Below are positions 1 to 64,000 of a stretch of DNA of 64,000 nt, piece after piece. The notes below the pieces were generated by a model, which did no database searches, was not told where the DNA came from, and saw only the letters and a list, made by a program, of their open reading frames with translations. The translations under genes were made by a program, and so were the position numbers. How positions within the stretch are numbered: the first letter of the stretch is position 1; each line of letters opens with the position of its first letter. Origin of the DNA: Circinella umbellata (lineage: Eukaryota; Mucoromycota; Mucoromycetes; Mucorales; Lichtheimiaceae); contig JAIWNF010000017.1 of NCBI GenBank assembly GCA_025093555.1, positions 310,001 through 374,000 of the forward strand, in the 5' to 3' direction.

Positions 1-3000
1 TACCTACAGAATTACTCATGTACGTATCTAGTTATCAAAGGATGTCTCTTATATCTAACTAACACACTTAGAATGTTCTGATCATGCGTATGTATGCATG
101 TCAATTAACAATACTTTAAATTAGAGCGATATCAAACTAATTATGTTTTTACTTTATGTGTCCATTATCTACAATGATGCAACTGTTTTCTGAAGTTGTT
201 TGAAGAATACTCAATACAATGTAGAAGATAATATTATTAATTATTGCTATATTGAAACCATTGTATTATCGTTGATAAGATCGACAAAATAATAATAAAA
301 TACCAAATAAATAGATGTTGTTAATAAGATAATTCACGAAGCAGTGAGTTAGAAAAAAATCGCACCAAGAAAGCCATTCTAATCAAATAACACAAGAGTA
401 TTATCTCTTTTTTTGTGAATAATATTTGAGCAAGTCAGTTCTAATGACTAGTCATAATCGACATACCTTTATATTATATTTTAGTAGACTAGTCTTACAT
501 TATCAAATAAACTGATAGCACTTTAATCAAAAAATTCAAGAAAATTATCTCCTTTCTGTAGATAAGTTATCATCAATGAACAGTAAAAATTTATACGTAT
601 ATTCTATATTACGTATTTATTTTAGTAGGTTGGTCTCAATAGTGTAAAATTAATTGGAACGAATATCATTCATAAGAAGTTATTATACGTAGAGAAAAAA
701 ATGTATACATAGAGTCTTAATGAAGTATGTTTAGTAAGAGAAGTCGTACTGGAATTGTTTAAGTCATTCCTATGTGTTCAACTAGATGGGTTGAGTTGAA
801 ATTTTGCAGGAAGCTAACGAATTTTAGGCGTTTAAGATATTTTTGTACTTGCGCAAAACAGCAGTAATGTAAATTGTTTTTCAGTAATTGCGTACGAATA
901 TACTGAATATTGTTGTTGCTGTTAATTTTTGCTGCAAATGCGATATTTATTATGCATAAATAAATAGTGTAAATAATGAACTTGAGTTTACCTTTCTTTG
1001 AATCTTGTCGATCTTTTTTAAAAATCTTCATTATCGAAGCCTATATTTTTATTAACATCAACAAGACATATATATTAGAAATAAACAAATAAAATGAAAA
1101 TTCTCTACTTGGAAAATGTATTTTCTAGGTTTTTGCCTCACAAAAAATATATTTCTACATACGTATTTAAAAGAAGCAAATATTTATAGAAGTAGAAATA
1201 CAATATATAGTACGTTTACAGTACAGTAAATATCAATGTTTAAACATTTGAATATCAAAAGAGGGATGTACAGTAGTAAGTATTACACAATCTCATTTAC
1301 TATGTATGAAAATAACTTATTTAGATTGCTACGTACGTTTATTCTACTGGTAGAAGGTTATACGTATAAAGTACATGTATAATATGGTTTAATAAAAGTA
1401 GGAAATTGAAAACATGTTGTTTTTTATAGGTCTATATAAAGATCTGATCTTGTACTCTGCAGTAGCAGAAAAATGAACAGGTGATTTGTTGACATTAACC
1501 ACCCATATGTTCCACTCATGTGATGATTCTGTGGCTTAAGAATGATATATACCATATTTATATATTTTTGATGCTGCGGATAAAAAGAAGGAATGGTGAT
1601 CACCACGGTATCGAGGCCTCACTTTCCTTTTTAATCAAATATTGGCTTACGATTGAAATAAAGAGAACTATACTCTATAATAATAATCTCTGTTAATTAG
1701 TTAAATATTACTTAATAATAAAAAAAAGAATCAGCTTGACAGTCGAAAAAAAAAAGTTGCCAACTTTTCTTTGCGAGAAAAGATTCGGGGACTTACGGTG
1801 ATCATAAACAAATTTAGGATATGTCACCTGAATAAACATTATATTGATGGTAACAGCAGATAAATCAGTCAAAATACAACTTATAATTTACCTGGTAAGC
1901 CCAGTGATTTGCTTAATCATGCATTGAAGAAAAAAGGATTTATGTGGTAACCATTAGAATCTTACTAATTCTTATGACAAGAAATATTATTCTTAATAAA
2001 TTAGAAATACTACTACGTAGTACTAATGTTAAAAAAATTTCTGGTGGCATAAATGTATTATAATGAAACTGGATGGGAGAATTCTTAAAGGATATCGGTT
2101 TATTAAAGACAAAAAAAGAAAATGAATGACAAGAGCACCAGATCCTTTAAAATTCCCATCGCACAAAGATGGGAATGGGCGAGTTCGTCAAAGTGCTGAA
2201 ATATGTACATAAACAATATTATGTTTGTTAAATATTGCCACAGTATTACCAAATTTGGTTACTGTGTCGTAGAACTATTTACGCATAATGATTCGAAAAT
2301 GGTGTTGGGAACCATTCACTGGCCACATCCACAAAAAAACTCACACACAAGTCATACAACACTTTTTTTTTTGCATGTTTCGGGTAAGCTAAGATGTAAT
2401 TAAATACTGTATGTATGTGCTTATCGCCACAGTTAATAAAAGAAAAGTTACTGACCGCTAGATACACTCTCAACCAGTGAAAAATGATGTACGTACGCAA
2501 ACGTATTATATTGAACTCATACGCTACGTGCTATACGTAAGTGCACAACAACAATTACAATTGGCTCATAAACTGTGGTAATTACAACAGCATTTTTATT
2601 TATTGTATAACGTTTCATAAAAGAAACGCAAAATCTATTTTTAACTTTTAAATGCAAATAAATTATGTTTATATTGTCTTATGTATTATGATAGCTTATA
2701 CGCCCAACTTATCTTACAGGGGTGAGACTATTTGATCAAGAAGAGAACAAACTAATTATGCATTATTATTATTATATATATACCAGAATCTACAAAAAAA
2801 TAGTGAGAGAGTAAAAATAACAAACGAGGTTTCTTTTCCATAGTGCAGTAATAGTTTAGATATATGAAACTAGTTACACCAGCTGTCAGTGATTGTGCAA
2901 AGAAGAGAAAAAAGTGTGATGACAACGAAGGAAAGGAAGAAAGAAGAAAGAAAGTTTAAAAGATCATCCTGTATGTTATTTTTGACAAACTTAATACGTA

Positions 3001-4193
3001 ATAACATTATACGCTCTCACTAATTTTATTTCTATATTACTGAACGTATGTTCTGTGCATTAGTTTGGTATATTATATTTAGTATGTACTACATATAGTA
3101 ATGGATCAAATAAGAAAAAAATTAAAATCAATTTGCTGATAATCAACAATAGAGTTTTCATCCTCTTTCTCTTCTTATTGTTATTGTTATTGTTATTGTC
3201 CTTGTCATTACGTATTTATCATTACCATTTTAATTTACAAGGAAACGTTAGACCAATTGATATACTTATTGCTTTTTTTTATTGGGATAATAGTATAACT
3301 AAAATTTGTACTACAAAAATTTTTACTGATGCACAACATTTCAAAAAACCGGTTGTATGGATTTAAGCTGCTTCTTTTTTTAAACAACCCAAGCTTTTTT
3401 TAACTTTTAATCACAAAAGTAGAAAAAAGGACAACCCATTCGTTGGATCGAGTCATCTCGATTGTTATTAGGCTATTCTGTCTGTACCACTACGCACTTG
3501 GCTTTATATCACGCCAGATATGTAAATGACTCATATAATAATATATAATAAGTAAACAATGGTAGATATCTCTATTACCGTTTGCTTTGTTGTGTAGAGT
3601 TAAAAGGAAGTACGTGTCATGTACACTGTAATAAGTACTCTCAAATCTTTTAGTTTATGTTTTTTCCCTTCTCCTCTTGACATTCAGAAAGTAATTTTTT
3701 TTACTCCTTAAAATGTATTAAAGCCTTACGATAATGCGCACAGTGATGCTTGGTTGTTTTATTAAACAAAAGTAAACAATAAGGATTGTGATAACACTGG
3801 TAATGATGTATAGATAGAAAATAAGTATCAATAGCATGAAAGAATCAGTGCTCTATTGAATTCCCGAAAAATCGGTCATTTCATCGCGCGAATCTGATCT
3901 CGCTCTGCTCTCTCACAGGAGTATTAATAAGAAAAAGAGTGTAATAAAGTCCAATCAAGAGAAAGTAGAAAAGCAATATATACACAAACCATATCATGTG
4001 AGAAGATTTTTAAGGAAAAGATTTTCTCTCTAATATTGTATATATATATGTGTGTGTGTGTTTGTGTGTGTATTCTTGTTTATTTTTTTTTAAGATAAAA
4101 TCTTCTTTTTTCTTTCCTCTTTCTTTCTTCTCTTTTCTTTTCTTTTCTTTTCTTCTTTTTTTTGCAATTTCATACATATGCAGAATTATTAAA
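1..4193. other. AT-rich intergenic region, no gene supported
   Basis: I see no convincing coding sequence in this 4.2-kb stretch. The open frames are short, low in complexity and lack domain-like content. The stretch is rich in TACGTA and ACGTAC words. A GC-richer patch with GCGCGAATC near 3885-3915 and the pyrimidine-rich run from about 4090 to 4165 probably belong to the promoter and 5' leader of the zinc-finger gene that starts at 4194. Confidence 0.5.
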
Positions 4194-5144
4194 ATGCACG
4201 GACTGGTTGCGCAACAACAAGCCTATTTACCATCAAATTCAGATGAAAGTTATTTTTTATCATTATTGTCAAGTCCAACATTTTATATCCCATCCCCTGT
4301 TGAAGTTGTTGCTGAGCAACAAGAACAAGCTGATCCGCAGCACGATAATGAACTATTAGCGGCTGTTACGCAACAACAACAACAATATAATCTTGATTCT
4401 ATATCACAACATCAACAAGTGCAACTTGATAACTCCATATCGCCACCAGCATCAGTATCACCATTACCACAGTTTTTGCAGCCCTTACAAGAAGAAAGTA
4501 AATCATCAAATATAGTAGCCAAATCACCAAGAACAAAAAAGAAAGCACCATTACCTTATGCATCTAATTTACTTAACTTATGTTTCAATACATCGTCATC
4601 GTTGCAAACATCATCTAAACCAGTAAAAAAGAAACAGTCGACAACGCAACGAAAATATCAATCTGCTGTTAGCAAGAATAATATCATTAATACCAGTAGT
4701 AATAAGAGTAATAGCATCAAGAAGGATAACAACAAAAACAATATGAGCAGTAATAATAATCAACATCAACATCCGAAATATCAATGTGATTTTGATGGAT
4801 GTAACAAAGTGTTTACGCGGCCTTATAATTTAAAGTCACATAAAAGAACACATACAGCAGAAAAACCCTTTAATTGTCCACATTGTCCAAAGCGGTTTGC
4901 TCGACAACATGACCGCAATCGACATGCGAAATTACATACAGGTATTAAAGCTTACACTTGTCGTCATTGTAATAAAGCATTTGCTAGACAGGATGCGTTG
5001 AGCAGGCATCAGCGACCTAGTGGGCACGGTTTATGCTGTAGTAATAGTAGTAACAACAATAGCAACAACATAAGTAGTTCACCATTGTTAATGACCAATG
5101 TCAATCACTTTGCAACAACTACTATTTTGTCCTCATCATTATAA
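4194..5144 (+). CDS. CRZ1-type C2H2 zinc-finger transcription factor
   Basis: A single-exon gene of 316 residues. The frame is open further upstream (to 4050), but that part encodes only Cys/Phe/Leu/Ser-rich low-complexity sequence from a TG- and CT-rich leader, so I start at the ATG at 4194 (MHGLVAQQQ). The first 190 residues are Gln-, Ser- and Asn-rich. Three C2H2 fingers follow at roughly 196-220, 226-248 and 254-280. Finger 1 contains [14 protein letters not shown] and finger 2 contains [10 protein letters not shown]. These are hallmark words of the calcineurin-responsive Crz1 family, and the last finger has the family's irregular final zinc ligand spacing. Known Crz1 proteins enter the nucleus after calcineurin dephosphorylation and activate calcium and wall-stress genes; that role is inferred here. 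I could not identify a PxIxIT docking motif with confidence, so another [12 protein letters not shown] regulator is possible. Confidence 0.8.
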
Positions 5145-5967
5145 CAACTTTATGTTTATACTCTCTTTTCTTTTTTTCTTTTTATTCATTTATTATATGT
5201 CTTTTTTTATTTTTATTTTTTTTGGCTCGAGTATGATGGTTGTATGTATATACTTATGATTCATATATATATATCATATATGAATTGAATATTAATTGAT
5301 AATAATAATTATGTGTGTAAATTAAAGCTTATATGATCTTATCTACTATCGATCGTGTTGATTATTATACTTTGTGTAGTGAAAATAAGATTATAGATTT
5401 ACATCTATTGCTATAGAAGAAACAGAATAGTAAGACCGATTCACTTCAAAAAATCAAAGAGAAAAAAAGTAACTATGTTAGTCTAGTATAAAAGAATTCA
5501 AAGGATGTGAAGGTTAGGTATATTATGAAAAATTGGCATCAAAACTAAATATCTTGTATGAATGTTTATTAAAAACCAAAACGATCAATACAGTTTTTTT
5601 TAATAAGAATATGGATGTTATGGAAAGATATCAAAATGAGTGAACAATAATTTACATATCTCGGATAACGAAAAGGTAAAACAAGTGAAGAAGTCAAAAT
5701 TACAAAAGATCTGTGAGCATTTCATATATTCTAATGGTTTCTCTTGAAATCAATTATATTTATAAGAAGCTCCATAGTTATATACCAAAAAAAAAAGGTT
5801 AAAAAGCTCAAGCCCAGATATGGTAAGTAAAAAGAGACAGCGCCACAAGGCATTGTTGGAGTAACTTTTTTAGCCTTTATCTTTTTGTCGCGCTCTATTT
5901 TGTATGATTGGTCAAAATTTAAAATTGGCTGTCACAATTAAAAAAGTTTGTTTCGTGTTATCGGGTC
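5145..5967. other. Intergenic region between zinc-finger gene and MCM2
   Basis: AT-rich sequence with no supported gene. It should hold the zinc-finger gene's 3' UTR (T-rich runs at 5160-5225) and the distal MCM2 promoter. A CG-rich word, TCGCGCTC, lies near 5887, about 80 bases upstream of the GCGC palindrome described separately. Confidence 0.4.
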
Positions 5968-5981
5968 GCGCAAAAACGCGC
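5968..5981. promoter_or_regulatory. E2F/MBF-like site upstream of MCM2
   Basis: The sequence GCGCAAAAACGCGC lies about 80 bases upstream of the MCM2 start codon in otherwise very AT-rich DNA. GCGCAAA is the reverse complement of the E2F core TTTGCGC, and ACGCG is the core of the MluI cell-cycle box bound by MBF. MCM genes are classic G1/S targets of these factors, so location and motif agree. Binding is inferred. Confidence 0.55.
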
Positions 5982-6062
5982 TTGATTTTCCGACCTACAA
6001 AAAGTTTCTCTTTTTTTTTTTTTTTTTTTTTTAAAACGTACTACTTGTCATTTGTTTGAAAA

Positions 6063-9718
<3,656 letters not shown>

Positions 9719-9824
9719 TTCCATTCTTTTCAATTTCATCTTCCTTTCCTTTCCTTCTGTAATATAATATATACAAAATAGCAAATTTATTATGATGCTC
9801 ATTTAAAAATAAAAATTTACATAG

Positions 9825-11094
9825 TTACACTTCATTATTAAAATCTATTTTTATATGTTGATCTAATAATTGTGAAATGCTGATAGAATTTTCAGAAGGA
9901 AGAAGTATTTTAGATAATGTTTTAATCTGTTTTAATGTATGAACATCCTAGAAAAGAGTTTTTTACATCACCACACCACCATCCATCACCCCCCAAGAAA
10001 TAGTTAGTTAATAAATTGTTTATTTTGTTTTATTGTAGATTGATATCCTTACCTCTGTTGTCATTGTTTGATCATTTGTTCTAGGAGGCGCGTGATCATC
10101 TATCCTATCGGAAGATGTTGCCGCTTTTTCTTCCTCTTGTTTTTCTTTTTCTTTTTTAGCTTCTTCAGCTTCTAAAGTTAATAATGTTTCCATTGTTATT
10201 ATATATATTTTTGTGGAGAGTGATAGAGAGAAAGGAAAGTAAGATGTGATTAATTTACCTCTTTGAGCTTTGAATTCTTCATAATTTATTTTATCTTGAT
10301 CAATTCTTGTTTGTAATGAAGCCAATTCACTTTCAAGAAGTTTTCTTTTCTTTTGTAAATTTTGTGAATGATTATCACGATTATTGTTACTATTAGTATT
10401 CCTTTTATTTAATCGAGGTTTCTTTCGTTGAGAACGCTGTTGTTCAGTAGATGAAATATTGGGTTGTAGTTGCCGTTCTAATGATTTAATTTGTTCTGCT
10501 TGTTCATCCACCTAAATAACAACAACAGTATTATTGATATTAAACATTTGTGATCAATGTTACCATAACATAATAGCAGTATATTCTTACCTTAGATTCC
10601 ATTGCTTTTGCTTCCATTTCAAGCGCATCAAGACCCTTTTGTACTTTTGTTAAATGAGATTCAATTTCTGGTAATCGTTTTCCAATCACTTCGGTTTCTG
10701 CATATCGAATATCATCAATTGAAATGATTTCCGATCTCTTTTATATATAATTGTTAAAAATCATTAAAAAAGAATTCTTGATTGTTTCATATAATATAGT
10801 GTATATATTTTATAGAATTACCACTTTAAATTTTGTTACGGTTTTAATTCGATCATAATGTTGAACTTTTGATTTTAATGTATTTACGGCTGTTGAAAGC
10901 TTAATTAAATGGTAAGATTAATATATTTATGCAAGAGGATTATGTTTAAGAGAGAGAGGGAGGGGAAGAAACTTCAAAACCAAAGAAAAAGAAAACATTC
11001 CTACATTGTTTACAGTTTGTTCAAGAGTTGAATTGGAACCATGTAAATAATCATGGAAAGTAGTATAAGGTTTTCGCCATTCCGTTTGGTCCAT
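9825..11094 (-). CDS. Coiled-coil protein, possibly DASH complex subunit Spc19
   Basis: Six exons on the minus strand give 269 residues: 11005-11094, 10822-10899, 10591-10737, 10259-10511, 10053-10171 and 9825-9947. All junctions are GT-AG and keep frame. The order of features resembles Spc19 of the DASH/Dam1 kinetochore ring: an N-terminal segment with heptad-like hydrophobics, a basic hinge (YDRIKTVTKFKV) followed by SEIISIDDI, then a long helix (PEIESHLTKVQKGLDALEME). In Spc19 the analogous hinge reads roughly RLKxVLxxxRxFELV. The protein is longer than yeast Spc19 (about 165 residues) because of a basic Asn/Arg-rich insert and a Lys/Glu-rich region. The gene structure is well supported. 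The Spc19 assignment rests on pattern resemblance only; a generic coiled-coil protein is the alternative. Confidence 0.6.
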
Positions 11095-11304
11095 AATATT
11101 CAGTACTTATTTATTTGTTATTATTATTATTATAATAATAAAGGAGGGTAAAAAAAATGAGAGAGTAGAGACAAAAAAAAAATAAGGAGGAGAAAAGGTG
11201 TGTGTGTGGGGGGAGTGAACCACGAAAAAGATAAAAAAAAAAGGGGGGGAGTGAGAAGTGCAACAAAAAAAAAAAAACAAAGATAGATGAGTATTATTAT
11301 TATA

Positions 11305-12141
11305 TTATTCTTGTGGATGTTGTTCAGTTTCATAAGCAATGATTTCTTTTAACTGAGCTAATAAATCTGGGTAAGGATCTAATTGATTATATATTCTCAT
11401 TTCCCATATATCATCTGGTATCGTTTGACTTGATGCAAACAAGGTTTCTGTAAATCCTTTATATCCCTTATTGTTATCTTTTTTTTCTAATAAACAATTT
11501 TGACAGTTGATAAAAAATTGCGGATAATGCGTCGGGAAATCTTTGAGCTTATCTTGACCTAATGCACGTATCCTTGTAATATCAACGTGATCAAATTGTT
11601 GTTGTTGTTCTCTCTGATCGATCGGATACCCGTTATTGTTATTATTATGATGATAATCATCGATAGTGTTGTTGCTTTTGTCGTTCACAGGTGCTACATA
11701 ACCCACCAAATCACGAAATTGTTGTAATAAAGAAGGAACAGGCTGTAAAGCTTTTGAAATACGTGCCATCCATTCAATATCATCAAGTTGTTGCCGAGGA
11801 ACATACAAAGTATTTTCAAATCTTGGCCAATCATTGAACAAATGGGAACGTAACGTGTTAAACAAAGGTGTGTTATGAGCAACCAGGTGTCTCATTTCAG
11901 TGTCACGATCCAATAATGCAACACAAATGGTATCTGGAATGGCTTGGGCTGAAATATCAATGGAACGGGTCGGTGAAAGTAATGCTGTTTCTTGTTCTTC
12001 AAATCCTCCCCCCGTTATCATTGTAGAAGAAGGTGTACTTGGTGCAGGCAAATTACTTAGATCAAAAGTAACTGATGGTTTACGATGATGATGGGCCTCT
12101 TCTTCTTCTTGAGGTGGTGGTGTAAGCGGTGCTTTAGTCAT
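11305..12141 (-). CDS. Unrecognised protein with two similar aromatic-rich modules
   Basis: A single open frame of 278 residues. I do not recognise the family. The N-terminus is Pro/Glu-rich with a His run and short Ser-Pro motifs. Two modules then look alike. The first runs from about residue 75 to 155 and contains WPRFENTLYV, DDIEWMARISKAL and VPSLLQQFRDLVGY. The second runs from about 195 to 272 and contains YPQFFINCQ, DDIWEMRIYNQL and YPDLLAQLKEIIAY. Both have the order W/Y-P-x-F, then DDIxxM, then P-x-LLxQ-hydrophobic helix. The modules are joined by an Asn- and Gln-rich linker, and the protein looks soluble. It is divergently transcribed from the IFRD gene across about 740 bases. Confidence 0.7.
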   Translation of the reverse strand: MTKAPLTPPPQEEEEAHHHRKPSVTFDLSNLPAPSTPSSTMITGGGFEEQETALLSPTRSIDISAQAIPDTICVALLDRDTEMRHLVAHNTPLFNTLRSHLFNDWPRFENTLYVPRQQLDDIEWMARISKALQPVPSLLQQFRDLVGYVAPVNDKSNNTIDDYHHNNNNNGYPIDQREQQQQFDHVDITRIRALGQDKLKDFPTHYPQFFINCQNCLLEKKDNNKGYKGFTETLFASSQTIPDDIWEMRIYNQLDPYPDLLAQLKEIIAYETEQHPQE

Positions 12142-12878
12142 GTTCGTTCTTGTTCTTATAGTTGTAGATTGGGAAGTTGTTATAGTGATTGTTCTTGTTG
12201 TGATAGCAACAACATAAAAAAAATAAAATAAAGAGAGATAGAGAGGAAGAGTAAAAAGGGAAAGAGAGGATGAAGAAAGAGAAAGAAAGAGAAAGAAGAA
12301 GAAGAAATTTCAGAGACAAGAGATATAAAAAGAAGTGATGAACTCCTCCTCAACAATCCATTTTTTGCGATCACCAGATGTTCTAATAAATAAATCTATA
12401 CCCTGTAAATTTTCCAATTCTATTTCTCACGCGTTCTCGTTCACCTTTTTTTTTTTGTTAAGAGTAGAGGTCTCCCTTTCCTTAAAAGAAAAAGCACTGG
12501 CCATATAATAAACAAATTCTCACACACTTATTTAATCACACTATTTCCCCTTGTTTTTATTATTGTTATTGGAAATAAAGTTATTATTAAAATACACTTC
12601 TTTTTCCTTTTCTTTTTTATCAATTCCCCTAATAATAATTAGTTATATATAAAAAAAAGCCATGTCTTAAAAATATTCTTTTTACGTCATGTTGAAACAT
12701 TTGTGAATCGTGTGGAGTGAAATGGCTTTTTATTTTATTTTATTTTGAGACCGCTGCTCAAAGTTGTTTGTTATAGTTATCTTGAAAAAACTTTTTTTTT
12801 TCTTTTTGGCTTCTCTTTCTCTCTTTCCCTCTTTCATTTTTTCTTTCTTTGCACTTTTTAATATATATAGCAATAACA
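12142..12878. promoter_or_regulatory. Divergent intergenic promoter region
   Basis: No gene is supported between the divergent starts at 12141 and 12879. Each gene is preceded by a long pyrimidine tract in its own sense orientation: GA-rich on the plus strand at 12235-12305 for the minus-strand gene, and CT-rich at 12795-12855 for the IFRD gene. The same CT-rich leader occurs before the zinc-finger and RhoGEF genes here. TATATA sequences lie close to both starts. Confidence 0.45.
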
Positions 12879-14678
12879 ATGCCACGAAATTTAGCGAAAA
12901 AAGCAGGAAAACAACAAACTCGTATGGCAGCATTAGACACCCTTGGAACACCTGTTTCTAGTTTACCAGGATCGGAAGACGAAGCTGACGATGCTCAATC
13001 TGAAATCTCAGTACTAGACGAAACTTCACTTGAAGACGAAATACGACGTTGTGTTGACAGTCTTGGTGAAAAACGCACAAGGTAATAAACAAATATGCAT
13101 TTTTTTTCTTGTATATAAATATACATATAAGTATATATAAAAGAGATACTAACAGCAACAGCAACAATTATATAGCACAAGGGAAACAGCATTGAGTAAA
13201 ATGGATCGTTTACTAGGACGTAATTATTGTGGTAGTTTTTTTGATTCCAATCCATCTAGTCAAGAAGCATTATTACAATTATTAGTACGATCTCTACGGA
13301 AACCTGGAAGTACATTAGAGGCTATTTTGGCAGCCAAAGGCATTGGATTAGTGTTTATTAATGCAGGTGGTGATCAAGATGAATATTTTAAGATGGTATT
13401 ATCTTTATTAAAAAACACAATGGTTGATGCTATGGATGTACGATTAAAACATCAGGTAAAAACAAAAATAAAAATTAGACCCTTTTATACCCTATGGAAA
13501 CAATTTTTTTTTTTTTGCTTTTGTCATTTATGATGTGTGTCTGCCTGTGTTTGTGTGTGTCAATTAAAAAGAATTGAGAAGAAATTAACCCGCCAAAAAA
13601 AAAAAAAAATTACCCGTTTTTTCAAAAATAATAATAAAAAAATATGTAGTGCATAGAAACACTTGCATTAATCACATTAATCGCCGCCTCAAATGCGGAT
13701 ACTAAAGGTGGCCTTGATTATTTTTATAAAATCCTTATTTCCAATGGTGCACATATTCAACCAGCAGATCAAAAATTAAAGCAAGGTGCTATGGATGAAT
13801 TATTATGTACTACTTTACGGGCTTATGGCCTGTTATATGCTACTGTATTTGGTGATGGTCGTGGCTCTTGGGAAGATGCATGGGATGAATCGCAAGGGTA
13901 AAATGAAATATAAGAAGTTGAACAATTACGTTGGATATAACAATCTAATATAGTGTAATATCCTTTTGTATATATATATAGAGTAATACCGGTTCATATA
14001 GAGTTTTTAGAATCAATGTCGAAAGAAAATAGAATAGCAGCAGGAGAAAATATTGCCTTGATGTTTGATTGTGTACAAACATCTTATAGACATGTAAGTT
14101 ATATATATGGGAGATGCATTGGAAACAAGTCAGGGAATAGTGAAGAAATGTTTTTTTTTTATTTCATGTGATTTTTCTTTAGTAAGCTAAATATTAGTAA
14201 TAACAATAATAATTATAATGACTTAGGCAGATGAAATGAGTGACTTTGAAATAGAAGACAAACCTGAATATGAAGAAATAGATGATTTAATTGATACATT
14301 ACAGCGACTATCTACCGATAGTAATCGACGTGTAAACAAACAAGATCGAAAAGAACAAAAAAGTGCTTTCCGTGATATTATTAAAAGTGTGCAAGAAGGC
14401 ACTCGACCTAAACAAAAATTAAAGATAGGTGGCAAATCTATGTTGTTCCGAGGATGGGGTAAGTATTTTACTATTATGCTCGTTATTGAATGATAGGAGA
14501 AAAAGAAACTAATCAAAAAGAGAACTGGGGGTGCTGGTCATTTGTCCCCCAATATAATAAAAATGTCAAGCCCGTATTATGATACTTGCAGCATTCCGAA
14601 GTTTTGTTGGAGCAGGCATGGCACAACATCTCCAAGTAAGTAGAAGCTATTTGTATGATGACCACGAGAAAGCACGAC

Positions 14679-14711
<33 letters not shown>

Positions 14712-14958
14712 TAAAAAAATATAACTCACATGTTATTCAAATTATTATTGTTATTACTATTAGGAAAACGAATTATTGGAAAATATATTATCTAGTGGTG
14801 TTAACAATGGATCAGCTTCTGAAAATACAAGTGAAGATGAAGAAGAAGAGGCAGGGGAAGGATTTGAGATGGAAGAAGACATGTCATTATCAAAATCTGC
14901 TGCTAGTAAACGTGAACGTGCTAGAAGGCTAAAAAAATCAAATAATAAGAAACATTAA
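12879..14958 (+). CDS. IFRD-family (interferon-related developmental regulator) protein
   Basis: Seven exons give 437 residues: 12879-13081, 13176-13455, 13650-13897, 13982-14093, 14227-14458, 14592-14635 and 14764-14958. The N-terminus begins MPRNLAKKAGKQ. A helical-repeat IFRD domain follows, with words such as LLQLLVRSLRKPG, AAKGIGLVFINAG and LLCTTLRAYGLLY. The C-terminal IFRD segment (FRSFVGAGMAQHLQENELL) is assembled across three exons. The tail is acidic and then Lys/Arg-rich, as in IFRD1/2. Animal IFRD proteins act as transcriptional co-regulators, and IFRD proteins have also been reported on inactive ribosomes; the fungal role is not settled. The 44-base exon is supported by the FVGAGMAQHLQ homology block and by frame. 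Confidence 0.88.
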
Positions 14959-15483
14959 AGGAGTTTATTATTATCTTTTAAATAATATATTATTATATAC
15001 TTATTACTATTATTATTATCATTCTTTCTTTTGTTATCATGTTGTATAACGCATATTGTGAAAGAAATCCTCAAAAAGTCAATATTACAGATTTAAAGTC
15101 ATCGGAATTCAATCCCGTCCGTTCCGAGCAGAAGATTTACGCCATGTTTTTTTTTTATTTATTCTTTATTACAACAACCGAACTTTTCAAAAAGAAGTTT
15201 GGAGTTGGCCTTTGCGCCCAAGTTTTTAGTTCTTTATAAGAATGGTTATGTGTAATCTATGTTTGTGTATGATGAGTAGCGGCGTCTCGGCATACGACCC
15301 GATAGCGAAAAATCAAGGTGGGGGAAGGATAGCAATTTATTCTGAAGTCCCATTTGAGCATCGCATCGTGTTGGCTCTATTTAATCCCCTCGTCCCCCCA
15401 GTCTTTTCCTCAAATAGAGCACCCCCACTCTTTAATAGCCCAAAATAAAAAAGCTAAACCATAGAACAAAAAGAAAAAGAATA
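14959..15483. other. Intergenic region with a GC-richer patch
   Basis: No confident gene. The interval from about 15265 to 15440 is richer in C and G than its surroundings and contains two partly complementary words (CATTTGAGCATC and CAAATAGAGCACC). It may be a promoter or a worn repeat. I see no domain in any frame. Confidence 0.3.
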
Positions 15484-15696
15484 ATGAAATCAAAGGTTGA
15501 TGATGATATACCTGTTAATCCCGATTACGAAACTTCCGAGAGTTTAAAAAAAAAGTTAAAGACTAATATATTTCACCTCCTTTCCGTGCATGGTTACACT
15601 ATCGAAAGGGAAAGAGTGAGGTATGCATTTGCCACAGTGTTTTTTATTTTCTTTCTTTTTTTCTTCTCTTCTCTTATAATTATCCAAAACAAATAA
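15484..15696 (+). CDS. Small uncertain ORF (up to 70 residues)
   Basis: An open frame starting MKSKVDDDIPVNPD encodes about 45 residues of mixed, protein-like composition (SESLKKKLKTNIFHLLSVHG) before turning into Phe/Leu-rich sequence. A donor-like GTATGC near 15620 and an acceptor-like TGCAG near 15701 would splice away the Phe-rich part and end almost at once at TGA, giving about 46 residues. I recognise no family, and it may be chance. Confidence 0.25.
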   Translation: MKSKVDDDIPVNPDYETSESLKKKLKTNIFHLLSVHGYTIERERVRYAFATVFFIFFLFFFSSLIIIQNK

Positions 15697-15970
15697 TGCA
15701 GGTGAAAGAGCAACAAAAAAAAACAGCAGCACCTTGATATCATTGTTTAACCCCCAAAACTAATAAATCCATTACTATTCAAAAATAAAAGAAAAAGACC
15801 ACCCCCTTTGTGAATAAAATATATATAATTACCACAGTTTTTTCTTTTATTTTCTTTCTGATTCCTCTTTCTCATTTTTTTTCCACTTCTTTAAATCTTT
15901 CCATTTATTTTTTATTTTATTCTATTTTTATTATTATTATTATTATATATATTACTTATTATTTATTGCC
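15697..15970. promoter_or_regulatory. Pyrimidine-rich leader of the RhoGEF gene
   Basis: Contains A-rich sequence, then a long T/C-rich tract (about 15835-15920) and ATT repeats ending just before the ATG at 15971. This matches the pyrimidine-rich leaders of other genes here. No coding potential is seen. Confidence 0.4.
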
Positions 15971-18900
15971 ATGGCACCCAAGGCACCTTATCCACTTCAG
16001 GTATTATTTGTAGTCATGACAACTATAACCAGTACGGCAACAATATATATACGATTTACAACGAATATTAAATAGATATATTATTTATATTTATAAGGGA
16101 TACGAACAAACACTTCGTGAATTAGGATATAAAAATAACTGGAAGCTCGTAAAAAACGAATTACCGAAAGTGCAAGAACATCGTACTCCAAAGAGCGCTA
16201 CAACAGATGAGCAATTATCAGAACTTTATAGAGCGCTTTTAGATAATACCAAAAGACCTCTGGTAAAAAAAAATTAAAATATATTCACATTTTTTATTTT
16301 TCGGCTCATTGTATTATATTGACTACATTTTGGGAGATAATACAAAAAAGGCTAACATTAATTCTTTTGTCTTTGTAAAACAATTAGTCTCAAAATGTGG
16401 ATGTTATTATTCCTGGAGTTCAAGATCGATATCAATGTAAGATGATACAAATACACACAGACACAAACACATACACATATATATCAAAAAAGATTAATTA
16501 ATTATTCTGAGACCTTACGTACTTACTGACTCATCTTCTATTACTAAATTATATATATTTATATCTATAGTAAATCAAACTCGTTATAAACAATTTTTGG
16601 ATGTTCTTGGAGAACCGTGTACACCTCAAGATCCTAGTTTTCTTGCTACAGTGGCTGCAAAAACCGAGTCAGAATGCCTCGCTGAAATCGAAAACATTGA
16701 GGTAATATTACTTCTCCTTTTTTTTTTCTTATTCCATAGCACTTTGATGGCAAATAATAAAAAACAGGATTTACCACTTATTTGACATATATTGCCACAT
16801 ACAACAATTGTGAACTAATAAGCAACTTTTCTTTCTATATATAAATACTGAATGTGACACACACAACAACATAAACGACCATGACTTTATACTCTATAGT
16901 ATTCAGTAAATGAAGAAAAAAGAAATGATCACATTCTTGAGCTTATTCACACCGAATCAACTTATGTCAGACTTTTACAAGCAATAATTGAATTAATTGC
17001 ACGTCCTTTGAATCCAGAAACGCTCCAATATAATGGGGAACAACCTATTATTAATCGTTTTAAACATAAAAAATTGTTTTCAAATATGGAAGAGATTCTG
17101 GAAAATAGTCAACGTTTCATGTTTGATCTTGAAAAGTGTATTCCTGAAAAAAGTGCCGCACAACAAGAAGGCGTGTGCTTTGGCGAAGTTTGTGCGAGTC
17201 ATGTAAGTGGATATTGCTGTTTGCTTCCGTTGGGTGTAACATATACCCTTTCCCCCCAAAAAAAACCCTTCCCTCTGTCTCCATCCTCTCTCCCCCAACT
17301 TTTTTTCACACACGCCAAATCTTGTACCACATATGAACTTCATTACAACACATTTAACTTCTCCCTAACTTATTTACTAATCCTTAATCTTTCTTACTTC
17401 TTTTGTTTATTTATATAATATTATATTTATATATTTAGATAGCTAACTTTGAATGTTATCGATATTATGTTTTAAATCGTACACTTGCTGATAACGTTCA
17501 TGCTACTGCTTACAAGGAAAACAATTCTTATAAGCGATTTTTGGATGGCTGTTATAGAAATCAACGTTTTGCTCAAAAAGAAATGGGTGAACTTTTATGT
17601 GAACCAGTTCAACGTATTAGTCGATATACAATGATGCTTAAAGGTACGTGACACCAAATTTAATATTCTATTTCTTTCTCCAACCCCTTATTTACTTTTG
17701 TGGCTAACTTATTAACCTGACAACATTTCTTTTTTATCTTTTTTATTTTTAGGTATCCTGAAGTATACATCACCAAATCATCGTGATTATAATCCATTGG
17801 TTCGTGCATACATCAAAGCATGCAGTATTGCAAGCATGGCTGATGATGATCCCACTAAACTAGCGACCACGTGTCATACTATTCAACGCTCTGTCAAAAA
17901 CTCTCCTGTAAGTATAACCAATCACCTTAATGCCTTTCTTTTATTTTCTTTTGTTTGTGATATATGTAAACTAAACAAAAAAAAACTCACTCTTATTATT
18001 TTCATAACTCTTACTATAGTGTAATCTTACAAATCAAAACCGTTCGTTTATTGCCCATGTGGATGTAGACGAAATTCATCGTGTGAAAGGAAAAGCAAAA
18101 CGTCCTGTTACCATGTTCTTATTTGCTGATAAATTAATGATTGCTGAAAGACCCAATTATAGTTGTAAAGGAATTGATCTTTGTGGTGACAATGGTAAAA
18201 TCCAAGAAAGTAATGGGCCCATTATGTGGAACCATTTAAAAAGGGACCCAATGTTAAAGTTCAAGGGATGGATCGACATTGAGCAAGTTCAAATTTTTGA
18301 AGGCGCGCCAGGTAATCCTAGCCTTTCTACTTTTCATCTTTAATCTATCCATTCTATCTCTATAAAAAGAGAAATATATACTGATAGAAATATACATTAT
18401 ACTGTTATTTATATCTAGGTTCGCCCAATTCATTTACATTATTTGCTGCCGATACTCAAAAACAAGAATCTGGACACTATCGTCGTGACCCGGCACCTAC
18501 CACCGAATCTCATGAAGATTATTTTCGTCGAGGTCTTCGACTATTTACTGGTGTCCCACGTGATGATGACGATGACTATGATGAACAAGAAAATAATGCT
18601 TTAGCACGCATTGTTAATTTTATTAGAGAATTTCATAAAGCTCAGGCACTTGTAAAACGTTATGGTAAGCAAAATAAATATATTCTTTTTTTTTTTTACG
18701 TATCGTTCTTCATACATATCGTCATTCAATTAATAGTTATTGACACATCAAAATCCAATACATATTTTTTTTCTATTCCCTCACCCTAATCCCTTAAAAT
18801 GATAACAATAATAATTCTAATTTCATACATCTACAGAGGAAAATGATAGGGCGTATCAACGATTATGGTGTGAATCTAACGTGTACAGTAATATTTACGA

Positions 18901-20923
18901 TACTTCAAGCTACACTCGTGCAAGCTATAAACATAACATTGCTGTTGTGTACTTGGAAGAAGGCAAAACTGTTAACCTCCGACCGTTGTTCCGTAATACT
19001 ACTGCGCCATGGATAGTGGCGTTGGTACAAGCATCGGCTCGGGATGGTTTCCGATATTACATCTTATCTAAAACCCCATTGGATCCAATGCGTGATATTT
19101 TGAATAGTATTCCGCTTACACCAAAACAAGTTAACGTGAATGGAAAAGCCAATCATTCATTCGAGTGTGCTTTTTGGAATAATGGTAAATTAAAAAAAGA
19201 AAACGTTGTTTTATTTTTAAAGTCTATTATTTCAATAATAGTATTCTAACTTATCTTCTCTCTCAGTATTTTTATGTGAACGTCATTTGAGAGCATCTGA
19301 TGCCTATATGCAAACTCATCGTGAAGAATTAGATGTGAGACCAAGAAGCCGGTCCCGTTCTAGATCACTCACACGATCTGCAAGTATTCCTACGCTACCA
19401 GGTTGGCTTGGTGGTAATAATAGTCAGCGGTCGCGATCCATGTCGCCATCACGAGGTGCCGTCAAACCTGCATCATCGCGTTCGTCTCCAATCAATGGTA
19501 GTAATGGTAGTGGAAAGTTATCATTTGGTCGAAAATCATCTCGTTCTCGTTCAAGTAGTATGACATCAAACAATTCATCTGGTACATTGGCAAGAAGTTT
19601 AACAAGATCTACTTCATCTTCTACTTCTATTGGTGGTGGATTTGATCCACATCAGCGACCATACCAATCAAAAGATAATAACAGTAAAATGACCCAACGC
19701 AAGACGTTACCTCCTTCTTTATGTTTACCTTCCGAGCCTATTCTTCCACGATCTATGGTTTCTAGCCCACAAGAAGATATTGATATGACATCGGTAAAAA
19801 TAATATTTCCTTTTTTGCTTTTTTATTCTTGGCTTTGTAAAGGCATATGTGTATATTCAAACGAACAATATTTGTTTTTGTATATATTAGAATAAGTATT
19901 CGGATTCACGATCTTCTAGCCGAAGCAGCACGCGATCATCCACTTCTGGTTTTCCATTGCTACCTAATGGTCCATTCTCGCTGGCGAGTCAAAGCACAAG
20001 AAGCTCTTCGAGTTTAGACGATTTAGAAATGGCTAAGGTACAAAAACAATTATAATTATTTATTTTTCTTTTTTGCTCACAAGAACATATTACTTACTTT
20101 TATGAATAACTTTTCATGTTAGCATTCTCCATCACCTCCACCTCCACTTCAAAGGATATTTAATGCAAGCGATGAAGTAACTGGTAAAATCCAACAACCC
20201 TGGGGTTCAACTATTCCTTCGACAGCTATACCAACAACTAAAAAACCTTTCTCTCGACCTCCTCCGTTTAATCCACGGGAAGATATATTATCCACTGTTG
20301 GTAATAATGACAATAATGAATCATCAGCTACAAATCGTAGCACTCTTGATGTGATGGAAAAGTGCCGCATGCTAACGGAGCAAATGAATCATCTGTCCAA
20401 CTCGGTTCATTCGGTAAGAACAATATGTTTCAAAAAAGGAACTTTTCTAAATCAAGTTCAATTTCGGCTTTTACTCCCAAAAAAGATATAAAGATTAATC
20501 AAATGTATTTTTTTTTCTTTATATAATACTCAAATATTACTATTACAGAGAGGGACTCAAGACCCCGGTTACGATGTCCGTGTAAGTATAAATTAAAATA
20601 TAACAATGAGACCAACCTGATAATAATCGGCTTATTAATAATTATTTTATAATATATAGCGAGTGAATAATGAATTCGAAGAAATCAAAATGTCATTAAG
20701 CCATATTAATCACTATCGGAACGAACGTCGTGTTTCAACACAACAACAAGCACCTAATAATTCATCAACATCCTCATCATCGCCACCCTTTGTTGCTTTT
20801 GACACAGAAAGTTTTTTAGCTCGTAAGATTAAACAAGTTCAAGCAGAGCGTGATTATTTGGATCGTTCAACCAATAATTTCAAGAATCGTTTACTTGCAG
20901 AGTTTGGTCGTCAACAACTGTAA
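15971..20923 (+). CDS. RhoGEF with DH and PH-like domains
   Basis: Fifteen exons give about 1061 residues: 15971-16000, 16098-16262, 16388-16436, 16571-16701, 16900-17202, 17439-17643, 17753-17907, 18020-18311, 18419-18664, 18837-19184, 19267-19793, 19891-20037, 20123-20413, 20549-20581 and 20660-20923. Every junction is GT-AG and in frame. A Dbl-homology domain spans about residues 136-345, from HILELIHTESTYVRLLQAII through the core helix LLCEPVQRISRYTMMLKGIL, which binds and activates Rho GTPases. A PH-like region follows (KRPVTMFLFADKLMIAE, then WIDIEQVQIFEG), with a long insert rich in Asp. The C-terminal third is Ser/Arg-rich and probably disordered, ending in a short coiled coil (KIKQVQAERDYL). 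Such proteins steer polarity and cytokinesis in fungi. The architecture is closest in spirit to Bud3-like GEFs, but I cannot assign orthology. Confidence 0.9.
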
Positions 20924-21445
20924 TCAAACTTCCTCCGTTATACATATTTATTTTTATTTTGCAATCATTTTCACATTTCATCACTTACACGCACTTTTTC
21001 CCCCAAAACATTTTTTTTCCACGCAACACACACAATTTTATTTATTTATCTCATATGCCAACCATTTAAAACAAATTATATTATAACACTCAATCACATA
21101 TCCCCACCCCCCAAAAAAAACCTCCACCTCAATTTTATGTTGTAGATACACACAGTAGTCATTCATTTATATATTCCTTTTTGTACAAAGTTTTCTTTCT
21201 CCTTCTTATTCTATCCTCTTTGTTAGTTTTTTTCTTCACTAGTTCCACCCAAAATCTGTACAAATCTCTTGTGTTTCTTTTTTTTTTCTCCTTTCCATTT
21301 TATATATGCAGTTTTTTCCCTCTCACCTTTTTCTTTTTATTATCATTATTGTATGAATTTATCAAAAACAAAAAACACACCGTCTCATCAAAAAAAAATA
21401 ATTCATTATTATTATTATTATTATTATTATATGTTTTGGAAATCA
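20924..21445. other. Convergent intergenic region
   Basis: Lies between the stop codons of the RhoGEF and the TPR gene. It is T/C-rich with C runs near 21105-21125 and a (TTA)n run at 21404-21430 near the stop of the TPR gene. It probably holds both 3' UTRs. No coding potential. Confidence 0.45.
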
Positions 21446-22767
21446 TCATTTTTTATTAAATAAACCATTTAGCCATGAGCTTACAGGATCTTTTTTGACT
21501 GGTTGTTGTTGTTGTTCTATAGCAGAAGTAACAGCACTTAGTACTGTAGTTCCTTCATTTTTTTCTTGAGAAACTTGTTCATTTAATCTTTGAACATTCA
21601 TTTCATATTGTTCTTGACCAATTAAGTCATGAGATTCTGTAGCATATAAAACAGCTTGTTTATAATGTGTCAATGCCTTGTCAAAATCACCTTTCATCTA
21701 TATAATTTGACATATATGTTAGCTGACTTTTTCTCTCCCCATGATACTAAACACATGTACACATATAACATGTTTCAATCCAATATATATATTCTCTAGA
21801 TCTTTTTTTTTTTTTTTACCTCTAACAAACGACCTAAATTATTGGATACAACACCACCACATTCGCGACAATCTTGATCATCCTTTTGACTAGAAGATTC
21901 AAGAGATGCTTGAGCCCAACCAAGTGCTTCATCCATTTTTCCCATACCATACATGACTTCACATAATTGATTTTGTACAATTCCCTTAAGACATATCCAA
22001 TCTTGAGGCATTGCTTTTAATGCTTGTAATAATAAAGGTAATGCCAATTCAAATTGTCGTTGAGTTGCATATAAACTTGCCAAAGAGCATAATGTTTTTA
22101 TCCTCAATTCATCATCCTCCTTATTATTTCCTTTTCCTTCTTGTAATTGTTGAAATGCCCAAGTCAAAAATTGTTCTGCTTGTTCTTGATCCCCAATACG
22201 CATATAAAGATCACCCAATTTTTTGGCAACGAAAAGTGTAGGTTCTAATTTCCAAATACGTGTATATTCCGTAATAGCCTCTAAAACATGACCTGCCCGG
22301 TTTTCATTATCTGCCAATCGTAAACGTAGCTTTTTAATAATGTCGGACGATTCGGAAAGTTGTTGGTTTTCTTCTAATGTAATATTAATGACTTGTCGGA
22401 TATAGTTGGCAGCCAAGGCATAATCGGGTGAAATATGTTCACGTACGTGAGCCCCATGTAATAAATTACGAGCACGATAAGATAATTCTTCAGGGGTAGA
22501 TTCAAGATAATGTTCAATATATAAATGGTATGATTGCCATGTAATAGCTGTTGCAAGGAATATAGAAACTGCTGTGATACCCGTATATTTCAAAGTTACT
22601 TTAAGTTGTTTACCAACAACTTGGAATGCAGCAACGGTAGGATTACTAGACATGGAAGGTTTAGGTGGTAACTGTTGTTGTTCTTGTTGAAGCCATCGTT
22701 TTTGTAACTGTTGTCGTTGAAATCGTATAGGAGTACGTCGAAAGGATAACCGTGGTAAACTATTCAT
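21446..22767 (-). CDS. Membrane-anchored TPR protein, Mgr3-like
   Basis: Two exons (21820-22767 and 21446-21697) give 399 residues. The N-terminus is basic and Gln/Arg-rich with few acidic residues (RLSFRRTPIRFQRQQLQKRW), like a mitochondrial presequence. One membrane segment follows at about residues 58-80 (YTGITAVSIFLATAITW). The rest is helical with TPR-type repeats, for example PTLFVAKKLGDLYMRIGDQEQAEQF and FELALPLLLQALKAMP, and the last repeat sits in exon 2 (GDFDKALTHYKQAV). Presequence, single span and TPR array match yeast Mgr3, an adaptor of the mitochondrial i-AAA protease. Human TTC19 has a similar plan. The exact orthologue is uncertain. Confidence 0.75.
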
Positions 22768-23859
22768 GGTTATATGTATATAAATATGTTATGCTTAAAA
22801 GAAACAAAAAAAAAAGGTTGTAGGTATTTGTTTGTTTTTTTTTCTTGATGATTGATATCTTAGCTGAGAACGAATCGGGAAACTCTGACAACAATTCACG
22901 ATGCAGTTACAAAAGTACCTGAATAAAACTAGATTGCTGTATAACAAAAAAACTGTAGAGTTTCTTTTGCTGGAAAAATAATCATTAAGCTACAATATAA
23001 TTCAAGTTATACAGCGTACGTTGGTGGGAAAATTTATTGTTAATACATATACAAGATAATAGCCGTGCCAAGAAAAGTTAGGCGCAGCTGATTCATTTCA
23101 TCTAGTTATTTGGCCTGTTTTTTTTTATTATTAATAATTTGTGTGTTAGTTCACTGCTACAAAGATTGGGTCGATTGATAGTAGCTATACAATAGATAAT
23201 ATTACACACGACTATCGAACTTAATACAGTACTGTAGCGTAATAAACCATAAATGTTCATTGAACCACTAGCGGTATACTATTACGTATTGATGTCTTAC
23301 ACAAGTTACTGTACGTATAATACAAAGATGATATTTACCAATATATTTGTGTGTGTATTGTACTAAAGTAAAAATAACAAGGAAATAATGCGATATTAAT
23401 TGGTAAAAAGACTAACTATATATTTGAGAACAGTATACCCCAACTTGCTTGATAAGTTTTATTTATAGTAATATTGTACATAATATTTGAGCTTACTTGG
23501 CATTATTACTCTTACTACGTATTTATTAAATGCATCTTTAATTATCATATAGAAAAATAAGAAAAAGGTAACTAATAATAGAAATAAACTATTACGTATA
23601 GAATCGATATATAAGACTTACATAGTGTTTTTATTGATTCAGAAAATGTGTTTCTTTGTTCTGGCAAATTCTACTAGGAAACCTTTTATTCAGCGAATTA
23701 GATAAAAAAAAAAAGCTGCGCAGGAATCTTTCTTCATTTTATTTTATTACTCCTTCGTTATTGTTTCACGTTTATAATTACTTCTTTTTTTTAGTTGTTC
23801 ATTCTTCATCAACAATAACAACAACATCTTTATAAAACAAAAATACGAAACCCGTCATA
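22768..23859. other. Divergent intergenic region
   Basis: No gene supported. It contains many TACGTA-type words, like the first 4 kb. The last part before the FYVE-RING gene (about 23735-23835) is pyrimidine-rich and then ACAACA-rich, typical of a 5' leader. No in-frame AUG joins it to the downstream frame. Confidence 0.45.
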
Positions 23860-24694
23860 TTGGATTCACGAAGGAGAGAAAAACACGGACCTGGAGGAGT
23901 CTTCTCCATTCCAAAACTAAAGCCTTTACAAAATGTAAAGCATTGTATAGAATGTGGCTCTCCTTTTAATCTTTTTCGACCAAAATATCATTGTTTGTCA
24001 TGTGGTAAGAGAATGAGGCATTAAACAGTTCTTACTTTTACTTGACTACGTTTCCTTATATTGAAATCACTTTTATATACTATTACTTAATTATTATCAT
24101 TAAATTAGGGAGTGTAGTATGTGGTCCTTGTTCTAGTAATCGTAGAGCTCTTCCAAAATTTGGCTATACCAAGTAAGTCTTTTTTTTTTTCCTTCTTCCT
24201 TCCTTCATTTACATTCGACTTATTTCATTAGAAAGTAATAATAGAAAGCAATAAAATAAAATAAATGTATATTAATTCTATATAGTCCTGTAAGATGTTG
24301 TAATGCTTGTGATACCTTAATTCAAATGCAACAAATGAACTCGGCTCATTTACACTCCATGCCTTTGAAGCAACTCAAGAGATATATTAGTGCTTATGAT
24401 TTACCGGCAAAAGGTGCTATTGAGAAAGACGATCTTGTAAAAATAATAATCAACACTCGACCCATTTCCAATGCAAGTGAAGTTTATTACCGTACTCATC
24501 GAGCATCGCTTCCTTCATTGCAAGAACAACAACAGACTCAGCAACAGCCAGAAGAGGAAACTTCGTCTTCGTCATCATTTTCTAATTTTATCAATGATAT
24601 TTTTGGAAGTTCAGGTCATACCAATAATAATAATAATAATAATCAAAGGAGACAAGAAGAGCAGTCGAGACGTCAACAACGTCAACGACAGCAA

Positions 24695-24726
<32 letters not shown>

Positions 24727-25231
24727 ACGTCAACAGCAACAAGAATATTTCAGACAGCAACAGCAACAGCAACAAGAATCATATAGACAACAATATGTCA
24801 GACAACAGCAACAGATGGAAGAGCAAAGAAGACAACAAGAAGCGTTGGCTAGACAACAACAACAGCAACAACAACAATATAACCCATCCCCACCTTCTGT
24901 TCGTAAAGATGATATGCTTTCATTGGATGATATGATTCGATCCAAAATTGATCCTAGTTCATTATCTGTACGCACACTTAAATCGATTTTAAAAGCTAAT
25001 TTCGTTGAACAATCGCATGTTTTGGAAAAGTCTGATTTGATTTCCCGTGTGGAACGATTAGCAACTCAACGCAAAAAGGAATTGGCAGATAAAGAAGGAG
25101 GAAACACAACTACTTCAGATGATTCTTTATGTCGTATCTGTTTGGATGCTGAACAAAATTGTGTTTTTCTGGATTGTGGTCATATGGTGGCTTGTATGGA
25201 CTGTGCTAAACAGGTATTAAAAAGAGAGAGA

Positions 25232-25263
<32 letters not shown>

Positions 25264-25433
25264 AAAAGCAAAAAGTATTGGTAACTTTTTTAAAAAGGAG
25301 AAAGATTTAAAAAAAGCGTTTTAATCATGGTCTGTTTGTTTTTGACTTATATTTTCAGCTCCTATCATCCAAGAATGAATGTCCTATCTGTCGTGAGGCA
25401 ATATTAAAACTTGTGCATGTATTCCGCTCATGA
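23860..25433 (+). CDS. FYVE-type/RING E3 ubiquitin ligase, RNF34/RFFL-like
   Basis: Four exons, 23860-24004, 24109-24172, 24286-25213 and 25359-25433, give about 403 residues counted from the TTG at 23860. A FYVE-like zinc domain lies near the N-terminus (CIECGSPF, YHCLSCG, CGPCSSN, CCNACD). A SAP-like helix pair follows (LKQLKRYISAYDL), then a Gln-rich region over about 100 residues, a second SAP-like segment (VRTLKSILKANFVEQ) and a C-terminal C3HC4 RING (CRICLD, CGHMVAC, CPIC). This order matches the animal RNF34/RFFL endosome-associated ligases. The start is odd: the frame is open back to a stop near 23833, yet no ATG occurs. Start options are a near-cognate codon, an unseen upstream exon, or a one-base error at CATATTGGATT. 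Confidence 0.85.
24595..24890 (+). repeat. CAA/CAG repeats encoding poly-Gln
   Basis: Several imperfect CAA/CAG runs and one AAT run lie inside the FYVE-RING gene. The longest near-pure glutamine stretch is at about 24690-24730. They encode Gln-, Asn- and Arg/Gln-rich sequence between the two SAP-like segments. Confidence 0.85.
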
Positions 25434-26650
25434 ATGGATTTTGGGGAAAGAACAAACAAGGAGTAATGCCCATGAAAAAAAATTATCATATTATATAAAC
25501 ACATATTGTCTACTCTTCTTAAAAAAGAAGTTGTTGTTTTTTTCTGTTCTAATATAAAAACTTCAGGAGAAAAGAGAAGGATGAAAGAGGATCAGAAAGA
25601 AAAAGAAAGAAAGAAAACAAAACAAAACAAAAAACTTCTTCCGAATATTACGTGTTGTTTGGTTAAATCTATAAGCATGAATAAGATGTATATTATAGAG
25701 GCGAAGAGAGAGGGAGAAAAGGCTCATTAAACTATTATTTGTCATTCAACTCAATAACAGATTACCCACCAATCATCCATCATAAATATATATTTATATA
25801 CCTACTTTTCCCTATTACTCTTATATACTCGTTTTGTCTTTTATTTTAAATAATATTAATAACAAATACAAAAACTTTGCATCACCATGACAACAAGCTT
25901 AGCAATCATGTGTTATATCGAGTGGTATTCGAGTAATCACTTCTGATTTTAATATCATCACATCCTCCTGTGATCATGGTCGTGTTTAATAAGTTTGTGG
26001 TGAAATGCTTCTAATTACGTACATATATCTTGCTGGGTGATTATCGAAGTTAACATTTATTTAAGTCTTATCACTGGTATCCATGTATATACAGTAATTA
26101 TTACAGAACATGCAGATATATCTAAGAAAAACCCCATCGTCTGTTACCTATGAAAATCAATGGGGAGATCTTTTTGGCAACATTCATATAATTTTCTTAT
26201 AGCTGAAACGTCAGCTGTGAGTAATTATGAAGTTGTATTTGAATCTGTAGAAATAGGAAAAAAAAGCATCACTATTTTTATTACTATGGGCTCACATACT
26301 TCGTCATCTCTATTTCCATATACTCTAACAAATTCTTCTTCATTATCAACCAGTAATTCTTTATGGTCACTATCCTTTTCGAACAGTGTATTCTACCAGC
26401 AACGAATACGAACTGATTGCGGTGTTGTTTTCACACTTGTCGGGTTGAGACTATAAATAATTATTGATCTATTTTATTCTCTGTATAATATATATAGATA
26501 TATATTTTTGTTGCTATAATATTATATCTTATGTCATAATCTATGTGGTTAGTTTAAATTTTTTTAGCGTACTTTTTATAATAAAACTCCCTTAATCCCT
26601 TTTCCCTTGTTTCCCTTGTTTCTTTTAACTCAAACAGACAAAAAATAAAC
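25434..26650. other. Intergenic region with a weak coding trace
   Basis: No confident gene. On the minus strand at about 26200-26390 one frame reads like part of an acidic protein (DHKELLVDNEEEFVRVYGNR), but a stop lies just upstream and no start or splice context is convincing. It may be a worn gene fragment or chance. The remainder is AT-rich, with GA-rich sequence near 25560-25720. Confidence 0.3.
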
Positions 26651-27331
26651 ATGACAACTACTGAATATAATCATCTTCCCAAACAATTGAAAAACCATTA
26701 CATTTTGGCTCGTCATGGTTTCTCTTTAGCCAACAATGATAAACTTATTTGTTCCAATCCCGATATTGCCATTCCTGAAGTAGGTGGACCAAGAAATACA
26801 GGTTATGGTTTACATGAAATTGGTATTGAACAAGTTGAAGTGTCTGCTAAAACTTTAGCTGAACACCTTGGTGATAAAAAGAATCAAGTTAAAGTCTATT
26901 GTTCTCCTTTCCTTCGTACAAAAATGACTGCACAAATTTTTTCCAAGGGACTTGGTGTTACTGTTGAACCTACCCCTAATATGGCACTGCGTGAACGGTT
27001 TTATGGTAAATTAGATATGACAAGTGATGAAAATTACAAGTTATGTTGGATTGATGATAATGCTGCCCCTGATCATGGTGAACATAGTCAATATGGTATT
27101 GAATCAACAAGTAGCGTGGTAGATCGAACAACTCAATTTATTGTTGAGGAAATTGAAGCCAATATGGAAGGTCAAACTGTTTTACTTGTAGCTCATGGTG
27201 ATGTAGTTCAATGTATGATGACAGCTTTTAGACATATTGAAGCTTGGCGTCATCGTGAATTGAAACATGTGGATACTGCCAATTGGCGTGATATGGTACA
27301 AGAACAACAAGAACAAGAGCAAGAATTATAA
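26651..27331 (+). CDS. Histidine phosphatase (phosphoglycerate mutase-like)
   Basis: A single-exon gene of 226 residues. The catalytic RHG motif is at residues 21-23 (ILARHGFSLAN), so His22 would accept the phosphate. Other family signatures follow: CSPFLRTKMTA, the acidic residue in LRERFYGKLD, and the second histidine in LLVAHGDVVQ. The length suits a minimal branch-1 histidine phosphatase. The substrate cannot be told from sequence. The C-terminus is Gln/Glu-rich (QEQQEQEQEL). The stop codon region overlaps the end of MTR3 on the other strand by six bases. Confidence 0.9.
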   Translation: MTTTEYNHLPKQLKNHYILARHGFSLANNDKLICSNPDIAIPEVGGPRNTGYGLHEIGIEQVEVSAKTLAEHLGDKKNQVKVYCSPFLRTKMTAQIFSKGLGVTVEPTPNMALRERFYGKLDMTSDENYKLCWIDDNAAPDHGEHSQYGIESTSSVVDRTTQFIVEEIEANMEGQTVLLVAHGDVVQCMMTAFRHIEAWRHRELKHVDTANWRDMVQEQQEQEQEL

Positions 27332-28542
27332 TTTATTATTTTCTTCTTCATCATTATTGTTATTATCAAGGGATTGTAAAAGTGCAGTAGACATAACGCT
27401 ATATATTTTAGAACATCCATCAATACATTGTTCGATGGCCTATAGATTAAAAAAATAGATGTAAATTTGTATTTCCTATTAATATTATGTTTATTATAAT
27501 AAATTTATTAATATTACTGACCTGAGATGTGGTTGCTGCTTCGGATATACCAGATTGTAAGATATGAGTTACTTCGTTTAATGATGGCATATAAGATACT
27601 ACCATATTACCATCTTTTTGTTGTTCTTCTAATTCTGTACCATCCATAATGATCTGTTTCTTAGAAAGCACCTGTTTTATTCAATATATAAATATATATA
27701 AAAGTGTATATATTTGAGTGAAATAAGTTATAAGTATAAAATTCTTACTATCTTTCTATATGTAAACAAAATATTAAAAGTCTCTTACCGCTGAACATGC
27801 AGTGACTTGATCCAACATCTCAATACCAGCGTCTGCTAAAGCTGTACTTGCTGCAACAATAGCTGCTGCTAAACAAGAGCTTGTACCATCATTTTCTAAT
27901 ACGTTGACATAGATATCGATTGCTGATTTGGGTAACAATTCCAACCGAACAGCAGGTGCAAGTGCTTGAACTAATACTTGTGAATAACCTTTTTCTTCTG
28001 AATCACGCATATGAGCGCGCCGTTTGGTACAAGAAAATGTTGAAAATTTGAATTCACAGTTAAGTGTACCGTTACTAGAAAATCCTGCTCGTTTCAATTG
28101 ACGTGGTCCATATCTGTATAAGTATATATGTAGAAAATTTATGTATGTATGTTTTCATTATTATGTGTTCAGAATGATCTGTTGGTTTTTTTTGCTTCTC
28201 AAGATCTTGATTATTATTATTATTTTTACTTACACTGCACAAACGGCTTTTGTATTACCAACTTCAATGTAAGCTGACCCATTGGCTTGAGTAACTAAAC
28301 CAGTTTTAAGAACTTCAAAACGCAAATAAAAGAGAAAAAAAAAGTTTTTAGTAGACGTCGTTGATTTAAGAAAGTAGATTGAACAATAGAATTATCTATT
28401 ACTTACAAATGGGTCGTAAATCATCAATTTTACGTTGATCTACTCGTTTACCATCATTATTCAATATAGGTTGTCGTTCGGGTAAATTTTTTAAAAGAGG
28501 GGGTACACTTTGTTCTGGTCCATTAACACGTCGACGATCCAT
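27326..28542 (-). CDS. MTR3: Exosome subunit MTR3 (RNase PH fold)
   Basis: Five exons on the minus strand, 28407-28542, 28234-28312, 27789-28113, 27522-27671 and 27326-27439, give 267 residues in frame. The protein has the RNase PH fold of the exosome ring: RPIFLKTGLVTQANGSAYIE, then VYGPRQL, then a core with LEND-GTSSCLAAAIVAAS and ALADAGIEMLD. The last words, together with the length, favour MTR3 (EXOSC6) over RRP41 or RRP46. Ring subunits of this type are catalytically inactive in eukaryotes and form the channel that feeds RNA to Rrp44. Exon 2 is short (79 bases) but supported by the FLKTG and YIEVG words. The gene is head-to-head with COG5. Confidence 0.88.
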
Positions 28543-28675
28543 TATTATTATTATTAATTGACAAGTTTATTTTTTATGTACAAAAAGTGAAAAAAAAATG
28601 GATTAAGTCGCTGGTTGAACCGAAAAAGTCGCACCCAGCTTTTTTTTTTCTGGTTCTTTCCCTCCCTCTTTAATT
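28543..28675. promoter_or_regulatory. Compact bidirectional promoter, MTR3/COG5
   Basis: Only 133 bases separate the start codons of two divergently transcribed genes. The middle has a GC-richer core with GTCGCTGG and AGTCGCACC words, flanked by an A-rich run on the MTR3 side and a T/C-rich tract on the COG5 side. Confidence 0.55.
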
Positions 28676-30377
28676 ATGTCGAACACCGCGTTTGCCCTGC
28701 AAGAAGCTGACAACTACATTGGTAATATATTCATCCCTCACACACACACTCCCGTCTTTCGAAAAAAAAAAGCGAGCTCATTAATATTTATAGAACTTGT
28801 TCTTTGTTCATTTAGATTATGAAACATTCTTGTCCGATAGTTTTGATGCTAATAAATATGCGGATAGCATCATTCAGGATGGAGGAGATGCACAAACAGC
28901 ACTTTCAAAACTAGCGTTTAGTATTGCTAGTATTGATAAACAAATTCAAACTCAAGTATCCAATAATTATGATACATTACTAGGACAAGTACGTGGTATT
29001 AGAGAACTAGAAATTGTTTTATCTACTGTTCAAGATAATATCACTGAACTCAAAAGTTCTTTAAATAGGTTAGTAAAGAGGATATATATATATATATATT
29101 AACAAACTATTATGATACTAATATATTATATTTTAGGCTATCAGGAAAGATTCGTGATCCATATCAACAATTAAATACATATACTATTCAACTTGAACAT
29201 TTTCATCAAACAGCTGATTTATTACGTCGTTTACAACGATTCGTTGTTCTCGTTCGTCGACTTGAAAGTCAATTAGATCGAGATATCGCTGCTGCTGCAT
29301 TAACACTACATGAAATAGGTAAAATAGAAAATTAATTTAATACTAACAAAAATAATTTATATAAAGTTATGAATCAAAATTTACTAGGAATCATATCAAA
29401 AGAATCAGATTTTGATGGAATTGATATTGTCACACAAGAACAAGTGTTTATTGGAAAAGCAAAAGAACGAATTGAAAATGAAGCAAATACATTGTTACAA
29501 GAAGGTGTTCGACAACAAAATCAAAGTAAAATGGCAGCCGGTCTGCAAATTTTATATAATATGAAACAAATGGAAACTCAAGTACAATCTTTGATTACAC
29601 ATATGTTGGATGACTTAACCAAAGATATTCATCATGCTGTGGATATGTCTTCTTTACAAAAACAAATGCGAGGTAATTATATACATCTCTTTGTGTCATA
29701 ATTTTATATCAAATGAGATACTTGATTAGATAAGATTTAGTAAAACTTTTAATATTCATACTTTATTATTATTATATAGCATCATCATCAGGTCCAGCAG
29801 TACGACGTGTCAATAATGAACCTACATTCAGTAATCAAGGTCAATGGCAACAAGCTGTTTGGAAACGAATGGAAACGTTATTTCGATCCATGTCTGATGG
29901 ATGTATTCAAATCTATTCATTGGAAAAAGTATTAGAAATTAAAAAGGATTCCTTTTTACAAGTATCTTATTTAGAACAAGTATTGAAAACATTGGATGCT
30001 ACTAGCTTAGCAAGTCGATTTTGGCGTATGATGGCGATGAATTTTGAAAAAGAATTACGTGAAGCTACTAAGTTATCTGGATTTTTAAGAAATACTTTTG
30101 TAAATGAATATGAGAGATTATATCGTTTATTACAAGAATTTTTATCTCAAGTTGCAGCTCATAATGGTATCTCACTTAATGAATTTTCACAAAGGTAAAT
30201 AATAATAATAATAATAATAATAAAATATATAAATGAATATTAAAAACTAATTATATTTATAATAGTCCAGAATATATTATCATGCAACGAAGCATTAGTA
30301 TTTTTGATAGAAAGTCTACAAAAATATCATCAACATCGCCTACAATAACTAGATCTAAAAGCACCTATACCAAATAA
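28676..30377 (+). CDS. COG5: COG5, conserved oligomeric Golgi complex subunit 5
   Basis: Six exons, 28676-28721, 28816-29068, 29137-29318, 29388-29672, 29780-30194 and 30266-30377, give 430 residues. The N-terminal core matches COG5: YETFLSDSFDANKYADSII, then helical SKLAFSIASIDKQIQTQV and QVRGIRELEIVLSTVQDNI. A middle region has VWKRMETLFRSMSDGCIQIY and FWRMMAMNFEKELREAT. COG5 is in lobe B of the COG tether, which captures retrograde vesicles at the Golgi. The length is near yeast Cog5 (about 400) and about half that of animal COG5. The end is Ser/Thr/Lys-rich. Confidence 0.88.
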
Positions 30378-30954
30378 ATAATATATTTATTTCTTTAACT
30401 CTTTACATTCAAATCAAGTATAATTTATTATAATGCCCTCAGAAGAACAGTAGCATGTTCCCTTATAAGTATTAGTAAGTTTTTAATGTCTCGCTCTTTT
30501 CTTATTTAATGCCACTTTTATACCGCTCAATATACTGTGTATTGTCTATTACATGATTAAAAACACTAATTGGATTAGAAGCAATAAAAGAAAGCAAGTA
30601 CTAGAATTATTTCTTTTTTCGAACAATTGACTACTACATTAAAAAACAGGTTTTATGATACTTGTAGTTATCCTCTTCCTTCCGATTATATACCATTGTT
30701 CTTACATACAATCATTTTATGAGTAAGTAGTACGTACTATAAAATCATACAGCAATATTATGTAGATACGTTCAACTATTAGTATGTATCTCATCCATTT
30801 GTTCAAAGCAACATGCTTTTTAAAAAATATATTACGTACATACGTGTCCTCATACCTTCATAGTCATATCATGCGGTCAATGCATCATCATCATCGATGT
30901 CGACTTTTGCTTCTTTGTTTACGTATATTTACCTTATCCATATAAACAAAGCAA
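30378..30954. other. AT-rich intergenic region
   Basis: No gene supported. Rich in TACGTA-type words. It ends where similarity begins to the stretch starting near 61690. Confidence 0.4.
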
Positions 30955-33440
30955 TGAGTAAACTCTATATACTGCGATACGAGTAAATAAGTACTTGCTT
31001 TTGTAATTATTATTATTAACATGAATGAAATCAAAAATCAAAAAGTACGTAACCATCATTACTAATAAACATATTTTTGGTGAAGAGACTTGCATTCTGT
31101 TGTTTAAATCGTAAGTTACGTATCTTGATAAAAAAAAAATAACTCATCCGTTAATGATAAATTACCATAACTATGACAGCTCTAGTCTGATAATAGTAAC
31201 CTGCATTTGGGAACTATCACAGCGGCATAAAGTACCTATGTGAAGGTGTTTATATAAAGTTGTCATACTGAATTAAAACTTTTTAAAAGTGTAAAAGCTA
31301 TAGTAATGAAACAGTCCATGTCAAAATAAGATTATATTACGACATGACTGTATCGAAGAACCATTTTATTAAAATACAAAACGGTTCTAAGAAAGAGATC
31401 ATGTGTCCAAATCGGGAACATGATCCGATTTTTTTTTGTTTCCATATTTTTTAATTTGTTCATCTTTTTCTCATACAAAAATAGCATCGTAATGCTAATG
31501 TAAGTATAGTCAAAAAAAGGTTTATGATCAGTCATGATTCTTACTTTTTTACCAAAAAATTATACCAGTCGAGCTGGGAAAGATCCCCAGAACAACAATA
31601 CAGAAGTTGGTGAACTCCATTCCAGGCGATTGAAAATGAAAGAGTACAAATATATTTTAACCTGGTTAAAAACGTGTCCAAAAAAAGAAGAGTGTCAAGA
31701 ACGAAGAACAAAAAGGAGAATATATACTGGTGATGATGGAGAAGAAGAAAATGTAAATAATAGTTTAGCTTCCAAGTTTTTATAACAATTCTTATTCTAA
31801 TATTTACTCTGTTGCTATTATTAATAGCGGGTTCAAAAACCTGGTTTTCGTAAAGCCAAAGAGATAGAAACAGACCTTTCTTTAGGTATTGTAATAAAAA
31901 AAAGCAGCTATTGAAAAGCGTAAGACTTATCATCAACTAAGTCATCATGAAAAATGCATCGTAAAGTATGTATTAGCGTGTTGTACATATTGTTTGTCCA
32001 CCTTATATCCACTCCTACATATTTATCGAAAGCTAATACGTATGTACCTTATTGTTTTAATATATAGATTGGGTATGAACTCAATAACTGATATTACAAA
32101 ATCAGAGAGAATTCAAAGCTTTCAAAAAAGTCTCTTTCATCCTCGAGATTGGAGAACCGTTCAAAAACGTTACAAAGTCATGTTTGAGAAAATTGACATG
32201 TTTACTGATTTAAAAAAAAGCATTTTAGAAATTGAAAAAGTATTGAATTGCTATCCATATTGTTGCTTCATTTATTTATTTTTTTACGTAGTTATTTGAT
32301 ATTAAATACTAACCCAATACTACGTATTATGGAATCTCTTAGATGGCATTGAAAGAAATTGGGAAAGCCCGGTTCGCGACATCAAAAGGTGAAAGAAAAG
32401 CAAAATCAGGTGTTGATAAAGATGTTTTGCTATATATCATAAAGCGTAAGTTTAAAACTTCCAAACAGTATTGTTGAAATTAGTTTACTGTTGCGAAATA
32501 GATAAATTTATTTCATAGTTTGGAAACGCTAGAGTTCCACCCGTATTTATTTCAAAATACAAATGGCCCGGATACAACAGAGGCAGACTGGCTTATTAAG
32601 GAATGGGGAGGTATCATCGAGGCCGTGTTCAGAAGAAGCAATCTTCGTTGCAAATGGTAAAGACTTGCATTAATGTGTTGCGTATATATATATACATATA
32701 TATTAATTTTTTTATGCTTTATAGGGGCGAAAGCGTGGGCGATGTAACACGCAGTAAAAACAGCTTTGGTTTTAAGGTCGATCTAAGGCTTGTAACGGAC
32801 ACAAAGGCAGGAAAACATTGTGAAGATGCTCATGCCAATTGTGAAGTAGCCAAGAGAATAACGCCAATTAGCAAAAGCGACACCAATAAGATTAAGTTAT
32901 TAGTAGAATCCAAGCTGATTCTTAATCAATTACTTGCTACTACAAAATACGATGAACCAGTAGCCATTCCTGCCCTACAGCTTTGCGGTAATATACAGCT
33001 TCACATGGTTCTGTAATATTATATATATATTCATTTGACTCATACGTTTTTTATAGGCAACTCTGTCTTTCTTTATTCGTTGCGCCTTGCTGCTGATGGG
33101 CTTTATGTTGGAGCTCAAGAAGCTCAAGGAATGTTTCCTAAAAATGCTTCCGAGCTTGTGAATTTACGAAATGTTGTTAATCTTCTTTATAATTTTCGGG
33201 TACGTAAGACTTTTTTTCCATCTACATATTTGATGCTTTGCGGTCTTTTACTAATATACAATAATATGTACGTATTACTGTAGTTTGCAACTGAAAAAAT
33301 TGCCAACATCAAACAATCATTCACCATCACTTCCGCTGTCACACCCCACCCCAAGACCCGAGGCACATGGCCATTTCCATCAAACGATAAACGTACTAAA
33401 ATTCCAAGCCCTCCCTAACCATTTGTCAAAACAAGCTGAT
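30955..33440 (+). repeat. Dispersed repeat family, copy 1
   Basis: Matches the end of the window (about 61690 to 64000) along its length, interrupted there by a MITE. Its 3' third also matches 48441-49372 (reverse) and 51529-52460. Similarity begins weakly near ATACTGCGAT and becomes strong from ACTATGACAGCTCT (about 31170) onward. It carries the multi-exon gene described next. No terminal repeats or target duplications were found, so the mobilisation type is unknown. Confidence 0.8.
31534..33418 (+). pseudogene. Repeat-family gene with PD-(D/E)XK-like motifs, copy 1, frameshifted
   Basis: A spliced gene can be read through at least seven exons. The firmest are about 32520-32656, 32725-32987, 33057-33199 and 33284-33418, all with GT-AG borders in frame. 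The C-terminal half contains EADWLIKEWGGIIEAVFRRS, then FGFKVDLRLV, then IKLLVESKLILNQLL, then AADGLYVGAQEAQGMFP. The pair VDLRLV and VESK fits the D...ExK pattern of PD-(D/E)XK nuclease folds; this is inference. The N-terminal half has FHPRDWRTVQKRYKVMF. Compared with the copy at 62-64 kb, this copy has one extra A near 31893 and one missing T near 32425, so it is probably dead. The function is unknown. Confidence 0.6.
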
Positions 33441-34151
33441 ACTAAACCTACATACCTATTATACCTTCTTTCATTTAAAAGATTTCAATTTCTCCCAGTT
33501 TCCTTTTTTCTCCATATCACCAAGTCAAGAATATTTATCATTTTTGTGTCATCTGCAATAACAGTTCCATCTAAAACAGAAATATTACGTTTATCTTCAT
33601 TCTACTCTCAGCCTGAAAAAAAGTTTATGATTCATAAAACCTTAATTTTTTTTAATCATAAAAGAAGTTGTATGAATGTGGCCCCTTTTTATGTATTTTT
33701 CTTCAGCAAAAAAATCAATGAAATGTTGTATGTTTTGTCTCTATATTAAGTTGTTCTGTATGTAGTCAAAATATGCCTTACATTAAGAAAATATATATTA
33801 TATTTATTGGTCATTATATAGAACACCTATTAGTTGTAATAAATCCACACCAGATTTTGCATTATCAGTTATAGCATATCTTGTGACACATTTGTACGTA
33901 GATCGTAATTTTTGTTTTGGTAACCCAGCACAAATACGTTTCAGATTATCCACGACATGTTACACAGTGTATAATTCCGGAAAAGGTTTCTCAAAGCTTT
34001 TCACTACCATTTCAGTAAGAGACAATAACCACTATAAGGAATACACACCATGTTCATGATCAAAAACGTTGTTGATATGGATATATGTCTCATAGCGCTA
34101 TAAACAGAAGGATAGAAAAAGATGTACATGACATGTCAATAAATTTATATA
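33441..34151 (-). pseudogene. Worn coding fragment of unknown type
   Basis: The first 400 bases show nothing clear. On the minus strand at about 33830-34030 one frame reads MVVKSFEKPFPELYTV, a stop, then HVVDNLKRICAGLPKQK and further protein-like sequence to SGVDLLQLIG. Composition and continuity across the stop suggest a decayed protein gene, possibly a transposase, but I cannot name the family. Confidence 0.35.
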
Positions 34152-34951
34152 CAGTGAGTATTCGTTAAACCGGTACTTGTTAAACCAGTATTTCGCTAAA
34201 GCGGTAGTATCTCTTAAATTTTTTTTATATACTTAAAAAAATACCAGGGATTCGTTAAACGGTATTTGGTGAGCTTTCCAAAATATTTATCGGGTTTATA
34301 ATAGCATTATTTTATTTATTTCATATAATATAATATAAAATTAGTCTTTTTATTGGTAAAATCATTGTATAGCCTTCTTTTAACGCCATCTCAGCTCTTC
34401 CATTTGTTTTCAGTTGGCTACTTTGTTTATGGCAATTAAAAATACACAAATTATTCTTGTGATCAAGAGAAACCTTCGCAACATCTTGTTAATAGCAATG
34501 TCTCTTTTTCACCAACTGCACACAGATAGTTTTTTCTTCTTCCTCATCTGCCTACGGATGTACTTCTTTTCAACTTTGTCACGTACTTGTTCATTACCAT
34601 TGAATACGGTATGTAATTATGTTGCTGATACAATTGATTTTTACTCATTTATTCAACCGCTAACCATAGTCCATATTTTAAACACACTGTGTGTAAATTC
34701 ATTACTAATCCAGTCTCTGGTTAACTATCACTATTTGATGAACACTGTACACCAATATCATCTTTATCACTAAAACATGAGTTCATAGTAGCATAATAGC
34801 TACATTATATCAACTATCATTTTTCTATCTTATCTGTACAGCTTCGTTATTTTTCAGTATATTCTACATATTAGTACTAGCTGCATTTCAATTCGCTAAA
34901 CCGGTACAAATCCTCACATATATTGAGTACCGGTTTAACGAATACTCACTG
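34152..34951. mobile_element. Pogo/Tigger-like MITE with TA duplication
   Basis: An 800-bp element bounded by terminal inverted repeats beginning CAGTGAGTATTCGTTAAACC, matching for about 26 bases at both ends, and flanked by TA on each side. More copies of the TTAAACC-GGTA motif sit inside both ends. It has no plausible transposase frame. The CAGT start, TA target and repeated subterminal motif fit non-autonomous pogo/Tigger-type elements. Confidence 0.85.
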
Positions 34952-35005
34952 TACAATTTTCTGTTATATAGGGGACACAACTATGTAATTATGTGACTGT
35001 ACTAG

Positions 35006-35258
35006 TGTAAGATATGAGTCGGGATATAGAATATAGTAATAATATAGAAAAATAAGATACAATAATAATATTATATATAATGATTTATTTCGAATAAAAA
35101 CTGATGGTATTTATATATTTCTAATAATTATATTTCTTAGTAATTAATACGATAGCTTGGCATTTATAAGAATGTCTTGTTAATTCACTTTATATAAGAG
35201 TCTCTTATAACTTGTCATTATGTAAATAATGGTGGATTCTTATTGGTTGGATATTACA
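35006..35258 (-). repeat. 3' LTR of the gypsy element
   Basis: 253 bp, the downstream LTR in the element's sense. It matches 41104-41356 except at three positions. The pol stop codon overlaps its first bases. Confidence 0.95.
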
Positions 35259-36852
35259 TTATCCCCTTTTTCAAAAGCAGGTGCTTGTTGTACGGGCGCA
35301 TGTGTTTTATGTTGGCTGTTGTGGAAAATTGGTATTTTCCTTCTTGTTTCTTAATCTTGAATGAGGTTCCTTCTTTATTATTTTTTTCGAGAATTATATA
35401 AGGGCCTAACCAGCGTTCTTTTGGAAATGAGCCTTTCTCCATGTTTCTTCGCATTACTAGGTCACCAGGCTTATAATCGTATTTGGTATTTTTAGTTTTA
35501 TCGTAATATCGTTTTTGTCTTGTTTGTGCTTTCTTTATGTTTTCTAGTGCTTGACCATGGACGATAGGGATATGTGAGTTCAGATAATGCATCCAGGATT
35601 CCGTTTCATAATTCTTTGATTCAGGACACAGTTCATTTGGTAATGGAATGGTGGGTTTTCTTCCATACATTAACTCGAATGGTGTATACTTTGTGGAGCT
35701 TTGTCTTGCTGTATTATATGCAAACGTGACAAATGGAAGATATTCATCCCACTTGCTAGGATCCTTTTCAACATAGGCGGCTAGAGACGTCTTTATGCTT
35801 CTATTTAACCGCTCGCAGAGACCATCACTTTGTGCGAACTCTACTGAAGTACGTGATCTTGCAATACCAAGTCTTGCACATACAGGATTCATTGCATCTG
35901 ATATATAATTTGCACCATTATCCGTGATTAGTCTTGAGGGGGTACCATATTTCAATACGACTTCGAATAATAAAGCATTCGCAACGTGATCAGAATCGAA
36001 ACTTGGAAGCGCGACTGTAATACTCCATTTTGATAAATATTCAATAAACACTAAAAGATATTTATTTTTTCGTGTACTTTCTGGCAGAACAACGATATCA
36101 CTAGCCCATATATCTCCAACATATCGCGGCAAAATCGGTTTCATTGGTGCAGCCGTGGAAATAGTACTAATTTTGAATCTTTGACATACGTCGCAACCTT
36201 GAACCCAGGCTTTGATATCGTCTTTCAGTGTTGGCCACCAAGCCAATTCTTGTGCCTTCTCGATTGTTTTTTCAACACCAAAATGTCCTGCAGTCTTGTT
36301 ATTATGAGCGGCATCTAATATATTGTGGATCATTTTGCGAGGAAGGACCGGTCTTGTTGGTTTATTTTCTTGTTTGCGGAAAAGGAGTTCTTGATACCAT
36401 ATGAATGGAGCCTTGATTCCTTGTTGTAAAATGGATTTTATGAATGGATCTTCTTTTTGATACCGGCGAAAATTTTCGAACGTGAGTGCTTCAGAATCTT
36501 GATTATTTTGAAATTGTCGTGATAATGCATCTGGAGCAGCATTATCAACACCTTTTCGATGTACAACATTGAACTCGTATGCTTGAAGAGTGAGAATCCA
36601 TCGAGCTAGTCTTCCTTGTGGCATTTTGGTTGACAAAATCGATTTTAATGCAACATGATCCGTATGGATAGTCAAGGTGGCGCCATATATGTAACAATGG
36701 AAATATTGAATGGACCATACAATACTGAGGCATTCGAGTTCGGTTATGGAGTAATTTTTTTCAGCAGGAGTGAGTGATCGACTTGCGAAAGCGATTGGTC
36801 TACCATTTTGGATAAGGACGGCTCCAAGACCATAAATACTAGCATCCACATG
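35254..36852 (-). pseudogene. Gypsy pol, 3' part: RNase H and integrase
   Basis: About 531 residues from the RNase H start (DASIYGLGAVL) to the end of integrase. RNase H continues with ITELECLSIVWSIQYF and HTDHVALKSIL. The integrase zinc finger is HFGVEKT...CDVCQRF. Catalytic residues appear in DIWASDIVVL, LITDNGANY and the Glu of GLCERLNRS. A GPY/F-type module (RWLGPYIILEK) is near the end and there is no chromodomain. This reading frame is cut from its upstream half by the MITE at 36853. Confidence 0.9.
35259..35272 (-). other. Polypurine tract of the gypsy element
   Basis: In the element's sense this reads GAAAAAGGGGATAA directly before the 3' LTR, as expected for the plus-strand primer. 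Confidence 0.8.
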
Positions 36853-37854
36853 TAGGGATCTTAGTACAATCCGGATTTATAAACCGATCCGTTTTTCATA
36901 CGGATTGGATCGGATTTGGATTGTGTCTCAACGGATTCGGATCGGATTCAGATCGTAACTCTACAATCCAGATTGTAAACGGATTGAGATCTATGGATCC
37001 GTCGGATTTTTCTGATCCGTCATTATAATTATAGAGTAATGGATCAAAGTTTTAACAATGCTGTGGTAAGGTATATATATATATATTCAAATAAAGAAGA
37101 GAGTAAGTTTTTGTATATTATTATATACTTGAATAGAGCAGTTGAAAAGAAAAGTAGTAATGGCTTTAATATAGAAAAAAAAAATCTGAAAAGAAAGAAA
37201 CAAAAATTGAAGATTAAAAAGAGAGATTAATGAACTTAATTACTATTTTTATTGATCTAGTAATGATAAAGAGAATTATGAACTTTTATTTGGTTGTAAA
37301 CAGAAAAGGTAAACTTATACTCGCCCCCACAAAAAAAATCCACGTCATGTTATATTTCTACCACAAAAATTTATTTGTACTGCACCACCATAACTTTTTT
37401 TTTCCTACTATAACTTTCCCACTATAATTTTTCTTTTCCTATTGTAACTTCTTTTTTCCCATTATAACTTTTTTTCTACTAGAACTCATTTTCCCACTAT
37501 AACTTTTTATTACTACAATTCTTTTTTTATTATAACTTATTTATTTCCTATTATGTTTTTCAAACCAAAATAATAAAATCATCTAAAAATAATGCACCTC
37601 TGTTACCAATGTTTTACTGTTCTTAAACGATCTCAAACGACTACCATACACCATCTTGTAAAATACCTTTTCTCATGAAAAAATACTGTGACATCTACTA
37701 TATAGCCTAAATTTTCATCTAATTGATCCTTTTGCATTATGGATTACGGATTCAATCCGGATTTTTACGAAACGGATTCGGATTGCAATTTTCTAATCTG
37801 TGGACAATCCGGATTTCCGAAAATCCGATCCGGATCAGTCTACTAAGAACCCTA
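36853..37854. mobile_element. hAT-type MITE inside gypsy pol
   Basis: A 1002-bp insertion with an 8-bp target duplication TCCACATG (36845-36852 and 37855-37862). The ends are TAGGGATCTTAGTA and, in reverse, TAGGGTTCTTAGTA. Both ends are packed with GGATTCGGAT and GATCCGGAT words. An 8-bp duplication and a TAGGG-type terminus are hAT hallmarks. I see no transposase, so it is non-autonomous. It splits RNase H exactly after the codons for LHVD. Confidence 0.9.
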
Positions 37855-40394
37855 TCCACATGTAAGTCGTATGGTAATTGGGGGTCAGGGTATGCTAAAG
37901 TCGGTAATTTAGCAATGGCTTGTTTTAAGTTATCAAAAGCTTGTTGGCATTCTGGCGACCAGTGAAATCTTTTATCCTTGCGTAAGAGCTGATATAAGGG
38001 ATATCCCGTTTGACTTAGACTCTTTAAGAATTTATGATGAAAAGCACAAAAACCTAAAAATCTCTGGACTTCTTTTGTTGAGGACGGTGTCTTCCAGGTT
38101 AGAATTGCTTCGGTCTTTGTTGGGTCTGCTCGAATTCCTTGACCATTGACGAAAAAACCAAGGTATTTAACATCCTTTTTGAATAATTGGCACTTTTTTA
38201 TTGATATCTTGAGATTATAATTGTTGAGGCGGCATAATAAGGCATCCAATTGTTGCTGGTGTTCTTGCTCGGTTTTGCTATACAAGAGAACATCATCCAG
38301 GTAACATATTGTGGTTAGTAAATCTTGTAACACATAGGACATGCATGCTTGAAAAGAACCAGGGGCGTTACATAGGCCGTATACCATAGCATTAAATTCG
38401 TATAGTTTTCCATTTGCAACAAAGGCCGTTTTGCATTTGTCACTTTCCTTGATCTTGATATGCCAGTAACCACTTTTTAAATCAATGACTGAAAAGTATT
38501 TGGTTCCATGTAGTTTATCCAAAAGTTCATCGATTGTTGGTATAGGTTGTTTTGATTTTTTCGTAACGCGGTTGACTGCTCGTAGGTCAATAGCAAATCT
38601 CCAAGAGTTATCTGGTTTGCGAATAAGAACTATATTTGATCTCCATGGGCTAGTACTTGGTCGAATCACCTTCCGTGTTAGCATGTCATTTACTTCTTTT
38701 TGAATGATTTCGTTTTCGAGAGGTGAACGTCGATAGTCTTTTGAAACAACTGGTGCATGATCTTTGGTGTCAATCGGATGTTCGTATGGCAGATTTATTG
38801 TTGGTTGAATTGTTCCATAGACTGTAAGTTGTGGATATTTTTGTAATAATTGTTGTGCGGTGTCTTCGTGTGTTGCGGAATTTTGTTCGTCGATTTTAAA
38901 AATAGTGCAGTTCTTTGGTCTTAAACCAATATCTTCTAGTGTCATCCAATCCATTCCAAGAATTATATTTTCATTTTGTTTTTCCATGACATAAAGTGTA
39001 CAAGTTGTGTCAATGTTGTTTATTGTCAGCTGTAAAGTTACGGCTTCTGTTGTCAATTGAGTTGAATTGTTGCCATAGTGAATAACAGTGGGGCGACATG
39101 GTGTTGTTTCCATGCTGAGTTCTTTTACAAGATGTCTTCGGATGGAGCTAAGTGTAGGACCGGTATCAATGAAAGCTTTGGAAGACTGTTGGTGTGTTTT
39201 GTATTTTACTGGGACATGAAATCGTAATGAGTTGTTGTTATTTTCGTCCTGTTGATTACATATATTTTGCGAGTCGGTTTGTGGTAACATGTGTTGGAAT
39301 ATATCGATCCAGTCATCGTCTACTGGTGGTGCTGTTGTTTGAGCGTTTGATTTGGCATTATTGCGGCTATCATTAAATTTTTTCTTTCTACACTCTGCAA
39401 TTAGATGGCCTTGTTTTTTACAGTAGTGACATTTTCTCGTTTCTTTTTGATTGGTCTGATAATTATTATTATACGATCTGTTGTTATTAAAACGACTATT
39501 ATTGTTGTTGTGGTTATTTTGAAAGCGATTTTTATTATTATAACGGTTGTTTATATGTTGATAATGTTGTGCATTTTGTGTTGTTGTGGTGTTGTAATCA
39601 GGTGTCGGTGTGTGTTCTGTTGTTGTTGATATTTGTGTTGTTCCATGCGGAATTGCTGAATATGGTTGAAGTTTTAATCCAGCCCGTGATAAGTTGTATT
39701 CTACTTCGTTGCATATTTCGATAGCTTCTTGTAATGTTGTAGCGCCTCGCATATATATGGCTTCTTGGAGTTTTGGATGAACCCGATCGCAAAAGAAATC
39801 CAATTGTAGCGAGTCACTGTAGATTTCGGCACGAATAAGCAAATCTGTAATTTCAGGTGCAAACTTGCTCATAGGTGTTGTGTTTTGTCTTAACTTCTTC
39901 AGGTCAGCCAAGGCGTTTCTTGATGGTTGTGTACCACCACCAAAATGCATGAGAAAAATAGATTTGAACCGGTCAAAATTATTTTGTTGGTCTGGTCGTA
40001 AGGTGGAAAACCATTTAATGGCTGGTCCTTCTAGTGCAACATTTAGTTCATCGAGTTGATCTTCTGGAGTAAATTTAAGATATTCGCAAATGCGAATGTA
40101 TTTTTCTAACCAATGCTGAGCAGTGCTTGGGTCACCATTACTAAATGTAGGAATTTTTGTGCGACGGCAGCGTTCAGATATAATAGGTGATAAACGTGGA
40201 GTATTATTAATTTCTTGGCTTTCTTCAATTTGTGCAGTTGTTGTTGTAGGTTGGCATGAGCTTCGTTGGCGGTTTTGCGCAAGAGAGGCCTCGAGTTCAA
40301 GAATACGTTGATGCATTTCGTGAATTTGTTGATTTGTTGTTTTGTTGATAGTATTTGTATTAGGTGAGAGGGCATTTCGGACAAATGTAACCAA
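37855..40394 (-). pseudogene. Gypsy gag-pol, 5' part: gag, CCHC, protease, RT
   Basis: A long frame of about 845 element-derived residues. It carries a retrotransposon gag domain (WLEKYIRICEYL, GPAIKWFSTL), a CCHC knuckle (CHYCKKQGHLIAEC), an aspartic protease site (AFIDTGPTLSS), and reverse transcriptase with LRAVNRVT, GLCNAPGSFQ and the catalytic YLDD near 38295. It runs directly into the MITE border. Gag and pol share one frame, with no shift between them. Confidence 0.92.
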
Positions 40395-41074
40395 GGTAGG
40401 TTCTAATTGTAAATCTTGGCAAACTTCAGGAGTGGGCTATTCGGTGTCAGCAAGAAGGCTACGGAAATGTTCTGGATGCTGGTTGTATGCTGTATTGAAT
40501 TCATATGCCATTGCTTGTCTGTCTATTTGTAGTTGTTGATCTAATTCTGCAATATGCTGATCTACAGCTAATGCTTCTTGTTGTTGACTGAATATGACAG
40601 GTTCGAGCTGAGCGCGCTGGATAGGAGGAATAAAAGGTAAGGTATCAGTTATGGTCCGAATCCCTGTTAAGAGCTGGTCTCGTCTTTGTACATGTTCATT
40701 TCTGCCTTGATGTACGTATTGAACAAGGTCTTGATAGTTGTTTTTCAATCATTGATAATAGTGGTGAAGTTGATCCTCATCAAAAAAGTCAGGTTCGATG
40801 GACATCGGTGCAACACTAGGGCGAGGAGTAGCAGTGGCAGCAGCAACTGTGGCAGGATCACGCGGAGTACGCGGGGCTGGTCGTTGATATGCAGTAGCCT
40901 GAGTTGGGACCGAGACAGAAGCAACAGAATGAGGTCTCACATGGATGGTCTGAGTAGCCGGATTTACAAAAGCAGGGCCGTGTGAGTAGTAGTGTCAATA
41001 TCAGATACAGTATCCGAGATGGTTGGAACGGATGTATGATCAGGAATAGTAGCAGGAAGTTGTTCAGAAGACAT
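40395..41074 (-). pseudogene. Gypsy gag N-terminal part with stops and a frameshift
   Basis: The likely gag start is the ATG at 41074, 30 bases after the 5' LTR (MSSEQLPATIPDH). A frameshift near 40980 moves to the frame that continues downstream. Two in-frame stops follow, TGA near 40749 (after HHYYQ) and TAG near 40437 (after LLADTE). Protein-like sequence continues across both stops in the same frame, so they look like decay. Confidence 0.8.
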
Positions 41075-41087
41075 GATTGAGTTGATT

Positions 41088-41103
41088 TAGCTTCTCCACC
41101 AAA
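41088..41103 (-). other. Primer binding site of the gypsy element
   Basis: In the element's sense the bases directly after the 5' LTR read TTTGGTGGAGAAGC. The TGG that pairs with a tRNA CCA end is present. The tRNA species is not determined. Confidence 0.6.
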
Positions 41104-41356
41104 TGTAAGATATGAGTCGGGATATAGAATATAGTAATAATATAGAAAAATAAGATACAATAATAATATTATATATAATGATTTATTTCGAATAAAAACT
41201 GATGGTATTTATATATTTCTAATAATTATATTTCTTAGTAATTAATACAATAGCTTGGCATTTATAAGAATGTCTTGTTAATTCACTTTATATAAGAATC
41301 TCTTATAACTTGGCATTATGTAAATAATGGTGGATTCTTATTGGTTGGATATTACA
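41104..41356 (-). repeat. 5' LTR of the gypsy element
   Basis: 253 bp, upstream LTR in the element's sense, followed by the ACTAG target duplication at 41357-41361. Confidence 0.95.
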
Positions 41357-41389
41357 ACTAGGGAAAATAAAAATAATGATCATTTCTGT

Positions 41390-41770
41390 GCAACACTAAA
41401 ACAAAACGGTTTTTATGGGATTACTACATGTCAGATCTTGACAAGCATTTACAGAACGATTTGGAAGAAGTGGTAATAGTATTTTCAAATCGTGTGATGA
41501 AAGATTATTTGAAGCGCTTGGATAAGCAGGAAAAATAGAAGTTTGCTAAAAATCTAGTATGCCAAAACGTAAGAAAAATATGTGTTTGTGAGTTAAAGAA
41601 AAGTAGTACTGACTACATGTATATATATATACTTCAGGTATACAAATCAGATAATATAAAGTTAAACCATATGGCTCTATCGATGGGAACTGTGAGCAAA
41701 AGATATGCTGCTGAATTTTACTAACAGTATAGTCATCTAGACCCCAATATCCAGTGCGCAGTAATGTATG
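41390..41770 (+). pseudogene. Decayed two-exon gene fragment
   Basis: One frame reads RFLWDYYMSDLDKHLQ, LEEVVIVFSNRVMKDYLKRL, a TAG stop, then KFAKNLVCQN. A GT-AG intron (41569 to about 41637) joins it in frame to VYKSDNIKLNHMALSMGTVS, followed by a TAA stop and more protein-like sequence. The family is unknown. The gypsy element sits just upstream and may have cut off its 5' part. Confidence 0.45.
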
Positions 41771-43230
41771 TGGTACTAGTTAGATATGGTTGCTGAGCAA
41801 TGAATAAATTGACAGATACTGTATATATATCTTTGTATAGGCTCAGACTGAATTCTATCCTTGATTTAACTGGAGATAAAAGAACACCACCATATTAAAA
41901 AAAGTCATCTTTTTCATCTAAGGGGACTAGAAAGACTATAGTAACTACACTATGGCCTGTTGGCACTAGTTGGTTAGATAGCTATAACAAAATGGGGTAG
42001 CCAATTTAATTTTATAAATTTATGTATGAATGTCTTGGCATGCATACTTTTAAAATTTTTGAAAAATAGAAATTGAATTTTATTTTATTATATAAAATAA
42101 CTTCTTAAAATATTTAAAATAGAAATTGAATCTTATTGTTAAATAAAATAACAAGAGCAACATGGTCAATCATTATAGTGAGCGGTGATGGTATGTAGCA
42201 TACAAAAAAAACCCATATTGTTCTCTGCTCAATGATATAAGAGCAAAGTTATTGTAAATAGCACGTCATCTTGAATTGAGTATGACAGCACTCTCTGTAG
42301 ATTATTATGGAGATTGGTAGCTAATTTTAAAACTTAGAAAAAAGTAGCGGTTGAAAATTATTTTTCTAACTTTAAAATAGAATAAAATTTGAATATTTTT
42401 TTATAAAAATAAATAACATTTAAATATAGTTAATATGGTCATTCTTAATAAAGATATTTTAATATGCAAAGAAACTATGATCAATTCTACTGATAAATTT
42501 ATGCAACAGGTTATGAAAAATGATATTATAACAGAAGAGATAACACCATAAAAGAAGGTTTGGCTGCATTTGGCCAAATTTGGCTGTACTATTCACTTGT
42601 GGCCAAGTGCGGCCAAATGCGGCCAAAAGAGGCCAAAACCTATGTGGTACAAAAGTGCTCGTTCAATCTAGCGTGACACCATTTTTTTAGAACTATAAAC
42701 CTAACAAACTGTCGTCGTTCTAATCAAAGGTGTATTATTCACTCAAAAAACATTGTATCATACCAAATTATTATTGGTAACCAAACAAGAAGAGTTATAA
42801 ATAAAGCCTCATAGGAGCTTATTGGTGGCTTATTCTTTTGAATGAATGAATATATAATACTGGGTAATTTTATTAAACTAGTTGAACAGAGACTACTATG
42901 GAACATATAAAAACTACTAGGTAAAGCCAAAAACAAAACATCTAACTATCTAACTATCTGACTATCCAACTATTTTCAAAAATATATCCAAAAACATGCA
43001 TAATAAAAATGAGTACTATTAAATATTTTATAATTGTATTACTAGATGTAATGTTATGTTTATTAATATTGAATATTGACATAGCTATGCTCAGTAAAGG
43101 ATACTTATCTTGTTAGTCAGAGATATAGTCGCTAGAGTAAATGAAAAAAAAGTTAGTAGTCCCATTTCTTATATTACTACAGAATATGCTATGGTTGAGT
43201 CTGACAATAGTACTAAAAAAGCATTTACTT
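41771..43230. other. AT-rich repeat-like sequence without a gene
   Basis: No gene supported. Two near-copies of the phrase AAAATAGAAATTGAAT lie at 42062-42130. A GGCCAA repeat cluster is listed separately, and a short CTATCTAA-type tandem lies at 42937-42972. Confidence 0.4.
42555..42640. repeat. GGCCAA cluster with 10-base period
   Basis: Four GGCCAA words recur at exact 10-base spacing (GGCCAAGTGC, GGCCAAATGC, GGCCAAAAGA, GGCCAAAACC). They are preceded by further GGCCAAA and by TTTGGCTG, its partial reverse complement. It stands out against AT-rich surroundings. Confidence 0.7.
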
Positions 43231-43232
43231 AC

Positions 43233-43998
43233 AATTTAATTCTACATCGTTTGTTACTTTCATTCCCTTCGTGACGCCTCTGACTAGCTCCAACTTTATT
43301 CCATCTCTTGCGTAACAGATATTGGATGATCTAATTATTACCATTCAGATCATGAGGAAAGTGAGGCAGTACCTACCTTCTTCACTTTTTTGACTACCTC
43401 GCTGGTGATTGAGTCCTTCAGATCTTTGTGAATAGTATTTAGAGCTGACCAAGGCGCCTTCTTGATGTCATCACTGACTTCCGCTTCCTTGTCCTTGATA
43501 ACGCGTTCAATTGTATATTGAAGCGTTATTAAGGTTTGCTTACCTTGCTCAGTGGAACCATCTATGTCAGTAAGTGCTTGTAAGATAGCCTTTGGTGACT
43601 TTGATTTTGGTTCCAGGAATGATTCTGGTAAAGGTGGAGTAACATCGAATGATGGAGGAGGAGGGCTAGGGTGTGCGACCTATACATGACAATAAAGATA
43701 TTCTGTTAATAATAAGAAAGCTAATGTAATGCTATAAGTTTTTGCATTGTCATATAAACTATATCTTGTCTGAGAGTCCTTGAAGCAAAGTGATTATTTG
43801 CTCTCTTTGTTTTGTTGTAGTAAATAATGCGTTCAAGCCTTTTTTCAGTATCCTCCTTAAACTTGTGAGAATCTTACTTGAGACAGTTGAGATCTTCAGA
43901 AATCTCTAAGCGGTTTGTTAATGATACCTTTTCTGTTGATTAAAGATGTCTTCATTAGAAAACAGATTGTTGAACGAAGTATTAGTACTCATTGTCAT
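43233..43998 (-). pseudogene. Decayed multi-exon gene, unknown family
   Basis: On the minus strand, starting MSTNTSFNNLFSNEDIFNQQ, a frameshift leads into VSLTNRLEISEDLNCLK, a stop, then FKEDTEKRLERIIYYNKTKR and ANNHFASRTLRQDI in the same frame. After an intron (acceptor near 43680) an exon reads VAHPSPPPPSFDVTPPLPE and continues to KAPWSALNTIHKDLKDSI. After another intron an exon ending at 43233 reads LLRKRWNKVGASQRRHEG before a GTAAGT donor. The splice sites are good but the frame is broken at least twice near the start. It looks like a Mucoromycota repeat-associated gene. I do not know its function. Confidence 0.6.
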
Positions 43999-45763
43999 GA
44001 TAGATGTTGAAGGAAGGGAAAAAGAAAGTTAGTAAAACAAAATTAAGGGAGCGATATAAAAAAATAAATAAACACAAGGGTTGAAAAAAAAAAGATGTTA
44101 GTACTCATCTCAGTATATATTGTGGTAGTCTAAGTTACCTGTCTGTACTACAATTATTATAAATATGGTAAGAGCAAAAAAGTCTGTACCACTAGTAAAA
44201 AAAGATGGCCAAACCTTAGAATTTCTTTATGGTGAACAGATACAAAAATAAATTATTTTTGGTATCTAAATTAATTACCAAATGTATGCACATTTATTCA
44301 TAAAGAGGCAGTAAAGGAGGACATATGTGTCATAAAATAATAAGAGCAAATATAGAAAACAATAAACATGATCAACTATGTTCTCAATATCGTAAAATTC
44401 ATATTCTAAAGAAAAGGACAAAAAAAGAAATAACTTCTCTTATTTCTAGTAGTAATGAAAAAGATAAAAAAGATAAAAAAAAGATAAAGAAGATAAAGAA
44501 GATAAAACAAAGATTAAAAAGATTAAAAAAATAAAAATAAAAACATTTTATATTTGTAATGGAGGTGCATTAAATTTAGGAAAAATAATGAATAAATTAA
44601 TCAATTAAGTAATGTATAAATGAATATTTTTTGAGGCTATTATGTATTAAATTCAATAGAATTTAAATATGCCCCACTATGCCACTTTATAAATACTAAC
44701 AATAACTCCTCCTCTCTCTCTTTCTGTGAAATGTTAAAAGTTAATAACAAGTTAATTATTATTTTTTGTTATCTTAAATATTGTAAATATTATATTTCTG
44801 CATTTTCATATCTAAGATATCAGTATCTATATATCTCCATGTTAGTATTATATTCTCCTAAGATGTTGATGAAAAATTAACAATTTCTTTATTTGAGTAT
44901 ATTATTAATTCATATATTCTATATACTGTATATTTTATAAAATAATCCTTCTTCACTATAATTATCTTTTTTATATATTATTTTATCTTTATCTATTATA
45001 TATAGATTTATCTTGATGATATCCTTTTTATCACTAAATTTTATACAATAATCCATTTTTTATTTTATTTCTAATTTATTTTCAAATTTAAATTTAATAT
45101 TTTTAATCAAATAAAGAATAAATATTAATTATAATTATTTTTAAATGTGAAAGTCTTCAAATTAAATATTACTGTTTATAATACGTAACTATATTTAATA
45201 TGTAAAAAAAATACGACGGAATTATTATGAATATAAATCTTTAAAATATTAAAAATGATAATATGATAATTTTATATTTCTTCTTCCGGGAGAGCAGAGA
45301 AGAGAAGAGGAGTTATCCTCTTTTTTTTATAAAAATTGTTTTAGTTGTGATTGTGGTATTTATGGATATAAATTAACAGGAAAATGAGGTAAGTATAAAA
45401 ATGATGACAGAATAAATCTTGTGAGAATCTTTCAAGTGTTTTATTATATGAAAATAATATTCAGATAAAAAGATACATAATAATTATTTCTATTACAAGT
45501 TATATATATATATATATATATATGTTTTAAATGTGTATTTTCCTATATTTGTCGCTAATGTTATATGATGTTAAATGGTGTATTATGTGATCATGAATAA
45601 ATAAATTATGTTTGATTATTATATTTGTATATTGTCTATAAAGTGTTATTATGGTAGAATTATTAGTTTTGTATTTAGAAAGCAACCAATGTAAGATTAT
45701 TTTAGTGTTTTTTATATATAGTTTATACTGTATTTTAATTATCTGAGATGAAGGATTGACGTG
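43999..45763. other. AT-rich region left of the palindrome
   Basis: No gene supported. It contains a lysine-coding AAAGAT run (44455-44535) and a (TA)n run near 45500-45523. The short open frames are low-complexity. Confidence 0.45.
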
Positions 45764-46127
45764 TGCCATATGACAGTGATGTATATATAAAATTCATTGA
45801 ATTTTATCATCTCAAGATGAATAAACAGGATATTATATTTATAGTAACTTTATGGCATTTAAAATTTATTTTATAAACCAAAAAGATTATTAAAATTTAT
45901 ATATAAAATAACATTGTTTTCACTTTTATTTTTATTTATTATACTATATTATTACTATTCTTTATCAAAAATATTTACTGTAGCAATTAATTAAAATATC
46001 ATTTCTATAAAAATTGACTAAAAACAAAGAAAAAAAATTTTCATTATCGCTATGGTTACATACTTTTGATTACAAAATTGAATTTTGTATATAATTAAAA
46101 AACTGTTATGAAATATATGCTACCAAT

Positions 46128-47742
46128 ATGGAATCTGAGACTGAAATTATGGACGAATATACTAATAAAAATGATGAAAAAATAATTGAATATAGAAATC
46201 AACTAAAAAATGAGATTAATAATTTAGTAATTAATAAATGGTCTTTTTTATGTCAAGATTGGAAGAAAACACAAAATAAGTTTAAACATAGAACAGAATT
46301 AAAAAGTACTAAAAATATTAGAGAAATTAAAGATGAATTGTTAAATAAATTAGGTTATATCCCTGTATTCTTTTTTATTACAGTTTTATATACAAATAAA
46401 GAATACCCAGAACCTTATTTAGAAGTTGAAAAAGCATTGTTATTATTATATCAATTAATAAATGGGTTTACATCAAAAACTATAAAAAAATATATTCCAT
46501 CCTCTAGTTTTTATAATGTATATAAAGAATTTTGGATTAAAAATTATGAAAATTTAAATAAATATGTAGATTATTGTTTATTAAATATGTTTAGTAATAT
46601 AAAAATTAGATTATTATCAGCTCAAATTAAAATCCTAAAAACTTTAAACATATAAAATTAGCATTAGATGGTCACGATACAGCTATAGAATATGATAAAC
46701 CTAATATTTCAGTTCAAAAAAAATGGTCATATAAGTTTAAAACTTCTGGAATAAGAACTCAAGTATTAGGTGATATTAATGAAAATATAATAAGTGTATC
46801 AGATAGTGAATTATGTGGTATTAGTAGTGATGGAGGTATGTTTCTTAATATGAAAATATATAAAAAAATTAAAGAACAAGATTGTATTGCACTTGATGGT
46901 GGGTATACACTATTTATAAAACAATTTGAAAATTTTTGTAATAATAAAAATATTAAGTTAAATGATAAAATGTTTTTTATCCAATTCGTAAAGAAACAGG
47001 TATATCATTAAATGTACAAGAAGAACATTATAATAAGGTATTTGGAAGTTTTAGATCAATAGTAGACAACCAATTTAAAGATTTATATAATAAATTTAAG
47101 AGATTTTCCAATAATAACTCTATATTAAAAACTGATGATATAAAATATATTAATTTACAAATAAAAGTTTCATTTCTATTAAAAAATATACATAATTTTG
47201 TTAATAAATTTAATATTATAGAACAGGAACAACATAAAATTTGGATAAATGATAACTTTGATTTTCCTAATGAAATGAGATTAATAGATATAGTTTCTAC
47301 AAATCAAATGGAACAAATGAATAAAATAAAAGATTTAAATAAAATACAAATGGAATTAATAAATTTAGAAATAGGTAATGAAGAATTAAATAATGATAAT
47401 ACTATGTCAGTTGATGATGAAAGTGATAATGCAAATGATAATAATAATAATGTAGATGTTGATTTTCCTCAATATAAAAATGAATCTAGAAAAAGAAAAA
47501 AAAGGTCTAAAAATAAGAATAAAAATTTAAATATTTATGAATATAGAAATGTAAATAAAGATGAAAATATATTTGAAATAGAAAGTATAGTAGATCATAA
47601 AGTAGTGAATAAAAAATATGTATTTTATATTAAATGGAAAGGTTATCAATATGGTGATAATAGCTGGGTAAATGAAGATGACTTTAATGAAAAAGAAATA
47701 ATTATTGAGTATTTTAATAAGAAAAACATAATATATAATTAA
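46128..47742 (+). pseudogene. Chromodomain DDE transposase (PIF/Harbinger-like), left copy
   Basis: Three frames together read as one protein of about 535 residues. The N-terminal part (46128-46655) has YIPSSSFYNVYKEFWIKNYE. The core has LALDGHDTAIEYDKPN, SGIRTQVLGDINENIISVS, LDGGYTLFIKQFEN, then PIRKETGISLNVQEEHYNKV and FGSFRSIVDNQFKDLYNKF. The likely catalytic residues are the Asp of LDGHD, the Asp of LDGGY and a Glu of QEEHYN, as in DDE_Tnp_4 proteins. The C-terminus is a chromodomain (ESIVDHKVVN, YVFYIKWKGYQYGDNSWV). It is broken at an A5 run near 46637 and a T6 run near 46975. Both breaks are shared by the right copy. Confidence 0.85.
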
Positions 47743-48440
47743 CTATTAAAACATATTAAAATAAAAAAAAATTACTTTATAAAATAGTATATTTATTGTT
47801 AATATGAAAATTAAATTATAATTGCTGATTATTCCTCCAACTGAGTATTATCTTTATGAACCAAGCTCCTACTTCAAAATTCAGGTGTCTATTATATGTA
47901 GGAATTGGAAGACAACAAACTAGTTTCCTTTTTTAGATGCTAATTTTTTCTGCTTGAATTCAGCAACCACTTTACTAAGAATATAAATAATATGCATAGT
48001 CGTTATAATAGAATTATAACAATCTATTTTCTTTATCTTTGACCTTGCACAATTATTTGTGCCTTATTATACTACATACTTTTTGTTCTAAATGAAATAT
48101 ACTTATAAACATTCTGTAATGCTGAAAACAACAGAGAGATACAGCATACAATATCTCTTTAGTACAAAACAGCATGAGTTTTTTTCTCACTTTTTTAACA
48201 TTATATTATAGCTGTTATAATATTAAAGATATTTACAAAGGTTTGTTATATATATATATAAAAGTAACAAAAAGGAAAAAAAAAGAAAGAGATAGAGAGA
48301 CAAAGGGAGAGAGTATTAAAATAATTCTATAATATAAAGCGTTCTGTTAGTACTAGAGTATGGAATGCTGTGTAATTATTATGAATATACGTATCTTATC
48401 ATTTTAAACCAAAACATTACTTACAAATTGGCATTGCTTC
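47743..48440. other. Left-arm spacer without a gene
   Basis: Lies between the transposase and the repeat-family fragment, mirrored at about 52461-53157. It contains a GA-rich run (48270-48315) and no coding trace that I can support. Confidence 0.45.
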
Positions 48441-49372
48441 TGTTACTTCTGATTAGTCTTGACAAATGGTTCAGGAGGGTTTGGAATTTTGGTATGTTTG
48501 TCATTTGATGGGAATGGCCATGTCCCTCAGGTCTTGGGTTGGGGTGTCATAACAGAAGTAATAGTGAATGATTGTTTAATGTTGGCAATTTTCTTAGTTG
48601 CAAACTATAGTAGTATGTACATATTATAGTATATTAGTAGAAGACTACAAAGCATCAAATATGTAGATGGAAAAAAAGTCTTATATACCCAAAAATTATA
48701 AAGAAGATTAACAACATTCCGTAAATTCATAAGTTCGAAAGCATTTTGAGGAAACATTCCTTGAGCTTCTTGAGCTCCAACATAAAGTCCATCAGCAGCA
48801 AGGCACAATGAATAGAGAAAGACAGAGTTGCCTATAAAAAACATATGAGTCAAATGAATATATATATAATATCACAGAACCATGTAAAGCTGTATATTAC
48901 CACAAAGCTGTAGGGCAGGAATGGCTACTGGTTCATCATATTTTGTAGTAGCAAGTAATTGATCAAGAATCAACTTGGATTCTACTAATAACTTAATCTT
49001 ATTGGTGTCGCTTTTGCTAACTGGCGTTTCTCTCTTGGCTACTTCACAATTAGCATGATCATCTTCACAATGTTTTCCTGCCTTTGTGTCCATTATAAGC
49101 CTTAGATCAACCTTAAACCTAAAGCTGTTTTATCACATGTTACATTGCCTATGCTTTCGCCCTTATAAAGCATAAAAACTAATATATATATATACACATA
49201 ACACATTAATGCAAATCTTTACCATTTGCAACAAAGATTACTTCTTCTGAACACAGCTTCAATGAGACCTCCCCATTCCTTAATAAGGCATTCTGCCTCT
49301 GTTGTATCTGGGCCATTTGCATTTTGAAATAAATATAGGCGGAATTCTAGTATTTCCAAACTATGGAACAAA
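48441..49372 (-). pseudogene. Repeat-family gene fragment, copy 3
   Basis: The 3' exons of the PD-(D/E)XK-like repeat family, including the frame for KIKLLVESKLILDQLL and AADGLYVGAQEAQGMFPQN. It is truncated where the foldback MITE begins at 49383. The exon before KLLVESK is frameshifted (GESIGNVTCDKTA then stop). It is a mirror of copy 4. Confidence 0.8.
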
Positions 49373-49382
49373 TTTATTTATA

Positions 49383-50055
49383 GGGACTAATCATTATCAA
49401 TTGATAATATAAAATTTAATCAATTGTATATTATCTTGAAGATTTATTATTTATATCTAATAAACATAATTATTAAAAAAGTAGAACTTTTCTTGATATT
49501 ATGATTATTAATATTATAAAATGAATATATATTTATAATGAAAAATATAAAAATTATTTATTTTTATGATTTTTCTAAATATTTTAGATATATTTAATGA
49601 TCAGATGATCATATGAGTTTTAAATAATATACCTTCAAATATATTTGGGGCATATTTATATTGAGGGCACAACATTTATAGCTTGAACACCCTTATTCAA
49701 CTATAAATAAAGTAAATCTACTAAACATTCCAAAGGTTATACCTTTTTCATTTTGAGAATTATAGTTATTTACAATAATCAAATTCTAAATATAATATGT
49801 TTTAGAATATTAATTATAATTAATTTAGAAATATTTATATTTATAAATATTTTGGTCAAAATTAAATGGAATCTATAAAATAGATGGAATGCTTATTAGA
49901 TTTACTTTATTTATATTTGAACTATAAAATAATAATTATAATATCAAGAAAAGCTCCACTTTTGATAATTATGTTTATTAAATATAAATAATAAACCTTT
50001 AAGATAATATAAAATCAATTAATTTTTATATTATCAATTGATAATGATTAGTCCC
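49383..50055. mobile_element. Foldback MITE, left copy
   Basis: A 673-bp AT-rich element whose halves fold on each other. It begins GGGACTAATCATTATCAATT and ends with the reverse complement of that sequence. The inverted similarity extends over more than 120 bases, including CTTTTCTTGATATTAT. A second internal pair shares ATAAATAAAGTAAATCTA. There is no coding capacity. A mirror copy is at 50846-51518. Confidence 0.75.
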
Positions 50056-50356
50056 CTTGATCAAGTAATAAAAATATATATTAAATTGTTAGCCATTTAA
50101 ACATTAATTTTATAATCTAAATATATTTTCTTAATACATATAAAAATGTAAAAATTTATTAAATTTTTCTTCATCTGAGTTTGAAATAATATACTGCAAA
50201 AATATATTTTGAGGTATATTTTAATTTTCATTTCCACATTTTTTGATTTATTGATATAAATATAGAAGATTTAGATGTTTTTACAACTATATCTTCAATA
50301 ACAATAACAATAACAACAACAATTAAACCTAACGGTTTTCTTGATAAATAATATCA

Positions 50357-50544
50357 CTTATATAAATAAGTTCATTATTATATTAAACATTGTTTGACTA
50401 AAAGATAAAAAATAATAAATATATTATATATGATTAATTTTCTACCTTTAAAATACAATTGTATTTATTAAGTTAGAATAGTTATAATATTTATTTTATA
50501 AATATTATAGTTCTTAATTTAAGAATAATGAAAAACGTTAGTTT
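50357..50544. other. Central spacer of the giant palindrome
   Basis: 188 bp of AT-rich DNA between the arms, with a possible weak internal hairpin around TTTATTTTATAAATATTATAG. Sequence identity between arms drops abruptly at its borders. Confidence 0.8.
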
Positions 50545-50845
50545 TGATATTATTTATCGGGAAAACTGTTAGGTTTAATTGTTGTTGTTATTGTTATTGT
50601 TATTGAAGATATAGTTGTAAAAACATCTAAATCTTCTATATTTATATCAATAAATCAAAAAATGTGGAAATGAAAATTAAAATATACCTCAAAATATATT
50701 TTTGCAGTATATTATTTCAAACTCAGATGAAGAAAAATTTAATAAATTTTTACATTTTTATATGTATTAAGAAAATATATTTAGATTATAAAATTAATGT
50801 TTAAATGGCTAACAATTTAATATATATTTTTATTACTTGATCAAG

Positions 50846-51518
50846 GGGACTAATCATTATCAATTGATAATATAAAAATTAATTGATTTTATATTATCTT
50901 AAAGGTTTATTATTTATATTTAATAAACATAATTATCAAAAGTGGAGCTTTTCTTGATATTATAATTATTATTTTATAGTTCAAATATAAATAAAGTAAA
51001 TCTAATAAGCATTCCATCTATTTTATAGATTCCATTTAATTTTGACCAAAATATTTATAAATATAAATATTTCTAAATTAATTATAATTAATATTCTAAA
51101 ACATATTATATTTAGAATTTGATTATTGTAAATAACTATAATTCTCAAAATGAAAAAGGTATAACCTTTGGAATGTTTAGTAGATTTACTTTATTTATAG
51201 TTGAATAAGGGTGTTCAAGCTATAAATGTTGTGCCCTCAATATAAATATGCCCCAAATATATTTGAAGGTATATTATTTAAAACTCATATGATCATCTGA
51301 TCATTAAATATATCTAAAATATTTAGAAAAATCATAAAAATAAATAATTTTTATATTTTTCATTATAAATATATATTCATTTTATAATATTAATAATCAT
51401 AATATCAAGAAAAGTTCTACTTTTTTAATAATTATGTTTATTAGATATAAATAATAAATCTTCAAGATAATATACAATTGATTAAATTTTATATTATCAA
51501 TTGATAATGATTAGTCCC
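50846..51518. mobile_element. Foldback MITE, right copy
   Basis: Mirror image of 49383-50055 within the right arm, with the same terminal and internal inverted repeats. Confidence 0.75.
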
Positions 51519-51528
51519 TATAAATAAA

Positions 51529-52460
51529 TTTGTTCCATAGTTTGGAAATACTAGAATTCCGCCTATATTTATTTCAAAATGCAAATGGCCCAGATACAAC
51601 AGAGGCAGAATGCCTTATTAAGGAATGGGGAGGTCTCATTGAAGCTGTGTTCAGAAGAAGTAATCTTTGTTGCAAATGGTAAAGATTTGCATTAATGTGT
51701 TATGTGTATATATATATATTAGTTTTTATGCTTTATAAGGGCGAAAGCATAGGCAATGTAACATGTGATAAAACAGCTTTAGGTTTAAGGTTGATCTAAG
51801 GCTTATAATGGACACAAAGGCAGGAAAACATTGTGAAGATGATCATGCTAATTGTGAAGTAGCCAAGAGAGAAACGCCAGTTAGCAAAAGCGACACCAAT
51901 AAGATTAAGTTATTAGTAGAATCCAAGTTGATTCTTGATCAATTACTTGCTACTACAAAATATGATGAACCAGTAGCCATTCCTGCCCTACAGCTTTGTG
52001 GTAATATACAGCTTTACATGGTTCTGTGATATTATATATATATTCATTTGACTCATATGTTTTTTATAGGCAACTCTGTCTTTCTCTATTCATTGTGCCT
52101 TGCTGCTGATGGACTTTATGTTGGAGCTCAAGAAGCTCAAGGAATGTTTCCTCAAAATGCTTTCGAACTTATGAATTTACGGAATGTTGTTAATCTTCTT
52201 TATAATTTTTGGGTATATAAGACTTTTTTCCATCTACATATTTGATGCTTTGTAGTCTTCTACTAATATACTATAATATGTACATACTACTATAGTTTGC
52301 AACTAAGAAAATTGCCAACATTAAACAATCATTCACTATTACTTCTGTTATGACACCCCAACCCAAGACCTGAGGGACATGGCCATTCCCATCAAATGAC
52401 AAACATACCAAAATTCCAAACCCTCCTGAACCATTTGTCAAGACTAATCAGAAGTAACAG
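51529..52460 (+). pseudogene. Repeat-family gene fragment, copy 4
   Basis: Mirror of copy 3. Exons are readable for EFRLYLFQNANGPDTTEAE-like sequence, KLLVESKLILDQLL, VFLYSLCLAADGLYVGAQEA and a terminal exon ending about 52456. Relative to copy 1, many CG dinucleotides are replaced by TG or CA (for example TTCGTTGCGCC versus TTCATTGTGCC). Confidence 0.8.
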
Positions 52461-53157
52461 AAGCAATGCCAATTTGTAAGTAATGTTTTGGTTTAAAATG
52501 ATAAGATACGTATATTCATAATAATTACACAGCATTCCATACTCTAGTACTAACAGAACGCTTTATATTATAGAATTATTTTAATACTCTCTCCCTTTGT
52601 CTCTCTATCTCTTTCTTTTTTTTTCCTTTTTGTTACTTTTATATATATATATAACAAACCTTTGTAAATATCTTTAATATTATAACAGCTATAATATAAT
52701 GTTAAAAAAGTGAGAAAAAAACTCATGCTGTTTTGTACTAAAGAGATATTGTATGCTGTATCTCTCTGTTGTTTTCAGCATTACAGAATGTTTATAAGTA
52801 TATTTCATTTAGAACAAAAAGTATGTAGTATAATAAGGCACAAATAATTGTGCAAGGTCAAAGATAAAGAAAATAGATTGTTATAATTCTATTATAACGA
52901 CTATGCATATTATTTATATTCTTAGTAAAGTGGTTGCTGAATTCAAGCAGAAAAAATTAGCATCTAAAAAAGGAAACTAGTTTGTTGTCTTCCAATTCCT
53001 ACATATAATAGACACCTGAATTTTGAAGTAGGAGCTTGGTTCATAAAGATAATACTCAGTTGGAGGAATAATCAGCAATTATAATTTAATTTTCATATTA
53101 ACAATAAATATACTATTTTATAAAGTAATTTTTTTTTATTTTAATATGTTTTAATAG
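52461..53157. other. Right-arm spacer without a gene
   Basis: Mirror of 47743-48440, with a CT-rich run near 52585-52625. No coding trace. Confidence 0.45.
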
Positions 53158-54772
53158 TTAATTATATATTATGTTTTTCTTATTAAAATACTCAATAATT
53201 ATTTCTTTTTCATTAAAGTCATCTTCATTTACCCAGCTATTATCACCATATTGATAACCTTTCCATTTAATATAAAATACATATTTTTTATTCACTACTT
53301 TATGATCTACTATACTTTCTATTTCAAATATATTTTCATCTTTATTTACATTTCTATATTCATAAATATTTAAATTTTTATTCTTATTTTTAGACCTTTT
53401 TTTTCTTTTTCTAGATTCATTTTTATATTGAGGAAAATCAACATCTACATTATTATTATTATCATTTGCATTATCACTTTCATCATCAACTGACATAGTA
53501 TTATCATTATTTAATTCTTCATTACCTATTTCTAAATTTATTAATTCCATTTGTATTTTATTTAAATCTTTTATTTTATTCATTTGTTCCATTTGATTTG
53601 TAGAAACTATATCTATTAATCTCATTTCATTAGGAAAATCAAAGTTATCATTTATCCAAATTTTATGTTGTTCCTGTTCTATAATATTAAATTTATTAAC
53701 AAAATTATGTATATTTTTTAATAGAAATGAAACTTTTATTTGTAAATTAATATATTTTATATCATCAGTTTTTAATATAGAGTTATTATTGGAAAATCTC
53801 TTAAATTTATTATATAAATCTTTAAATTGGTTGTCTACTATTGATCTAAAACTTCCAAATACCTTATTATAATGTTCTTCTTGTACATTTAATGATATAC
53901 CTGTTTCTTTACGAATTGGATAAAAAACATTTTATCATTTAACTTAATATTTTTATTATTACAAAAATTTTCAAATTGTTTTATAAATAGTGTATACCCA
54001 CCATCAAGTGCAATACAATCTTGTTCTTTAATTTTTTTATATATTTTCATATTAAGAAACATACCTCCATCACTACTAATACCACATAATTCACTATCTG
54101 ATACACTTATTATATTTTCATTAATATCACCTAATACTTGAGTTCTTATTCCAGAAGTTTTAAACTTATATGACCATTTTTTTTGAACTGAAATATTAGG
54201 TTTATCATATTCTATAGCTGTATCGTGACCATCTAATGCTAATTTTATATGTTTAAAGTTTTTAGGATTTTAATTTGAGCTGATAATAATCTAATTTTTA
54301 TATTACTAAACATATTTAATAAACAATAATCTACATATTTATTTAAATTTTCATAATTTTTAATCCAAAATTCTTTATATACATTATAAAAACTAGAGGA
54401 TGGAATATATTTTTTTATAGTTTTTGATGTAAACCCATTTATTAATTGATATAATAATAACAATGCTTTTTCAACTTCTAAATAAGGTTCTGGGTATTCT
54501 TTATTTGTATATAAAACTGTAATAAAAAAGAATACAGGGATATAACCTAATTTATTTAACAATTCATCTTTAATTTCTCTAATATTTTTAGTACTTTTTA
54601 ATTCTGTTCTATGTTTAAACTTATTTTGTGTTTTCTTCCAATCTTGACATAAAAAAGACCATTTATTAATTACTAAATTATTAATCTCATTTTTTAGTTG
54701 ATTTCTATATTCAATTATTTTTTCATCATTTTTATTAGTATATTCGTCCATAATTTCAGTCTCAGATTCCAT
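53158..54772 (-). pseudogene. Chromodomain DDE transposase (PIF/Harbinger-like), right copy
   Basis: Reverse-complement twin of 46128-47742, with the same two frameshifts at the same homopolymers. The frame can be read 13 codons further upstream to 54811. Those codons come from the end of the Tc1-like transposon that landed just in front of it, so I take 54772 as the ancestral start. Confidence 0.85.
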
Positions 54773-54809
54773 ATTGGTAGCATATATTTCATACTGTATT
54801 TCCAGCATC

Positions 54810-54960
54810 AATTGGTCACTTTACCGAAAAAATTGGTCACTTTTCTGAATGCCAATTGGTCACTTTTCTGAATGCCAATTGATCGCTTTTCTGTGAACCA
54901 ATTGGTCACTTTTCTGAAAATCAATTGATCAATTTTCTGAACGCCAATTGGTCACTCCTT
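54810..54960. repeat. Iterated subterminal motif, left end of Tc1-like element
   Basis: Seven units of the type CAATTGGTCACTTTTCTGAA, about 20-24 bases apart, with variants such as CAATTGATCGCTTTTCTG. Likely transposase binding sites. The right end (56398-56535) has a matching inverted set. Confidence 0.85.
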
Positions 54961-55032
54961 AAAATAAATTAAAAGTGTGTGTTTACTTAGCGAGAAACTT
55001 ACAAAAAAAACAGTATGAGAAACAAATGGCAA

Positions 55033-56349
55033 TTAAATGGGTTCTTTATTTAAGCACTTATCGAATAAGTTCACGGAATGTTTAATACAGTTTTGAAGAT
55101 GTTGAAGTGGAACTGCTTCGCAAGACTCAACTATTCTGCCAGTCAGAGTTTCTGTGTCCTTTAACGCATGACGTTTAACCTTGGACTTAACAATGGACCA
55201 AAAGTCTTCAATAGGGTTAAGTTCTGGTGAATAAGAAGGAAGATAAACTGGAATATAACCGCGCTTTTCGATCAAAGGGTTGATCATACTAGGAACGTGT
55301 ATAGGAGCATTATCCATAACAATATGAAATCCTTGCATTTCTGGAAACGTGTCTATAATATCCATTGTGTCAATGATAAAATGCATATAATGCGCGCCTG
55401 TAGTTCCTTTTGGCGTTGATAACTTATCGCTAGGTGCCTTACGCTTGGTTGCTGCAACCACTTTTCTTCTCTTCACATTTCCAGGCTCTCTCATGGACAC
55501 ATTTACGACTGCTATAGAAGAAATAGCACCCAACACTGTATGTGACACAGCCTTTCCTGAGGGAGTTTCTACAACAGCAGGTTCACCACGTATTGACCAA
55601 GCTCTTTCGCGGGTCATATTGATGTCAAATCCTGACTCATCTAAAAACACACAATTCTGAAGGTAAACCATCCCTTTCTGTAGCCACTCCTTCACCCAAA
55701 CAGCCCGTTTCTCAATCACAGCAGTGCTATTTCTTGCAGTAGGATGCCTAGAGATTACTTTGATGGAAAGGTTGCATTCATTTTTCATAAATTCCGCTAC
55801 CCTGGATTTTTTTATCTCGAGATTTTCAAAGTTTTGTGTCAGTTCTTTGACGGCATCCTCGATAGTAGCCCTTTTGTTTTCATCGAAAAACTTCACCAAA
55901 CGATCTTTGTGTCTATCATCTAATTGGCTTACTGGACGAGAGGGAACTAGATTTGTCAACTTGTAAGGCACATATTCTTCAGGGTTCTGCTGATATTTTT
56001 GCTTCCATTTTCGTGCAGTATGTGGGTTGACATTTGCAGCCTCCGCAGCTTGCTTGTTTTTCATGCCTTTTTCGAAAACAAAATAAAGATACAACAATCT
56101 ATCTTTTTCAGTATAAACATTATACTCGGTATCTCTTTCTTTTCTAACTGATGCTTCCTTCATTCTAACATCGGGAACTTCAATCTCGAGTAATTCTGAA
56201 TATGTATTGTTTTTAACAAGCTTCTTGAGATCAGTTATTTTCTTTAGACGGAAAGATGGAGATTCGTCGTATGCTGTCGCTTCGTTACCCTTATCATCAA
56301 AGATGTTACCTCTTCCATCTTCAGAATAAAAAGTTATGTTAGAATCCAT
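55033..56349 (-). CDS. Tc1-like DD34E transposase, intact
   Basis: An uninterrupted frame of 438 residues. The N-terminal half holds a helix-turn-helix (KNKQAAEAANVNPHTARKWK) that would bind the ends. The DDE_3 catalytic domain has Asp in FLDESGFDINM, Asp in IVMDNAPIH and Glu in YSPELNPIEDFW. I count 34 residues between the second Asp and the Glu, the Tc1 spacing. The protein catalyses cut-and-paste into TA sites. A basic patch KRRKVVAATKRK lies between the first two acidic residues. Its CpG content is visibly higher than that of the surrounding arm, fitting a recent arrival. Complete TIRs and frame suggest it could be autonomous. Confidence 0.95.
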   Translation of the reverse strand: MDSNITFYSEDGRGNIFDDKGNEATAYDESPSFRLKKITDLKKLVKNNTYSELLEIEVPDVRMKEASVRKERDTEYNVYTEKDRLLYLYFVFEKGMKNKQAAEAANVNPHTARKWKQKYQQNPEEYVPYKLTNLVPSRPVSQLDDRHKDRLVKFFDENKRATIEDAVKELTQNFENLEIKKSRVAEFMKNECNLSIKVISRHPTARNSTAVIEKRAVWVKEWLQKGMVYLQNCVFLDESGFDINMTRERAWSIRGEPAVVETPSGKAVSHTVLGAISSIAVVNVSMREPGNVKRRKVVAATKRKAPSDKLSTPKGTTGAHYMHFIIDTMDIIDTFPEMQGFHIVMDNAPIHVPSMINPLIEKRGYIPVYLPSYSPELNPIEDFWSIVKSKVKRHALKDTETLTGRIVESCEAVPLQHLQNCIKHSVNLFDKCLNKEPI

Positions 56350-56397
56350 TATGAGTTAATTGAGTAAAAAGCTATGATGAGAAGTTGACACGATCAA

Positions 56398-56535
56398 TTT
56401 ATTTTAAGGGGTGACCAATTGGTTTTCAGAAAAGGGATCAATTTATTTTCAGAAAAGTGACCAATTGGCGTTCAGAAAAATGACCAATTGGCATTCAGAA
56501 AAGTGACCAATTTTTTCGGTAAAGTGACCAATTGA
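56398..56535. repeat. Iterated subterminal motif, right end of Tc1-like element
   Basis: About six inverted units of the type TTCAGAAAAGTGACCAATTG, mirroring the left end. One unit is degenerate (GGGATCAATTTATTTTCAG). Confidence 0.8.
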
Positions 56536-57002
56536 CGCTGGAAATACAGTAACAGTTTTTTAATTATATACAAAATTCAATTTTGTAATCAAAAGTATGT
56601 AACCATAGCAATAATGAAATTTTTTTTTTTTTGTTTTTAGTCAATTTTTATAGAAATGATATTTTAATTAATTGCTACAGTAAATATTTTTGATAAAGAA
56701 TAGTAATAATATAGTATAATAAATAAAAATAAAAGTGAAAACAATGTTATTTTATATATAAATTTTAATAATCTTTTTGGTTTATAAAATAAATTTTAAA
56801 TGCCATAAAGTTACTATAAATATAATATCCTGTTTATTCATCTTGAGATGATAAAATTCAATGAATTTTATATATACATCACTGTCATATGGCATACTGT
56901 CATATAGATGGGAAAATAAGTAAGTAAGGTAAGTTAAATAAAAATGAATAGAAATACATAACAAAGTAGAAGTCTTATGAGAATCAATTAGGTCAACATC
57001 TC

Positions 57003-57318
57003 ATGAACAATGTTCAATTACATTCAGAAAAAATGGGGGGAATTAAGGATAGATGCTTTTGCTGCACACCACAACTACCAACTACCAATATACTGGGCAG
57101 GGACACCAGATCCAGCAGCCACAGCAATAGATGCCATGAGTCAAATATGGTTACTAAAGGGGATGTATTTATACCCACCATGGAAACTAATACCTCAAGT
57201 TCTAAAAAAATTTCAAAAACACAAGATAAAAAGAACAGTTCTGGTAACACTATTGTGGCTCAGCCAATTTTGGTTTACAATAATTCTACGAATGAAACAT
57301 ATATTGTTTTTTTCCTAA
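57003..57318 (+). pseudogene. DIRS-like retroelement remnant: RNase H part
   Basis: The frame from 57010 reads RIDAFAAHHNYQLPIYWAGT, then DPAATAIDAMSQIW and LYPPWKLIPQVLKKFQ, ending in LSQFWFTIIL. This is the pattern of RNase H in DIRS-type elements: FA-x-H-N-x-QLP, DP-x-A-x-x-IDA, PPW-x-LI-x-x-VL. Upstream, where reverse transcriptase should lie, is the palindrome arm, so the element is truncated at its 5' side. A small MITE follows at once. Confidence 0.75.
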
Positions 57319-57519
57319 AGATTCGCGGCCAAGTTATTTTTCACTTTGCGTCCCCAGTGATTTTACGTTTGCGCTTGATTATTTTCAATTTTGCGCTGTT
57401 TATAGTACTAATATACAAGGATTTCCGCAAAGTTGAAAATAATCAGGGGCAAATGTAAAATTACAGCATACACAAAGTGAAAAATAATTTGGCTGCGAAT
57501 CTTTAGGAAAAAAACAATA
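57302..57519. mobile_element. Short MITE inside the DIRS-like remnant
   Basis: A 218-bp near-complete inverted repeat. It begins TATTGTTTTTTTCCTAAAGA and ends with its reverse complement. Inner words pair too (TTATTTTTCACTTTG with CAAAGTGAAAAATAA; GATTATTTTCAA with TTGAAAATAATC). A TA at each end suggests a Tc1/mariner-type origin. It separates RNase H from the recombinase. Confidence 0.85.
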
Positions 57520-57529
57520 GATCCTGCAA

Positions 57530-58696
57530 TTATATGGAAAATAAATCGGAAATGGTCTCTCACCGCTTGGCTATTATCAACAACCACCAGCTACAAGATG
57601 GTATAGATGAAGATATAATTATCTTTTTAAATCAAAAGACAAGGCAATCAACTCAAAGAACGTATGACAATAGGTGGAACCACTGGATGGCATAATGTCA
57701 ACACCACGAAACTCCCTGTGACACATTGGAATATAATATAAAGAACATATTAAATTTTCTAAAAGCCAATACGAAGTTGAGCAGCACTCACCTCAACACA
57801 TTATGATCATCAATTGCTTCTATATTTTCAATTATTCACAAAGATAAAAACCCTATTGCAGATCAAGTAATAATAAAAGAATTTTTACTGTAAAGCGAAA
57901 TTCAGAGGTAAATATTCCAAGTGAACAACAACTGGCAACATGGGATGTCGATATTCTTGTAACATATATAAAGAAAGAATTATCATCCACATCAGAGCTT
58001 TCTCTTAGTCAATTACAACTAAAAACAATTTTACTATTATGCATCACAACGATATGGAGACCAAGATCAGATATTGGTAGATTACAATATCAAGATGTGA
58101 TCATGAAACAAGAAAAAAGGAACACTGTTATTAGAATACGCGCAAGAATGCCAAAAGAAGGTCAAGTAAAATCAATCTCATTAGGAACAGTGGAAGACGA
58201 CAATGTATGCCCTGTCACAACAACTTGGCAATATATTTCAAAAACAGAAGAGATTCGGCAACATTTATCAAACGAACACACATTTTTTTAATATATGTAC
58301 CTAGATTCAACAATAAAGCAACCAACTTCAGTTCGACCAACAACCATAGCAAATTGGATCAAAATAGGAATAGAAAAAGCTGGAATTGATACAAATCACT
58401 ACCAAGCACACTCAATACGAGCAGCATCAAGTGCAAAAGCAGTGGAATTAGGCCACTCTATACAAGATGTGAAGAAACATTCCAACTGGGGTTTAAACTC
58501 AAATACGTTTGAGCAATATTATTATAAACCCTCATCACAAGCATCATCAAGTACTGCCATTAGTAATTCAATTTTTCTTGTCTGGAAAGCGTATCACATC
58601 GGAAGTGGAAGTGGAGTTGGAATTGGTTTAGGTACGACAACAAATACCAACATTGATGAAATGAAGACTGAAGATGTGATACATACCCGACCCTAG
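57530..58696 (+). pseudogene. DIRS-like tyrosine recombinase, decayed
   Basis: Read across frames, the protein runs RQSTQRTYDNRWNHWMA, a stop, NILNFLKANTKLSS, then LQLKTILLLCITTIWRPRSD and GRLQYQDV. A single stop or frameshift near 58290 separates it from the C-terminal part (58295-58696) with HSIRAASSAKAVELGHSIQD and KKHSNWGLNSNTFEQYYYK. The Arg of WRPRSD, the HxxR of HSIR, the His/Trp and the final Tyr are the active-site residues of tyrosine recombinases. DIRS and related retroelements use such an enzyme in place of integrase. At least two stops and one frameshift indicate decay. Confidence 0.8.
58642..58686 (+). repeat. 45-bp inverted repeat, left arm
   Basis: Pairs with 58917-58961 in reverse complement with three mismatches, each C/T or A/G. 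It covers the last codons of the recombinase. Terminal or internal complementary repeats are usual at DIRS-like ends. Confidence 0.85.
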
Positions 58697-58916
58697 TATC
58701 ATTACTTTGGGTAACAACTTTTATTTTCTCATAACTATATTATTATCAACATCACTATTCTTTCTTATTCTCTTTATTATCATTATTTTATTATCATTAT
58801 TATAATACCCCTCCCTGAAAAAAAAATTGAATTATTTCACTTAGAAAGATATGGGGAAGAAAAGGGAACAAGTTTATTACTATTATATAAAGGAAAAATA
58901 AAGCATGGCTCAGAGA

Positions 58917-58961
58917 GTATGTATCACATCTTCAGTCTTCGTTTCGTCAATATTGGTATTT
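58917..58961 (-). repeat. 45-bp inverted repeat, right arm
   Basis: Reverse-complement partner of 58642-58686, across a loop of about 230 bases. Confidence 0.85.
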
Positions 58962-59129
58962 ATGTGTTTCCAAAAAAGATTTGTGTATTTTCACATAGAT
59001 TCTTTTGGGAATTAAGATTAATGTGTTGTACAACTTTCAAAAAAAATTGCTTGTGAACAGCCTTAGAAATTAATTATAATAATAATGTTATGTTTTTGAT
59101 GAAAACTCGGAAGATGGACTACTACTTAT

Positions 59130-59215
59130 ATTTTCTTCTTCTTCTTCTTCTTCATCACCAGTATATATTCTTATTCTTATTCTTCTTTCTTGACACCCTT
59201 CTTATGATTCTCTTT
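59130..59215 (-). repeat. Worn fragment of the dispersed repeat family
   Basis: The words TCTTCTTC, ATCACCAGTATATATTCT and TTCTTGACACCCTTCT match in order the reverse complement of the family's first exon (31690-31760). This is a short decayed piece in inverted orientation. Confidence 0.55.
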
Positions 59216-59498
59216 TATACTCACTCTTCACAGTGTGAAAGAACACTTTAACTCCTTCATTCAAGTGTTCTTGAATGGTGTTATCAACTTTGTTGCTACT
59301 ATTACTGCTGCTATAACCACCAGTGTTTTGGTTAGTAACCATTATAATTAACCAAACTTTTTCTTAGTTGTACTTACACTGTCATAATAAATGCACTTTG
59401 CAAAAAGAAAGAAAAAAGAATACAAGGTAAATTTTATCCACAGCATCGATCGTGAACTGTTTTATCTCCATCATTGCACTGGGTTTTTTTTACTATGA

Positions 59499-59759
59499 AT
59501 GGGATCCTTATTTGGCAAGACTTTATTTATAAGTACTTGCATGATGCATTCCAACGATGCCATGTGCAAACGACTAGCCCGTAGTATCTGCATTTGCGGC
59601 CCGAAATATAGAGCTGACAAGTATGACTACTATGGCATCAAAGTCGCATATAGGATGCCAACAGCAAGTGAGTATGTTACAGTAAAGAGATCTGAAAAAT
59701 TATTTGACCATGTGATTCGGAAACAAGCTTATCACAAGGGTCTGTGCTACATAACTTAG
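59499..59759 (+). CDS. Uncertain ORF of 86 residues
   Basis: The frame MGSLFGKTLFISTCMMHSND has mixed composition through RLARSICICGPKYRADKYDY to its end and slightly higher GC than its flanks. I recognise no domain, and no splice partner was found. It may be a remnant or chance. Confidence 0.25.
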   Translation: MGSLFGKTLFISTCMMHSNDAMCKRLARSICICGPKYRADKYDYYGIKVAYRMPTASEYVTVKRSEKLFDHVIRKQAYHKGLCYIT

Positions 59760-61689
59760 GTATGTTTTGTTTTATGCTTTTTGTTTTTTGTTCTTTGTTA
59801 TTATGCACAGTGGGAACAACAAAGGTTGTATTTATCAGCAGTAAAAATGAGTGGGACGGCGCACTCTTGACAAAAGTGTCCAAGCGAATTCTTATCTTGG
59901 CTATTTTACCTACAACATCAATGCTAGTAAAGAATAGAATACATACAGTACATATGCACATGTTGTGTTGTATAGTATTCTATAAAAAAATACCTCTTAC
60001 TCCCCCCAATTTTTTATTGTTCTTCCCCTCTCTCTTACAACTTCTCCCTCACACAAACTTTTATTTTGATATGCTATACTTTTCATGAAAGCTTCTAGCT
60101 TTTTTAGAGCAAGTTACAAACAGACATAAATATATATTTTTATATAATGGTATATGGACTTCTTGTTAACTTTTTAGTTTAGAATCATATTATCGAACAT
60201 TACGTAAGTATTTCTCTTGCATACAGACCACCTGTTGTTTATGAAATACATATTAATACGCTGCATTAGAAAACCAAGGTAACTTATTTTACCTGACAAA
60301 ACGTTTCTCGAGAGGGGGTGAGAAAGGAAGGGAAGCGTTGATAACATAAAGTTGTCATGTGGCAACGCCAAAAGAAGCTTTGGAGTAGTGTTTTTTTTCT
60401 TGCTTCGTTTATTTTTCTACTTTAATTATTATTTAATTTATTATTATTATTATCACTATCAGTAGCATCAGTTTTATCTATTTTCAAAGAATAAACACAA
60501 TTTGCCACGATTACCAGGCCAACAGGCCTGTCATTAAATAGAAATAAAATAATTGCGCATGCACAAGTAACTATTACAAGCACAAACTACTAAAACTTAT
60601 AGATAGAAAGAGTGGATGATAAGACGTTTTTTGTTCTTAAACTAAGCTTCAACTATGTGATAAAATACTTTAAATATGTAGTCTGTTCTTTTTTATCATA
60701 TAACTTGGAGTCATATACTCGGATTTCGATTCATTTTTCCGGAAGTACGACATGAAAAGACTGTAACAACAGGAAGCCAGCTGATCTACTCCCAACATAC
60801 AAATGTAGCGCTTATTTTACTTTCTTTCCATACTTCAGCTTTATTTTATTTTATATAATTACACATTTCCTTCTTTTGAAGATTTTTTTTTAGTTATGAT
60901 GGTCAAAGTCGTTGCGACTGTATCATTGTATTTTCTTATTACCGTTTCTATCTTGGTTAGATTTTTTCTCTACGAGAATTCTTTTATTTAACATACTACG
61001 TGATCCCCATTTCTTGTCTTTGTGTTTTTCTTAATTCGTAACGTAGTCATAACAACAAGACACGACAAGAATGTGTATAGTATGCCTTTATTTGATATAT
61101 CATTCAAACTTTATTTTCTATCTTAACTATTATACAAGAAAATCTCTCTCTTTTTTTCATATATTTTTCCCCGGTACGTACTAAAATAGGAATATGATGT
61201 CGAGTTTACGTAACTTTTATATTAAATTTCAACTTTTTGAAATATTTGATAATAGGTACGTAGGATTTATTTAATCTTGATAATTAAAGCGGGTTCTTGA
61301 AAATCTTTACTTCTGTCTGAATATGTGATGATGTCTAGGATTCGGTTTATATACGTATATAAAGACTTGTATTAGCTTTGTATAAATATACAGCGGTAGA
61401 TATAATGTGGACATACAATTATGTACAATCCAGTAATACATACTTTACAATACACTAGTCTTCATGACTTAGTTAATGATAACGCTTTATAATAGCTGAC
61501 GTTTTAATCACAGTACCTGAAGAAAGGTCTGTTTCTTTCAAGAGTATCACATATCATTCTTCAAACTAGCAGATAATATAGCAATAGTAATGTTAGAATA
61601 ATAATGATAATAACATTGTTACGTATAATTTTTTACATTACCTTATTCATAATAAAGTAATAAATACAACAAATCTAGACAACTGAACC
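59760..61689. other. Intergenic region, no gene supported
   Basis: AT-rich with T/C runs, and TACGTA words in its second half. It resembles the other long intergenic stretches. Nothing codes convincingly on either strand. Confidence 0.45.
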
Positions 61690-62245
61690 TTCCATATACT
61701 GCGATCACGAGTGAATACATCATTGAAAAAAGTAACCATTATTATTGATAAACGCGTTTTTGGTGGATGGGAATGAATAACGGGTTTTCACTCCTGTTTC
61801 GTCAATATCTCCTTCACGGTATAAAGGTACCTTGGTTTATCTATCAGTGATAAATTATACAATATTAATCATAACTATGACAGCTCTACTCTGATAATAG
61901 TAATCTGCACTTGAGAACTATCACACCGGCATAATGTACCTATGTGAAAGTGTTTTATATAAAGTTGTCATATCGAATTAAAACTTTTTAAAAGTGTAAA
62001 AGCTATAGTAATGAAACAGTCCATGTCAAAATAAGATTATATTACGACATGACTGTATCGAAGAACCTTTTTATTAAAGGAACAATAAAATACAAAACGG
62101 TCTAAGAAAGAGATCATGTGTCCAATCGGGAACATGATCCGATTTTTTTTTTTCATATTTTTTTATTTGTTCATCTTTTTCTCATACAAAAATAGGATCG
62201 TAATGCTACTGTAAGTATAGTCAAAAAAAAGGTTTATGATCAGTC

Positions 62246-64000
62246 ATGATTCTTACTTCTTTACCAAAAAATTATACTAGTCGAGCTGGGAAAGATCCCC
62301 AGAACAACAATACAGAAGTTGGTAAACTCCATTCATGGCGATTGAAAATGAAAGAGTATAAATATATTTTAACCTGGTTAAAAACGTGTACCGTCACCGC
62401 TCGCTATAACGATATTCGATATAACGATATTTCGATATAACGATAGGGTTTTGGGGTCCAAGACGGATTAAGCAGGGAAATATCACTAACTTTCTATAGT
62501 GATATCCGATAAGGTTCCAGCAAAAATATCGTTATATCGAGCGAACAAAGAATATAGTTACATTTTCGAAAAGTAAACAATACGTAGTAGTTGCTGGACA
62601 TTTTTTAATTTTATTTGTCAAGAGTTTAATGATCTGAACATTAAATTTATCTTAAACCGTTCCTTATGACAATCCAGCTTTGCTTTTCGTTCACTGTGGG
62701 AACCCAACCCACCACCCGCTATCCGACATGGCTTTATAAAGAATAAGCAGTTTTTTGGCTCTTAGTAAGTACGCGCATTTTTTCCCTATAGGCCATCAGC
62801 ATTAATTATATGTGCTGAGCTGGTTCTAATTCAATTAGAACTAATACGAAAAGACATATTTAATAAAAAGAAACTATACAAAGAGAAAAAGCAATCGCCA
62901 TATTATTATAGGTTATTTACAGTATGAACAATATAGTATTCTAGAGCGTTCTTCTTTTTGCAAGACATATCGATACCAATAAGGCCAAGTACATATGGAT
63001 AGGGTTTTACCCGACCATTATAGCTCAGATCAAGAATTCGTTATAGCGATAATTCGATATAACGATGCCCTTTTAGTCTCACGGGGTATATCGTTATAGC
63101 GAGCGGTGACGGTACAAAAAAAGAAGAGTGTCAAGGACGAAGAACAAAAAGGAGAATATATACTGGTGATGATGGAGAAGAAGAAAATGTAAATAATAGT
63201 TTAGTTTCCAAGTTTTTATAACAATTCTTATTTTAATATTTACTCTATTGCTATTATTAATAGGGGGTTCAAAAACCTGGTTTTCGTAAAGCCAAAGAGA
63301 TAGAAACAGACCTTTCTTTAGGTATTGTAATAAAAGAAGCAGCTTTTAAAAAGCGTAAGACTTATCATCAACTAAGTCATAATGAAAAATGCATCGTAAA
63401 GTATGTATTAGCGTGTTGTACATATTGTTTGTCCACCTTATATCCAATCCTACATATTTATCCAAAGCTAATACGTATGTACCTTATTGTTTTAATATAT
63501 AGATTGGGTATGAACTTAATAACTGATATTACAAAATCAGAGAGAATTCAAAGCTTTCAAAAAAGTCTCTTTCATCCTCGAGATTGGAGAACCGTTCAAA
63601 AACGTTACAAAGTCATGTTTGAAAAAATTGACATGTTTACTGATTTAAAAAAAAAAGCATTTCAGAAATTGAAAAAGTATTGAATTGCTATCCATATTGT
63701 TGCTTCATTTATTTATATTTTTACGTAGATTTTATTTGATATTAAATACTAACCCAATACTACGTATTATGGAATCTCTTAGATGGCATTGAAAGATATT
63801 GGGAAAGCCCGGTTCGCAGCATCAAAAGATGAAAGAAAAGCAAAATCAGGTGTTGATAAAGATGTTTTTGCTATTTATTATAAAGCGTAAGTTTAAAACT
63901 CTTAAACAGTATTGTTAAAATTAGTTTACTGTTGCTAAATAGATAAATTTATTTCATAGTTTGGAAACGCTAGAGTTCCACCCGTATTTATTTCAAAATG
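62246..64000 (+). pseudogene. Repeat-family gene, copy 2, split by a MITE and truncated by the window
   Basis: The exons read TSRAGKDPQNNNTEVGKLHS, then VQKPGFRKAKEIETDLSLGI, KEAAFKKRKTYHQLSHNEK, FHPRDWRTVQKRYKVMFEKI and DKDVFAIYYKALETLEFHPY. Introns use GT-AG ends in frame. The first exon is interrupted after WLKTC by the MITE at 62391. Apart from that insertion the frame is intact as far as it can be followed. Confidence 0.6.
62391..63112. mobile_element. Pogo/Tigger-like MITE in repeat-family copy 2
   Basis: 722 bp, flanked by TA on both sides, with terminal inverted repeats beginning CCGTCACCGCTCGCTATAAC and matching for at least 24 bases. Subterminal GATATAACGATA and CGTTATATCGAGCG words repeat inside. 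The uninterrupted site in copy 1 (ACGTGTCCAAAAAAAG) confirms the borders. No transposase. Confidence 0.9.

Follow-up and report, generated by a model that had tools for sequence, protein, structure and literature searches.

A recent inverted duplication of transposon-rich DNA in Circinella umbellata, probably the scar of a fold-back event

In a 64,000-nucleotide window of the Circinella umbellata genome (C79:310001-374000; C numbers denote contigs), about 4.6 kb of transposon-rich DNA forms a genuine inverted duplication of recent origin. The work covered this window and its assembly, one genome of 50.8 Mb in 210 contigs. Self-BLAST aligned two arms, 45757-50356 and 50545-56902, as mirror images around a 188-bp spacer, and so bore out the original prediction of an inverted repeat with 4.6-kb arms and a 188-bp spacer; the extent given there, 45764 to 56894, fell slightly short at both ends, as the alignments reach 45757 and 56902. 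The palindrome totals about 11 kb, is made of transposon remnants, and is interstitial, lying 356-367 kb into an 818-kb contig. With moderate confidence, we read it as the scar of a fold-back inverted duplication, of a kind that recurs in this genome. The notable point is the recurrence of such palindromes in one natural genome, together with their legible anatomy. The features of the window palindrome are, in window coordinates:

45352-45775, plus strand: solo LTR at the left outer border, TG...CA, flanked on either side by GTGAT and overlapping the arm alignment by its last 19 bp
45757-50356, plus strand: left palindrome arm (about 4.6 kb), in native order with the left flank
46128-47742, plus strand: left copy of a broken transposase gene in three frames, DDE_Tnp_4-like with a C-terminal chromodomain
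48459-49381, minus strand: part of a locally repeated gene-like sequence that recurs at 32498-33429 (90%); this part is mirrored at 51520-52441
49383-50055, no strand assigned: nested TIR element of the left arm, with TIRs of about 136 bp (89%) and termini GGGACTAATC, mirrored at 50846-51518
50118-50356, plus strand: left half of the seed inverted repeat, a long-TIR element with relatives at C142:291770-292529 and in TIRs at C168
50357-50544, no strand assigned: spacer, 188 bp, 13% GC
50545-50783, minus strand: right half of the seed inverted repeat, matching the left half at 236 of 239 positions
50545-56902, minus strand: right palindrome arm, interrupted by an insertion at 54794-56549
53158-54772, minus strand: right copy of the broken transposase gene, identical over the aligned arm
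54794-56549, minus strand: Tc1/mariner-like DDE_3 transposon, absent from the left arm, flanked by a TA duplication and with an ORF at 55033-56349 (438 aa)
56883-56897, minus strand: LTR-end remnant at the right outer border, 15 bp, 14 of which match the end of the left-border LTR
56898-56994, no strand assigned: tentative second LTR-like repeat, adjoining the right-arm LTR remnant on its outer side

The two arms differ at only 9 places in about 4600 aligned bases. In self-BLAST the inner stretch (46107-50356 against 54793-50545) was identical at 4246 of 4250 positions with 1 gap, and the outer stretch (45757-46108 against 56902-56550) at 348 of 353, again with 1 gap. The single-base T-run difference noticed earlier is the gap of the inner stretch: on the left-arm strand an A-run differs by one base, 1685 bases away from the inner end. 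The diverged inner borders noticed with it come down to 3 substitutions, at bases 15, 16 and 23 counted from that end. Two of the differences in the outer 353 bases sit at the extreme border and the 3 others within 20 bp of each other. For a 4.2-kb inverted match at 99.9%, a test against chance is superfluous. The DNA at 50100-50800 folded into a better hairpin than 20 of 20 shuffles, a restatement of the palindrome. Near-identical inverted arms around a short non-palindromic spacer are what a fold-back inverted duplication would show.

The right arm alone carries an insertion of 1756 bp, a DDE_3 (Tc1/mariner/IS630-type) element by its Pfam match (E 1.4e-25), and at the corresponding point the left arm reads the uninterrupted CTGTTATGAAA, an empty site. 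Close copies of the element occur on contigs C57 and C11 (99%) and C203 (95%). This element is the transposon noticed earlier in only one arm, and its confinement to the right arm is the best internal argument against an artefact. Because one arm bears an insertion with its target duplication, the spacer edges and the outer flanks differ, and further palindromes are present in the assembly, we agree with the earlier view that the arms are physically separate. The Tc1/mariner-like TIRs consist of about six 23-bp tandem units per end, at 54809-54956 and 56392-56534.

The arms are transposon-rich, with a GC content of 16-30% per kb. Pfam recognised the arm transposase by its chromodomain (Chromo, E 2.6e-11) and by DDE_Tnp_4 (E 0.0031), the latter match falling below the curated cut-off in the window copy and above it in relatives on contigs C198 and C130. 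The family has 137 homologues; named ones among the 120 listed include Circinella minor, Mucor hiemalis, Lichtheimia and Rhizopus, as well as Gamsiella and Haplosporangium. No Rfam family and no tRNA was found in the 64-kb window. A gene-like stretch is locally duplicated at 31166-33432 and 61870-64000 (93-96%), and one piece of it also lies in the arms (90%).

The centre of the palindrome, a 666-bp stretch at 50118-50783, is kin to a small long-TIR element. Its relative at C142:291770-292529 has inner (spacer) edges identical in position, and an alignment of the left halves from the two loci contains gaps and, outside them, 198 matches in 222 positions. Related 113-bp TIRs, 89% alike and about 2.8 kb apart, occur on contig C168, and contig C201 holds one half of the centre element plus part of the spacer. 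These homologues on C142 and C168 indicate that the inverted repeat is old, while the identity of its halves in the window arose recently. Within the spacer itself, inverted repeats do not stand out from shuffled sequence (131 of 200 shuffles were as good), so the seed in the window is argued from the homologues; a pre-existing inverted repeat is visible in them and not in the spacer. All 3 differences between the seed halves fall within the innermost 23 bp, as expected if priming took place inside the repeat and copying proceeded outward. Three random differences over 239 positions would all land there with p = 0.0008, a value to be read knowing that the 23 was picked after seeing the data. 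The C142 halves are near-identical too, gap-free over the first 353 aligned positions and with one substitution near the inner edge, which offers arm-to-arm conversion as an alternative source of identity in the window. Fold-back or long-TIR MITEs are a recognised element class. The window centre element, like those on C142 and C168, is of that kind; unlike such elements, most of the 4.6-kb arms lie outside it.

Both outer borders meet dispersed repeats. The left one is an LTR by its copy pattern: 28 of its 46 matches end at query positions 776-779, and three same-orientation pairs stand 5.4-5.5 kb apart (C200, C138 and C38). On contig C25 the arm end is preceded by the identical 18 bases without the LTR. 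From this LTR-free locus and the GTGAT flanking the LTR, it follows that the left flank and left arm are in native order. The right arm end carries GTGAT as at the left border. The second LTR-like repeat beyond it occurs at 33 other places, with one same-orientation pair 5.4 kb apart on C142, and is followed by a fragment whose ORFs presumably resemble a DIRS-type element; in Pfam one of these ORFs had a sub-threshold match to phage Dam (E 5.7e-05) and another had none. The right border may mark where the copied strand was joined, or may result from a later LTR insertion and a deletion that trimmed the right arm. Inspection by eye of the printed borders, for the window palindrome and for the C198 palindrome described below, showed no target duplication flanking the unit as a whole. 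Further out, 57299-57522 is a self-palindromic MITE, 81% identical to its own complement and with many genomic matches.

Large palindromes had been described as rare in fungal chromosomes, a generalisation that fails for this genome: at least three further palindromes at about 99.9% were found, on contigs C130, C198 and C60, together with two inverted pairs at about 96%, on C129 and C46. On C130, 494145-501459 mirrors 506077-513391 (7315 bp, 6 differences) and 503771-504747 mirrors 505106-506081 (977 bp, 1 difference). We read these stretches as a single palindrome; a 2.3-kb chromodomain-transposase element, flanked by TCATA at either end, interrupts its left arm. The C130 arms continue past the first border, since 513381-513979 matches C130:491443-492041 reversed at 98%, and a further insertion of about 2.1 kb precedes this continuation in the left arm. 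The remaining 38 non-self matches to that query fall entirely within its dispersed repeat of about 460 bp. The 2.3-kb element, C130:501460-503770, has an open 500-codon DDE_Tnp_4-chromodomain frame, an opposite 171-codon frame and ends GGGGAC.../...AGTCC, and is possibly a complete member of that family.

The C198 palindrome pairs 613-6101 with 6378-11866 (5489 bp), and its 3 differences all lie within 670 bp of the outer end. Each of its outer borders coincides with the end of a dispersed repeat. Of the 46 matches at the left border, 16 (one being the palindrome's second arm) begin precisely at it and another 7 begin no more than 5 bp away; 3 extend 25 bp outward of it, and 3 continue right across at 83%. 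A further 6, longer matches fit the flank and stop about 9 bp or less inside the border. Left flank and repeat also occur together at other loci. At the right border, 31 of 42 matches (again counting the other arm) end within 2 bp and 4 run 12-13 bp further. The border repeat ends in ...GTGTCA and has one same-orientation pair 5.9 kb apart on C79, from which it may be an LTR. On C60, 1734 bp of arm were compared and held 1 difference. Spacers measure 358 bp (C130), 276 bp (C198) and 294 bp (C60); inverted repeats within them were equalled by 0 of 200 shuffles for C198, 0 of 200 for C130 and a borderline 8 of 200 for C60. Over the stretches compared, the four large palindromes show an arm difference of about 0.05-0.2%. 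The two less identical pairs were 96.0% alike over the 580 bp compared on C129 and 95.6% over the 250 bp compared at C46:646700/651690. Substitutions between the arms of the four palindromes comprise 14 transitions and 1 transversion, those at borders and inner edges included; this excess could hint at cytosine deamination in repeats. An ORF searched from the C198 arm had 5 homologues, three of them named, all as hypothetical proteins from Dichotomocladium or Rhizopus. A virus-like origin of the C198 arm ORFs was dropped: the three ORFs tested had no Pfam match, and an ORF other than that with the 5 homologues had PDB matches only at E 0.024-0.74 (coronavirus nsp3/protease chains in the top six), which were treated as chance.

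These palindromes were found with queries from three transposon families, which gave 47, 48 and 21 matches. Pairs were required to lie on the same contig, at most 25 kb apart, to share at least half of the query range and to reach a score ratio of at least 0.85, and the best candidates were scored. Near-equal-scoring pairs numbered 10 inverted against 0 direct; once the score-ratio limit was lifted, the printed pairs were 21 inverted and 10 direct. Eight of the ten inverted pairs were compared, the two others being C32:8961/11204 and C46:475429/485327. Six proved 95.6-99.9% alike (compared whole or in part), and those on C128 and C133 were not close copies. Since transposases served as queries, the transposase content of the palindromes proves nothing. 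Several pairs were rejected as such palindromes: C128 at 72-76%; C133, whose gene gave no close alignment and has a 166-bp piece at 93% beside it; and the transposase pairs at C46:499500-509499 and on C189, which are paralogues at 74-75%. Contig C189 also has inverted repeats of 270-405 bp at 93-96%.

For the window, we propose that a break or stalled fork to the right of the long-TIR element would have yielded a single strand in which the two TIR halves annealed, leaving the spacer as the loop. The 3' end would have come to rest 23 or more bases away from the inner edge and from there copied the left arm outward into the LTR end; the copied end would then have been joined to other LTR-type sequence. 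In the available text of PMC7999016, a resected end beside a short palindrome base-pairs within itself and serves as a primer for synthesis. For yeast, the part of PMC10164571 at hand describes how inverted repeats, whether spaced or divergent, can fold back within single-stranded DNA to give inverted duplications, with breakpoints near Ty/delta, PAU or tRNA genes, healing by break-induced replication, a terminal deletion in 12 of 12 sequenced clones and, usually, translocations. As far as these portions of the two papers go, the window shares with the yeast and tumour cases a central inverted repeat, a loop-sized spacer and near-perfect arms, and perhaps also, with the yeast cases, an outer end at dispersed repeats, the fit being firmer at the centre than at the right end. 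At 4.6 kb, the window arms are shorter than the roughly 24 or 100 kb of the yeast clones described there (PMC10164571), and the window palindrome is interstitial in a natural genome, whereas the cases in those excerpts come from selected mutants or tumours and the yeast clones are terminally deleted.

A less probable course, which we nonetheless take seriously, is a template switch at the replication fork with no double-strand break, the nascent strand jumping to the opposite strand at the small inverted repeat and later returning, which would give an identical inverted duplication with nothing lost. The interstitial position, the short spacer and the junction in repeat sequence all agree with it, and ODIRA models are in print (PMC4689423, PMC10766183); anatomy alone cannot separate it from break-primed fold-back, and the accessible text on ODIRA deals with interstitial inverted triplications, whereas the window shows two copies. 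Sex-chromosome palindromes have large, highly identical inverted arms. An old palindrome kept identical by gene conversion, as in those, appears unlikely to us. It would account for the fact that C142 and the window share a centre and spacer edges and yet each has near-identical arms, and for the uniformly low divergence of all four large palindromes, but one-arm insertions persist (1.76 kb in the window; 2.3 kb and about 2.1 kb on C130), and the pairs at about 96% on C129 and C46 mean that some do diverge. Compared with gene-converted sex-chromosome palindromes (PMC7023750), the likeness lies in large, highly identical inverted arms and the difference in the window arms being transposon remnants.

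Among the origins suggested by the original prediction, template switching and breakage with fold-back fit best, and the composite fold-back transposon poorly, because no target duplication showed by eye around the whole unit and the solo LTR explains the left outer edge. A palindrome mobile as a single element with giant terminal inverted repeats would suit the transposase genes that the palindromes carry and the two C198 borders on a repeat end, but that presence was ascertained by the queries, and the arms of different palindromes differ in sequence except for the transposase family. With no target duplication seen by eye at the window or C198, and no second near-identical copy of the window arm among the matches listed (common words skipped), we rejected transposition of the palindrome as one unit and hold the idea highly improbable. 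Equally hard to credit is an assembly artefact or a concatenation of two haplotypes. The C198 and C60 palindromes do lie near contig ends, and C90 and C23 share a near-identical stretch; against this, the window and C130 palindromes sit deep inside contigs with differing flanks, one-arm insertions have target duplications, spacer edges differ, and the same match list (common words skipped) held no other near-identical arm copy. The stretch shared by C90 and C23, 7.2 kb at 99.8%, is a segmental duplicate or an unmerged haplotype. A centromere reading, considered because S. pombe-like centromeres have inverted repeats, was dropped, as C79 carries the gene family at three places.

Giant palindromes have, to our knowledge, been described chiefly in engineered yeast, in tumours and on sex chromosomes, and our literature search found no paper on giant palindromes in Mucorales among the matches listed. 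It is conceivable, though we rate it as improbable, that the palindromes act genome-wide as hairpin-RNA loci whose long dsRNA would feed RNAi and silence their own transposon family, much like Mu killer. The window transposase copies converge on the spacer, which is the arrangement required for read-through; the C130 and C198 copies point outward. The part of PMC3440606 available on Mu killer of maize describes an inverted duplication with transposase sequence and a proposed hairpin RNA of about 4 kb. The window inverted duplication likewise holds transposase sequence, but unlike Mu killer as presented there (PMC3440606), its transposase gene is already broken. Mucor RNAi acts on transposons according to the available text of PMC11943222. 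If the hairpin reading were true, chromosome scars would become transposon-control loci. The genome has several recent fungal palindromes in which a centre element, one-arm insertions and repeat-bound ends are still readable, and so lends itself to studying, in nature, how inverted duplications arise, terminate and persist, and also whether inverted transposon pairs feed RNAi.

Elsewhere in the window, the host gene at 26651-27328 has 31 homologues, the best named one from Fennellomyces sp. T-0311 (77%); 19 of the 20 named ones belong to what we take to be Mucorales, the exception being a weak match to Hyaloraphidium. The stretch 35006-41356 is a Ty3-type element with ORFs at 35254-36876 and 37752-40436 (minus strand) and direct repeats of 253 bp at its ends, 98.8% alike, and looks like a young LTR retrotransposon.
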